A stretch of 64,000 nucleotides of DNA from Rhodamnia argentea (taxonomy: Eukaryota > Streptophyta > Magnoliopsida > Myrtales > Myrtaceae): positions 16,581,095-16,645,094 of the forward strand of contig NC_063160.1 in NCBI RefSeq assembly GCF_020921035.1, given 5' to 3'. Below are positions 1 through 64,000 of the stretch, piece after piece (the stretch's first letter is position 1; each line of letters starts with the position of its first letter). The notes under the pieces were generated by a model. That model saw only the letters and a list, made by a program, of their open reading frames with translations, ran no database searches and was not told the origin of the DNA. Position numbers and translations under genes: made by a program.

Positions 1-1475
1 TGTGCCGAAAATCGATAGGAATGCCTGCATTTTGTTGTTGAGCAAAACATTGTTGCTAGATATGTCTCGATGAACAATTGGCCGAGCACAATCATGGTGC
101 ATGTAAGACAAAGCATGCGCCATATCCCGGACAATCTGGAGTCTTTTAGACCAGTCTAGGTCCACCGCTTCAACGTCACCTCTCAAAACACAGAATAGAC
201 TTCCCCTTTCCATGTACTCATAAATCAAGAACATGCATCGCTTGTGTAAGCAAAAACCATGGAGCTTAATTATGCTTCTATGTCGTACTTCTGTTAAGTG
301 CCTCACTTCATTTCGGAAGCTCTTGTCCAAAGATGGATCCTCTGTTTCAAGACGGTGAAGTTTTTTCAATGCAAAGATTTTCCCATTGGGTAGTTGTGCT
401 CTATAGACACTACCGTATCCACCAGTTCCAATGCAATATTTGATGTCAAAGTCTTCCGTTGCATTGATTATATCTTCATATGCAATTCTCCCATCATAAT
501 TCCATATTGACAAGAAATCTCCATTTTTTTCTACTGTCTCTGATTGCATGCTCTTCATTCTACGCCGAAATATGATCAAATTCCCCAAAACCAAACAGAA
601 AATGAATGATATAACCATCACTGGTATAAGTACCACCATAAGTACAGCCCTCGACTTTCTTTTGGAACCATCAACCCTCGACATTCTTCTCGAACCATCA
701 ATCGTTTGCAAACCTTCATTGCCTACGAAAGATCCATAAGGAACATGGGCCAGATTTTTTGGCATTTTTCCCGTGAGATCATTATACGACAAGTCAATGT
801 AATCTATATGACCAAGAGTCGGAGGGATTGTCCCCCAAAGCATATTGAGACTCAGATCCAGGTGGATCAAACTCTTTAGATTTCCCAATTCGGGAGGGAT
901 AGGACCATCGATTCTATTACTATGAATGTCAATTACTTCCAACGTGGTGAGGTATTGGAGACAAAGAGGGAACTCACCAGTTATGTAATTGTGAGACAAG
1001 TTGAGGTGCCTGAGCTTTGGGAGTGCACATATTTGAAGGGGAAAGATATTAGTCAAGTAACTATCATGCAGTCCAAGAAAGACCAGATTTGAGAGCAGAG
1101 AGAAATCCATGCTGCTGAAATCCCATTCTAAATCGTAGCCATATTGGCCTTGTTGTGTTATGTTTATATTGACAATGCTTCCAGAATCATCGCATGAAAT
1201 GCCAGGCCACATGCAATGTGCTAAAGAACCGTTGTTTTTAAGGAAGTCAGGCCACCACCCACTGCGACGAAGAGCATTTGCCTCTGTTTCCATGGCAGCA
1301 TATTCCAAACCTTCATTGCCTTCCAAATTCATATAACCAACGTCGAACAGATTTCTTGGAACTTTTCCCGTGAGATGATTGTACGATAAGTCGATGTAAT
1401 CCAAGTTGGAAAGCTTTCTGAAATTGGGAACTGAGCCTTGAAGAGAATTTTTCGCAAGATTGAGATAGCCTAACA
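1..1475 (-). pseudogene. RLK1, 3' part of exon 1: second ectodomain, TM and kinase N-lobe of an LRR receptor-like kinase
   Basis: This is the distal half of a MIK2-like LRR receptor kinase that runs off the left edge. It aligns without gaps to 39708-41182 (RLK6). On the minus strand it holds the end of the first LRR block, a second LRRNT cap (motif CMWPGISC), more LRRs, a transmembrane helix near 555-640, and the kinase lobe with G-loop, VAIK lysine and HRD loop. At positions 7-18 the DFG motif reads IFG, because GAT has become ATT. The magnesium-binding aspartate is therefore absent and catalysis should fail. The reading frame is otherwise open, but a LINE at 1476 separates it from its start. 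The intron and exon 2 lie outside the window. Assignment to the receptor family is firm. Confidence 0.9.
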
Positions 1476-4153
1476 GTTCCTACCGGACCTTGTGGCTCGT
1501 GAACAGAGTGCCTTTGTTGCAGGTAGGCAAATTCAAGATAACATCCTAGTTGTCCAAGAGGTTTTGCATCAGCTCCGGGTTCGCACAAGAAAAAAGAGAT
1601 TCCAAGCCATCTTAAAACTAGACATGCGCAAAGCCTACGACCGTATCGAGTGGGACTTCTTACAAGATTGTCTTCTCTGCATGGGCTTTGATACTCACTG
1701 GGTGACTTGCATTATGTCTTGTGTGAGGTCGGTCTCTTACGGCATCAAGTTCAATGGTACTCCTCTTCCTTTTTCACTCCGTCCAGGGGCTTACGACAGG
1801 GGGATCCACTCTCCCCCTACTTATTTATCCTTGTATCGAATGTCTTGTCTACTATGTTAACTGCGGCAGTACAGGCAGGAAGCTTCAAAGGTATTCAACT
1901 CAACCGCCATTGCCCAAAACTATCACACTTGCTGTTTGCAGACGACTCTATATTCTTCCTAGATGGCACGCTATCAGATTGCCAATGTTTGAATCAGATT
2001 CTGAACCAGTATTGTTACGCCTCTGGCCAGGCTATTAACCTCAACAAATCTGGGATTTATTTCAGTAGCGGCTGCCCTCAATCTTTACGGAATACACTTG
2101 CGGCGGAGTTGCGAGTACCGGAGTTGAAAAAGACAGGACAGTATCTCGGTCTCCCCTCAGACTGGGGTCAAACCAAGCGCCAGCTTTTCTCATGGATCTT
2201 AGCACGAGTTCATCGCAAACTGGAGGGGTGGAAAGAGAAGTTGTTTTCAATGGGAGGAAAAGAAATCTTGATCAAGGCTGTGGTCCAGGCGATTCCTCAA
2301 TATGCAATGACTGTTTTCAAGGTACCTATTTCAGTCTGCCGGGCTATTGAACGAAGAGTTGCAGCTTTTTGGTGGAATAGTAGCGATACCCGAGGACTTC
2401 ATTGGAGAAATTGGGACATTCTGAAACAACACAAGCAGGAAGGAGGATTGGGCTTTCGGGATCTTCGAGATTTCAACATGGCAATGTTAGGCAAGACAGC
2501 TTGGCGTCTTCATGAGCAACCTTCTAGCCTATGGGCTACTATTTTTAAGGGTCTGTATTTCCCTCGAGCTAACTTTTGGGAAGCAAAAAAGGGTGCCAGG
2601 CCATCATGGGGATGGCAAAGTGTATTGGCAGGGCGAGATTCCATTGCACCCTTTGTGAGATGGCAAGTAGGAAATGGAGAACGTATTAATGTTCGCTCCC
2701 ATAGTTGGCTACCTTCTGGCTCTATCGGTGGACAGAAGCAACCAGAAGAGCCCCTGATGGTCGCTGGTTTGATTACTCCATCCTTCCAATGGGATGTACC
2801 CTTACTTCGTGCTTGTTTTACACCCCAGATTGTGCAGCATATACTTGCCATCCCGCTTACCCCGTTAATCCCAGAAGATCGCTTGGTATGGGCTCCTGCT
2901 ACTAGTGGACAGTATTCGGTCAAAACAGCCTACCGTCAGTTTCGTATAGCCTCCACACAACAGTCCATAAAAGATCCATCCTCATCATACCGTCACCCCT
3001 CTAAATTATGGCAACTCATCTGGAGGTTACAAGTCCCAACAAAGCTGAGGCACTTCGTTTGGCGGTTATGTCAAAATGCAATTCCTTCAGCGGTGAATTT
3101 AGCTGACAGAAAGGTCATAACTGACTCGAGTTGTTCTATTTGCCACCAATCCCCGGAGACGCTTGAGCATTTATTTTTACTCTGCCCTTGGACTGCGGAC
3201 GTTTGGAACCATAATCATATTCATATGAAAATCCAACCGCATCAAATAACCAGAATCGATGAATGGTTGTTTCCCTTACTGGCAGGTCAGCAGCAGGTGC
3301 CTTCCACGCAGTTCAAAGTACGAGTCCCGTCCGCCCCGCCGATCGTTCACCTACTCTGGCAAATATGGAAGGCTAGAAACGGCCTAGTTTTCCGGCAACG
3401 GCACCCTGATCCATGGCATGTTGTAAACATTGCGCTAGCAAATCACCTTAATTTCACACGTTGGAATGCAAATATATCACCAGCGCAGCATAAGCAACAA
3501 CAGAACGGCAATACAGAATCCCGACCTCTCCGATGGCAGCCGCCACCTCCTGGAACCCCGAAACTCAATGTTGATGGTTCTTTCATCTCGGGACAAGCTA
3601 CTGGTGTCATTGCTGGCATCCTTCGCGATTCTCGGGGCCGATGCATCGATGGTTTTGCGCAATCTGTCCAGGCCGCTGATTCCGAACAGGTTGAGGCCTT
3701 TGCATGTCAAAAGGCTATTAGATTTGCTGTAGATCGTCTCACCCACAATGACGTCGACCTCAGAACAGCACTCACTGTTGTCATCGAATCTGATTGCAGA
3801 AATGTGATTGAGGATCTTACCAGCCTACAACAATGGTTGTTATCGCACCATTTTGCTCAACCCTCTTCAATTCCACAGCAATCTTCTTCGTGGAGTTCTA
3901 CCCCTATTTTGCTGGACTGTTGCTGCGAACTGGATCGGGCTGCACACATGTTTTCATTTTGCTTTTGTCCCAGGGAGGCTAATAAGACTGCGGATTGGCT
4001 CTGCCAAGCCCAGCGTAGGAATGAACTCCCCTCTGACTGGCCCACCTCCCTACCAGTTGTTCTTTCGGCTCTTCTCTGCTCTGAAGCCCACCCAACTTGT
4101 ACATTTGGAACTAGTTTCTCTTAATATATACATCTTTACGACCAAAAAAAAAA
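1476..4153 (+). mobile_element. 5'-truncated L1-type LINE inserted in RLK1
   Basis: The boundaries come from comparison with the uninterrupted RLK6 copy: 1475 and 4158 are adjacent there (41182/41183). The insert is 2682 bp including a direct repeat of AACA (1472-1475 and 4154-4157), which is ambiguous because it abuts the A-tail. It ends in a 12-A tail at 4144-4155. It lies on the + strand, opposite to the host gene. The 5' end is truncated inside the reverse transcriptase, so endonuclease and ORF1 are missing, which is the usual outcome of target-primed reverse transcription. Confidence 0.93.
1477..4124 (+). pseudogene. LINE ORF2 remnant: reverse transcriptase, zf-RVT and RNase H
   Basis: The frame from 1477 to about 1774 encodes early RT motifs (QSAFVAGRQIQDNI, KLDMRKAYDRIEW). 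The frame from 1775 to 4124 continues with RGLRQGDPLSPYLF and the catalytic FADD block near 1940. The two frames join across a T-run at 1770-1774 that seems one T short, so a 1-bp deletion breaks the protein. A zinc-binding zf-RVT block (CSICHQSPETLEHLFLLCPW) sits near 3130-3190. A C-terminal RNase H domain starts at LNVDGSF (about 3566) and ends with REANKTADW near 3975-4000, as in RNase H-bearing plant L1 elements. Apart from the truncation and the one frameshift the coding sequence is well preserved, which suggests a young insertion. Confidence 0.88.
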
Positions 4154-4157
4154 AACA

Positions 4158-5142
4158 TGACCAAATCTTCAAGTTCATGAGGGATATTTCCGGAGAAGAT
4201 GTTCAAGCTCAAATCTAGATGAGTGAGACTCTTCAAATTACCTATTTCGGACTGGATACATCCAGTGAATTTGTTCTCTTCCATACTCAGATATGCCAAT
4301 TTTCTCAAGTTCCCTATTCCGGGAGGAATAGATCCATTGAAGGCATTTCCTTGCAAATAGAGATTAGTCAAGTTCCTCAAATTCGCGAGAGCCGGAGGGA
4401 TAGGGCCATCAAGGGAATTGAAGCTAAGATCTAGGTGAATCAGCTTCTTCAGATTTCCCAATTCATGAGGAATAGATCCATTGAAGGCATTTCCTTGCAA
4501 ATAGAGATTAGTCAAGTTCCTCAAATTCGCGAGAGCCGGAGGGATAGGGCCACCAAGGAAATTGAAGCTAAGATCTAGGTGAATAAGCTTCTTCAGATTT
4601 CCCAATTCACGAGGGATAGGACTAGTGATTTGATTATTATGAATGTCAACAACTTCTAGCAAGGTGAGGTTTTGTAGACAAAGAGGTAACTCACCGGTTA
4701 GGTAATTTTCCGACAAGTTGAGGTGCCTGAGCTTTGGGACTGCACATATTTGAAGGGGAATGATGCCGACGAGGAAATTATTAGGCACCTGAAGAGAGGC
4801 GAGATTCGGGAGCAGGGAGAAATTCATGCTGCTCAAATTACTTCTGAGCCAGCAGCCATAGCAGTTTCCCAGTGGTATGTTTATTTCAGCGACGCTACCA
4901 GAATGGTCGCACGAAATGCCGGGCCACGTGCAATGTGACGCGGAAGTGTTGCTCGTGATGGCATCAATCCACCATCCACTGCGACGAAGAGCGTCTGCCT
5001 CTGTTCCGGTGGCAATGGCAGGGTAGCTGTAGGAGAGAGCTAGCGCAATAAGGATCCATATCGCTGCGGTCATCGGCTTGCCAACATGCGAGCTGATGGG
5101 TCTGCTTACAGGATTCAAATGAATCATGTGGTATATCTTCAT
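4158..5142 (-). pseudogene. RLK1, 5' part of exon 1: signal peptide, first LRRNT and LRRs
   Basis: The ATG at 5142 corresponds to the RLK6 start at 42023. The product begins with a hydrophobic leader ([16 protein letters not shown]), then an LRRNT cap (CTWPGISC) and plant-type LRRs. Its own frame reads on into the LINE A-tail and stops at 4111, so only a soluble ectodomain fragment of about 330 residues could be made. Compared with RLK6 it has one extra 48-residue, two-LRR unit created by a 144-bp tandem duplication at 4325-4612. The CT-rich leader and upstream DNA match those of RLK6. Confidence 0.92.
4325..4612 (-). repeat. 144-bp tandem duplication of two LRRs in RLK1
   Basis: Units 4325-4468 and 4469-4612 are nearly identical. 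RLK6 has a single unit at this place, and the coordinate offset between the two genes changes by exactly 144 across it. Each unit codes for 48 residues, which is two 24-residue LRRs, so the frame is kept. The register suggests unequal crossing-over or slippage inside the LRR block. Confidence 0.93.
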
Positions 5143-5147
5143 GCTTT

Positions 5148-5163
5148 AGAGAGAGAGAGAGAG
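5148..5163. repeat. (GA)n/(CT)n tract in the RLK1 leader
   Basis: On the gene strand this is a CT tract starting 5 nt upstream of the RLK1 ATG. Equivalent tracts precede the ATGs of RLK3, RLK6 and RLK7, so it is an ancestral part of the 5' leader. A TATATAT stretch lies a little further upstream (about 5186-5193). Confidence 0.7.
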
Positions 5164-6414
5164 GACCTCTTCTTTTTGCTGTAATAATATATAGAAGGGC
5201 AACAACTTTCTGGAGAGCAATTCAACATAACGACTTGGAATGGAAGTCAAGTCTCGAATCACTATCACCAAAGTCTCCCGTGAATTTTAATTATTACATG
5301 ACCTCGTTCTGAATGTAGCACTTTTTGTATTTTGAATCTTGTTGTGTAACACATGTTGCTTCAATTTGAAAAAAAAAATATTAAAAGGGCCACAGTCCAC
5401 CTCCATAATCTAAAAGTTCAGCTCGAAAGAATATTATTTAGATAAATTGCTCTGGAATTTCGACGCTCAAGTGGGAGTTTCGATGGAATAGGAGCTGAAA
5501 TCTCCGGTGTTGACCTGCGTGTTTCTTCGCACAATTGCAAGTATGGTAAGGTGATTTTGCGCCTATTTGAGAAATTAGGGTTCGGGTTCTTCAAGAGCGC
5601 ATCATATTTTGCCCCAATTCCTTCACGTGGGGCAAAAAGATCTCTAAACGTTGTGATTTAGAGGTTTATTGCGGACTTTATCTTATTAGCTAGTCACGTC
5701 CGTTAAAATAAATTATTGTCATGCCAGATTTTGTACCCTGAAAATTTCGGGCCGGGGTAGGACTGGCATCAGTATTTTTGACACCCCTACTAACTATTAC
5801 GATGGATTCTCTGAGGCCATATTAAAATATAATTGATCGGTTAAGTTCGTATAAAAGTCCAATTTTATCCAAACATGAATTGTTAAGTCTCTATTGACAT
5901 TTTTACAATTAAATGAAAAAAATTGTGAATGGAAATTTTTAGGTTTGTGCAAAACAAATTTCTATATTTTTTTTCTATTATGGAAATAAAAATTTTGTAC
6001 AGTCACAAAACGCATTCTTTCGCTCAGAAACTCATCCACAGTATAGAAATAGAAAAAACTATTTCTGAACGGAAATTGTTTCTATGAACGGAAATGTTAC
6101 CAAACTCACCCTTAAGTTGCCAGAAATTCCTATGTGTCATTAATTCCTCGCAAGTCACATTGGAGAATTTAATACTACATTAATGCCACAGTGGATCCTC
6201 AAGCAAGAAAAAAATCACCTAAATAACTTAAGCAATCAATTTTTAAAATTTACGGCACTAATTTTCCGGCAAGCAGAATATTCTGCTCATGCGAATCTCA
6301 AACTTTCGCGGTTTTGTGATTCAATCAGAATTTAAACCAGTATACGAATCCAAAACATTAGAAAAAACAAAATAAAAAGAAGAACATAAACGCAGAATGC
6401 ACGTCTGCAATTCG
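5164..6414. other. Upstream DNA of RLK1, no gene seen
   Basis: AT-rich sequence duplicated at 42052-43300. A stretch at about 5880-6110 has GGAAATT/AATTTCC-type repeats that look like the ends of a degraded TIR element related in style to the element at 60.5-61.5 kb. No coding potential is visible on either strand. Confidence 0.5.
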
Positions 6415-6620
6415 AGCGCGGAGAAGTCAAGGTCGTCGGGGCTTCGTTTGTTGATTTTACGACCATCACACCAGGTAGAATAGACATGTGCCTTCTTAAG
6501 AAGTCAAGGGTCTTTTCGGGTTTTCAGGCGTGTTGACTTTTGGATCAGTACGTGTTCGTCGGGTCACGGGAAGTCAACGTCTTCACGACACTTTCATCGG
6601 TGATGTTTGGCCAAAAAAAC
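6415..6620. promoter_or_regulatory. TTGAC-rich repeated module (partner 43305-43515)
   Basis: Contains GAAGTCAAGGTC and AAGAAGTCAAGGG, which are TTGACT on the minus strand, and GTTGACTTTTGG on the plus strand. TTGACC/T is the known WRKY-binding W-box. Diverged versions of the same module recur near 7290, 8340, 10.85, 29.27, 38.02, 38.55, 44.17, 45.46, 55.24, 59.40 and 62.24 kb, each in DNA between receptor units. Regulatory function is inferred from the motif alone. A decayed dispersed repeat is the alternative. Confidence 0.4.
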
Positions 6621-7892
6621 TTCTAACCCGTTGTAAGGGAAAGGTCATGGACCGATTTTTCAGCGTTTTTTTTTTATTTGTGACTCACATGCCTTCAACT
6701 TACGAAGCAAAGGAAATTAGCAGGAGGTAAATGTGTCGTGGAGTGTTAATTTTTAATGGTATTAGTTCTATTCTTTTTGAAGAAAAGTGTGTTAGCTCAC
6801 AAAGTTTCAAATAATCTCGAGTGTTCAGAGAGAGAGACCTGTTGTAATCAAAGAGTTTCGTTGGTCATGCATAATCTAAATAGGGAGGTGCAAGGATACT
6901 AACAACGTTCTAACTTTTTTGCACGCTCATTTTGATACCGTAACATTTCAAATCTTGTCAAATGATCAAGCAATTGTCATAATTGTTATAAGCATATCAC
7001 TTAAAGTTATGTAGCGTTCTTATTATTATTATTTTTTTGCTGGAAATTTCCACGTGAAATTAATTTTCAAAGAGCCACGTGGGTTGATTTAACATTAAAT
7101 TAATGTCGCAATGCAATTTCGAGTGAGGAAAATACTAATGTAACGCAGGTGATCTGTTTTGTTTTTAGAAGTCATGACACTAGTTTTCTGGCAATTCGGC
7201 TCGTTCGAATCTGTAAACTTCGCTATTTTATGATTCAATCAGAATTCAAGCCAGGATTAATGTATGGATAGAACTTGTGCGACTCTATCAAGAAGTCGAG
7301 GTCTTCGGGGCCGTAAGATCACAAGTGGACGATAGATTAGACATGGGCCTACTCAAGAAGCCATGGCCTGTTGCGGGGTTTCACGCGTTTTGATTTTTGG
7401 ATTAGTACGTGTTAGAAGGGTTCACAGGAAGTCATGGTCTTTGTGCACATGGAGGAAACAACAATGCTCGCCTAATTCCTTGTAGAGAGAATAAGTTTAA
7501 ACTTATTTATGACATGTTCTCCACGAGGGACGGGGGCAAGTGAAGGAGTTTAAGCTTTTAGCCTCATCTCAACCAAACCCCCCAAGTTCAACGGGGACTC
7601 TTTCAGACAAGTTCTCATAGCTCGCATCTAGATAAGTGAGACTCATTAAATTTCTACTTTCACGACTGATTTGTCGTTTGAGCAAACGAAAAGACTGTAG
7701 TGAACATTTACTAGTAGTTCAGGAATCATATTGAACAAAAATCATACACATGACCTTCTTTCCAGAATATTTTTATAACTTGTATGTATTTCCACAAAAA
7801 GTACAGGCAACTTGAGCAGTAACCTAACCTTTTCCAACCCAGCCAAAGAAAAGAAGAAAAAGAAAACGCTAACCACCCTCAAGATAGAATTT
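6621..7892. other. Intergenic DNA with a second, weaker copy of the module
   Basis: Around 7285-7445 the text AAGAAGTCGAGGTC resembles the module with the W-box core mutated. About 7452-7530 is a local replacement relative to the duplicate at 44334-44655. No gene is visible. Confidence 0.45.
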
Positions 7893-8249
7893 GGGGAGAA
7901 TTGCACAAATGATCTTAAAACTTTAATTCAATATGCAATGTCGTCCCTGAACAGTTAATTTGTGCAAAGTGGTTCTGAATTTTGGCCCAATGGTCAATGT
8001 CGTCCCTAAACTTTTGATTTGTTAAATATGGTCCCTAATATAATCCCTAGACTGTATCAACATGTTTGAAAGTTCAGAGACCATATTGAATATTGGACTA
8101 GAGTTCATGGGCTACATTGAACAAATCAAAAGTTTAAAGAGGACATTGCACATTAAACTTAAGTTCATAGACCTCATATAACAAATTAAAAGTTTAGGGA
8201 CGATGATGAATATTGGGCCAAAGTTTAAATACCATTTATGTTATTTCCC
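7893..8249. mobile_element. Foldback MITE-like element (partner 45004-45361)
   Basis: The two ends are imperfect inverted repeats: GGGGAGAATTGCACAAATG at the left pairs with the complement of CATTTATGTTATTTCCC at the right. The interior repeats phrases such as GTCCCTAAACTTTTGATTTG in both orientations. The flanks resemble each other (ATAGAATTT and ATAAAAGTTT), but a clean target duplication is not visible. The element is present in both duplication copies, so it predates that event. Confidence 0.55.
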
Positions 8250-8837
8250 ATAAAAGTTTGTGGGAGAAAAATTGGATCTGCAGTAGGATCAACCGGTTCA
8301 CAAGCGAGACATAACACAAAGTGGTGAGCCTTAAAGATAATGAACAATGGGTCAAGGTCTTTTGTGGAGAGTATGCAGTTCGAGTGTCACCAGGAATCAG
8401 AGTATTTTGTGGTTTCTGTCGCTTTTGGGACATGCAGCGGGTGCTTCGGGGTTTCACATGTTGATTTTCTGAACCACTACGCGTTACATGGTTCATTAGA
8501 AGTGATGGTCTTCATGGACTTTTTGATGATGTTTGGCCTTGAAAAACCGAGCTATGCCCATCATTTATGGAACGAAAAATAGTATTGAATCGACTTATTC
8601 TATGAGTTTATCCGAACAGAATCAATTACGTTATAGAAATTGTGTACGAGTACTCGTGTTTTTTAACTGGAACTGGTGTGGGTCTCTTATATCTTGATGC
8701 ATTGTTTATTGATCATGCATTTGAATCTTATTGACAAGAAGAAAAAATAAACGGATGTCCCATATAAACTGCTGCTCGCTTCCATAGCATAGTATGGAGT
8801 TCAACACGACTAGATAATTCGCAGAAGCCCTACACTT
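8250..8837. other. Intergenic DNA with a W-box-like module copy, no gene
   Basis: The stretch 8340-8560 (GGGTCAAGGTCTTTTGTGG, then GTTGATTTTCTGAACC) is another diverged module copy. The homology with the second duplication copy ends at 8484. The remainder to the orphan exon is AT-rich with nothing recognisable. Confidence 0.4.
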
Positions 8838-9269
8838 TTATAATCCACAGTCACTTTCCCCAAATTGCTCATCGTCTTCTGTCGATCCACCTTCCAACCA
8901 TGATCTGTTATTATCTCGGAGCTGAGCCAATGAGATCTCATGGAAGGGCTTCGCCAATGGTAACTTTCGAGCTAGAAATGCTTCCGAGACTTGCTTCATA
9001 GTTGGTCGGGACTTTGGATTAGCACTCAAGCAAGCAAGCGCCAGCAAGCGCCAGAGAAACTATCAAAACAATACTTCTTGCGACAGAGCTCTCTCTCGGA
9101 AAAGGCGACCGTGGGTCTAAGATTTTATATAGCATCATATCTTCTCTAAGAGATGTCAACATAGTAGATGTAATATCTCCTGGATGCTCACCCATTATTG
9201 TTTCCATTGCCACCACTCCAAAGCTATATACGTCGCATTTCTCATTAACAACCAAAGTATACGCGAGCT
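8838..9269 (-). pseudogene. Orphan exon 2 of an LRR receptor kinase (kinase C-lobe)
   Basis: The minus strand starts with a TTTGCAG acceptor (9271-9270) followed by [18 protein letters not shown], the standard start of exon 2 in this family, and ends with the KPFHEISLAQL tail and a stop at 8838. A 10-bp tandem duplication (AGCAAGCGCC twice, about 9034-9053) breaks the frame between the LALA block and [15 protein letters not shown]. No exon 1 lies upstream: the sequence passes at once into a GC-rich TIR element. It is therefore a dead fragment, cut at the edge of duplication B. Confidence 0.88.
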
Positions 9270-9299
9270 CTGCAAAAAAAAAGAATTGCGTGTGTACAA

Positions 9300-9870
9300 G
9301 CGTGGCAGTCAGCGGTGTGGTGAGGGGCGACAACAACCGGTGGTGGGTAGCGGCGAGCGGTGGGCGGCGGCCGCCGATGGACACTGGGCGGCGGCCACCG
9401 ACAGGGTGTCAAGGATGTTGGTGGTGGACAACGCCGGGCGGTAGTTGGCGGGGCAGGGGTCAGCGGTTGTGGCGACCGGTGGTGGGCACGGCGGCCAACA
9501 ATGGTGGCGACAACTATGGTTGCTGCGGCGGGGGTCGGCAACGGCCTACGGTGGGCTGGGGCAGCCGATGGAGGTCGGCGGGGAGCAACGGATGGCAGTG
9601 GTGGGCGGCGACTAACAAAGGAAGGGGGATAGAGAGAGTACAACGAGGACTTGAGAAAAAACAAAGGGCATTGGTAGGTTATTTCTCATTTATGTTTCTG
9701 GAACATCGAAACTACAATTTTTAACTTCTCATTTCTTTTTCCAATCTATTTCCGGAACAAAAATTTGTTCCAAAAACAGAAAAATAGAATTGCATTACCA
9801 AATAAATTTCTATTCCAAGCTTGTTCTAGAAACAGGTTTGAATAGAAACAGAGAAATAGAATGGTTATCA
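9300..9870. mobile_element. Right part of a GC-rich TIR element (full copy at about 60563-61480)
   Basis: A GGTGG/GGCGG-rich core (9309-9640) is followed by AT-rich sequence with GGAACAAAAATTTGTTCC and repeated AGAAATAGAA. This matches the right two-thirds of the element at 60.5-61.5 kb. The left end is missing here and is replaced by the orphan exon 2. Long ORFs on both strands in the core are composition artefacts of the GGN repeats. Confidence 0.5.
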
Positions 9871-9906
9871 TGTATGCCTAAAATATGGACATTGACTCCG
9901 ACTTTT

Positions 9907-10112
9907 TTTTTTTTGATAACCAAGGTGTCCGCGCGGCCAACGAACTATGACTCAAACTAGCGGTGGAGCACGACTATTCCTCGGGGGGGCTAGCGCAAGC
10001 ATCCCACCGCTACGACCCTCCGCTTAAATCACCGACACCTACGAATTTCGAACCCAGGACCTCTCGTGAAAGGAATTGGGTTCAAACCATCACGGCCACC
10101 AATGGGTGGGTG
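9907..10112 (-). mobile_element. tRNA-derived SINE with 17-bp target-site duplication
   Basis: Flanked by perfect 17-bp repeats of CATTGACTCCGACTTTT (9890-9906 and 10113-10129). The other copy of duplication B has the single, empty site near 61500. Read on the minus strand it has an A-box-like start (TGGTGGCCGTGATGG), a B-box GGTTCGAAATT (complement of 10043-10055), and a terminal A-run (T-run 9907-9914 on +). These are the marks of a Pol III-derived SINE about 206 bp long. It inserted after the duplication, or was never in the other copy. Confidence 0.88.
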
Positions 10113-10129
10113 CATTGACTCCGACTTTT

Positions 10130-10839
10130 CATGTTGTCATAAATCAAGAACTTCGTATCACGTTTCATGTGGGTCGAACCCGATAACGATCCTTTAGGGA
10201 GAATCATAATTTATGAATAGCATCATGAACACTCTTTCACTCCAAACGTGCTCGAGATATATAGCAATGCAGAATACTATTAAAGTATGGTTCATACTTT
10301 CCATCAATAAGAAAGCGTGTGGGTGTCAAATTCTAACAGCACATGAGATTTTAAGGCGGAAAAAAAGAGTGATTTTATGATTTTAAGTTTTTTTTTTTTA
10401 GGATTTGTGATGATGGGTTTCTTCCTCTTTGTGTTGGAGTTGTCCCATATTAGTTGTGGAAGGGGCTGGTGGTCGGTTTATAAATGTGAAGAAAATTTCA
10501 TCATTTGTGCTAACTTTTGGGATAAGAGAGACCAAAGCCCACCCAACACTAGTATCAGAACTCCTGTTGCCAACAAATCTTGATCCAACAATCATACGGG
10601 AGAGATACGGGGTGTTGCGCCTCCAATCCAGGACCCGATGTGTGAGGGAGAGAATGCAGGTTGTCCCATGTTGATTGTAGAATGGGCTGGTAGTCGGTTT
10701 ATAAATGTGAGGTAAAGTCTGAAAACCCAACACTTTGTGCGCTTGCGTTCATCCCCTCCCTCGTAAACCTCACGGTTTACTAATGATAATTCATTTAGAA
10801 CTTGAACCAGCTTACACTTGGTAGTTGGACAAATTCCAG
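10130..10839. other. Intergenic DNA shared with 61516-62229, no gene
   Basis: Near-identical in both copies of duplication B. Two similar stretches, around 10425-10480 and 10655-10710 (TTGTCCCATRTTRRTTG then GTCGGTTTATAAATGTGAGG), form a diverged direct repeat. I see no coding region or RNA gene. Confidence 0.45.
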
Positions 10840-10905
10840 AAGTCAAGGTCTCCGTCGAGTTGCGCACCCCAAAAGTCAACAAGTCAAAGTCTTCGGACAC
10901 GTATT
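10840..10905. promoter_or_regulatory. TTGAC cluster (partner 62230-62295)
   Basis: The stretch contains GAAGTCAAGGTC and then AAAGTCAACAAGTCAAAGTC, giving three to four TTGAC cores on the minus strand within 60 bp. It is the densest W-box grouping in the window and lies downstream of RLK3 / RLK9. Function is inferred only. Confidence 0.35.
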
Positions 10906-11399
10906 GATTGTTGGACCCCTGGACACGGTTCGTCTAGAGCAATCGTGGTCTTTTGTTGTTTTCGTCATGTCAGATCTTTAGCCATCGTAATGGAAACGCG
11001 GATCAATTTTCCGTCTTTAATTGACTAGCAAGCTTTTTTTCTTTTCTTTTTTGACTAGCAAGCCTTCAACTAAATATAAATGATCCAGATTAATATGCGG
11101 TGAATATCCTTACGTTGCCTATATTTTCGTGGCCACAACAACACATTATCACTCACCATGCACTCTTATCTTACTAACAAGACAGAAAAATAAACGACTG
11201 CACTATGAATGCTTCTCACTTCTCATTGCTACTTTGGTAAATTTTGGCCTACATAGCTTAAAGAAAGTTTGACATGACTTAGAATTGCTGAATCCGTATC
11301 CTTTGTATCCCCAACCACGTTCACCGATTTGCAGCATCAGTTTGTAATCTTCGGTCTTCACTTGTTGGAAGCTTATTTGCTACGTTTGGGACAAGTACT

Positions 11400-14300
11400 T
11401 CATGGTCCTTGCTCTTCTTGTAGGCTTGACGATGTTTCCGTGGTTCCACCTTCCCACCATATTCCTCGATTCATTTCTTGGAGCTGCGCAAGCGAGATTG
11501 AATGGAAGGGCTTGTCCAACGTTAGTTTTGGCGCTAGAAAAGCTTCCGAAACTTGTTTCATCGTGGGTCGCGACTTTGGGTCACCACTTAAGCAAGCAAG
11601 CGCCAGGGAAACTACCAGAATGATACTTCTTGCGATGGAATTCCCTCTTGGGATTGGCAAGCGTGGGTCTAATATTTGATGTAGCATAATATCTTCTCTG
11701 AAAAGTGTCGACAATATTAAGATCATCTCACCTGGATGCTCACCCATTATGATTTCCATTGCTACCGTTCCAAAGCTGTATACATCGCATTTCTCGTTGA
11801 TCACCAAAGTGTAAGCAAGCTCTGAGAAAAAGAAATAAAATGTTCGTAAATAGAGGAGGCTCGAAACTAAGTTCTCCACATTAGCTAGTACACTATCCGA
11901 TAAATTTGTAAAAATGATGAAGCATCAAAGTTGTTGCTTACCACGTGGGGAGTAAAGTATCTAGCTATGTGCCTCTACTAATAACATTCTAGATTGCTCA
12001 CCTGGTGCTATATATCCACGAGTGCCTGCGATATCTGCGGTGAGATTAGATGAGAAATTAGGTTCTAGGAGTTTTGCCGTGCCGAAATCCGATAAGAAAG
12101 CCTTCATGTTGTTGTTGAGCAAAATGTTGTTGCTAGATATGTCACGATGAACAATTGGCTGCGTGCAATCGTGGTGCAGGTAAGACAAGGCATGTGCAAT
12201 ATCCCAAACAATATTGAGTCTTTTAGACCAGTCTAATTCCACTGCTTCGACGTCATTTCTCAAAGCGCAAAATAGACTCCCCCTTTCCATATACTCATAA
12301 ACCAAGAACATGCATCGCTTGTGTAAGCAAAAACCATGGAGCTTAATTATGCTTCTGTGTCGTACTTCTGTCAAGTGTTTCACTTCATTTCGGAAGCTCT
12401 TGTCAAAAGATGGGTCCTCTGCTTCATGACGGTGAAGTTTCTTCAATGCCACGATCTTCCCATTGGGCAACCGCGCTCTATAGACACTACCGTATCCTCC
12501 AGTTCCAATGCAATATTTAATATCAAAGTCTTCTGTTGCATTGATTATGTCTTCATATGCCATTGTCCCATCGTAATTCCATATTGACAAGAAATCGCCA
12601 TTTTTTGTTGCTATCTCTGATCGCATGCACTTCGTTCTTCGTCGGAGTATTATCAAAGGCCCAAGAACTAATATAGCCACCAGTGGTATAAGTACCATCA
12701 TAAGTATAATCCTAGCCATTCTTTTGGGACCATCAGCCTTTTCCAAACCTTCATTATCGTTGAAAGCTCCATAATGAACATGGGCCAAATTATTTGGAAT
12801 TTTTCCCGTGAGACGATTGTGCGACAAGTTGACATAATCTAAGTGACCAAGAGTCGAAGGGATCGTGCCACGAAGTGCATTGAAACTAAGGTCTAGGTAG
12901 ATCAACCTCTTCAGATTTCCCAATTCGGGAGGGATAGGACTATCGAGCATATTAGTATGAATGTCAATGACTTCTAACATGGCGAGGTTTTGGAGACAAA
13001 GAGGTAAATCGCCAGTTAGGTGATTGTGGGACAAATTGAGGTGCCTGAGCTTTGGGAGCGCACATATTTGAAGGGGAATGATACCGGTGAGGTCGCTACT
13101 AGGCAGCCCAAGAAAGGCGAGATTCGAGAGGAGTGGCCAACTCATGCTACCCAAATTAGGGGTGATCCCGTGGTCATAACGTATTCGTTGCGGTATGTCT
13201 ATTCTGACGACGCTTCCAGAATCGTCACATGAAATGCCGAGCCACGTGCAATGTGATGATTTGGAGCTGCTGCTCATAGTAAAGTACTTGTAGGGCCACC
13301 AGCCACTGCCACGAAGAGCATCTGCATCTGCTTCCGTGGTAGTATATTCCAAAAATTCGTTGCCACGGAAATCTCTATAACCAACGTCGAGCAGATTATC
13401 TGGAATTCTTCCCGTGAGATGATTGTTCGACAAATCGATGTGACTTAAGAGGGAAAGCTTTTTTAAATTGGGAATTGAACCCTGTAGAGAATTATCCCGA
13501 AGATCGAGATAGCTTAACATGACCAAACTCCCAAGTTGAAGAGGGATTTCTCCAGAGAAGTTGTTATTGCTTAAATCTAGATAAGTGAGATTCTTGAAAT
13601 CTCCAATTTCCGATGGAATGGGGCCAGTGAAGGAGTTTGAGCCCAGGCTCAACCAAATCAATCTCTTCAAATTACCTATTTCTGACGGGATAGATCCGCC
13701 ATATTGGTTCTCTTCCATACATAGATATATCAAGTTTGTCAAGTTCCCAATTTCCGGGGGAATAGATCCATGGAAGGAGTTCCCTTGCAAATAGAGCTCC
13801 ATCAAGTCCTTCAATTCCCCCAGAGTTGGAAGTATAGGGCCATGAAGCAAATTGAAACTGAGATCTAGGTACCCTAGCTTCTTCTGATTTCCCAATCTAG
13901 AAGGGAAAGGACTAGCGATTCCATTATTATGAATGTCAAGAACTTCTAACATTGTGAGGTTTTGGAGACAAAGAGGAAACTCACCGGTCAAGTTATTGCC
14001 GGACAAGTCGAGGAACCGGAGCGGGAGTTCACATAGTTGACGAGGAATGATACCGGCGAGGCCATTATCAGACAGCCCAAGAAAGCTAAGATTCGGGAGC
14101 AGAGAGAAATTCATGCTGCTAAAATTCCCTCCGTCCCAAGAACCATTGCAGCTTCCTGCTAACATGTCTATTTCGACAACGCTTCCAGAATCATTGCAGG
14201 AAATGCCGGGCCACTCGCAATGCGACATAGACGTGTTGCTCGTAGCAGAGTGAGGCCACCACCCACTGCGAAGAAGAGCATCCACCTCTGCTCCGATGGC

Positions 14301-14435
14301 GAGGGCGGGGTAGCTGTGGGAGAGAGCTAGCGCGAAGAAGGATCCATGTAGGCTGCGGTCATCAGCCGGCGAACATGCAAGCCGACGGGATTGCTTACTG
14401 GATTCAAATGAGTCGTGCGGAACATCTTCTTGCTT

Positions 14436-14473
<38 letters not shown>

Positions 14474-14534
14474 CTCTTCTTTTGCTCTGGAAATGGAAGG
14501 TCCGAGTTTGCTGCAATATAGAAGAGCAATCCAA
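11400..14534 (-). CDS. RLK3: LRR receptor-like kinase with duplicated ectodomain; leader frameshifted
   Basis: Exon 1 is 14534-12002, the intron 12001-11822 (GT-AG) and exon 2 11821-11400. The join restores APE (GYIAPELAYTLV) in phase 1. Reading from 14534 gives 984 residues: LRRNT 1 near residues 85-118, LRRs to about 390, a second LRRNT near 400-440, more LRRs, TM near 625-650, then a kinase with [22 protein letters not shown] and DFG all intact, so it should be catalytically competent. The ATG matching the rest of the family is at 14425, but a 1-bp insertion near 14350 (GCAGCCTACATGG against GCAGCGACATGG in RLK6) puts that leader out of frame and ends it after about 32 residues. The 14534 start reads through the (CT)n tract and has no Met close to the hydrophobic leader. 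The gene may therefore lack proper secretion. A 13.6 kb retroelement sits just upstream. The kinase is probably real. Whether the protein is made is doubtful. Confidence 0.82.
14439..14471. repeat. (GA)n tract in the RLK3 leader
   Basis: About 16 GA units, CT on the gene strand, beginning 14 nt upstream of the family ATG (14425). In the 14534 frame it encodes SLSLSLSLS, which is unlikely to be real protein. Confidence 0.85.
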
Positions 14535-14626
14535 CGTTGGGCCCCGTGGTTTTAGTGCGGATCCAATTCACACTTGCAGCATTCCACGAACCGGACGCCG
14601 TCCCTCGCACCTAATGGACTCCACAT

Positions 14627-16079
14627 TGTTGACGCCTAAATTTTGATTAATCTATTTTTTGCATAAAAATTATAAAAAATCATCTCACATATTTATTTTT
14701 AGCGTACATTGCATTGGCATATAATCGGGCAAGCAGAACACTTAATTTAGCATGCGTCTAGACTAGGCACGGGATGGAAAAATACACCGAGAAGATTTGA
14801 AACTTCAAGGACTGTATTGCAAATACTTAAAATTTCGGGGACCTGTATTGCAAATACTTGGAACTTCGGGGACCGTATTGCAAATACCAAAAGAAGATGA
14901 AGAAGGGAAGATGATGAAGGGAAGATAATGAAAAGAAGATGAAGAAGGGAAGATGATGAAGGGAAGATAATGAAGGGAAGATGAAAATGGAAGGTGAAGA
15001 AATGAAGATGAAGAAGGGAAGATGAAAATGGAAGGTGAAGAAATGAAGATGAAGAAGAGAAGATGAAGATGGAAGGTGAAGAAATGAAGGTGAAGAATGA
15101 AGGATGAAGAACTTTGCCTATAAAAGAGAGAGCTCTTGAGAAGAGTTTTAGAAGGGGGGAAGTGGAAGAGAATTGAGAGAAAGTAGAAGAGAATTGAGAG
15201 AGTTTTTTTTAGGAAGAGTGGAAGAGAATTGAGAGAGTTTTGAGAGAGTTTTTGAGAGGAATTTTTAGAGAGGAAAAAGAGAGTTCTTGAGAAAAATCAG
15301 AAGAGAAAATTCGAGAGTGAAAAAAGAGTTTTAGTCGAGCATCATCTTCGACGAGTCCCGACACATATTTCGCCTCTCGCCACCCAACAACGCCATTGCT
15401 TGCCATTTTCGACGACAGCCGCGTTCTTCCAACTCCGAGATCTTGAAGGGAACTATAACGTGTATGTGAGTAAGATTTTGTGTAATAGAAGGTAATCATT
15501 TCCATCTCGATCTACAAAAATGTAATCGTTTGGTTTGAACATTTGTCCTGTTTATTTTAGACATGTCACGTGTTCCAAATTTTAGCATTATTACATGTTA
15601 ATTTATTTTTGTAAATACTCGTGATTGGCTGCGTTTTCTTTCTTTCTAAATCACCCATGGTGTATATTGTACAAAGTTCAATGTTTTACATCCCCATAAA
15701 AAAGAAGAAAAAAACCAAAAAAATTGCATCTTTGAATTTCAAGTAAAATCCATCAAAATTGCCAAATCAAATATTTTTCATGAAAATGGTACCGAAAGGG
15801 CGTTAGAGAAATCTGACGTAACCAAATCCCCGAATTCAAAATCTCCGGTTCGCGGAAATAAGATAGTTTTCTCCCGCTATTTTATTTAGGTTTCTAATCA
15901 ACCTACCGAAAATGATTAGTGGCGACTCCAAATTCAAATCACATTGCATGTTAATTATTTGAACTTTAAGTTGCGATTTGGTATGGACTTGGGAGAGTCC
16001 GAGTTAGGTTAGTTAATTAATTAACCCGATAATCCATTAGCCCGAAAATTAACTCGTCTATTTTTTTTAGGTCGCGTGA
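14627..16079 (+). repeat. 5' LTR of the Ty3/gypsy element
   Basis: Starts TGTTGACGCC. The end corresponds to GTCGCGACA in the 3' LTR but reads GTCGCGTGA here, so the terminal bases have mutated. A GA-rich repeat block fills 14886-15110 (GAAGATGAAGAAGGGAAGAT units). A TATAAAAG box at 15119-15126 follows it and should be the LTR promoter. Confidence 0.93.
15119..15126 (+). promoter_or_regulatory. LTR TATA box
   Basis: TATAAAAG lies directly after the purine-rich enhancer-like block, about 490 bp into the LTR. The 3' LTR has the same box at 27243-27250. That copy would fire outward, away from RLK3, into 28.2 kb and beyond. Confidence 0.6.
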
Positions 16080-16082
16080 CCT

Positions 16083-16100
16083 TGGCGACTCCGCTGGGGA
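16083..16100 (+). other. Primer-binding site of the Ty3/gypsy element
   Basis: TGGCGACTCCGCTGGGGA starts three bases after the 5' LTR. TGG pairs with the CCA end of a tRNA. The tRNA species needs an alignment to name. Confidence 0.65.
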
Positions 16101-17399
16101 CCCAAAGAGGACTTAGGCCGGATAATTTCATGAAAAAGGAATCACTTGATTTGGCAAACTTTGGTTGAATTCTCATTCTTAGGTGTTAAATGTTTTTGCA
16201 GATTGGGAGTTATAAGGGGAGGAGTGATCGGCTAACCCTTTGTTTTGCAGGCTTGGTGAATTGGAATTGTGATTTAACTTTTGAATCATTGAAGCGGTGT
16301 TTGCCTTTAATTGTTGTGCATGATTTATCGTCTTTGCACTACACTGCACACAACCCGTGACCGAACCTGGGTCACACTAATAGTTTTAAGATGGTATTTA
16401 GATGGTCCTCTAACCTTGGCGGTAAGGCTTCGCTAAAGGTTATCCCATCTGGATCCCGAAAATGTTTTCAAAAAAATGGCTCAAGGGTCGTTCTTATGCA
16501 CGTGAGGCTACGATGCATGAGAATTGCCCTTGTCGACCGAACCAAGCCGAAGTGATTGAACCCGACTAGTCATGACTATTGTACGCGAGGCTGCGACTAG
16601 TCATGATGACTGTGCGCGAGGCTGCGACATGTCGTTTCGTTCATCATTTCACTTTGCAAAAGCCTTTTGGATAGATAGAATAAGATTTAAACTCACAATT
16701 CATGCGCATGTCTTTGTGATTGGCATTTTCTTCATATGAGAGGTAATTTCTTGTACCATGTTATCTCATTTTTATTTTGAGCTGGTCCATGGTTTAGGAG
16801 TATCGTTGTCTTATTTCCAATTTCGCACTTTGCTTCCGTAGCTTTTACAATTTCATCGGTTGTCCTCAATTTTGATTTGGCTTATTCCTGTTGTGCGATT
16901 TTTACTAAATTCTACGATCGAGCTTTGAGTAAGTGCCAAACACGAAAGTTGTAGACCTATGTTTCAACTAATATCTTGCAAAATTTCAGAATTAAATTCA
17001 TAATTTAAGATGGCCCTTCGTTTTTTCAACAACATGCGGTTATAACAGTTTTCTGAACGTGATTTTTTTGGAAAGACACATTAAACTGATTTGATCCGTG
17101 CATTTCTAGTCCGATTGGCCAACATAAAAGTTGTTCATCATCTTCTCAACTACAAGCTCGTAAAATTTGGACATGTTTTGATCAACGTACGAATTAATAC
17201 GAATTTTTTTCAAAAGCGGACAAACTGAAAATTACATGTTTCAATCCTTTGGTCATAATCACTTTGTTCATTTGAGTCTAGAGGGATGCCATGGGCCGGC
17301 TCGCTATTCTATGCTCCCCTGTACTAATTTTGGGTTTGTTACGTGTACAGGTAATTTATCACGGATCCTCCACATATTACTCGATCGGTCGCAAAGAGG
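16101..17399 (+). other. Retroelement leader, no ORF
   Basis: Untranslated leader. Short direct repeats of a GACTAGTCATGA / CGCGAGGCTGCGA pattern occur at 16566-16630. Nothing else is recognised. Confidence 0.5.
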
Positions 17400-17735
17400 A
17401 TGGCCGACATTAACGATGCCGTTAGTGCTGCCCTAGACGAGAAACTTGGCTCCTTGATCGAGCGCTTTGAAGGGATGATGTCCCGAAAGATGAAAGAAAT
17501 GATGGCCGCCTTCACCGCCAAATTTCAATCATCCGCCGCCAGCCCGCCGCTTCCTGCTCTAGTTCCCCCTACGGACAACTTCGGTCACGGTCTTGGGAGA
17601 AGTTCAAGATGCCCGACTTCGAGAAGTATGATGGGACTTCCAACCCGGTTCAGCATGTCCGGAAGCTGTCACAAATGTCGATTCATGGTAACAAGATTAA
17701 TGTCCCTCCAAACGAGTTACATCGCTTATCCGAAC
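17400..17735 (+). pseudogene. gag N-terminal remnant
   Basis: An ATG at 17400 opens MADINDAVSAALDEKLGSLI, a helical, charged N-terminus typical of plant gypsy gag. A frame change leads to MPDFEKYDGTSNPVQHV (from 17609), the conserved start of the retrotransposon gag core. After about 30 residues this runs straight into integrase-type sequence, so several kilobases of gag, protease, RT and RNase H have been lost by an internal deletion near 17710-17740. Confidence 0.75.
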
Positions 17736-18620
17736 CATGGCCGTTTTCTATGTGGGGCATTGATGTTATCGGCCATATCAATCCTAAAGCATCCAATGGG
17801 CATCGATTCATCTTGGTAGCAATTGACTATTTCTCTAAATGAATCGAAGCCGCATCTTATTTAGCGGTCACTGACATGAAATATCGTGAAATTTATCCGT
17901 CGAGATATCATCGCTCGATATGGTTCACCCGAAGCCATAATCACTCGACAATGGCTCAAACTTGAACAACAAGCTAATGGACGAATTGTTCAAGGAATTC
18001 AAGATCAAGCATCCGAACTCTTCCCCATATCGTCCTCGGATGAATGGAGCAAGTAGAAGCCGCCAATAAGAACATCAAGAAAATCTTAGCGAAGACGGCT
18101 GAAAATTATCGCGATTGGCATGAGAGGTTGCCATTTGCACTTATGGCGTATCGGACCTCGATCCGGACATCTACGGGGGCAACCCCGTATTCTCTTGTAT
18201 ATGAAATGGAGGTCGTTCTACCGGTTGAAGTGGAAATTCCTTCCTTACGTATATCTTGTCTCAAGCTATCTTGACGGAAAGCTTGAATGGATCTAGCGGA
18301 GGGCGAGCCAATTGAATTTGATCGATGAAAAGAGACTTAAGGTTATATGTCATGGCCATTGTTATCAGCAGAGGGTTGCCAATTCATTCAACAAAAAAGT
18401 TCGGCCTCGATATTTTCGGATCAATGACCTGGTCTTGAGAAAATTATTGCCAATAGTCCCACTCCCGGAAGGGAAATTCGCTCCAAACTATGGTGGTCCA
18501 TATATAGTAAAGAAGGTGCTCCCTGGTGGTGCTTTGATTATGGCCGAGATGGATGGTCATGTCCTTACCAACTCGATCGGTTCGACTCCGTAAAGAAATA
18601 TTATACTTGATTCACTACGA
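17736..18620 (+). pseudogene. Integrase remnant (Tat/Ogre-like)
   Basis: Fragments in changing frames: WPFSMWGIDVIGHI with the first catalytic Asp, then FILVAIDYFSK (17800s), a degraded middle with stops, then EAANKNIKKILAKTAENYRD and WHERLPFALMAYRTSIRTS (18044-18274), then NKKVRPRYFRINDLVL and GGPYIVKKVLPGGALI (18312-18600). Stops at 17839 and around 17900-18040, plus frameshifts, rule out a functional integrase. Confidence 0.82.
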
Positions 18621-18949
18621 TGTTTTCATAATCGAGTTATAATATTAATCAGATTCACGAGTTGTTCACATTTGGGCATTCGTTTGTTTCCTCGCTACTA
18701 ATCTTTCTTTGAGAGATTGTTTCAAATGGGGGAGTCTCTCCGGCCCAATTGAATTGACCATCAGTAGCGTGAGATTTACATATTCACGAGTAAAGGGGTT
18801 ATCTTGCAAAAAAAGATATGACGACCAAGATGAAATGAGGAAAATGAAGAGCCCCTTCAATATTCAACGGCATATGGAAGATCGAATAATGCGAAAGCGA
18901 AATGCAAATGAGTAAAAACTTGCATTTATTTCATCCATCGGAGAGCCTT

Positions 18950-19690
18950 ACAAACAGATCATCGGGGTGGGAACGTAAAGCCAAACCGAGCCCTAATGAG
19001 CATCACAAAGGAGTTTAACTGACTCTCCATACGGTTGATGCTCCGCCTACACCGATCGCTTCGAGAATCGAGATCCGCCCGGCTTAAAGAGGAGGAGCTC
19101 ACATTTCTCTTTAAGCTTGGCCACCCTATCCTCGTGATACTCGGCAGCAGATTCCAAGTCATGGATCGACATTCTCCCGCGGGCTATATCCAGGGTCGGA
19201 TCGTCCAGCCTTTCTTCCAGCCATGAGCATTGAAATTTCAAAACAATATCGAGCGGATCGCGCTCGAAGATGGTCCGGGACATGGCCAAGCGTTCCACCA
19301 AGTTCCCCCTCTCACGAATCAGCAGTGAGACTTGATCATTACCGTAGTCAAGGGCCTTCTTATAATTGTCGGCTACAAGGCGGCCAACATCAAGTTATCC
19401 GGCCGATCCCGATAGCGTGCCCTCACAAGATAGGCCAAAGTAACATCTTGATAAGCATGATTGTAAGCCTCCGGGAAGTTAGTGAAGAGGGTAGGGAAGA
19501 TCCTATATTCCTCTTCTAACTTGGTACCTTGAATAGAAACGGTGTCCATATCCGTAAACATGAGACGGATTTCGGTTTCGACCTCCGGATGGTTGGCTAT
19601 ATAAGAGTAGCCATGGCCTAAGAGATTATAAAGTTTTTCCCATTTGGCCAAAACTTCAGCCGAGAAGATGCGTGCGGGGAGGGAGGCCAT
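18950..19690 (-). pseudogene. Antisense ORF inside the retroelement (function unknown)
   Basis: The minus strand opens at 19690 with MASLPARIFSAEVLAKWEKL and runs to 19373. A 1-bp change there shifts the reading to the frame that continues 19301-19047 (RGNLVERLAMSRTIFERDPL, then a charged helical stretch). Together this is about 210 residues, rich in Glu, Arg and Leu and probably partly coiled-coil. I recognise no domain. Extra antisense ORFs between integrase and the 3' LTR are known in Tat-type elements, so it may be an element gene. Capture from the host is the alternative. Confidence 0.5.
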
Positions 19691-20250
19691 TGTTGCTTTG
19701 AAGTTGCTTGAAAAAGAGTGGATGCGAAAGAGTGCTTAGAAGGTTGGAGATGAGGATATGGAAGCGATAATCGTCTCGGCGTTAAATCCTAATTTAAAGG
19801 GCAGAAAAAGTCATAGCAATAATTATTGTGGGGGCCGAGTTAATTATCTGGGTAAAACTACGGACGTTTCGTCCGTGAATCACGGATCTACCATCTCGAG
19901 GCTCACGAAATTCGAAAAGTTGCGAAATGACTTAAAGGTTCCGCCATATTAAAAGAGGGACAAGCATCTTATGAGAAAAGATTTGAGGGTCCCACCATGT
20001 TAGAAGGAAATGAAGAAGACATAGCGGGAAACACGAAATCTTGGGAGAAGCAACGGCTTAGTGGTTTTCATCCACGTTAAAAGGGAGGCTCCGGAACATG
20101 CATGTTTACTCGGAAGAATTTGGAGAGAGTAAGCATACGGCGGAGAGTAGAGTGAACAAAAGGCGGTAAGAAGTATTTCAATCCAACATGTTTGGAGGCT
20201 ACCAGCACTTACTCGGAGGCAACCAACCTAGACATCCCCGAGAATGAGCG

Positions 20251-20940
20251 ATGAATTTCGAGGCCGGATCCAGCCTTGAAGGCGTAAAACCCAACTCCCT
20301 TGGTGGTGAAGTTCAAGATCTCGATAACAGCAACAACAATAGCAAAGCGAGCAGCCGTAGTCAACCCCCGGAAAAGAAAACATCAAATCAAAGAGCTCAA
20401 GCTGCCTTTAAGGAGTGCCCTTACGTGAACGGGAAACGAAAAAATGAGTTGAGCCGGAAGCTAGGAATGGAGCCCTTGAAGGTCGGGTTTTGGTTTCAAA
20501 ACAAGCGGGCCCGAGTGAAGGTTCGAAGTGAAAGTCATGAACTTGCGTCTCTAAAGGAAGAAAATGAAGAGCTTCGACGAGAGATCAAGAGGTATAGGGA
20601 TGCTCTTAACATCGCTATTTGCCATGTCTGCAAAGCAACCCCATCACCTTTGGTGGCATGTTCCTTGATGAGCCACATCCGAGCATTGAAAATGCTCATT
20701 TATCGATTCATCCTCCCGAGCAAGTTCTCGCACAATCGGATTTCGTTGGGGATACATCCCGGAATGTCGGCCTTGCGGAGGCAGAACCGATGCCCTTCGA
20801 GGGAAGTGACATGCATCACTACAATTGGAGTTTCCACGATGTCACGGTCGGCCAATTCAACACCGATGAAACTCCGAATCGCCTAGCCTACATGAAACTT
20901 GAGTTTTTATTATGGGCTTTCAAAATATCACTCTTTTGAG
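20251..20940 (+). pseudogene. Captured HD-ZIP IV-like homeodomain and zipper segment
   Basis: An ORF of 211 codons starts MNFEAGSSLEG. After an Asn/Ser-rich acidic stretch comes a homeodomain-like block: FKECPYVNGKRKNELSRKLG, then EPLKVGFWFQNKRARVK, with the invariant recognition-helix W, F, N and R present. Next is a leucine/charged zipper (LKEENEELRREIKRYRDALN) and a CxxC motif (CHVC). In class IV HD-ZIP proteins the same order occurs: FKECP, WFQN, zipper with CxxC, then an IENARL-like segment. The latter appears here in the next frame (FLDEPHPSIENAHL, about 20660-20700), so a frameshift follows the CxxC. Helix 1 is 3-4 residues short. There is no START domain and no intron. I read it as a retro-captured, decaying transcription-factor fragment. 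Confidence 0.72.
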
Positions 20941-21164
20941 CATTACTAGCTAGCCCTTATGAATTCTCAAGAGAAGTAGAGACATGCGTGAATGAATGTA
21001 CTGTTTGTTACAAAGTCCCCATGTGAGACATTCTTCCTTTTACGCCTAGAGTTAATCAAGGGGCAAAAAACGATTACTATCCGCAAATATCATCATGCTT
21101 AAATGCGTGAATTCTTTATCGATTTGTTGAACGCCGAAAGGAAAAGCATTAAAAGCCTTCACAT

Positions 21165-21365
21165 AGATAGATGCAAAAAGATTTGAGAAAAAATAGCTGC
21201 CTCGTTATTAGAGAAAGCAAAAAGATTCGAGGAAATAAGCGCCTCGGGAGGAAGTGAAAAGATCTCGAGGAAGGAAGTAATCGCCTCGTTCGTAGGGGGA
21301 ACCGAAAAGATCTGAGGAAGGAAATAACCGCCTCGTTCATAGAGAAAGCGAAAAGATTTGAGGGC
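21165..21365 (+). repeat. About 50-60 bp tandem repeats within the retroelement
   Basis: Four diverged units containing GCCTCGTTCATAGAGAAAG and AAAAGATTTGAGG. They code for nothing recognisable and separate the two captured segments. Confidence 0.6.
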
Positions 21366-21714
21366 TCCTACATATCGGAAAAGGAAAAAGATGACAGATT
21401 GAGTGAGAGGCAAGAGTTATTACGAAATGGATCCAAGGCACTAAGACCGGAAAGGAGAGAAAAAGTTGTCCTCTTTCGTAGAAAAAGCAAGAACCTATAT
21501 GCGAGACTAACAGATCAGAAAAAGTTTATAAATGACCACCGGAACTCGTCACGAAAGACCACCATCGCTTTTGTGATTTTCGGGCAGATTGTTTTGCAAG
21601 TCCGAGAACATCTAAAGCTCGGTCTCTGGTCGAAACAGCCATTTTTGATCTACATATGGAAGGTTTTAAAAGAAAAACACGTTCATTCCGGGCGGAAGTA
21701 TGGGAACCTTCCTA

Positions 21715-22665
21715 TCCTGAAGATCTGCGAGTCATGGTCATTGATGGCAACCCCGTTTCCCTCTCAATCCTCGTTGCTATCTTTGAGAAGTTGCATGTAC
21801 GGGGTTTTTGCTAATGCGAAAGCAACGGATGCCTTACAAGTACTGAGGCGGTACAAATATGATTTTGACATCGTCGTCACAGGCCGTCGTAGGGATCGAC
21901 ATGGACGGTTTCGAGTCTCTTAAAGATCATTGATTCCGAGTTGGACATACGGGTCATCGTAGTATCAGCAAGTAATGATCGCAGTTCATAACGAGGGCCA
22001 TATCGCATGGTGCTCGAGACGTCCTGCGAAGCCGGTGCAACGTTCAAGTGCTCCAAAACATTTGGCAGCATGCTGTAAGGAAGCAATTACTTGTACAAAA
22101 AAACCACGACCAAGGCGACGACGACGATTTTGTCCAAAAGAAAAGGCCCCTTTGGTCCGCCAAGCTTCATTCTATATTCATTGAGGCAGTTCAACAGCTT
22201 AGGAATCAATTCAAGACGACCACCGGCTGTACACAAAATGATGAATATAGACGGACTCACCATGCAAAGTGTCACAAATCACCTTCAAAGGGTTAGAGAT
22301 AAGGCGAGGAGGCACGATGCAACTTGGGACCAAGGCGACCGGACCCGAGTTGATTGGAAGATCAATTTCGGGAAAACCTACCGAGCAAAAGGTACCCGAC
22401 CACTTCCCAATCAAGAATACGAGTCATACCAACCTTCCGCTGGTGGTTCTAGTAGCGGACAGTTGATCATCCCTACAAGTTCCCGAGCAACGACGGAGGC
22501 TCAAGCTTAAGGAGTCGGACTGCTCACAACAATCTGTCACCGGTGTTAGCAAGTAACAATGCCCAATTCGAGTATCAATTGCTCGAAAAATCGGAAGATT
22601 ACTTTGATGATGAGCTTGCTACCTTGATGAGCATGTTTGGAAATGAAGGACCTCCAGAGCCGTGA
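21715..22665 (+). pseudogene. Captured type-B response regulator-like segment (receiver + GARP domain)
   Basis: Pieces in three frames follow the order of a type-B ARR protein. The receiver start is LRVMVIDGNPVSLSILVAIF (about 21727). Then come ATDALQVLRRYKYDFDIVVT, IDMDGFESLK (21893-21923) and DSELDIRVIVVSASND, then LQNIWQHAVRKQ (22048-22083), equal to the end of the receiver. The GARP/Myb-like DNA-binding domain follows: KKRPLWSAKLHSIFIEAVQQ, a 1-bp shift near 22200, then MMNIDGLTMQSVTNHLQRVR (22231-22290). A run to the stop at 22663-22665 is acidic (SEDYFDDELATLMSMFGNEG). The phospho-acceptor Asp region has decayed. The usual receiver and GARP introns are absent, which argues for capture of a spliced mRNA. 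Confidence 0.72.
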
Positions 22666-25600
22666 TCCGAAGCAAGTTATTATGGGTCTTCAAACAACGA
22701 TTGTTGGTGTTTAGTCCAAGACAGAATCAGTTGATCGTTGAAGTGGCCAGCAAGAGAGGTGGAACCAATCTCGCATGAATACTCCTTTAACTCCATGTAT
22801 AGTTCCTCTACCTGGGATATTTTTTTTACTCTCTAACTGTCTAGAATTTGCCTAGAGTTAAAGGACGAATTTTCTCCTCTCTTGTCAAAATGCGTAAGTT
22901 CCTTACTAAGCTAGGCCCGTAGCAAATCAATTTGTGGACGACGCCCCTGAACGCCCGTAAAGAGAGATTCGAATAGCCTTACTTGGGAGAATACGAGTAA
23001 AAGGCCAGACGGGCTCAAAGATGGGTAACTCCGTATCGTCCCAATTGGCTCTCAGTTATTTCAAACTCTAAATTATGCTTATTTTATTCTCAACAGGGGA
23101 TTGCCAACTGTTTTGAGAACAATATAGCAAAAAGCGAACCAACCGTGGACGCCAACATCACCACGACCTGGTGGTTGGGGGAATGATGGTGGTCCGAGGC
23201 GTCCCGGGTTCGATCCCGGGATTTGGCATCAATGTACAAAGATTAATAAAAACCTTTTTGCTTCGCGATTCAATGCCGATTGAAGCTCGGCCCTAGATGG
23301 TTACAAAACTTGAAGAGATAACATCCCGGACATACAACCCGATCCAGATGAGCCGATCTTTTCAAATTCAAAGTTCACAAGGAATACGTGCAAGGGTAAA
23401 GCGGTATCGTTTCAACTCGTTTAGGACATAAGAACGTACATTGATGCTTTCCCTTTTGATTTTTACAGGGGTCACTGCCTTTCCAGATAGGGAAGTATCC
23501 ATTCTCCCGGAAAAATTAATGAAATAAAAAATTCCTGGAGCCTTTGACAATCTCATGTCTCGAACCGGATAATGAAGTTTTGCAACTCATTTGCATGAGC
23601 AGGGGCAACTCCCAATCCACACCCCTAAGAAGTTTCTTATGTGCTTGTGAATTCTGTCCACCAAGATAAAAAGTTGCTGCATTTTATATGCTAAAAAACA
23701 CTCATACATTGCATAGTTTATGCATGACTGTTCCTCATGTTTAATTTACCAACTCTGAATAAGGAACATGAACTACATAAGATACATCGAATGTATGGAA
23801 TGGGGCAGGGCAGGATGATGAAAGGCAATCCTTTCCCAAACACGTCCCATTTTTTCGGGAGAGTTGAACGATGGCTAAATTCCGCATTCCCCGAGATAAA
23901 GAGTTTTCTCGTGAAAGATACGATAGCCGAAATGACAGAGGCATTCAGTTCTCTATCCCAAACACTACGGGTGATCCATTGATTACCCCTTTTGAGCGGT
24001 GGTTTCATTTCTTTACCCCTGTCAAGAACCACCCTACATCGGGGTTCGGACGGGTTAATTCCAGCAGCAACACGAGGTAAATGGTTAGAAATTTTCTTGC
24101 TCGGACTAACATTAATTTTCGGGTGTTTCTTTGCATTTATACTCGAATTTTAATTCAAGTGCCTTAGGATGATGAAGAGCATTCATTTCTCTATCATATA
24201 CACTTCATTCTTTGCATAGCCCACTTGAGCCCGCAAATTCATTTCTTAAACCCCCGTTGGTGATCATTTGCTCATTCCAAAGACGAAGATAGCATTTTCC
24301 CAAGGATTAGAATTGGAGATGGTCGGGTCAACAGAGAATTCCCGAATGGACTCATTTCTTGTATGCTAGATTTTTTATGTTTACATAATTTTTCTTTGTA
24401 CATGTTTATGCTTGTTGTAATTCCTGGTTCAAAATCATGAGATTGTAAAAAAAGGAGAGGCAAACTCAACTTAAAAAAGAAGGGCCCGCTCTCGAAAAAA
24501 AAAAAAGCAAAATAGAGAGACGTCGAAGAGCTCTCAAAGAAAAAGAAAAAAAATCTCTTCTAAAAAAAAAGAAGAGAAAAAAAAATGAGAGTCGGGAGTA
24601 AGAAAAGCAAAGGCTGATCTCATATGAAAATTTCGAGCATAGGAAAAGCAAAGTGCCTACCAAAAGTAAGGCCAATGCACATTCATTTGTAAAGTACTTC
24701 TGAATTTTGAATGTATATTTTTGCATGTTAAGTTGTAAATTCCATGTACATGTTTGCATTGTGTCTCTTGCAAATCCTTGTGAGACACTTGTTATGAAGA
24801 AGACTCCCCAAGAAATCGGTTTGTAAAGTGCAATTTTCGGTAGAAAACTACCATCCCTCATTCAATGATGGTATTCTTTCTCAAGACATTTCCGGAAGAC
24901 CAAGATCGGTGACTAGTCGGCGATGATCACCAACGTCAAGCCCCTTCTCATTTAATTTCTGAGCCAAAACGAGCCTTTTCGTTCCTCGAGTCCCCAATCC
25001 TAGCCTACGTTATAACCCTCCAAAGTCTCTTCGATTAGGGCATTTGAGTTAACGTAGAGTTAAATGATTTTAAGCATCACTCGAAGAAGTTCGAGCAAGA
25101 TTATTTCTCTCTCATTTTTGCGGGATTCTTGACTTGTAAATCCGGAGCAAATGATGAAGAAATTCATTTCAAAGCAACCTTGACTCAACCGGAGTCCCCT
25201 TTGTAAACCTTTGACCTAGCTCTCATTACGGTCCTAATCAAGACCTCCCGGATCGACTCGGTCGTATCAATTGCGAGATTACTTGGATCCTTATCGAATG
25301 CGATGATGGAAAGATTGAGTGATTTCTCTTGAATCCCGCAGACGGGATAAATAGCTTTTCTCGAGAGTGAGAGAAAGCCCTTTCGGATTGAAGTCCCCCA
25401 TTCAGCTCACATTCGAGGTATTCGTAATGTGAGAACCTCCCTGGACAAAATTGGTAATGCAAACTTGACGGAATGGTTATGCATGAACCATAGTATGAGT
25501 GATTGCATTATACTCATTGTTGAATATGTTTGTGTGTGTTACCCTTGACATTCTATGATAGGTAATACATTCCCGATGTTCGAGTTCCCTCCCAAGGTCT

Positions 25601-25860
25601 CGAAATTCATCCAAGGATTATTGAATGAGCAAGTTTTGCTGGCAATGCCTACCAGGTACGATACTGCAACCGCTTCGTTCCTTGATTAATCGTTTGGAGA
25701 ACCCGGGTAAGTTTTCCGAACCCCTTTTCAAATTAACAACTCTTCTCATGATAGTTGTTATGATTCAATTCAGGCAATATGCCCATTTTGTACTTATCGA
25801 TTCCATTCGATGGTGCTCCTATCAAATATTGTTCAATTCGGGCAATATGCCTCTTCCGTC
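22666..25860 (+). other. Retroelement 3' internal region, no gene recognised
   Basis: About 3.2 kb of non-coding text. It includes a tRNA-like piece at 23165-23230 and A/G-rich low-complexity DNA at 24460-24660. Short ORFs are scattered on both strands with no motif I can place. Confidence 0.5.
23165..23230 (+). other. tRNA-like / SINE-head sequence
   Basis: A perfect T-arm-like hairpin with loop, TCCCGGGTTCGATCCCGGGA, follows a GGTGGTTGGGGGAATGATGG block that could be an A-box region. Too few bases remain for D and anticodon arms with a paired acceptor, so I take it as a tRNA-derived fragment and not a tRNA gene. Confidence 0.35.
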
Positions 25861-25861
25861 A

Positions 25862-26400
25862 AGTCGTGTAGACATATGCACTGGCGATCTTGACATCTTA
25901 TCAAATCATAACGACGTAGCTCTTATGGTTTCAATCTCGGGACGTGAAGACATATGCACCGGCGATCTTGACATCTTATCAAATCATAACGACGTAGCTC
26001 TTATGGTTTCAATCTCGGGACGTGAAGACATATGCCATTGGCGATCTTGACATCTCTTCAAATCATAACGGCGTAGCTCTTATGATTTCAGTATCGAATC
26101 ACGAAGACGTATGCACCGGTGATCTTGACCTTTAGTCGGCTCATAATGACATAGCTCTTATGATTTTCGGCTCCTTTATCAAATCATGAAGACATAAGCA
26201 CCCATATTTTTTATCCAAACCAAATCATAACGACGTAGCTCTTATGATTTTGGTTCCCCTTTATCGAATCGTGAAGACATATGCACCGGCGATTTCGACA
26301 TTTAATCAACTCACAACGACGTAGCTCTTGTGAACTTGATCCCACTTCTTTCGACTCACAACGACGTAGCTCTTGTGATCTCAAACGACACACATATCTT
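25862..26400 (+). repeat. 78-80 bp tandem repeat near the 3' end of the retroelement
   Basis: Units share GAAGACATATGCACCGGCGA, TCTTGACATCTTATCAAATC and ATAACGACGTAGCTCTTATG. The first two full units are almost identical (78 bp, 26 codons). Four or five later units are diverged or shortened. Such satellite-like arrays near the 3' end are known in Tat/Ogre elements. Confidence 0.85.
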
Positions 26401-26738
26401 GCGCTGTCTTGCATTAGGGAGAAGTCTCGATAATGAGATAGGCCAAATACCTTAAAATCCTTGCATCCGCAAAAAGAAGCTTGGAAATTAAGAGAACCAT
26501 TAGCTTACGAGAAATTTGGTAAAACATGTATTCTTGTATGCGATCCATGTGCAAGTTTCTCTAACATGAAAAAGGGAAATTATGACACGTGTTATTTACA
26601 GTCGTGCATATCATGCATCACTTCATTACATAAAAAATGGGATTAAAACTCCCGCCAAAAAGTTCATCCATAATTTGCACTTGTCAAAATTTAGGATTCA
26701 ATTTTGTCTTTGAGCGGAACCTCTACGAGCCTCCACTC

Positions 26739-26750
26739 AAAGAGGGGCAA
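26739..26750 (+). other. Polypurine tract of the Ty3/gypsy element
   Basis: AAAGAGGGGCAA ends exactly at the 3' LTR start (26751), the expected place for plus-strand priming. Confidence 0.8.
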
Positions 26751-28202
26751 TGTTGACGCCTAAATTTTGATTAATCTATTTTTTGCATAAAAATTATAAA
26801 AAATCATCTCACATATTTATTTTTAGCGTACATTGCATTGGCATATAATCGGGCAAGCGGAACACTTAATTTAGCATGCGTCTAGACTAGGCACGGGATG
26901 GAAAAATACACCGAGAAGATTTGAAACTTCAAGGACTGTATTGCAAATACTTAAAATTTCGGGGACCGTATTGCAAATACTTGGAACTTCGGGGACTTGT
27001 ATTGCAAATACCAAAAGAAGATGAAGAAGGGAAGATGATGAAGGGAAGATAATGAAAAGAAGATGAAGAAGGGAAGATGATGAAGGGAAGATAATGAAGG
27101 GAAGATGAAAATGGAAGGTGAAGAAATGAAGATGAAGAAGGGAAGATGAAAATGGAAGGTGAAGAAATGAAGATGAAGAAGAGAAGATGAAGATGGAAGG
27201 TGAAGAAATGAAGGTGAAGAATGAAGGATGAAGAACTTTGCCTATAAAAGAGAGAGCTCTTGAGAAGAGTTTTAGAAGGGGGGAAGTGGAAGAGAATTGA
27301 GAGAAAGTAGAAGAGAATTGAGAGAGTTTTTTTTAGGAAGAGTGGAAGAGAATTGAGAGAGTTTTGAGAGAGTTTTTGAGAGGAATTTTTAGAGAGGAAA
27401 AAGAGAGTTCTTGAGAAAAATCAGAAGAGAAAATTCGAGAGTGAAAAAAAGAGTTTTAGTCGAGCATCATCTTCGACGAGTCCCGACACATATTTCGCCT
27501 CTCGCCACCCAACAACGCCATTGCTTGCCATTTTCGACGACAGCCGCGTTCTTCCAACTCCGAGATCTTGAAGGGAACTATAACGTGTATGTGAGTAAGA
27601 TTTTGTGTAATAGAAGGTAATCATTTCCATCTCGATCTACAAAAATGTAATCGTTTGGTTTGAACATTTGTCTGTTTATTTTAGACATGTCACGTGTTCC
27701 AAATTTTAGCATTATTACATGTTAATTTATTTTTGTAAATACTCGTGATTGGCTGCGTTTTCTTTCTTTCTAAATCACCCATGGTGTATATTGTACAAAG
27801 TTCAATGTTTTACATCCCCATAAAAAAGAAGAAAAAACCAAAAAAATTGCATCTTTGAATTTCAAGTAAAATCCATCAAAATTGCCAAATCAAATATTTT
27901 TCATGAAAATGGTACCGAAAGGGCGTTAGAGAAATCTGACGTAACCAAATCCCCGAATTCAAAATCTCTGGTTCGCGGAAATAAGATAGTTTTCTCCCGC
28001 TATTTTATTTAGGTTTCTAATCAACCTACCGAAAATGATTAGTGGCGACTCCAAATTCAAATCACATTGCATGTTAATTATTTGAACTTTAAGTTGCGAT
28101 TTGGTATGGACTTGGGAGAGTCCGAGTTAGGTTAGTTAATTAATTAACCTGATAATCCATTAGCCCGAAAATTAACTCGTCTATTTTTTTTAGGTCGCGA
28201 CA
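26751..28202 (+). repeat. 3' LTR of the Ty3/gypsy element
   Basis: 1452 bp, TGTTGACGCC to GCGACA, followed by the target duplication CACAT. Same internal plan as the 5' LTR: GA-rich repeats 27010-27230, TATAAAAG at 27243-27250. Confidence 0.95.
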
Positions 28203-28207
28203 CACAT

Positions 28208-29260
28208 CCGATATCAAAACAATTCGGCCATATCTTTCATATTAATCGAATCACTTTTCTTCTAAAACTTCAAATTATTGGCTAAGTGATTAAATGTTTA
28301 ACTCATATACCATGGATTCCGTCCCAATGTCTCACGTTCAAGCCTGCCATCCTGTAGATAGAGCTTTACTAAATTCATCTAAATAGGCGGATTACGTGCA
28401 TTCGTGGCATTTGTCTAAGTCGAACGCCCGTATATTTTGTCTTGTCAATAAAACAAAACAAAAAAGGTAATAACTTAGTTTGGACTATGTGTGAAGGTTT
28501 TCGGGGTTGTGATAGTAACTCATTTGACCTCTCAATGTAAACAAAATTAGCTCTTATATCCGACAAGCTGCTCTAACTAGCTTTATAGTTGTTACCTTTC
28601 GAGTTCAGTGGGACAACATGCAAAATAAAATCAGCAATGGCCCCAGATAAAATCTCGCGCTAGCTGTCGTGACATTGCTCGAACTCCATGGCTTTCAACC
28701 ATTGCTTATTTGATACAATAGGACGGGATAAGGACGCTATCAATATCATATTTTTTGTAGAGTGCTGACTCTAATGTGATAACTTTTTAAGTGATTATTT
28801 AACTGTCATAATTCTTAAAAGCATATCACTTGAATTACATCGATAATTTTTTTTGCCAAAAATTCCTGCGTGACATTACTTTTCGGTGAGCCACGTTGGA
28901 TGATTTAACATTAACTTAATGCCACAATCGATTTTCGCCACTGTTATTTTAGGTGTTCGGTTTCAAAAAGTTATTGCACTAATTTTCCGAAAAGCAAAAT
29001 ATTCTACTCATGCAATCTCTAAATTTGACAATTTTATGGTTCGATTAGAATTTAAACCACCCTACCTACCAAAAAAAAAATGCTACCCTAACAATTCGAT
29101 AGTATCGTTATTATTTCCGTCCCCACGATTTTGTAATTAATGAGTGTTTTATGAAAAACACACATTGATAGTGTATGAATCTATAATCAGAAATAACTAA
29201 TAATACTGTCAGACTGTCGAGGAAGTGTTTTTCAAAAAAAAAAAAAAAAGGATGGAACTC
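28208..29260. other. Displaced upstream DNA of RLK3, no gene
   Basis: The text around 28440-28600 (GTCAATAAAACAAAACAAAA ... AGCTCTTATATCCGACAAGC) matches DNA upstream of RLK8 (58670-58810) and of RLK7 (52915-52965). This is therefore the normal 5' flank of an RLK unit, now 13.6 kb from RLK3 because of the retroelement. Confidence 0.55.
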
Positions 29261-29261
29261 G

Positions 29262-29420
29262 TACCAACCCATCAAGAAGTCAAGGTCTTTTATGGGATTT
29301 CATGTGCATTGACTTTTGGCTCAGCACGTGTTCAATGGTTCATGGGGAGTCGTGGTCTTTACGACGCTTTTATTGGTGATGTTTGGCCCTACAAATTTCT
29401 AACCCGTCGTAAGGGAAACG
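29262..29420. promoter_or_regulatory. TTGAC-rich module copy
   Basis: CATCAAGAAGTCAAGGTCTT followed by GCATTGACTTTTGGCTCAGC, with the same order and spacing as at 6500-6545. One TTGACT lies on each strand. Confidence 0.4.
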
Positions 29421-29504
29421 GTCATGGACCAATTGTCCAGCCTTTTTTCTTTTTTTTTACTAACGAGCATTCAACTTACAAAGCAAAAAATCCTTTGCAA
29501 TTCC

Positions 29505-29845
29505 AAGCTTGCGTAAGTAGAAACCATGGAGCTTATTAGTTTTTATGCTCTCATGTCCTGCTTCCTTCGAGCCTTTCACTTCATTTCGAAACTTCTTATG
29601 AAAAAGATGGATCCTCTGCTTCAAGAAGGTCCAGTTCCTTCGATGCCAGGATATTCCCATTTCGTAACCGTGCCCAGTGGGCACTGCCACGGTAACCACC
29701 ACTCCCAATGCAATATCGGATGTCAAAGTCCTTCTGTTTCATTGATCATGTCTTCATGTGCAATTCCCCCCATCAAAATTCCTTACCAGCAAAGATATCT
29801 CCATTTTTCTTAGCTGTCTCTGATCACGCATGCTCTTTGTTAACA
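29505..29845 (-). pseudogene. RLK4: relic of a receptor-kinase exon 1 (kinase N-lobe)
   Basis: On the minus strand the text matches the juxtamembrane and N-lobe of the family: remnants of the G-loop with valine (GVVVTVAVPTG), KKFRNEVKGSKEAGHESI, then NKLHGFYLRK. Several frameshifts and missing codons are present, and the sequence stops at CLHK. No LRRs or exon 2 are attached. It is an old fragment, more diverged than any other copy here. Confidence 0.75.
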
Positions 29846-30285
29846 TTGGAACACGAAGCGAGGTGTAAGAGCTAAATGGGAAATAAGTATTATAAACGTC
29901 ACGATGCACGTGTGAATTATATATTAAAGAAATCTTACATCGGACCATTGATTATGGTGGACCACATAAAATTCAAAGTTCATCGAGAAGCACAATTTCT
30001 GTTGAACAAGATCTAAATTTTTCTGGGCGACCACATAAAATTCTCCAGTCTCACTCAAAAGTCAACTTCCAATTATTAAAACAAAAATTTCTTCTATGTT
30101 TCTGGAATTGATTGTTATTGCTTCGAGTACAGCTTGTTGTTGAGTAATTGAAATTCCTTCTCATCATCCACTAATCCATTAATAACCCCATTATAAATAT
30201 TTCGTTCAAAGTCACAAATGACTACTGAGTTCTGAGAAATTGCTAAGAAGTGCAACAAAAAAGAGAACAATCGGAAACAGCTTCC
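29846..30285. other. Intergenic DNA, nothing recognised
   Basis: AT-rich sequence between the RLK4 relic and a MITE. No ORF, RNA gene or clear repeat. Confidence 0.4.
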
Positions 30286-30295
30286 CACATAAAAG

Positions 30296-30637
30296 GGGAA
30301 AAGTACACTAGAAGTGCCATAACTTATATACGGCGTTCACTTGAGTGCCATAACTTTCAAAACGTTCACTTAAGTGTCATGACTTTCAAAAATCGTTCAC
30401 TTAAGTGCCATGACTTTCAAAAATCGTTCACTTAAATGCTACATCGGAGCAAAATCGTTCACTTGAGTGCTACAGTAACTTTTCCAGCGTGCCGCATCGC
30501 CTTTCCGGTTACCACGTCAACATGGCACTCAAATGAACGATTTTTGAAAGTTAAGGCACTTAAGTGAACGTTTTGAAAGTTATGGCACTCAAGTGAACGC
30601 TGTACAAAAGTTATGGCATTTTTAGTGTACCTTTCCT
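30296..30637. mobile_element. MULE-type foldback MITE with 10-bp target duplication
   Basis: Flanked by CACATAAAAG at 30286-30295 and 30638-30647. The arms are long inverted repeats (GGAAAAGTACACTAGAAGTG against the complement of CATTTTTAGTGTACCTTTCC) with internal direct repeats of GTTCACTTGAGTGCCATAAC. A 9-10 bp duplication points to the Mutator superfamily. It has no coding capacity. Confidence 0.82.
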
Positions 30638-30669
30638 CACATAAAAGACTATCTGTCAAGTATGCCGTG

Positions 30670-33408
30670 AAAACATTGATGCGCCAACTAGATTTTGTCG
30701 GATCTGTGCCAATGAGATTGCATGGAAGGGCTCAATTGTTGACATCTTTCGAGCCGAAAAAGCTTCGGTTACTTGTTTCATCGTCGGTCATGACTTTGGG
30801 TCAGCACTTAAGCAAGCAAGCGCCCGAGAAATTGCTTGAACAATGTTTCTCGCGACAGAACTCTTTCTGGGAACAGGCAAGTGCGGGTCTAACATGTCGA
30901 GCAACATGATACCTTCTCCTTCTGAGCTCGATAGTCCCGACATGATCTCCCCCGGATGCTTGCCCATCAATGTTTCCATCGCCATGACCCCGAAGCTATA
31001 TGTGTCGGATTTCTCGCTAACCATCAAACTGTAAGCGAACTCTGCGAAAAAGAAAGAGAATCACGAAGTTGTACAGTCATATCTTAGAGTTACGACCTGG
31101 ACATCAGAGATGATCTTGAAACTAGTTATCAATCAACGTGTTATGTTTCAAAATTGCTGCATATTAGTCTAATAAGGCCAACTAAACAAGTTCTGGAATG
31201 CGTGAGGGGGCTTCAAGGATGTTGATTACCCCTCATTTTTCCATTAGAATCAACTGAAGATTGCTCACCTGGTGCTATGTATCCGTATGTACCAGCAATA
31301 TTGCCAGTGAGATTGGATGAAGAGTCGGGATCCAGGAGCCTCGCAGTGCCGAAATCAGACACGAAAGCCTGCATTTCATTGTTGAGTACGTCTCGATGAA
31401 CAATAGGCTGAGCACAATCATGGTGCAAGTAAGACAAGGTGTGCGCCACATCCTGGATGACGGTCAGTCTCTTGGGCCAATCTAGTTCCATCGCTTCGAC
31501 GTCGTTCCTCAATGTGCAAAATAGACTCCCCCTCTCCATGTATTCATAAATCAAGAACATGCATCGCTGGTGCAAGCAGAAACCATAGAGCCTAATTATG
31601 CTCCGGTGTCGCACTTCCGTCAAGTGCTTCACTTCGTTTCTAAAGCTCCTGTCGAAAGACGGGCCCTCTGCTTCGAAACGATGAAGTTTCTTCAAGGCCA
31701 CAATCTTCCCACTAGGCAATTCTGCTCTGTAGACGCTGCCATAACCACCGGTCCCGATGCAATACTTGATGTCGAAGTCTTCTGTTGCTTCGACTATATC
31801 TTCATATGCGATCTTCCCATCGTAATTCCATATGGACATGAAATCTCCATCTTTTTCTGCTGTCTCCTTTGTGTCATCGCTCTTCATTCCACGTCTTAAG
31901 AGGAAGCAACAACCAATGACCGTAAAGACCATTGGCAATATAGCCAAAACAAGTACAACCATAGTCCGATCAGTTCTTGAAGGAGGACGACCCTGCGCAA
32001 TCTCCTTCACATGGTATAGGCCTTCGTTGCCAAGAAACGCATCACCTGAATAAGCAGTGAGAAGGAGATTCGAAATCGGGCCTGCGAACAGATTGTACGA
32101 TAAGTTGACGGATTTTAAGTGCAACTGCAGGATAAGGGATTCAGGGATTGCGCCAGAAATAGAATTGTTGTGGAGATCGAGATAAAGCAACAAGGTCAAA
32201 CGACCAAACTCAACGGGAATTTGTCCGCTGAAATTGTTCAAGCTCAAATTTAGATGAGTGAGACTCTCTAAGTTTCCTATGTCTGACGGAACCGATCCGC
32301 TGAAATTGTTCAAGGTCAAATCCAGGTGACTGAGACTCTTTATTTTTCCTATTTCTGATGGAACCGATCCAGTCAATAATTTGTTCCCTCGCAAGTCGAG
32401 GTATGCCAAGCTCCTCAAGTTGCCTATGGACGAAGGGATTGTACCATCCAGCTCATTGTCCACTAGAATCAACTGGACCAGCCCCTTTAGAGTACCAAGC
32501 TCCGGAGGGATCTGACCGCGGATTAGATTACCCTGAAGGTTGAGTCTTTCGAGCATCGTTAGGTTCCCTGGACAGGGAGGCAACCCGCCAAGGAGGGAAT
32601 TGAAGGACAAGTCGAGGTTGGCGAGCCTTGAGAGCGCGCATATCTGGAGGGGTATTCCACCTGTCAGCTCATTGTGCCTGAGAATCAACTAGACCAGCCC
32701 CTTTAGAGTACTGAGCTCCGGAGGGATCTGACCGCGGATTAGATTACGCTCAAGGTTGAGTCTTTCGAGCATCGTTAGGTTCCCTAGACAGGGAGGCAAC
32801 CCGCCAAGGAGGGATTTGAAGGACAAGTCGAGGTTGGCGAGCCTCGAGAGCGCACATATCTGGAGGGGTATTCCACCTGTCAGCTCATTGTGCCCGAGAA
32901 TCAAGTGGACCAGCTCCTTTAAAGTACTAAGCTCCGGAGGGATCTGACCGCGAATTAGATTACCTTGAAGGTTGAGTATTTCGAGCATCGTTAGGTTCCC
33001 TAGACAGGAAGGCAACTCGCCAGAGAGGGAATTGAAGGACAAGTCGAGGCGGGCGAGCCTCAAAAGCCCACATATTTGGAGGGGTATTCCACCGGTGAGC
33101 CCATTGAAAGGAAGTAACAGGGATTCAAGGTTTGGGAGGAGGGAGAAATCCATGTTGCCGAATTTGGATCCTAACGGACCGAAAGCAACCCTCAGGCCGA
33201 TTTCACCAACAGTGCCGTTGGCGTAGCACACGACTTCGGACCACGTGCAAGGAGGCAAGCTACCGTTGCCGGTCGCATAGTCGGGCCACCACCCGCTGCG
33301 AAGAAGGGCACTCGCTTCCGATGTTGGAGAACAATCAGAGTTGGGACAAGCTGAAGTAGCCCACATGATTAGTAGTGTGGCTATTGGGTACGAGACGGAG
33401 GACCCCAT
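30670..33408 (-). pseudogene. RLK5: LRR receptor-like kinase with three inactivating lesions
   Basis: The start ATG at 33408 gives MGSSVSYPIATLLIMWATSA, a signal peptide, then one LRRNT (CTWSEVVC), LRRs, TM near 31915-31990 and a kinase. Exon 1 ends at 31269, the intron is 31268-31042 (GT-AG), and exon 2 starts at 31041. Lesion 1: CAG to TAG at 32691-32689 stops the protein in the LRRs after 239 residues. Lesion 2: 21 bp missing near 31389 removes seven residues after HRD, including the catalytic-loop Asn. Lesion 3: CGA to TGA at 30790-30788 (SRP to S-stop) removes the kinase tail, whose remains read on to about 30670. It has a single ectodomain, unlike its neighbours, and contains a 216-bp LRR triplication. 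It is clearly dead as a kinase. Confidence 0.93.
32473..33120 (-). repeat. 216-bp tandem triplication of three LRRs in RLK5
   Basis: Equivalent points lie at 32473, 32689 and 32905, a period of exactly 216 bp or 72 residues. The two lower-coordinate units are nearly identical, and the first-encoded unit (toward 33120) is more diverged. The nonsense codon sits at a unit junction. Confidence 0.88.
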
Positions 33409-34517
33409 GAACTTGGTTTTTGATTCTTGAGTACGAATAGATCTTTGCCTATCTTTCTTCTGAGCAATAATGGACATTTGTCTGGTCGATGGAGAGAATA
33501 GAACTGCATGGACGCAAGCCAAGAGTAGATAGTATGCGACCGAGCATTGCCGTCCTAACACTGATGGTCGCCCAAGGCAAATCTTACTCAGAAATGTCCA
33601 TTTGGAGATCGCACGGAAGTAGCTAGTGAGCTTTCATTAGATTTACTTAGAAATATTCATTTGCACGGTCAACGCAAAGTAAGCTATAATCTAAATAGCG
33701 AGGGGCACGCTATTCAGGTAGTCTATTATATCCTGAAAGACAGTCGCAATCCACCTTCTGCCTGCACTTTATGAAGAGCGGAATCAACATTTGAGAACCC
33801 TACTTACACACACTATGCAATTTCTATTTGTGATTGTCGAGAAATTTTTTTCACGACAAAATCGACGAACATCGCGCAAGTATCGTTCTTGAGAATAATC
33901 CTCCCGATAATGTGTGCACCGCATCTACTAGTATATAGCAAGAACAACAGGGAAGTGTGAAATCAACGGAAAGTGAGAAGAGAGGAGTATTACTAATTAA
34001 ACCGAATTCATAAATGTCCTACATGCATATATCCTCGTGTTTCTACGTCTAGTTAAATGTTTTGTTAATTCAAGGAATTTGTCTCATCGAAATACAGGAC
34101 ATATTTATGAGCCATTTTAAGAGTAAGAGTAACACAGTATTGGTCATGTAACAAGCTTATACAGAGACAAGCCTCGTGATCATTTCATTAAAGGAGAAAT
34201 GAGAAAAATAGGAAAAACATATTCATCTCCTTCTTTTCCTTGGGTTGTGAGTATTTTCACCTTCAAATTATCTTATCGATGTGAACAAAGTACCCCTGGG
34301 CAATACAATATATATTTTCCCATCTCCACAAGAAACTAGAATTGCAGGCAGGCAATCGGAGTGAGAATTAACAAGTTTTGCTTTAGGCCTTCACGATTAT
34401 TGGAAGTCATCCACATCTGCAGAACTAGCAGATTTGCGCAAACTATCATTGTAGAGTCTCGTTCGAGCCAGTTGCCAAGGAGAAAACGGAAACATCGTCG
34501 TGTCTCTCTTCCATGTT
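33409..34517. other. Upstream DNA of RLK5, no gene seen
   Basis: AT-rich, without the (GA)n leader that marks the other units. No module copy with a good TTGAC core is obvious. No coding potential. Confidence 0.4.
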
Positions 34518-35173
34518 TCATAGTCCGGCCGGGCCAAATTTTCCCGTTCCGCCTTGGCCGGTGGATGCCTTATCGCCTCCGACCATGGAAGAAATTGCCG
34601 CCGCCACAATAGACCGGAAACTCGGGTCAGACGTGAGCACCTTGGTCAGGGTCTCCGTCAGGGACTGTTGAGAATAAATTTGTTGGTCCTTGTCCACGGC
34701 GGTGCTGGGATTCATCAGCCCTTGCTGGGGCTGCTTCTCCAGGCCGATGGGCCCAGCTTGGGCCCTGACATAACCAGGCAACAACATGGGACGGCCACTC
34801 CCGTAATCGTGGCCCCATAAAGATGTCGGCCCAAGGTTGGACTTGGACTTGAAGTGGCTCATGGTCGAAGTGGATGATGATGCATCATGAGTGAGGTCTA
34901 GAGTGATTGTCGGGTTCAAAGCCGAGGAAGGCTGGAGCAAGATGGGCCTGCTTCTTGAATAACTGTCGTACGGGCTGAAGCTTTGGGCTGCGGGAATGTG
35001 GAACCAGAGAGTCTGGATTGATCAGAGGTCGAGGTTGAAAAGGAAGACAAGAGCATGGAAGCAGCGGCCGAGGTGGTGGAAGCCATGGCTCTGGCTGAAA
35101 TGGGAAGTGGGTGGTTGTGAGTGCCCTCATAGGTGGTGGTCAATATGGACGTGTCTTCAGGACATCTTTGGAC
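34518..35173 (-). pseudogene. Orphan last exon of a group II WRKY transcription factor (WRKY72/61-like)
   Basis: After a TTTCAG acceptor (35175-35174) the exon reads [20 protein letters not shown] and H, which is the second half of a WRKY zinc finger with its last Cys and the HNH pair. The V-type intron is the known position in groups IIa/IIb. Downstream [25 protein letters not shown] and LTETLTKVLTSDPSFRSIVA match WRKY72/WRKY61 tails. A frameshift near 34985-35000 separates the VQRC part from the PTITLDLT part. No WRKYGQK exon is visible in the roughly 2 kb upstream. It is a 5'-truncated, frameshifted fragment that cannot bind DNA. The stop is at 34518-34520. Confidence 0.82.
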
Positions 35174-36158
35174 CTGAAAGATGAAATTGACAAGAATGAT
35201 CAAGCAAAATTGAGTTTAACTGGAGAAAGAGAATTCTTTTTTAGCTCGACTAATTTTCGAGGATGCAAGAAGATCGCCGTGTCCAGTGTCCCAAATGCAT
35301 TAATAAAGGCCCATCCACAACCTGGCAAGTGTAACCCTCATAGCTATAATTGAGAGATGTAATGATTTGAACATGAGAACTTAGCACATCCATAGCAATG
35401 GCTTAACACCTTATAATCCTTTTGGAGATTGAAAGAACAATCAAGCATGCAATAGATTCTTGAACTGGATTACATCAATATAACTAATGGCAAATGTTTC
35501 AATGTGAGCTTTCTTTGACCAAGCTTGTCATTTTCTCAAATTTTTTTTTTTTTTTTTTTTTGCAATATGCCGACAACTCACTTCTGAGAAACGTGGGTGC
35601 CGTAGAGCTTTACATAGAAATCCAAAAATGTATCGCCAACTTCCTACAATCCGGCTTGAACCTTATTAAGTAATGGCTTTTTAAGAGGGTTCGCCTGCGG
35701 GCCAAACGTCTCTCTGACTTGATAACTAGTATTGCCTCCCCGCCTAGCTCTATCAACAGTCCCTTTCTTTTGCAAGACTTAATAAGGTCTCTCATTGCCC
35801 AATTATTATTATTATAGCGTTCTCTACCATAGAATTCGGCCTTTAGGGTTAACCCGGCAAATTTCTGTTCTTGTCTTGTAAGGATTCAACCTTATTTAAC
35901 TCCTAATAACTCTTTTTCCGCTTGTAGTGTTTGCTAAACTCTTGCGGACTTTTTTGATTTAGAATTCAACTTATATTATCATTTTTAGCTTTTCTCACCA
36001 AGAGGATATTGATTCGAGATCACAATGGTTAAAGACTTGTCTTCACCTACTATTGATGTTGTTGATAGGACTGGGGACAGACACAAAAGTTAAGTCTTGG
36101 GAGGGATAAAAAATAAAAGACAAGCAACTCTAGATTAAGTTCAACATGCAAGAGGGGG
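35174..36158. other. DNA upstream of the WRKY fragment, no gene
   Basis: I looked for the missing WRKYGQK exon on the minus strand and did not find it. A 22-T run at about 35541-35562 may be the tail of an old minus-strand retroposon. Confidence 0.45.
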
Positions 36159-36283
36159 TGTTGAAGTTGTTATCTCACATCGCTTGACAATGGGTCCTAT
36201 AAATTATTTATATTCATATGGTCTCCCTTTATTTATCGGTTTAAGTTTTTTGGTTGAACTTTCTCACATAATATCATAGCAGG
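36159..36283 (+). mobile_element. TRIM-like short LTR with adjacent PPT and PBS-like sites
   Basis: A short TG...CA unit (TGTTGAAGTTG to CTTTCTCACA, 36159-36268) is preceded by AAGAGGGGG and followed by TATCATAGCAGG. The latter is close to the initiator-Met tRNA primer site TATCAGAGC used by copia and TRIM elements. PPT, LTR, PBS in that order suggests the middle LTR of a tandem TRIM array. No second LTR is clear. Confidence 0.35.
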
Positions 36284-37136
36284 AGGTCTAGAGTTCACTA
36301 GTACTAGGCAAAAATACTAAACTAACGGTGAGGTCGGTTTGCACGTGACAATGGGTCTATATGTTCTTTAATTATATCGGCTATATAATTGGGGAAAGGA
36401 AAAAATAATTCAAGAAACATGACAATGATGATGGACAAACTTGAAACTAAAATCAAAGCAAATTCTCAACTTCATGAATATGAATAAAGGAATTTCAACG
36501 TCTTCCCTTTTCCATTCATCATATGCAATTAGGATGCCACTGATTGATGTAAGCAAATAAGCTACCTTAAAAAAGTAAAAAGGAAATGCCGGCAGAAAAC
36601 GATTGACTAAGGAATGATTAGGTTTACAGCTAGTGCAATGAGTGACATATGTTTTTGGAGTTGATTTTCTGATTGGATTCTTTCACTTGTCAATCATTCA
36701 AAGATGAGCGTATAAATTTTTTTTTACACCAGAAGTGGACCTACTGAAAGCCTGAAAAAAAAAAAATGAATGCAAGCAGATATTTTCTTCATTTAACATT
36801 ATGCTGGGAAATTAATGAGTGAACTGCGAATAAAACCGAGGTTGGTCAAGTAATTAAAGGGATGACCACGCAAGTGTGGATTAGACATGTGACATGGGTT
36901 TGGTAGCCCATATCTACAAAGCGAGAACATTTTCATATAGATAGTGCCTATCCAGGTTTTGGCTCGCATCTTAACTGTACTAAAAAAAAAAAAAATTCGA
37001 TACTAAGAACAGCTTAGCAGGTGGGCTTTGCTATAATGGGCTTTGGTATTGGAGTTTCTAACTTGGCTGGGAAATCTTCCCAGTTGGGCCAAGGTTAATT
37101 TCCATGTTACCAAATCTGAGAAAAATTGGATCTGCT
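36284..37136. other. Intergenic DNA, nothing recognised
   Basis: AT-rich. Several A-runs (36728, 36756, 36981) and no coding region. Confidence 0.4.
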
Positions 37137-37144
37137 ATTGCATG

Positions 37145-37840
37145 TAGGGGTGTGCATGGTCCGGGCCGGTCCGGTCCAGGCATGGATCCGGGGACCAGAC
37201 CATAGTCCCGGTCCCCATGTTTTTGGGACCAAGGACCAGACCGGGACCGGCGGTCCGGGTCCAAGCCGGCCCTGGTCTGGTCTCGGTCCCGGCCCAATAG
37301 AACCGCTAACTATTAAAAATCTAGTCAACTTAATAAATTATGCCATGGTAAAAACATTGCGACTCGCTATGACTTTTATGATCGATTAACTTGATCAAAA
37401 TGTTCGAATTCAATATCAAATCCAGCCATTACATGATAAAAACATCACTAACCGCACTCAAAAAAAACTGCAGAGAGAAAAGATGACCAAAAACAAGATG
37501 GAAAATAAGACTAAAAAGAGAGTCTTGAGGAGGAGAGTGCGACCGTGCAAGGTTGGGAAAAAAATGGGCGATGGACTTTTATTATTCTGTTTTGTTTTCA
37601 ATTTTTTTTTTGCAATTGTATATATTTATATATAAATAATTATATATTATTGGCGGTCCGGTCCGGGCCAGGCCGGTCCGGTTCCAATACAAGAAACCCG
37701 AGGACCGGACCGCCTGGTCACCGGTCCCATTTATTGGGACCGTGGACCGGACCATCCACCTCAAGGACCGGACCAACCCGGCCGGACCGGGCCGGTCCAG
37801 GGCTGGTCCGGGCCGGTCCGGTCCAGTTTGCACACCCCTA
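37145..37840. mobile_element. Non-autonomous hAT-type element with GGTCC-rich arms
   Basis: The ends are TAGGGGTGTGCA and its complement (TGCACACCCCTA). Both arms are packed with GGTCCGG/CCGGACC repeats (37155-37300 and 37650-37830), with an AT-rich middle. The flanks ATTGCATG (37137-37144) and ATTGGATG (37841-37848) fit an 8-bp hAT target duplication with one mismatch. The long Gly/Pro/Arg ORFs here are artefacts of the repeats. Confidence 0.75.
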
Positions 37841-37848
37841 ATTGGATG

Positions 37849-38970
37849 AGCCGATTCACAAGCGAAGGATAAACACAAACAGATGAGCCTCCAGCTGAAG
37901 TTGTTCTGCAGATTCTGTGACATCATAGCGAAGCTTCGGCCCCTCCATCCAAGAGATTATACCGCTCGGGCGAAAATCTGCGAGTTTCACAGCATGGAAC
38001 ATTCAACATGGACACATCCATCAAGAAGTCAAGGTCTTTTCGTGGAGAGGATGCAGTTCGAGGGTCAGAGAGGAGTCGAGGTCTTTGTGGCTTTACACGT
38101 TGATGTTGGGACCATCAGGACTAAAGAGCATGATAGACTAGGCATGCGCGTGGTCTTTTGGCGTCTCATATGTTGATATTCTGGACCACTACGTGTTGCA
38201 TGGTTCGTGAGAAGTCCGTAGCCTTTATGGACTTTTCGGTGATGTCTGGCCTTGAAAATTATTCAAAAAGTCCTAAACATATTGTACGACAGCCAATTTA
38301 GTACTAAACATTAAGGACAATACTACAGTACTTTGCAATGACATAGTCATGTAGACATGAATTAATTTTTAGGAATGATTTACGGTACGATTATTCATTT
38401 CTGTTACAATGGAAAGGTATACATTGCCGATAATTGGCGAATCCGAATTTCTGCAACATCGTTATTGTGTAGTGGCCCCTTCATCGTAAATTTCACGGTT
38501 AATTAATGGCAATTTAATTAGCATTTAAACTGGATTATGTATGGAAGTAGGACACGTTCAAGAAGTCAATGTCTTGATCGAGTTCCCAATTCCAAAGTCT
38601 CTAAGGTCATCGAGTTTCGTTTTCACGTACGTCTACACGCTCAAGAGAGGTCTTGGTCGTTTGTCGTTTCTGTCATGTCTGATCTTTAGCCAACGTGAAG
38701 GAAACGTCAATTTTCGAAATTTTCCTTCAACTAAAGAGAAACGATCCTGCAAATACGTAGTGAATTTCCTTAGCAAGCCAAACATTCATGGTGACACCGA
38801 CCTGACTAAAATGACCAAAAATAATAGTAAAAAGACGAAAAATAAATGACTGTCCCACATATGTTTCTCACTCCTTAGTAATTGCTACCTAGGAAGATTT
38901 TGCCTAGCTTAGCATAAAGAAAAGTTTGACATGACTAAAAAAATTTGCTCAAGCCGCATACTTCATGCCC
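37849..38970. other. Intergenic DNA with two module copies downstream of RLK6
   Basis: The hAT element interrupts a diverged third copy of the flank seen at 8270-8330 and 45380-45440 (GATTCACAAGCGA and following). TTGAC-type modules occur at 38020-38060 (AAGAAGTCAAGGTCTTTTCG) and 38550-38570 (AAGAAGTCAATGTC). No gene. Confidence 0.4.
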
Positions 38971-41900
38971 TCAACCACGTTCACCAATTTGCATCATCAT
39001 TTTATCAACCGACTGCTCTTCTTGCTGGCCTGACGAATTTTCCGTTGATCCACCTTCGCACCATACTCCTCGATTATTTCCCTGGAGCTGAGCGAGTGAG
39101 ATTGAATGGAAGGGCTTGGCCAACACTAGTTTTGGAGCTAGAAAAGCCTCCGAAACTTGTTTCATCGTGGGCCGTGACTTTGGATTGCTACTCAAGCAAG
39201 CAAGCGCCAAAGAAACTACTAGAACGATACTTCTTGCGACGGAATTCTCTCTTGGGATTAGCAAGCGCGGGTCCAATATTTGGTGTAGCATAATATCTTC
39301 TGTGACGAGTGCCGGCAACATTAAGATGATCTCACCTGGATGCTCACCCATTATTGTTTCCATTGCTACCATTCCAAAGCTATATACGTCGCATTTCTCA
39401 TTGATGACCAAAGTGTAAGCGAGCTCTAATTTAAGGTCAAAAAAATCATAATTAGGTGAGGCTTGAAACCAAGTTTTCAATGTTAGCTAGTGTACTATCA
39501 AACGACATATTTGTTAGCATGATGAAGCATCAATGGTGTTGTTAACCACATACATGGGCATATAGAATATAAATCTACCTATGTGCATCTAGTAATAACA
39601 TTCTAGAAATGTGCAGAGGATTGTTGCTCACCCGGTGCTATATATCCACGAGTACCTGCGATATTTGCAGTGAGATTAGATGAGAAATTAGGTTCTACTA
39701 GTCTTGCTGTGCCGAAATCTGATAGGAATGCCTGCATTTTGTTGTCGAGCAAAACATTGTTGCTAGATATGTCTCGATGAACAATTGGCCGAGCACAATC
39801 ATGGTGCAGGTAAGACAAAGCATGTGCCATATCCCAGACAATCTGGAGTCTTTTAGACCAGTCTAGGTCCACCGCTTCAACGTCACCTCTCAAAACACAG
39901 AATAGACTTCCCCTTTCCATGTACTCATAAATCAAGAACATGCATCGCTTGTGTAAGCAAAAACCATGGAGCTTAATTATGCTTCTATGTCGTACTTCTG
40001 TTAAGTGCCTCACTTCATTTCGGAAGCTCTTGTCCAAAGATGGATCCTCTGCTTCAAGACGGTGAAGTTTTTTCAATGCAAAGATTTTCCCATTGGGCAG
40101 TTGTGCTCTATAGACACTACTGTATCCACCAGTTCCAATGCAATATTTGATGTCAAAGTCTTCCGTTGCATTGATTATATCTTCATATGCAATTCTCCCA
40201 TCATAATTCCATATTGACAAGAAATCTCCATTTTTTTCTACTGTCTCTGATTGCATGCTCTTCATTCTACGCCGAAATATGATCAAATTCCCCAAAACCA
40301 AATAGAAAATGAATGATATAACCATCACTGGTATAAGTACCACCATAAGTACAGCCCTCGACTTTCTTTTGGAACCATCAACCCTCGACATTCTTCTCGA
40401 ACCATCAATCGTTTGCAAACCTTCATTGCCTATGAAAGATCCATAAGGAACATGGGCCAGATTTTTTGGAATTTTTCCCGTGAGATCATTATACGACAAG
40501 TCAATGTAATCTATATGACCAAGAGTCGGAGGGATTGTCCCCCAAAGCATATTGAGACTCAGATCCAGGTGGATCAAACTCTTTAGATTTCCCAATTCGG
40601 GAGGGATAGGACCATCGATTCTATTACTATGAATGTCAATTACTTCCAACGTGGTGAGGTATTGGAGACAAAGAGGGAACTCACCAGTTATGTAATTGTG
40701 AGACAAGTTGAGGTGCCTGAGCTTTGGGAGTGCACATATTTGAAGGGGAAAGATAGTAGTGAAGTGACTATCATGCAGTCCAAGAAAGACCAGATTTGAG
40801 AGCAGAGAGAAATCCATGCTGCTGAAATCCCATTCTAAATCGTAGCCATATTGGCCTTGTTGTGTTATGTTTATATTGACAATGCTTCCAGAATCATCGC
40901 ATGAAATGCCGGGCCACATGCAATGTGCTAAAGAACCGTTGTTTTTAAGGAAGTTAGGCCACCACCCACTGCGACGAAGAGCATTTGCCTCTGTTTCCAT
41001 GGCAGCATATTCCAAACCTTCATTGCCTTCCAAATTCATATAACCAACGTCGAACAGATTTCTTGGAACTTTTCCCGTGAGATGATTGTACGATAAGTCG
41101 ATGTAATCCAAGTTGGAAAGCTTTCTGAAATTGGGAACTGAGCCTTGAAGAGAATTGTTCGCAAGATTGAGATAGCCTAACATGACCAAATCTTCAAGTT
41201 CATGAGGGATATTTCCGGAGAAGATGTTCAAGCTCAAATCTAGATGAGGGAGACTCTTCAAATTACCTATTTCGGACTGGATACATCCAGTGAATTTGTT
41301 CTCTTCCATACTCAGATATGCCAATTTTCTCAAGTTCCCTATTCCGGGAGGAATAGATCCATTGAAGGCATTTCCTTGCAAATAGAGATTAGTCAAGTTC
41401 CTCAAATTCGCGAGAGCCGGAGGGATAGGGCCATCAAGGGAATTGAAGCTAAGATCTAGGTGAATAAGCTTCTTCAGATTTCCCAATTCACGAGGGATAG
41501 GACTAGTGATTTGATTATTATGAATGTCAACAACTTCTAGCAAGGTGAGGTTTTGTAGACAAAGAGGTAACTCACCGGTTAGGTAATTTTCCGACAAGTT
41601 GAGGTGCCTGAGCTTTGGGACTGCACATATTTGAAGGGGAATGATGCCGACGAGGAAATTATCGGGTACCTGAAGAGAGGCGAGATTCGGGAGCAGAGAG
41701 AAATTCATGCTGCTCAAATTAGTTACGACCCAGCAGCCGTAGCAGCGTCCCAGTGGCATGTTTATTTCGATGACGCTACCAGAATGGTCGCACGAAATGC
41801 CGCGCCACGTGCAATGTGACGCGGAGGTGTTGCTCGTGATGGCATCAATCCACCATCCACTGCGACGAAGAGCGTCTGCCTCTGTTCCGGTGGCAATGGC

Positions 41901-42023
41901 AGGGTAGCTGTAGGAGAGAGCTAGCGCAATAAGGATCCATGTCGCTGCGGTCGTCGGCTTGCCAACATGCGAGCCGACGGGTCTGCTTACAGGATTCAAA
42001 TGAATAATGTGGTATATCTTCAT
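38971..42023 (-). CDS. RLK6: intact LRR receptor-like kinase with duplicated ectodomain
   Basis: Exon 1 is 42023-39632, the intron 39631-39426 (GT-AG) and exon 2 39425-38971, giving 948 residues. The joined codon makes APE. Residues about 25-45 are the hydrophobic signal peptide. LRRNT 1 is 48-90 (CTWRGISC) and LRRs run to about 335. LRRNT 2 is 343-395 (CMWPGISC), with LRRs to about 530. TM is 557-583 and the kinase runs from about 620. Key residues: K651, E670, HRD 749-751, N756, DFG 769-771, so an RD-type active kinase is expected at the plasma membrane. The glycine loop reads GTGGYSSV: the third Gly is Ser at 635, where all other copies have GTGGYGSV. The family (MIK2-like) senses extracellular signals. 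The ligand is unknown. It is the only complete gene in the window. Confidence 0.95.
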
Positions 42024-42028
42024 GCTTT

Positions 42029-42050
42029 AGAGAGAGAGAGAGAGAGAGAG
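42029..42050. repeat. (GA)n tract in the RLK6 leader
   Basis: CT on the gene strand, 6-27 nt upstream of the ATG (42023). Longer than in the duplicate RLK1. Confidence 0.85.
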
Positions 42051-42070
42051 GACCTCTTCTTTTTGCTGTA

Positions 42071-42082
42071 ATAATATATAGA
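42071..42082 (-). promoter_or_regulatory. Possible TATA box of RLK6
   Basis: CTATATATTAT on the minus strand, about 50-60 nt upstream of the ATG and just outside the CT tract. RLK1 has the same element at about 5186-5193. RLK3 has a weaker CTATATTG near 14510-14520. The leader would be short. Confidence 0.4.
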
Positions 42083-45003
42083 AGGGCAATAACTTTCTGG
42101 AGAGCAATTCAACATAACGACTTGGAATGGAAGTCAAGTCTCGTATCACCATCACCAAAGTCTCCCGTGAATTTTAATTATTACATGACCTCGTTCTGAA
42201 TGTAGCACTTTTTGTATTTTGAATCTTGTTGTGTAACACATGTTGCTTTAATTTGAAAAAAAAAATATTAAAAGGGCCACAGTCCACCTCCATAATCTAA
42301 AAGTTCAGCTCGAAAGAATATTATTTAGATAAATTGCTCTGGAATTTCGACGCTCAAGTGGGAGTTTCGATGGAATAGGAGCTGAAATCTCCGGTGTTGA
42401 CCTGCCTGTTTCTTCGCACAATTGCAAGTATGGTAAGGTGATTTTGCGCCTATTTGAGAAATTAGGGTTCGGGTTCTTCAAGAGCGCATCATATTTTGCC
42501 TCAATTCCTTACCATGGGGCAAAAAGATCTCTAAACGTTGTGATTTAGAGGTTTATTGCGGACTTTATCTTATTAGCTAGTCACGTCCGTTAAAATAAAT
42601 TATTGTCATGCTGGATTTTGTACCCTGAAAATTTCAGGCCGGGGTAGGACCGGCATCGGTATTTTTGACACCCCTACTAACCATTACGATGGATTCTCCG
42701 AGGCCATATTAAAATTTAATTGATCAGTTAAGTCCGTATAAAAGTCCAATTTTATCCAAACATGAATTGTTAAGTCTCTATTGACATTTTTACAATTAAA
42801 TGAAAAAAATTGCGAATGGAAATTTTTAGGTTTGTGCAAAACAAATTTCTATATTTTTTTTCTATTCTGGAAATAAAAATTTTGTACGGTTACAAAACGC
42901 ATTCTTCCGCTCGTAAACTCGTCCAGAGTATAGAAATAGAAAAAACTATTTCTGAACATAAATTGTTTCTATGAACAGAAATGTTACCAAACTCACCCTT
43001 AAGTTGCCAGAAATTCCTATGTGTCATTAATTCCTCGCAAGTCACATTGGAGAATTTAATACTACATTAATGCCACAGTGGATCCTCAAGCAAGAAAAAA
43101 ATCACCTAAATAACTTAAGCAATCAATTTTTAAAATTTACGGCACTAATTTTCCGGCAAGCAGAATATTCTGCTCATGCGAATCTCAAACTTTCGCGGTT
43201 TTGTGATTCAATCAGAATTTAAACCAGTATACGAATCCAAAACATTAGAAAAAACAAAATAAAAAGAAGAACATAAACGCAGAATGCACGTCTGCAATTC
43301 GAGCGCGGAGAAGTCAAGGTCGTCGGGGCTTCGTTTGTTGATTTTACGACCATCACACCAGGTAGAATAGACATGTGCCTTCTTAAGAAGTCAAGGGTCT
43401 TTTCGGGTTTTCAGGCGTGTTGACTTTTGGATCAGTACGTGTTCGTTGGGTCACTGGAAGTCAACGTCTTCACGACACTTTCATCGATGATGTTTGGCCA
43501 AAAAAATTTCTAACCCGTTGTAAGGGAAAGGTCATGGACCGATTTTTCAGCGTTTTTTTTTTTTATTTGTGACTCACATGCCTTCAACTTACGAAGCAAA
43601 GGAAATTAGCAGGAGGTAAATGTGTCGTGGAGTGTTAATTTTTAATGGTATTAATTCTATTCTTTTTGAAGAAAAGTGTGTTAGCTCACAAAGTTTCAAA
43701 TAATCTCGAGTGTTCAGAGAGACCCGTTGTAACCAAAGAGTTTCGTTGGTCATGCATAATCTAAATAGGGAGGTGCAAAGATACTAACAACGTTCTAACT
43801 TTTTTGCGCGCTCATTTTGATGCCATAACATTTCAAATCTTGTCAAATGATCAAGCAATTGTCATAATTGTTAAAAGCATATCACTTAAAGTTATGTAGG
43901 GTTATTATTATTTTTTTTTGCTGGAAATTTCCATGTGACATTAATTTTCGAAGAGCCGCGTCGGTTGATTTAACATTAAATTAATGTCGCAATGAATTTT
44001 TCGATTGAGGAAAATGCTAATGTAACGCAAATGATCTGTTTTGTTTTTAGAAGTCATGACACTAGTTTTCTGGCAATTCTGCTCGTTCGAGTCTGTAAAC
44101 TTCGCTATTTTATGATTCAATCAGAATTCGAGCCAGGATTAATGTATGGATGGAACTTGTGCGACTCCATCAAGAAGTCGAGGTCTTCGGGGTCGTAAGA
44201 TCACAAGTGGACGATAGATTAGACATGGGCCTACTCAAGAAGCCATGGCCTTTTGCGGGGTTTCACGCGTTTTGATTTTTGGATTAGTACGTGTTAGAAT
44301 GGTTCACAGGAAGTCATGGTCTTTGTGCACATTTACGGGGTGATGTTTGGCCCTAGAAATTTCTAACTCGGTGTAATGGAAAGGGTCATGGAGCAATTTT
44401 CCAGCCTTTTTTCTTTTTCTGACCAACAAGCCTTTGTGTAAATATCAAACCAATTACATTGACCACGCATTCCAACCTTTACTGGCACTGTCCTGTATAG
44501 ATCGCCTCTCATGACTCCTATAAATTTAGTTATTTTGGACAAAGACTTAAGTTGTAGATGCCATATAAAGCTCATATCATCAACCGCTTTTATCAAATTG
44601 CCTCATCGTTTTATCAACCTAACGGTCAAAGCTTGTTAAATTGGCCGAAGATGGAGGGACGGGTGCAAGTGAAGGAGTTTAAGCTTTTAGCCTCATCTCA
44701 ACCAAACCCTCAAAGTTCAACGGGGACTCTTTCAGACAAGTTCTCATAGCTCGCATTTAGATAAGTGAGACTCTTTAAATCTCCACTTTCATGAATGATT
44801 TGTCATTTGAGCAGAACATTTACTAGCAGTTCAGGAACCATATTAAACAAAAATCATGCACATGGCCTTCTTTCCGGAATAGTTTTATAACTTGTATATA
44901 TTTCCACAAAAAGTACAAACAACTTGAGCAGTAACCTAACCTTTTCCAACCCAGCCAAACAAAAGAAGAAAAAGAAAACGCTAACCACCCCCAAGATAGA
45001 ATT
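42083..45003. other. Upstream DNA of RLK6 with modules, no gene
   Basis: Duplicate of 5200-7892. TTGAC-type modules at 43305-43515 and, weaker, 44160-44360. 44334-44655 has no counterpart in the left copy. No coding region. Confidence 0.5.
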
Positions 45004-45361
45004 TGGGGAGAATTGCACAAATGATCTCAAAACTTTAGTTCAATATGCAATGTCGTCCCCGAACAGTTAATTTGTGCAATGCGGTTCTGAATTTTGGCCT
45101 AATACGCAACATTGTCTCTAAACTTTTGATTTGTTCAATGTGGTCCCTAATGTAGTCCCTAGACTGTATTAACATGTTTAAAAGTTCATTGACCATATTG
45201 AATATTGAACTAGAGTTCATGGGTTACATTGAACAAATCAAAAGTTTATGGACGACATTATATATTGGACTTAAGTTCATAGAACTCATATAACAAATTA
45301 AAAGTTTAGGGATGACAATGAACATTGGGCCAAAATTTAAAGACCATTTGTGTCATTTCCC
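45004..45361. mobile_element. Foldback MITE-like element (partner 7893-8249)
   Basis: Second copy, carried along with duplication A, with the same inverted arms. Confidence 0.55.
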
Positions 45362-45597
45362 ATACAAATTTGTAGGAGAAAAATTGGATTTGCAATAGGA
45401 TCAACTGGTTCACAAGCGAGACATAACACAAAGTAGCGAGCCTTAAAGATAATGAACAAATGGGTCAAGGTCTTTTGTGGAGAGCGTGCAGTTCGAGTGT
45501 CACCAGGAGTCAGAGTATTTTGTGGTTTCTGTCGCTTTTGGGACATGCAGCGGGTCCTTTGGGGCTTCACATGTTGATTTTCTGGACCACTGCGCGT

Positions 45598-46218
45598 CCA
45601 TGGAATAGAGCCATGGAAGGAGCTGCCTTGCAAATAGAGATGAGTAAAGTTCCTCAATTTCAATAGAGTGGTAGGGATCGTGCCATCAAGCGAATTAAAA
45701 TTGAGGTCTAGGTAGATCAGCCTCCTCAAATTTCCCAATTTGGCAGGGATAGGACAGACACAATGTGATTACTATGAATGTCGATAACTTCTAACATGAT
45801 GAGGTTTTGGAGACAAAGAGGCAACTCACCGGTTAGCTCACTAGAGGACAAGTTGAGGTACCTGAGCTTTGAGTGTGCACAGATCTGAACGGGAATGATA
45901 CTGGTGAGGTGATTACCAGGCAGCCCAAGAGAGGCGAGATTCGATAGCAGCGAGAAATTCATATTGCTCAAATGACTTTCGACCCCAAAGTCGTAGAGGC
46001 CTTGTTGTGGTACCTTTATTTTGACTACGCTTTCGGAATCATCGCATCAAAATGCCGGGCCACATGCAATGTGATATGGAAGTGATGCTCGTAACGGTTT
46101 CCGGCCACCACCCACTTCGAAGAAGAGCATCCGCCTCAATGAAGATCCATGTTGCTGCAGTCATCGGCTTGCGAACATGCAAGCCGACTGGTTTGCTTGC
46201 AGGATTCATATACGTCAT
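45598..46218 (-). pseudogene. RLK7: 5' fragment of an LRR receptor gene
   Basis: The ATG at 46218 gives MTYMNPASKPVGLHV, the family leader, but the hydrophobic core is deleted: WIFI joins directly to [11 protein letters not shown]. An extra base in the LRRNT (near 46045-46050) and another change near 45762 shift the frame. LRRs follow (CLQNL, YLNLSSSELTGELP, LDLNFNSLDGTIP), ending at GSFHGSIP, where the sequence switches to intergenic DNA of duplication A at 45598. Kinase, TM and exon 2 are absent. A copia element sits in its (GA)n leader. Confidence 0.88.
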
Positions 46219-46234
46219 GTGGAAATTCTTGATG

Positions 46235-46238
<4 letters not shown>

Positions 46239-46273
<35 letters not shown>
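46239..46273. repeat. (GA)n tract in the RLK7 leader, target of the copia insertion
   Basis: About 17 GA units directly abut the left LTR. The target duplication AGAGG (46269-46273 and 52740-52744) is part of this tract. Confidence 0.85.
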
Positions 46274-46274
<1 letters not shown>

Positions 46275-46949
46275 GTTGGGGAATTTATCCCTCTAAAGTG
46301 AATGAGAAGGAAATGTGGGAGTCCCACATAGGATGAAAGGTAGATGGGAGATGGGTTTATTAAGTGGACCTCACAAATGGGTTTGGGCCCCAAGGGGCAC
46401 CCCACTTTTGTGGAGGAGGGATGACCTACGCAAATGGATTTCGGCCCACTGCCGCGCGACGCCGCCGTCCGTCGGGGTTTCTTATATTCCATTTTTTATT
46501 TTTATTTTTTTTGGAGAATAACAAACAAATATAATTGTTCGTAAGCTTCGTGACTCTTCGTGGCTTTTCGTCCTTCCAAAATAAATAGTCCTCGAATAGG
46601 CCATTTCGGGATACGTTTTCTTTTTTCCCGAGCATACATTTCGGTTTCCTCAAAATCTTGCACACTTGTTTTCCCCTCATACATTCTGTGCGATAATTTT
46701 GCAAAGTTACGTTCGTTGGAGTCCTTTGAAGAAGTACCACTTCGGAGGAACGCGATCCGTTCTATCCCGGGAGACAATTGTCCAACGTCCTCGGGTACGA
46801 AATTTGTCTGAATTGAGGGGACAAATTTGTCTTAAGGAAACAGCGACATTCGTTCGGCTCGGATCAATATTCTGCATACTCGCTTTTCATTTGGCTAAAG
46901 GTTAGTCTTCTAATCTTATTTTCTGTTTATACGAACTTACAGAACAACA
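46274..46949 (+). repeat. 5' LTR of the copia element (676 bp)
   Basis: Matches the 3' LTR at both ends but lacks about 190 bp corresponding to 52135-52330. Confidence 0.93.
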
Positions 46950-47432
46950 ATCTTAAGACAAATTTTTCTTTATTTGGACTTCTTGTTTTTGCGCTTAGTT
47001 CGTATATTTTTTGTTGCAAACAATATGTTCTTCGTTCGTTCAGTGGTGTATTGATTTTCTGTTATGATGATCATTCTCGAACTTCAATCGTAACATTTAT
47101 AAGAGTTGTTTTTCGAGATAAACGTATTTTTCTTTTGTGAACGTTGTCAGTAGTTTGTTTCTTATGCTTACCCGAATCTGTATTGAGCATTGTGAGTATT
47201 TTGTGTGGTTGTATATTTCGTCTACATCTTACAACTTGAAGAAAGCGTTGTGTTGAATACAACTTTTTTTTTTTTGGTAAGGTGTGTTGAATACAACTTT
47301 CATATAGTTGTCTTTCCCGAATTGTTGTCACTCACATACTCACGTGTTCTCCGACATAATTTGTTCTCCACGTTTTTAATTGCAAGTTTTCTTTGTTACG
47401 TCGTTTATTAGTAAATTTTATATTTTTTAGAA

Positions 47433-48491
47433 ATGGCTTCGACTTCGACTCCGATTACTCCTATTCCGAATCATAGAGAAAAGCCGGAAAAGTTCAATGG
47501 GTCTGATTTCAAGAGATGGCAACAAAAGATGTTGTTCTATCTCACAACCTTGAACTTGACAAGATTCCTCAATGAGGATGGTCCTAAATTGGACGTTGGA
47601 GAGACAAATAAAGAAAAGGTTGCTGCTGTGGATGCATGGAAGCATTCTGACTTCCCGTGTCGTAACTATGTCCTCAACGGTCTAGATAATACTCTCTATA
47701 ACGTCTATAGTCCGCTGAAAACGGCTAAGGAGTTATGGGATAGTCTAGACAAGAAATACAAAACCGAAGATGCTGGATTGAAGAAATTCATTGTCGGCAA
47801 ATTTCTAGACTTCAAGATGGTCGATTCAAAGACCGTCTTAAGTTAGGTTCAAGAACTTCAAGTGATTATGCATGATATTCATGCTCAAGGAATGACTCTA
47901 AGTGAATCATTTCAAGTGACCGCTTTTATTGAAAAATTGCCACCTTCCTGGAGAGATTTTAAGAATTATCTCAAACACAAGAGAAAGGAATTGTCACTTG
48001 AAGACTTGATTGTTCGGTTGAGGATAGAGGAAGATAATAAATCTTCTGAGAAGAAGGTTGGCAGTAATCTGGAGGTCTCAAGGGCCAATGTCGTTGAAGA
48101 AAGATCGAAATCCAATAAGAAGAGGAAAATGCCTAGCAAGTCGGGAGAGGGATTCACCCAAGGTCCGAAGAAGTTCGTTGGCAAATGCTTTAAGCGTGGA
48201 GAGTCCGGACATCGAGCCAAAATCTGCAGAGCCAAGAAAAGACAGAAAACTCGGGCAAATGTGGTGGAAGAGATTTCCAATGGTGTTGATGATATCAATC
48301 TGACTACTATGATATCCGAGTGTAATATGGTGGGAAACCCCAAGGAGTGGTGGATTGATACCGGAGCAACTCGTCATATATGTGCAAACAAATCGATGTT
48401 CTCGTCCTACACAACCGTGGGGGATGATAAAAACTCTATATGGGTAATTCATCGACCTCTAAAGTTGAAGGTGTTGGAAAGATTGCTCTGA
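47433..48491 (+). pseudogene. copia gag and protease remnant
   Basis: ATG at 47433 with copia gag wording (KFNGSDFKRWQQKMLFYL). An in-frame TAG at 47844-47846 interrupts it. The same frame continues from VQELQVIMHD to a knuckle CFKRGESGHRAKIC, where the second Cys is Arg, and then WWIDTGATRHIC, the protease active site. A frame change near 48435-48442 ends this reading. Confidence 0.88.
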
Positions 48492-51321
48492 AGATGACAT
48501 CTGGGAAAATTGTGACACCGAATAATGTTCTTCATGTGCCGGATGTTCGCAAGAATTTAGTGTCTGGATCTCTCCTTAGCAAGAATGGCTTCAAGTTGGT
48601 GTTTGTATCTGACAAGTTTGTACTCTCCAAAAATGAGATGTATGTAGGAAAGGGTTATCTGAGTGATGGTTTGTTCAAGTTGAATGTAATGACTGTTGTA
48701 ACCAAAGATGATATGAATAAAGCGACTTCTACTTATGTGCTTGGGTCTCCTAATTTGGCATGCTAGACTAGGACACGTTAACTATAAGAAATGAATTAGT
48801 ATGAGACTATTGCCGAAGTTTGATTGTCCAAGTGAAAAGTGCCAAGTGTGTGTCGAATCTAAGTTCTCTAAGCCTCCTTTTCATTCCGTAGATAATAGAG
48901 TCACAGAACCTTTAGATTTAATACACACGGACATTTGTGACTTGAAAGCAATACCTTCTAGAGGTGGTAAGAAGTACTTTATTACGTTTATAGATGACTG
49001 TTCGAGGTATTGCTATATCTATTTACTTAATAGTAAAGATGAAGTCGTGAATGCTTTTAGAACTTATAAGTGTGAGGTTGAAAATCAGTTAAATAAGAAA
49101 ATAAAAATAATAAGAAGTGATAGAGGAGGTGAATATGAATTTCCTTTTGAGGAAATTTGTTCTGAATTTGGTATCGTTCACCAAATTACCGCTCCTTATA
49201 CACCGCAATCGAATGGTGTGGCGGAAAGGAAAAATCGATCCCTAAAGGAAACAATGAATGCATTGTTGAACAGGTTCGGTTTACCGCAAAATTTGTGGAG
49301 GGAAGCTGTCTTGACAGCAAACTTTATTTTAAATAGAGTACCCCACAAAAGGACACAACAAACTCCATATGAGAAATGGAAAGGCGGAATGCCTAACTTG
49401 AATTATCTCAAAGCGTATGGGTGTTTGGCTAAGGTTGCGATTCCTAAGCCTAAAAGGGTTAAGATAGGACCAAAGACTGTTGACTGTGTTTTTATCGGAT
49501 ATGCTCAGAATAGCAACGCATATCGTTTTCTTGTTCATAAGTCAGAGATCCCGGATATACATGTTAATACGATCATTGAATCAAGGGACGCTTCGTTCTT
49601 TGAAAATATATTTTCGTATAACATAGTATATGAGCCAATTGAAAATAATAAGAGGTTTCGAGGTACTACATCTAGAAGTGATCCAATGGAGGATGAACCT
49701 AGACGTAATAAAAGGCAAAGGACTTCTACGTCTTTTTGGACCCGAGTTTCTGACATATTTGTTAGAGAATGAACCTCGGACATATAAGGAAGTCGTGACA
49801 TCTCCAGAAGTCTCGCTCTGGAAAGAAGCTATCAATAGTGAAGTTGAATCCATCTTGTCAAACCATACTTGGGAATTGGTTGACCTTCCTCCTGGCAATA
49901 AGCCATTACAATGTAAGTGGATATTTAAGAGGAAAATGAAAGCAGATGGTACTATTGATAAGTATAAGGCTAGGCTTGTCGTAAAAGGTTACGGCAACGT
50001 GAAGGTCTGGATTATTTTGACACTTATTCACTGTCACGAGAATTACATCTATACGGATGTTAATTGCTATAGCAAACCTTGTATAGACTTGAAATTCATC
50101 AAATGGATGTCAAAACAGCTTTTCTAAATGGGGATCCGGAAGAAGAAATATATTTACAGCAACCTGAAGGGTTCATTGTTCCGGGATAAGAGAATAAAAT
50201 ATGGCGGCTTATCAAGTCACTATATGGCTTGAAACAAGCACCAAAACAATGGCATGCTAAATTCGACCAAGTTATGTTGTCGAATGGTTTCAAAATTAAT
50301 GAGTGTGATAAATGTGTATACGTTAAAAACACTCATAATAGCTTTGTCATCTTATGTCTATATGTAGACGACATGCTTATAATGGGCAATGATAGTGAGA
50401 TTGTCAAGAAGATCAAATGTTTGCTCGCAAGTAAATTTGATATGAAAGATACGGGGATCGCAGATGTCATTTTAGGAATTAAAATCCGTAAAACATCTGA
50501 AGGACTATCTCTATCTCAATCTCATTACATTGAGAAAATTCTTGAAAAAAGCAAGAATTTAGGCATATCACCAGTAAGTACACCGATAGATGTTAATTTA
50601 CATCTTTCAAAAAATACCGGTGATAGTAAGGCTCAAAATGAGTATGCAAGTATACTAGGCAGTTTAATGTATGTCATGAATCGCACTAGACCGGACATAG
50701 CTTGCGCGATAAAGCAAGCTAAGCCGATTTACAATTAGTCCAAATGAAAATCATTGGAAAGCTATGAAGCGTGTATTGGGCTACTTGAAGCATACTCAAG
50801 ATTATGCTTCGCATTATACAGAGTATCCAGCGGTACTTGAGGGATCTTGTGATGCAAATTGGATAACCGGCACTAAAGACACAAAATCGACAAGTGGATA
50901 TGTATTCACACTTGGTGGGGCAGCGATGTCATGGAAATCATCCAAACAAACTTGTATTGCTAGATCCACTATGGAATCATAATTTATAGCTTTGGATAAA
51001 GCCGGTGAAGAAGCAGAGTGGCTTCGAAACTTCTTGGAAGATATTCCTAATTGGCCTAAACCATTGCCTGCTGTATGCATACATTGTGACAGTCAAGCAG
51101 AAATAGGAAGGGCAAGGAATGTCATGTATAACGGTAAGTCTCGACACATACGTCGAAGACATGACACCGTAAGACAACTTCTTTCTAGTGGAATTATCAC
51201 CATTGACTATGTGAAGTCAAAAGATAATATTGCAGATCCATTAACAAAAGGCATAACTAGAGAAATAGTTGTAAAAATATCGAAAGGAATGGGTTTAAGG
51301 CCTATAACTAAGTCCTCATAG
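48440..51321 (+). pseudogene. copia pol remnant: integrase, reverse transcriptase, RNase H
   Basis: Frames in order: GKIVTPNNVLHVPDVRKNLV (48440-48766), a GAG-pre-integrase LGH block with a stop near 48790, then an integrase core 48801-49772 (DICDLKAIPSRGGKKYFITF, SDRGGEYEFPFEEICSEFGI, GVAERKNRSLKETMNALLNR). A slip near 49735 opens the RT (PLQCKWIFKRKMKADGTIDK). Further slips fall around 50010-50220, then YVDDMLI near 50360 in 50229-50738. RNase H spans 50764-51321 ([20 protein letters not shown], with TAA at 50980-50982). None of the frames spans a full domain set. Confidence 0.9.
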
Positions 51322-51869
51322 CGGATACCCTACTTTGTTGATTGGAGATCCCAAGATCTAGGTTCAAAGGGACAACCAAGTTATGAAAATCGTGTAGAGT
51401 AATGTAATTTATTACTCATTCCTAGATGAAGACAGTACTAATATGTGTAGGTTAAGCGAAAAGCTTTTAATGATTCTGAATTGAGTATGTGATATACTAT
51501 ATGTTCAGAAATCACCTATGTGAGTGTGAAGTGAGGGCCGCTTCTGTGAGACTTGAAAAGGCCGAATTCTCTAAAACACTCATGAGACCAAGCGGTGTTC
51601 ATGGCCAAAACGAACACAACGGTGAGAACTAACTTTGTTCGAGAGAAAGTTATGTGATTTTTATTGTCTAGGCTTACACCAAAAGTCGACAGTTCAAAGA
51701 CATCAAGTCTACCGATTGACCGAGTAAGTCCGATAGGTTTCACTAGGGAAAGTTCAAAGTTTGAGACTACTTATCCCGATGTAACTATTTCTCAAGGAAT
51801 AATCGCACATTGCATTTCATGCATATACGAAGAGTCGTGATGTCTGAATATCTCATTCATGTGGGGGAT

Positions 51870-52739
51870 TGTTGGGGAATTTATCCCTCTAAAGTGAATG
51901 AGAAGGAAATGTGGGAGTCCCACATAGGATGAAAGGTAGATGGGAGATGGGTTTTTTAAGTGGAACCTCACAAATGGGTTTGGGCCCCAAGGGGCACCCC
52001 ACTTTTGTGGAGGAGGGAGGACCTACGCAAATGGATTTCGGCCCACACGCGCGCGTGCCGCCGCCGCCGTCCGTCCGGTCGGTTCGGGCCCGGGCGTCGG
52101 GGCTTCTTATATTCCATTTTTTATTTTTATTTTTTGCCCATCGGTCTTTTATAGCCGAACGGAATTGTCTAGAAATTTCTGGACATTCGTCCGTGAACGA
52201 ACAGTTGCAATTGTTCGGAAATTTCTGGACATTCGTCCGTGAACGAACAGTTGCAATTATTCGGAGAATAATGAACAAATATAATTGTTCGTAAGGAGTC
52301 GGTCGGTTATGAAAAAACTATCGCCCGAATTCAAGCTTCGTGACTCTTCGTGGCTTTTCGTCCTTCCAAAATAAATAGTCCTCGAATAGGCAATTTCGAG
52401 ACACGTTTTCTTTTTTCCCGAGCATACATTTCGGTTTCCTCAAAATCTTGCACACTTGTTTTCCCCTCATACATTCCGTGCGATAATTTTGCAAAGTTAC
52501 GTTCGTTGGAGTCCTTTGAAGAAGTACCACTTGAGAGGAACGCGATCCGTTCTATCCCGGGAGACAATTGTCCAACGTCCTCGGGTACGAAATTTGTTTG
52601 AATTGAGGGGACAAATTTGTCTTAAGGAAACAGCGACATTCGTTCGGCTCGGATCAATATTCTGCATTCTCGCTTTTCATTTGGCTAAAGGTTAGTCTTC
52701 CAATCTTATTTTCTGTTTATACGAACTTACAGAACAACA
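51870..52739 (+). repeat. 3' LTR of the copia element (870 bp)
   Basis: Contains two direct copies of a roughly 51-bp unit (TTTCTGGACATTCGTCCGTG and AACGAACAGTTGCAATT) at 52165-52265 that are absent from the 5' LTR. Confidence 0.93.
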
Positions 52740-52744
52740 AGAGG

Positions 52745-53305
52745 GACCTCTTCTTTTCCTGGGAAGTGGAAGGCCTGAGTTTGCGGTAATATATGACCAT
52801 CATTAAGGAGGAAACCCATCCGTATAGTTTCGCACAATAAAGTATCATAAACCTTTTACCCTTAAATCGACTCCATATCATATTATTGCGTCACCTGCCG
52901 CATGCCTTTGATTTCTCAATGTAAACAAAACTAGCTCTTATATCCCATGACCTCCTCTAACTAGCTTGCCAGGAGAAAATTTTCAAGTTCAATCAAATAA
53001 GAGACACCATACGGAATAAGTTCAGCCATGGTGTTGGCGTGTCGAAATCCCTCGACAAGGCCCAAGCGGATGAATCTTGGCTCAAAAGAAAGGGTTGAAG
53101 CCTAAAAGGATTGCTAACGCGAGAATCTTTTATCGAACTTAATCCGTTCGTTTTCCAATAAGGACTTCTGAGTTAGTTTTGGAGAGAGAGTGTCAAATGC
53201 AAAAAATAATTATATTGACACCGGAGGTGTAATATAGACTATTGATGATTCGACAGCCCCACTCCTTCGACAGTGAGACGAACTTTGACATACTTGAACT
53301 TAAGG
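52745..53305. other. Upstream DNA of RLK7
   Basis: Starts with the interrupted RLK7 leader (GGACCTCTTCTTTTCCTGGG) and then sequence like the RLK3/RLK8 5' flanks (AGCTCTTATATCCCATGACC). No gene. Confidence 0.5.
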
Positions 53306-53309
53306 TGCG

Positions 53310-53545
53310 ACTCCTGAATTTAATCTACGGGGCCAAACCAGATTGTAGGAAACAATGCCGGAATCTAATCGACGACACTGGACGGGGGAATGTAGGACAC
53401 AATACCAGAATTTAATCAACGGTATTGGACGAAATGGGCGAAGAGTACAATACCAGAATTGAATCGACGGTATCGAACCTAATGAGCAGGCACCGGAATC
53501 TAATCGACGACACCTAGCCTCGGATACGAAACTCACCGGAATTGA
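53310..53545. repeat. Degenerate tandem repeat, about 50-65 bp
   Basis: Four to five diverged units built on CCGGAATCTAATCGACGACA and AATACCAGAATTTAATCAAC. Six-frame ORFs here simply read the repeat. Confidence 0.7.
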
Positions 53546-54253
53546 ATCGACGATGGGAATCTGAAAGCTCTTGCTAAGCTAAAGGCTAAGAGTTTAATTG
53601 TAATGACAAGTGCTTGTGTTTGTCTATCCCTGTTGTGTTGTGTCCACGGGGTATTTATAGACTAGCTACGGTAACCGTCAAGCGATTATTTCCTTTGGCT
53701 CCACATTTTAACCTTTTCCGATAAGTCGTGTGGATAGTCTTTTGACGGTTTCTCGATTTTTGCGCCCTTTCTTTTCACCTCGTGGGGATTACCTCAAATC
53801 TTTCACTAACAGGCCCGATCGTGGCTCTTTTCGCGCGCTTCTCCTTTCGTCTCTCAAGGAAGATGCCGCCAAAACTTTCACGTGGCATCTTTGAGATTCT
53901 CTTGAGTCTGTCTTCAGTACTCCTACCCGTGAGCGATCAAAACTCTTGCTCGTGCTCGTCACATGGCTCTAGGAGTAACTTTGGGTGTTAACACATGGCT
54001 ACTTATACAGTAAAATCTCGAGCTGGGTCTCATGACATCACTCGAACTTCGTTGCTTCGGAGCATCGCTTGCTCGATAAAACTGGAGGGGATTGGGACAT
54101 TAACGGTATCACAAGTTTTGAACGACACTCACTTGGATGTCATAACTTCTTTCACGATTATTTGAGCATGGTATTTTTCAAATGGTGATCACTTGAGTTA
54201 CAAGGCAATAATTTATGGTGAGTTATGTTGGATGATTCAATATTGAATTGATT
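53546..54253. other. Intergenic DNA, nothing recognised
   Basis: A CT-rich stretch around 53820-53960 and otherwise AT-rich. No ORF with a recognisable motif. Confidence 0.4.
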
Positions 54254-54262
54254 CCATTTTCT

Positions 54263-54840
54263 TGGAAAAATTGTTAAAAAAGTCCTGAACCTTTCCCACT
54301 TTTGCCAATTCGGTCCTAAAACTTTTAAGTTTGCCTATTCGATCCTAAACCTTTTCATCTTTTGCCTATTCAGTCCTGTTGGCCGGAAATCGCTGATGTG
54401 GCATCGCTAACATTGACATGGAGAAAATATAATAATTTGTCAAATAATTTGTAAAAGAATTTTGAATTTTTTTTCACTTTTTCCTTTTTTCATGATTCGG
54501 GGTTCATGGACGATCCCCGTCGGCCCTACGCCTACGCCGACCCACGGGCAAGGCCGGCGACCCCCGTCATCCCTAAATCGAAGGGGCCGCCGGCCTTGAA
54601 GCCAAAAAGTAAGAAAAAAAAATTAATTTTTTAAAAAATTAATAAAAATTGTCCACGTTAGTGCCGGCGGTGCCACGTAAGACAACCAGCGTCCACGTCA
54701 ATGGTTTCTAGTCAATAGGACTGAATCGGCAAAAGATGAAAAGGTTTAGAACTGAATGGGCAAACTTAAAAGATTTAGGACTGAATTGACAAACGTGTGA
54801 AAAGTGTAGGACTTTATTGACGATTTTCGACAATTTTCCC
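54263..54840. mobile_element. Foldback MITE/MULE-type element with 9-bp target duplication
   Basis: Flanks CCATTTTCT at 54254-54262 and 54841-54849. The arms (about 130 bp) are inverted: AATTCGGTCCTAAAACTTTT and TTCATCTTTTGCCTATTCAG on the left return as complements on the right. The GC-rich centre (54500-54600) contains a GGCCGGCGACC-type palindromic core. A related right half lies at about 59790-60055. Confidence 0.8.
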
Positions 54841-54849
54841 CCATTTTCT

Positions 54850-55838
54850 CTGCAGAACTCATCAAGACTCACTTGAGCATAACTCTAAGCCGTTGTCGGT
54901 TCGCAGCCTCTTGATGTTCTTGCATGTTTGATTATTTTTTTTTCAAATCAAGAATTTAAATTGCTTAAACAGACAAAAACCCCATTATTTTACTTCAGAA
55001 AGTAAACACAAACCTTCCAGCCTAAGTCATTCATCAAGATTATCACATACCTGATACCTCCTTTTAAGACAAAAGTTAATTCATGCGATTGAATTGTCTC
55101 TTCACATTGGATTTATTCTGATTCCGCAGCTTCGTGATTGCGAAGTGCCAGCTCCTCCATCGCAAATTTCACAGTTAACTAGTGATGACTTTGATTAGAA
55201 ATTGAACCAGCTTTACATATGGAAAGTTAAACAAATTCACGGAGTCAAGGTCTTTGTCAAGCACGCGCTTCAAAAGTCAACAAGTCAAGATCTTCTGTCA
55301 GCTATCGGTCGTTGGACCGACAAACCTGGTCCGTCTCGACTCGCAAGAGTAATCGTGCTCTTTTGTTGTTTTCTCGATCGGATCTGTAGCCATTGTAAAG
55401 GAAACGCTAGGCAATTTTTGTCTTTCATCGACTAGAAAGCCTTCAACTAAATAGAAATGATCCTGAATAATAAGTAGAGATTATCCTTATGTAGCCAAAC
55501 ATTCTTGACGATAACAACATATTATCAATGTTCATGATGTTCCGATCTTGTTAAAAAGACAAAAATTGAATGATAATTCGATAACCACATTAGCACTTAT
55601 CATGCATTCCGATCTTACTAAAAAGGCATAAACAAAAAAGACTAAGAAATGCTTCTCACTCCTTATTGCTACTTAGGTGAATTTTAACCTAACTAGTTCA
55701 AAAAAGGTTTTACATGACTTAAAACTACACGAACCATATGTGTCATGTCCTCAATCACGTTCACCGGATATGCAGCATCATTTTATCAATCGATTCTTCA
55801 CTTGTTGGAATTTATTTGCTAGTATTGAGACAAGTACT
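54850..55838. other. DNA downstream of RLK8 with a TTGAC module, no gene
   Basis: 55235-55300 carries GGAGTCAAGGTCTTTGTC and AAAGTCAACAAGTCAAGATC, the same pattern as 10840-10905. No coding region. Confidence 0.45.
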
Positions 55839-58502
55839 TCATGATCCTTGCTCTTCTTGTAGGCTTGACGAAGTTTCCGCAGATCCACCTTCCCACCATG
55901 CTCCTCGATTCATTTCTTGGAGCTGCGCAAGCGAGATTGTATGGAAAGGCTTGGCCACCTCTAGTTTTGGAGCTAGAAAAGCTTGCGAAACTTGTTTCAT
56001 TGTGGGCCGTGACTTTGGATCACTACTTAAGCAAGCAAGTGCCAAAGAAACTACCGGAACGATACTTCTTGCGATGGAATTCTCTCTTGGGACTGGCAAG
56101 CGCGGGTCTAACATTTGATGCAACATAATATCTTCTTTGAAAAGCGTCGACAACGGTAAGATGATCTCACCCGAATGCTCGCCCATTATGATTTCTATTG
56201 CTACCATTCCAAAGCTGTATACGTCACATTTCTCATTGATGACCTAAGTGTAAGCAAGCTCTGAGAAAAAGAACAAAAAGTTTGTAAATTAGATGAGGCT
56301 CGAAACTAAGTTCTCAGTGTTAGCTAGTACTATATAGAATGAAAATTTTGTAAAATGATGAAGCATCAAAGCTGTTGCTTACCACATGGGGGGTAAAGTA
56401 TTCAATCTAGCTATGTGCCTCTAGTGATAACATTCTAGAGTTGCTCACCTAGTGCTATATATCCACGAGTGCTTGCAATATCTGCGGTGAGGTTAGATGA
56501 GAAATTAGGTTCTAGGAGTCTTGCCGTGCCGAAGTCTGATAGGAAAGCTTGCATTCTGTTGTTGAGCAAAATGTTGTTGCTAGATATGTCTCGATGAACA
56601 ATTGGCTGAGCGCAATCATAATGCAAGTAAGATAAGGCGTGTGCGATACCCCAGACAATATTTAGTCTTTTATACCAGTCAAGTTCCATTGCATCGACGT
56701 CATTTCTCAAAGCACAAAATAGACTCCCCCTTTCCATGTACTCATAAACCAAGAACATGCATCGTTTGTGTAAACAGAAACCATGGAGCTTGATTATGCT
56801 TCTATGACGCACTTCTGTCAAGTATTTCACTTCATTTCGGAAGCTCTGGTCAAAAGATGGGTCCTCTACTTCAAGACGGTGAAGTTTCTTCAATGCCACA
56901 ATTTTCCCATTGGGCAATTGAGCTCTATAGACACTACCGTAACCGCCACTACCAATGCAGTATTTGATGTCGAAGTCTTCAGTTGCATTGATTATGTCTT
57001 CATATGCAATCCTCCCGTCATAATTCCATATCGACAAGAAGTCTCCATTTTTTTTCTACTGTCTATGATTGCATGCTCTTCGTTCTATGTTGAAATATGA
57101 AGCAAGACCCAAGAACTATCATCGGTATAGCCATCGATGGTATCAATACAGTCATAAGCATAGACCTAGACATTCTTCTGGGACCATCAATTTTTTTCAA
57201 ACCGTCATTGCCGTAGACTGCTATGTAACGAACATAGAGCAGATTATTTGGGATATTTCCTGTGAGATGATTGTACAACAAGTCGAGGTAACTTAGATTT
57301 AAAAGCTTTTCAAAATTGGGAACTGAACCGTGAAGAGAATTGTTCCGGAGATTGAGATAGTTTAACATGACCAAACTTTCAAGTGCATGAGGGATTTTTC
57401 CAGAGAAGTTGTTGAAGCTCAAATCTAGATCGGTGAGACTCTTGAAGTACCGTATTTCCAATGGAATGGCACAGTCGATTTCATTTCCATCTAAATGTAG
57501 AACGGTCAAGCTGGTTAAATGGGCTAGAGATGAAAGGATGGGGCAAGGGAAGTTGTTTGAGCTCAAATACAAATGAGTGAGACTCTTCAAATCTCCTTTA
57601 TCCACTGGAATGGCACAGTCGAGTCGATTTTCATGTAAATCTAGAACGATCAAGCTTTTTAAATTTGCCAAAGATGGAGGGATTGGGCAAGTGAAGGAGT
57701 TTGTGCTCAGTCTCAACTCAATCAAGCTCTTCAAATTACCTATTTCTGACGGGATAGATCCGCTGAATTCGTTCCCTTCCATACTCAAACATGTTAAGTT
57801 TGTCAAGTTCCCTATTTTAGGAGGAATAGATCCAATAAAGGAGTTTCCTCCCAGATAGAGGTGCGTCAAGTTAGACAAGAGACCAAGAGTCGGAGGGATA
57901 GGGCCATCAAGGGAATTGAAGCTAAGATCTAGGTGGATCTGCTTCTTCAGATTTCCCAAGTCAGGAGGGACAGGACTAGTGATTTGATTATTATGAATGT
58001 CAATAACTTCTAGCATGGTGAGGTTTTGGAGACAAAGAGGTAACTCACCGGTTAGGTAATTGTCCGACAAGTCGAGGTGCCTGAGCTTTGGGAGTGCACA
58101 TATTTGAAGGGGAATGACACCCAAGGGTAAATTATCTGGCAGCCGAAGAGAGGCTAGACTCGGGAGCAGAGAGAAATTCATGCTGCTCAAACTAGGTGCA
58201 ACATAGGAGCCGTAGTTGGCTCCCGGTGGCATGTTTATTCGGATGACACTTCCACGATCGTCGCATGAAACGCCAAACCAGGTGCAATGCGACACGGAAG
58301 CGTCGCTCGTAACGGAGTGAAGCCACCACCCACTGCGACAAAGAGCATCTGACTCTGTTCCGGTGGCAAGGGCAGGGAAGTTGTGGGAGAGAGCTAGCGC
58401 AATAACCATCCATGTAGCTGCCGCGGTCATCAGCTTGGGAACATGCAAGCCGACGACGGGATTGCTTACAGGATTCAAATGAATCAGGTGGAATGCGTTC
58501 AT
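55839..58502 (-). pseudogene. RLK8: LRR receptor with intact ectodomain/TM and a broken kinase
   Basis: ATG at 58502. 479 codons are open: signal peptide, LRRNT (CTWFGVSC), about 14 LRRs in a single ectodomain, TM near residues 450-473, then a TAG right after KSMQS (57063-57065), where RLK6 has GAG. An extra base in the following A-run (8 against 7) shifts the kinase, whose frame resumes at MSIWNYDG (57037). Other lesions: APE reads ALE at the exon 1 end (56449), and exon 2 (56260-55839) begins ELAYT-stop because TTG became TAG. HRD, N and DFG survive. The open part could still make a membrane-anchored receptor-like protein without a kinase. I cannot tell whether it does. Confidence 0.92.
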
Positions 58503-58509
58503 GATGCTC

Positions 58510-59319
58510 TATAGAGAGAGGGGAGCTCTTCTTTTGCCAGGGAATTAGAAGACCTGACTTTGCTGTATTATGTATGGGCAATCCAAGAGAAATAACTTTT
58601 GGGACATAAAAGGGTAATTGACTAATTTCTTGTATAATCCAAGTATTAGGACCGTTCGACTTCTTTGGGTTTTGTCAATAAAACGAAAAAAAAATTAATA
58701 ACTTATTTCGGACTAGGTGTCTAGGTCTTCGGAGCCGTGATAGCAAGTCAATTACCCTTAAATCCCATCAGCTGGTAAATTAGCTCTTATATCCCGTGAG
58801 CTGCTCCAACTAGATTAATAGAAGTTAAATTTCAAGTTCAATGGGACACCATGCAAAATAAAATCAGCCATGGCTACAGATAAAATGTCGAGCCAGTTGT
58901 GGTGAAATCACTTGAATTTCATTGCTTCCGACCATTGCTTACTCGATACAATTGGACGGAATAAAGACACTAACAACCTCGTAATTTTTTTTTGCGTGGT
59001 GCTCACTTTGATGTTATAATTTTTTAAGCGATCGGTTTGTTGTCATAATGTTTTAAAAGCATATCACTTAAGTTACATCGATAATTTTCTTGCTGGAAAT
59101 TCTTGCGCGACATTATTTTTCAGCGAACCACGTTGGATGATTCAATAGTGAATTAATATCACAATGGATTTTCAAGTAAGCAAAATCCCCCACGTAATTT
59201 TAGGTGTCCAGTTTTTAAAAGCTGTGGCACTAGTTTCCCGATAAGCAATATATTATACTCATTACAATCTCTAAATTTGTAAGTTTTATGATTCGACTAG
59301 AATTTACACCAGCATACTG

Positions 59320-59362
<43 letters not shown>

Positions 59363-59394
59363 ATTTAAACCAGCATGCGTGCATGGTTGGAACT
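58510..59394. other. Upstream DNA of RLK8, no gene
   Basis: The short GA remnant of the leader at 58511-58520 is followed by 5' flank similar to 28208-28620. A (GA)n microsatellite lies at 59322-59359 within a local duplication of GAATTTAMACCAGCAT. Confidence 0.5.
59322..59359. repeat. (GA)n microsatellite
   Basis: About 18 GA units, not next to any ATG of the family, unlike the other GA tracts. Confidence 0.9.
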
Positions 59395-59560
59395 TGTACA
59401 CATCCATCGATAAGTCAAGGTCTTAGGTGGTTTTTGTGTGTTGACTTTTGGATCAGTCCGTGTTCAATGGTTCATGGGAAGTCATGGTCTTCATAACACT
59501 CTCATTGGTGATTTCTGGCCCTAAAAATTTTCTAACCCTTTTCGTAAGGCAAACGGTCGT
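59395..59560. promoter_or_regulatory. TTGAC-rich module copy
   Basis: GATAAGTCAAGGTCTTAGG and GTGTTGACTTTTGGATCAG, in the order and spacing of the other module copies. Function inferred only. Confidence 0.38.
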
Positions 59561-59789
59561 GGACCCAATTTTCCAGCCTTTCCTTCTTTTGACTGACAAC
59601 CATTCAACTTCGAAAGCAAAAGATCCTTGTAATTCCAATACGCAGTGTGCAATTCCAATACCGGCCTCCCTCAGCTGATTCGGTGAGGACGGCTCTTGCC
59701 GGTCCATGCCAGGGCGTCCTTCACTCGGGGCTAGCGAGAGCGACCCTCATCTGAGGCCGACGACGTTTGCCAACCATCAATGAGACCCG

Positions 59790-60055
59790 GCGATGGCCGG
59801 CGGAGGGCAAAAAGAAAAAAGTCAAGAAGGAAAACAAAAGAAAAAAATAAAAATAAAAAAAGTTAAAATTTGTCAATGTCAGTGGGGGTTGTGTCATGTA
59901 GGACGGCCGCCGTTCACGTTTAGCGATTTTCGGCTAAAATTGGCCGAATGAACTCAATTAACAAAACGTAAAAATATTTAGGACTCAATTGGTAAAATTT
60001 AAAAGTTTAAGACTGAATTGATAAAAGTGCAATAAATTTAAAAAAAAATTGCGAA
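59790..60055. mobile_element. Right half of a MITE related to 54263-54840
   Basis: Contains GTTCACGTTTAGCGATTTTC, repeated GGACTCAATTGGTAAAA and AAGACTGAATTGATAAAAG, matching the right arm of the 54 kb element. The left arm is missing or replaced by GC-rich text (59640-59790). Confidence 0.5.
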
Positions 60056-60149
60056 CAACTTTCCTGTGTAATTACCAAAGCATGTGTGCTCATCCCAAAC
60101 GATAGTCAATGTAGCTGTTAAGGTAGACCATGAAAAATGTTGAGTGCGC

Positions 60150-60245
60150 CAATTAGGTTTTGTTGGGGCTGCCCAATGAGAATGCGTGGAATGGTTCGAC
60201 AATTGGTACTTTTCAAGCTGAAAAAGCTTCGGAAACTTGTCAATC
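60150..60245 (-). pseudogene. Exon-2 scrap of an LRR receptor kinase
   Basis: The + text GGGGCTGCCCAATGAGAATG ... AAAAAGCTTCGGAAACTTGT matches the complement of the 3' end of exon 2 ([18 protein letters not shown] region) in RLK3/RLK6. Only about 95 bp remain. Confidence 0.6.
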
Positions 60246-60562
60246 ATTCGACGACAAGGCTGGCCGGATGCTTTAAAGGGACGAATTCGCATAGTGCGCG
60301 ACATAAGTTCAATGCTTGACCATATGAAAATAATTTTATGCTTTAAAGGGACGAATTTGCATAGTGCGCGACATAAGAGAGAAGCTGTTTAAGGCTTTCG
60401 GTGGTGGAACAAAGTAAGATGGACCTGCCAAAATGGGCTTTTGCCATATGAGCTTTGGAGGATGCGCATGACAATCATTTCATTTCTAAAATCAATTTCT
60501 GGCTAGAAATAAATTTTTGTAATTTTAGTTTCTGGATGAGTTTTTGAGCAAAACAACGTGTT

Positions 60563-61480
60563 TGATAACGACATAAAATTTCTGTTCCTGGAATAGAAAT
60601 TCGTTTGGCAACAGTTGAAAATTTCTATTTCTAAAATATTATTAACACAAAATCTTGTACAAAAATTTTCTACTTCTTTTTTAATTTTTTGAAAAAAAAA
60701 ATTAAAAAAAATTGTTATTATTAGAAAATATTATTTACTATTTAAAATTAAAAAAATTCTTATTTATTTTTTACTCTGGTGGCAGCGATGGTTGCAGAAG
60801 CCGGCGGTGGAGGGCGGTGGCGGGTAGCCGTGGTCATCGGTGGTTGGCGGTGGTTGCGGCAGCCAATGGAAGGTGGCGGTGGGTGGTGGTTAGTGGCGGT
60901 CGGTGGTGTGGTAAGGGGCAACAACGACCGGTGGTGGGCAACGGTGGGCGGCGGGCGGCGGCCGTCGAGGGACACTGGGCGACGGCCACCAATAGGGTGT
61001 CAAGGATGTTGGTGGTGGACAACGCTAGGCGGTAGTTGGCAGGGGCATGGTCGGTGGTTGTGGCGACCGACGGTGGGCACGACGGCCAACAATGATGGTG
61101 ACAACTATGATTGCTGCAGCGGGGGTCGGCGACAGCCTACGGTGGGCTAGGGCAGCCGACGGAGGTTGGCGGGGAGCGACGGATGGCGAGGAGCGACGGA
61201 TGGCGGTGGTGGGCGGCGACTAACAAAGGAAGGGGGATAGAGAGAGTACAACGAGGACTTGAGAAAAAACAAAGGGCTTTGGCAGGTTATTTCTCATTTA
61301 TGTTTCTGGAACATCAAAACTACAATTTTTAACTTCTCATTTCTCTTTCAAATCTATTTCTGGAACAAAAATTTGTTCCAAAAATAGAAAAATAGAATTG
61401 CATTACCAAATGAATTTCTATTCCAAGCTTATTCTAGAAATAGGTTTGAAATAGAAATAGAGAAATAGAATGGTTATCAT
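60563..61480. mobile_element. GC-rich, TIR-bearing non-autonomous DNA element
   Basis: The left arm (GGAATAGAAATTCGTTTGGC) and right arm (complement of CCAAATGAATTTCTATTCC) are inverted repeats of at least 60 bp with AT-rich text. The core (60780-61240) is GGTGG/GGCGG-rich. Boundaries are approximate and no target duplication could be fixed. A right-hand part is at 9300-9870. It could be a Pack-type element holding a gene fragment, but the core gives no recognisable protein. Confidence 0.5.
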
Positions 61481-64000
61481 GTACGCCTAAAATATGGGCA
61501 TTGACTCCGACTTTTCATGTTGTCATAAATCAAGAACTTTGTATCACGTTTCATGTGGGTCGAACCCGATAACGATCCTTTAGGGAGAATCATAATTTAT
61601 GAATAGCATCATGAACTCTCTTTCACTCCAAACGTGCTCGAGATATATAGCAATGCAGAATACTATTAAAGTGTGGTTCATACTTTCCATCAATAAGAAA
61701 GCGTGTGGGTGTCAAATTCTAACAGCACATGAGATTTTAAGGCGGAAAAAAAGAGTGATTTTATGATTTTAAGATTTTTTTTTTTTTTTAGGATTTGTGA
61801 TGATGGGTTTCTTCCTCTTTGTGTTGGAGTTGTCCCACATTAGTTGTGGAAGGGGCTAGTGGTCGGTTTACAAGTATAAAGAAAACTTCATCATTTGAGC
61901 TAGCTTTTGGGATAAGAGAGGCCAAAGCCCACCCAACACTAGTATCGGAACTCCTGTCGCCAACAAATCTTGATCCAACAATCATACGGGAGAGATACGA
62001 GGTGTTGCGCCTCCGATCCGGGACCCGATGTGTGAGGGAGAGAATGCAGGTTGTCCCATGTTGACTGTAGAATGGGCTGGTAGTCGGTTTATAAGTGTGA
62101 GGTAAAGTCTGAAAACCCAACACTTTGTGCGCTTGCGTTCGTCCCCTCCCTCGTAAACCTCACGGTTTACTAATGATAATTCATTTAGAACTTGAACCAG
62201 CTTACACTTGGTAGTTGGACAAATTCCAGAAGTCAAGGTCTCTGTCGAGTTGCGCACCCCAAAAGTCAACAAGTCAAAGTCTTCGGACACGTATAGATTG
62301 TTGGACCCCTGGACACGGTTCGTCTAGAGCAATCGCGGTCTTTTGTTGTTTTCGTCATGTCAGATCTTTAGCCATCGTAATGGAAACGCGGATCAATTTT
62401 CCGTCTTTAATTGACTAGCAAGCTTTTTTTCTTTTCTTTTTTGACTAGCAAGCCTTCAACTAAATATAAATGATCCAGATTAATATGCGGTGAATATCCT
62501 TACGTTGCCTATATTTTCGTGGCCACAACAACACATTATCACTCACCATGCACTCTTATCTTACTAACAAGACAGAAAAATAAACGACTGCACAATGAAT
62601 GCTTCTCACTTCTCATTGCTACTTTGGTAAATTTTGGCCTACATAGCTTAAAGAAAGTTTGACATGACTTAGAATTGCTGAATCCGTATCCTTTGTATCC
62701 TCAACCACGTTCACCGATTTGCAGCATCAGTTTGTAATCTTCGGTCTTCACTTGTTGGAAGCTTATTTGCTACTTTTGGGACAAGTACTTCATGGTCCTT
62801 GCTCTTCTTGTAGGCTTGACGATGTTTCCGTGGTTCCACCTTCCCACCATATTCCTCGATTCATTTCTTGGAGCTGCGCAAGCGAGATTGAATGGAAGGG
62901 CTTGTCCAACGTTAGTTTTGGCGCTAGAAAAGCTTCCGAAACTTGTTTCATCGCGGGTCGCGACTTTGGGTCGCGACTTAAGCAAGCAAGCGCCAGGGAA
63001 ACTACCAGAATGATACTTCTTGCGATGTAATTCTCTCTTGGGATTGGCAAGCGTGAGTCTAATATTCGATGTAGCATAATATCTTCTCTGAAAAGTGTCG
63101 ACAGTATTAAGATCATCTCACCTGGATGCTCACCCATTATGATTTCCATTGCTACCGTTCCAAAGCTGTATACATCGCATTTCTCATTGATCACCAAAGT
63201 GTAAGCAAGCTCTGAGAAAAAGAAATAAAATGTTCGTAAATAGAGGAGGCTCGAAACTAAGTTCTCAACATTAGCTAGTACACTATCCGATAAATTTGTA
63301 AAAATGATGAAGCATCAAAGTTGTTGCTTACCACGTGGGGAGTGAAGTATCTAGCTATGTGCCTCTACTAATAACATTCTAGATTGCTCACCTGGTGCTA
63401 TATATCCACGAGTGCCTGCGATATCTGCAGTGAGATTAGATGAGAAATTAGGTTCTAGGAGTCTTGCCGTGCCAAAGTCTGATAAGAAAGCCTTCATGTT
63501 GTTGTTGAGCAAAATGTTGTTGCTAGATATGTCACGATGAACAATTGGCTGCGTGCAATCGTGGTGCAGGTAAGACAGGGCATGTGCAATATCCCAAACA
63601 ATATTGAGTCTTTTAGACCAGTCTAATTCCACTGCTTCGACGTCATTTCTCAAAGCACAAAATAGACTCCCCCTTTCCATATACTCATAAACCAAGAACA
63701 TGCATCGCTTGTGTAAGCAAAAACCATGGAGCTTAATTATGCTTCTGTGTCGTACTTCTGTCAAGTGTTTCACTTCATTTCGGAAGCTCTTGTCAAAAGA
63801 TGGGTCCTCTGCTTCATGACGGTGAAGTTTCTTCAATGCCACGATCTTCCCATTGGGCAACTGCACTCTATAGACACTACCGTATCCGCCAGTTCCAATG
63901 CAATATTTAATGTCAAAGTCTTCCGTTGCATTGATTATGTCTTCATATGCCATTGTCCCATCGTAATTCCATATTGACAAGAAATCGCCATTTTTTGTTG
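60905..64000. repeat. Segmental duplication B, right copy (partner 9310-12610)
   Basis: Constant offset of 51390 from 61788 to the edge. It lacks the SINE and keeps the empty site near 61500. 61516-62789 is non-coding and includes the TTGAC cluster at 62230-62295. Confidence 0.9.
62790..64000 (-). CDS. RLK9: LRR receptor-like kinase, kinase part (runs off the right edge)
   Basis: Exon 2 is 63211-62790, the intron 63392 boundary to 63212 (GT at 63391-63390, AG at 63213-63212), and exon 1 runs from 63392 beyond 64000. The visible part encodes MSIWNYDG, G-loop [38 protein letters not shown] and the full C-lobe to [10 protein letters not shown], with no stop or frameshift. It is the sister of RLK3. 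Small differences include RVQL for RARL after the G-loop and SRPAMK for SRPTMK. Ectodomain and leader lie outside the window, so I cannot say whether it has one or two LRRNT units. Confidence 0.92.

What the first reader, a model, noticed from the sequence alone, without database searches (positions are those of the whole stretch)
21715..22665. Type-B response regulator-like cargo (receiver + GARP) in the same retroelement
Seen: frame-broken pieces in receiver order (VMVIDGNPVSLSIL, IDMDGFESLK, IRVIVVSASND, LQNIWQHAVRKQ), then a GARP block (RPLWSAKLHSIFIEAVQQ, MMNIDGLTMQSVTNHLQRVR) and an acidic tail, all in sense and without introns. Two different transcription-factor types side by side in one element would be an unusual double capture, and might once have encoded an element regulator.
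Basis: partly seen in the sequence, partly recalled or inferred. Interest (0 to 1): 0.85.

Follow-up and report, generated by a model that had tools for sequence, protein, structure and literature searches.

The report
Retrotransposon carrying two plant gene regulators
The stretch is the damaged remains of a plant gene switch (a relative of the cytokinin-response regulators) that a jumping element carries beside a second, unrelated gene switch, and many other copies of this element in the same genome carry the same pair, some with the genes still unbroken.

Summary
Window 21656-22665 aligns to Arabidopsis ARR1 with four frameshifts and no stop in the receiver (53 of 120 identical) and one frameshift in the GARP domain (26 of 64), far above shuffles. 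It lies in a young 13.6-kb LTR retrotransposon (14627-28202; LTR K2P 0.0028) beside an HD-ZIP IV-like ORF.

The same genome holds many (40 scored of 387 candidates). Some keep the receiver-GARP ORF (up to 375 aa) or the HD-ZIP ORF (237 aa) open; copy L021/L040 has both, plus RT, two RNases H and integrase of Tat type. The window copy has lost the RT part. The ORFs travel together in fixed order (71 of 111 HD-ZIP places tested) and share a 3' module. The receiver lacks its phospho-acceptor Asp (0 of 32 readable of 43 loci).

Against a working regulator: within the recent family frameshifts in the ARR ORF spread as freely as in noncoding DNA, replacements look near-neutral, and canonical sites are not enriched in the LTR. 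Best reading: a Tat-clade retroelement group with two host-derived, intronless transcription-factor ORFs, probably functional in its history, decaying here.

The parts
14622..14626 (.). target-site repeat CACAT, left
   Evidence: sequence
14627..16076 (+). 5' LTR (TGTTGACG...); its last few bases differ from the 3' LTR's end
   Evidence: 99.3% identical to the 3' LTR over 1455 aligned columns; 1446 aligned sites, 4 transitions, 0 transversions, 5 gap columns, K2P 0.0028
16083..16101 (+). primer binding site TGGCGACTCCGCTGGGGAC; complementarity to tRNA-Arg is recalled, not computed
   Evidence: sequence
17400..17585 (+). start of gag (by position and by eye), cut short by the internal deletion that joins it to integrase
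   Evidence: 9 of 12 other copies carry further sequence here, with pol domains in the two tested
17649..18600 (+). integrase remnant (PWPFSMWGIDVIG...), stop and frameshifts
   Evidence: the corresponding ORFs of L040 and L048 hit rve PF00665, E 1.6e-11 and 1.1e-11
19047..19735 (-). antisense ORF, broken once here; 257 aa open in 4 of 12 other copies; no Pfam family over its cut-off
20248..20900 (+). HD-ZIP IV-like ORF (homeodomain plus zipper, no START domain), frame-broken
   Evidence: Homeodomain PF00046 E=8.6e-11; PDF2 chain 9lpe E=1.2e-20
20907..21190 (+). 3' module behind the HD-ZIP ORF, homologous to the one behind the ARR ORF
21230..21363 (+). short tandem repeats with GAAAAGATTTGAGGG; one more exact copy of this word at 19975 upstream of the HD-ZIP ORF
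21656..22665 (+). type-B ARR-derived ORF (the finding), frame-broken in this copy
21725..22086 (+). receiver domain part
   Evidence: PF00072 E=4e-13 in the open copy L021
22120..22312 (+). GARP (Myb-like) DNA-binding part
   Evidence: PF00249 over its cut-off in L068, below it in L019, L021 and L067
22540..22665 (+). acidic C-terminal tail (YFDDELATLMSMFGNEGPPEP), resembling the HD-ZIP ORF's end
22677..22960 (+). 3' module behind the ARR ORF
25865..26166 (+). 78-bp tandem array before the 3' LTR
26740..26750 (+). polypurine tract AAGAGGGGCAA
26751..28202 (+). 3' LTR
28203..28207 (.). target-site repeat CACAT, right

Best explanation
The block is a decayed copy of an ORF that belongs to a Tat-clade Ty3/gypsy retrotransposon group. 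SHOWN: the group carries, in sense between pol and the 3' LTR, two intronless ORFs derived from plant transcription factors, an HD-ZIP IV-like one and, about 0.7-1.1 kb downstream, a type-B ARR-derived one (receiver, GARP, acidic tail); both are open in some copies and in more than one subfamily; the two share a homologous 3' module; the receiver lacks the phospho-acceptor Asp in every readable copy; the window copy is a recent, internally deleted insertion. INDICATED: its ARR frame was partly broken before it inserted. INFERRED: the ORFs came from host mRNA (no introns, sense), one cassette arose by duplication and exchange of its DNA-binding half, and in active members the proteins are nuclear DNA-binding factors that work without the His-Asp phosphorelay to raise transcription of the element, or to tune host genes in its favour, in dividing, cytokinin-responsive or epidermal tissue. 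Because such factors act in trans, copies with broken ORFs can still be amplified, which is what the recent family shows.
For: Alignment to ARR1 far above shuffles. 40 copies scored of 387 candidates, 39 over the whole query and one from base 4, on all 11 large contigs (contig lengths). ARR frame open from start to tail in L019 (375 aa) and L021 (341 aa), 2 of 30 copies read, and open over 334, 349 and 353 aa in L067, L068, L069 of other subfamilies, 79-83% identical to L021. Pfam in L068: Response_reg 6.5e-14 and Myb 1.1e-5, both over cut-off, Homeodomain 5.2e-17. Fixed order HD-ZIP then ARR: 71 of 111 places, reversed in 0 of 111. L040, the upstream piece of the L021 copy: RT in one ORF, RNase H, a second RNase H (RVT_3), integrase zinc finger and rve in the next. 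Host ARR-B genes are split over exons. Receiver against 4 host ARR-B genes: pN 0.37-0.43, pS 0.72-0.94, third-position excess, e.g. 0.46/0.37/0.71 for L053-L021. Asp site: 29 Ala, 2 Thr, 1 Pro, 0 Asp among 32 readable of 43 loci. Shared 3' module: L056 score 103 against maximum 47, L068 73 against 48, in 500 shuffles each. LTR K2P 0.0028, while 4 of 7 indels of the ARR block in this copy are shared with other copies.
Against: No expression, binding or protein data. Between subfamilies with open frames the replacement fraction does not differ from neutral simulation in 9 of 10 pairs (P 0.13-0.59; one pair P 0.03); these frames were chosen because they are open, so the lack of stops (P 0.01-0.26) is biased. 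Fixed differences between groups over the whole ORF give true-frame ratios (0.56, 0.47, 0.71) that are not clearly apart from the wrong-frame ones (0.43-1.00). In 29 copies, frameshifts per substitution in the ARR ORF (23 to 88 private; 9 to 45 when shared by 5 or more) are not lower than in noncoding DNA (26 to 125; 9 to 79); for the HD-ZIP ORF the private ratio is not lower either (23 to 75), the widely shared one is (2 to 28). No enrichment of AGATHY or L1-box sites in the LTR (6 seen, 8.6 expected; 0 seen, 0.1 expected). No host gene is a close source (34-41% identity), so the time of capture and how much constraint acted inside the element are unknown. The structure model failed (mean pLDDT 33).
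Confidence: 0.6

Rival explanations
1. Passenger reading: two host mRNAs were captured long ago, never gave the element a benefit, and the ORFs drift; open frames survive only because the family keeps renewing itself from a few source copies.
For: Window copy broken; 28 of 30 copies read do not have the ARR frame open from start to tail; frameshifts shared among copies at noncoding rates; near-neutral replacement pattern; no target sites enriched in the LTR.
Against: Both ORFs, in the same order, are kept across subfamilies down to about 66% protein identity; L065, at 56%, also has an HD-ZIP hit 0.95 kb upstream. At the measured 0.26 private frameshifts per substitution (23 to 88), the 112 substitutions between the open frames of L021 and L068 would be expected to bring tens of frameshifts; choosing open copies cannot remove those on shared branches. 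Homeodomain and response-regulator profiles remain strong.
Confidence: 0.32
2. Retrogene insertion: the ORFs are processed host retrogenes inserted into an element by LINE activity and then amplified with it, rather than template-switch capture during reverse transcription.
For: Intronless, sense cassettes with their own 3' flanks; what looks by eye like a non-LTR RT ORF lies in the same window (1692-4124).
Against: The two cassettes share one 3' module, which two independent retrogene insertions would not give. Poly(A) remnants and target-site repeats round the cassettes were not searched for.
Confidence: 0.15
3. The similarity to ARR-B is a chance mosaic of short pieces in an unrelated retroelement sequence.
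For: The frame is broken in the window copy and no Pfam hit of the ARR block passes its cut-off there.
Against: Shuffle test, match of the single open frame of L021 to ARR1 with E = 1.1e-43, Pfam cut-offs passed in L068.
Confidence: 0.01

Closest known systems
Phalaenopsis Ty3/gypsy elements with an AlkB-type m6A demethylase ORF (PMC9289625; abstract, section 12 and passages seen)
   Same: Large elements placed within Tat, with tRNA-Arg primer site and dual RNase H, that carry a host-type extra ORF in dozens of family consensuses
   Different: There one RNA demethylase, tested in vitro; here two DNA-binding transcription-factor ORFs, untested. What I saw of that screen of 121 angiosperm genomes names B3, ArgoL2, PMD, G-patch and others; the main text has no 'homeo', 'Myb' or 'response reg'; its supplement was not seen
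Retand/Ogre lineages of the Tat clade (PMC11963269, abstract and sections 11 part 1 and 12 seen; PMC6317226, passages seen)
   Same: aRH between RH and INT, long pol-3' LTR region, antisense ORF, tandem repeats, defective yet recently active members
   Different: PMC11963269 reports no sense ORF with a known domain in that region and Transposase_28 antisense ORFs in 97% of clusters; here two sense transcription-factor ORFs, and the antisense ORF has no Pfam match over its cut-off
Maize Bs1 and other LTR elements with transduced host genes (PMC13317346, passages; PMC7264820, first of three parts)
   Same: Several host gene segments in one LTR element
   Different: Bs1 carries ATPase, xylan endohydrolase and glucanase segments; PMC7264820 says transduced ORFs are present in one or a few copies, here they are in many copies and several subfamilies
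Plant type-B response regulators (ARR1, PDB 8xat/9h6e)
   Same: Receiver followed by GARP domain
   Different: Phospho-acceptor Asp lost, short protein of about 335 aa, element-borne, intronless
HD-ZIP IV factors (PDF2, PDB 9lpe)
   Same: Homeodomain plus zipper, E = 1.8e-28 for L068
   Different: No START domain found; a tail of about 70 aa instead

Membership tests
Tat clade of Ty3/gypsy LTR retrotransposons | second RNase H (aRH); between RH and INT in Ogre and Retand (PMC6317226, passages) | tested here: met
   L040: RT_RNaseH 21-125, RVT_3 174-290, Integrase_H2C2 386-438, rve 457-554 in one ORF; shown in this one copy. Absent from the window copy by internal deletion
Tat clade of Ty3/gypsy LTR retrotransposons | LTRs, 5-bp target-site repeat, primer site, polypurine tract | tested here: met
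   the tRNA-Arg assignment of the primer site is recalled
Retand lineage | antisense ORF with Transposase_28 (PF04195), 97% of clusters in PMC11963269 | tested here: not met
   antisense ORF present but no PF04195 hit; therefore not filed as Retand
Ogre lineage | RT phylogeny; extra ORF upstream of gag | not tested
   no reference RT set at hand; the 5' end of one pol-bearing copy was fetched and used for its LTR only
type-B response regulators | receiver then GARP domain | tested here: met
type-B response regulators | phospho-acceptor Asp in the receiver | tested here: not met
   0 of 32 readable of 43 loci; so 'ARR-B-derived pseudo-receiver', not a member proper
HD-ZIP IV | homeodomain and adjoining zipper | tested here: met
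HD-ZIP IV | START domain | tested here: not met
   no START hit at E up to 0.1 in the frames of L018 and L068
host gene transduction by an LTR element | intronless, sense, between element parts, host homologue with introns | tested here: met
   for the ARR cargo
host gene transduction by an LTR element | identifiable donor gene | tested here: not met
   34-41% identity to each of 4 host ARR-B genes, pS 0.72-0.94; HD-ZIP donor not tested
element-encoded transcriptional regulator | binding to and activation of the element's own LTR | not testable with these tools
   only site counts could be made, and they were negative

The most novel reading that the evidence does not exclude
A long-lived plant retrotransposon clade encodes its own pair of host-derived transcription factors: a phosphorelay-independent ARR-B-type GARP factor and a START-less HD-ZIP IV factor, built as two cassettes with a common 3' module and similar acidic ends. 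They switch the element on, or bend cytokinin and epidermal programmes, in tissue that leads to the germ line, much as some retroviruses carry trans-activators.
Probability: 0.3. Interest if true: 0.92.

Novelty: new variant of a known kind. Interest (0 to 1): 0.74.

Why it matters
Captured host genes in plant LTR elements are usually described as few-copy fragments (PMC7264820). Here two DNA-binding regulator genes, of the cytokinin-response and HD-ZIP IV types, are a standing part of a many-copy element group and still open in some copies. That makes the old question of whether plant retrotransposons carry their own transcriptional regulators directly testable by binding and expression assays. 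It also warns that gene-family counts of ARR-B and HD-ZIP genes in such genomes may include element ORFs. A screen of 121 plant genomes found a cytokinin-pathway domain (YgdH/LONELY GUY) in Citrus elements (PMC9289625, section 12), so a link between element cargo and cytokinin control is worth testing.

Tried and rejected
Chance mosaic: rejected by shuffles.

Viral and prokaryote collections: no relatives of the HD-ZIP ORF or the antisense ORF in viral contigs, nor of the gag-integrase ORF in genome contigs.

Empty site from the tandem LRR-kinase copies: flanks joined in a script matched only in part to 58513-58586 and 58669-58821, no clean empty site.

L030 first looked like a divergent copy with another gene in place of the HD-ZIP; it is an inverted LTR of the same family joined at 21118. 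It was dropped from the counts; include it.

Self-binding through canonical motifs: no enrichment in LTR or leader; the HD-ARR spacer has 7 AGATHY against 4.5 expected (P 0.16). The motifs (AGATHY, TAAATGYA) are recalled.

Homology of the 5' flanks of the two cassettes: weak only (score 53, 0 of 1000 shuffles; in four other copies 52-62 against shuffle maxima of 50-64, two of four above their maximum; in L056, L062 and L068 too little flank was held and scores of 20-21 are noise). Not claimed beyond the shared GAAAAGATTTGAGGG word.

Structure prediction: unusable, pLDDT 33; no fold search made.

L062 was read in one frame past a frameshift; its rows there are not used.

Full report
Observation. 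A three-frame, frameshift-aware alignment of 21600-22700 with the ARR1 receiver (120 aligned positions, 53 identical, 4 frameshifts, no stop, score 217) and GARP domain (64 positions, 26 identical, 1 frameshift, score 125) stands far above 60 dinucleotide shuffles each (maxima 40 and 37). Unjoined single-frame pieces also find ARR1 first among the PDB chains (E = 5.1e-10; 4e-4), though no Pfam cut-off is passed by them. The neighbouring ORF at 20248-20886 has a homeodomain (8.6e-11) and matches the HD-ZIP IV factor PDF2 (1.2e-20).

The element. LTRs at 14627-16076 and 26751-28202 are 99.3% identical, with K2P 0.0028 over 1446 sites, about 0.1-0.35 million years at recalled rates of 1.3e-8 to 4e-9. 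They are bounded by CACAT and enclose a primer site, a polypurine tract, a gag start joined to a broken Tat-type integrase, an antisense ORF, the HD-ZIP block, the ARR block and a tandem array. The window is part of a 347-Mb genome with 11 large contigs. That it is a plant is read from the gene content, and 11 chromosomes would fit Myrtaceae; both are inference.

Copies. A DNA search with 21640-22700 scored 40 copies (91-100% identity, the window's own included; 39 over the whole query, one from base 4) out of 387 candidates. The HD-ZIP block gave 40 scored of 282 candidates. A search with ARR1 protein gave 239 matches; outside the host ARR-B genes most listed rows are one-piece receiver matches at 35-47% identity, some with a stop inside, many without and in open frames of 300-400 aa. 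A search with the HD-ZIP ORF of L068 gave 150 scored places of 658 candidates. Of 111 HD-ZIP places compared, 71 have an ARR hit 727-1107 bp downstream on the same strand and 0 have one upstream. In loci of other subfamilies, 7 of 8 (L056-L063; not L057) and L068 carry the HD-ZIP ORF upstream of the ARR ORF.

Open frames. Of the 30 copies read, L019 (375 aa) and L021 (341 aa) have the ARR frame open from start to tail, and L018, L021 and L033 have a 237-aa HD-ZIP frame. L067, L068 and L069, from other subfamilies, are open over 334, 349 and 353 aa. In these frames Pfam reports Response_reg (4e-13 in L021, 6.5e-14 in L068), Myb_DNA-binding (over its cut-off in L068, just below it in L019, L021 and L067) and Homeodomain (1.2e-15 in L018, 5.2e-17 in L068). 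L021 matches ARR1 with E = 1.1e-43. So the window copy is a damaged copy of ORFs that exist intact elsewhere.

Pol. Pieces upstream of 12 other copies were fetched. In 9 of 12 the stretch upstream of window position 17649 is not the window's gag start; in 2 of 12 (L043, L044) the junction resembles the window's; in L050 about 1.3 kb lies between. Pfam was run on two of the nine: L040 has RT, RNase H, a second RNase H, integrase, a G-patch and a weak protease-like hit; L048 has gag, RT, RNase H and integrase. L040 belongs to the same copy as L021, whose HD-ZIP and ARR frames are open. A second RNase H between RH and INT is the mark of the angiosperm Tat lineages Ogre and Retand (PMC6317226, passages). 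The antisense ORF is open over 257 aa in 4 of 12 (L040, L046, L047, L050) but has no Transposase_28 hit. The LTRs of one pol-bearing copy (L048) are 98.6% identical over 1102 columns and 95.6% over another 435.

Two cassettes, one 3' module. The 3' flanks of the HD-ZIP and ARR ORFs are similar in the window (score 43, 0 of 1000 shuffles reach it) and more so in several other subfamilies (L056 69 against a maximum of 37, L062 58 against 40, L068 57 against 44; L019 39 against 40 and L059 38 against 37 are at noise level; 11 loci tested). In L056 the similarity runs from the last codons through the 3' flank (score 103 against a maximum of 47 in 500 shuffles; L068 73 against 48). The protein ends look alike (SFLDDELIVTVGEF of the HD-ZIP ORF in L056, YFDDELATLMSLF of the ARR ORF in L021), but with the coding tail alone the score is 44 against 39 in L056 and 28 against 36 in L068, that is, weak. 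The shared module is most simply explained by duplication of one cassette and exchange of its DNA-binding half; that is inference.

The receiver. Where the motif can be read (32 of 43 loci), the residue at the phospho-acceptor place is Ala in 29, Thr in 2, Pro in 1 and Asp in none; the copies are related, so these are not independent. One acidic-pocket Asp is Gly in most; the KP motif is often kept. In the window copy a frameshift falls at the same place. If the protein works, it works without phosphorylation of this site.

Selection. Among 29 copies of the window's family, variants shared by 4 or more copies give a normalised N/S ratio of 0.55 in the true frame against 1.15 and 1.03 in the wrong frames for ARR, and 0.86 against 1.40 and 0.65 for HD-ZIP: at best weak constraint. 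Frameshift indels per substitution in the ARR ORF are not lower than in the noncoding flank, private (23 to 88 against 26 to 125) or widely shared (9 to 45 against 9 to 79); in the HD-ZIP ORF the widely shared ones are fewer (2 to 28). In the window copy 4 of 7 ARR indels are shared with other copies, although chance recurrence in base runs is possible. Between open frames, within and between subfamilies, dN/dS is 0.37-0.69 by NG86, but the replacement fraction is within neutral simulation in 9 of 10 pairs. Fixed differences between groups do not clearly separate true from wrong frames. Against four host ARR-B genes, synonymous sites are near saturation while replacement sites are not (pS 0.72-0.94, pN 0.37-0.43), with a clear third-position excess. 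Long constraint thus acted on this lineage, but how much of it inside the element cannot be told.

Origin. The host ARR-B genes are split over exons; the cargo is continuous. None of the four host genes compared is close (34-41% identity). Capture from mRNA is inferred; the donor and date are open.

Mechanism. My reading is that active members express two DNA-binding proteins from the 3' half of the element, that these act in trans, and that defective copies such as this one are carried along by intact ones. The simplest test for self-regulation, canonical sites in the LTR, is negative: AGATHY 6 seen and 8.6 expected, L1 box 0 seen and 0.1 expected.

Literature. In the listings (open-licence PMC only; top rows, for example 20 of 1,971) I saw no title or abstract start that describes an LTR retrotransposon with an ARR-B or HD-ZIP ORF. 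[quoted passage not shown] PMC9289625 (abstract, section 12, passages) lists other extra domains in 121 genomes, among them B3 and the cytokinin-linked YgdH; its supplement was not available. PMC13317346 (passages) and PMC7264820 (part 1 of 3) describe known captures. In PMC3726574 a word search found no transcription factor, homeobox or response regulator. Absence from these searches is not proof of novelty.

Verdict. Presence, order and co-travel are shown; capture route and function are open.

Noticed in passing
window 4111-5145, 11961-14567, 31213-33633, 39603-42026, 56435-58508 (- strand): Tandem array of LRR receptor-like kinase genes and fragments (read by eye); the retroelement sits just upstream of one of them.
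   Followed up: no
window 47415-51321 (+): By eye a nearly complete Ty1/copia-like element: gag with zinc knuckle, integrase, RT and RNase H ORFs, broken in places.
   Followed up: no
window 1474-4124 (+): By eye a non-LTR retrotransposon reverse transcriptase ORF (810 aa piece) next to an LRR gene fragment.
   Followed up: no
window 23150-23235 (+): tRNA-like stretch with a GGTTCGATCC box-B-like motif in a short stem, perhaps a SINE remnant inside the element; ARAGORN calls no tRNA gene in the window.
   Followed up: partly
L030 3084-4061: Inverted LTR of the same family joined at window-equivalent 21118: perhaps one copy inserted head-on into another.
   Followed up: partly
L040 6738-8501 (-): G-patch domain (3.6e-7) behind a weak protease-like hit in the polyprotein region of a pol-bearing copy.
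   Followed up: no
window 19047-19735 (-): Antisense ORF (257 aa when open in other copies) without a Pfam family over cut-off; a weak SlyX hit only (E 0.047).
   Followed up: partly
window 14893-15111 and 27017-27235: GAAGATGAAG-type repeat array inside both LTRs.
   Followed up: no
G000:C6:15447562 with C6:15448996, and C3:11343179 with C3:11344562: Copies whose HD-ZIP is 95-96% identical to the window's while their ARR ORF is not among the 40 listed DNA matches of 387 candidates: possible recombination between subfamilies, or only the cut-off of the list.
   Followed up: no
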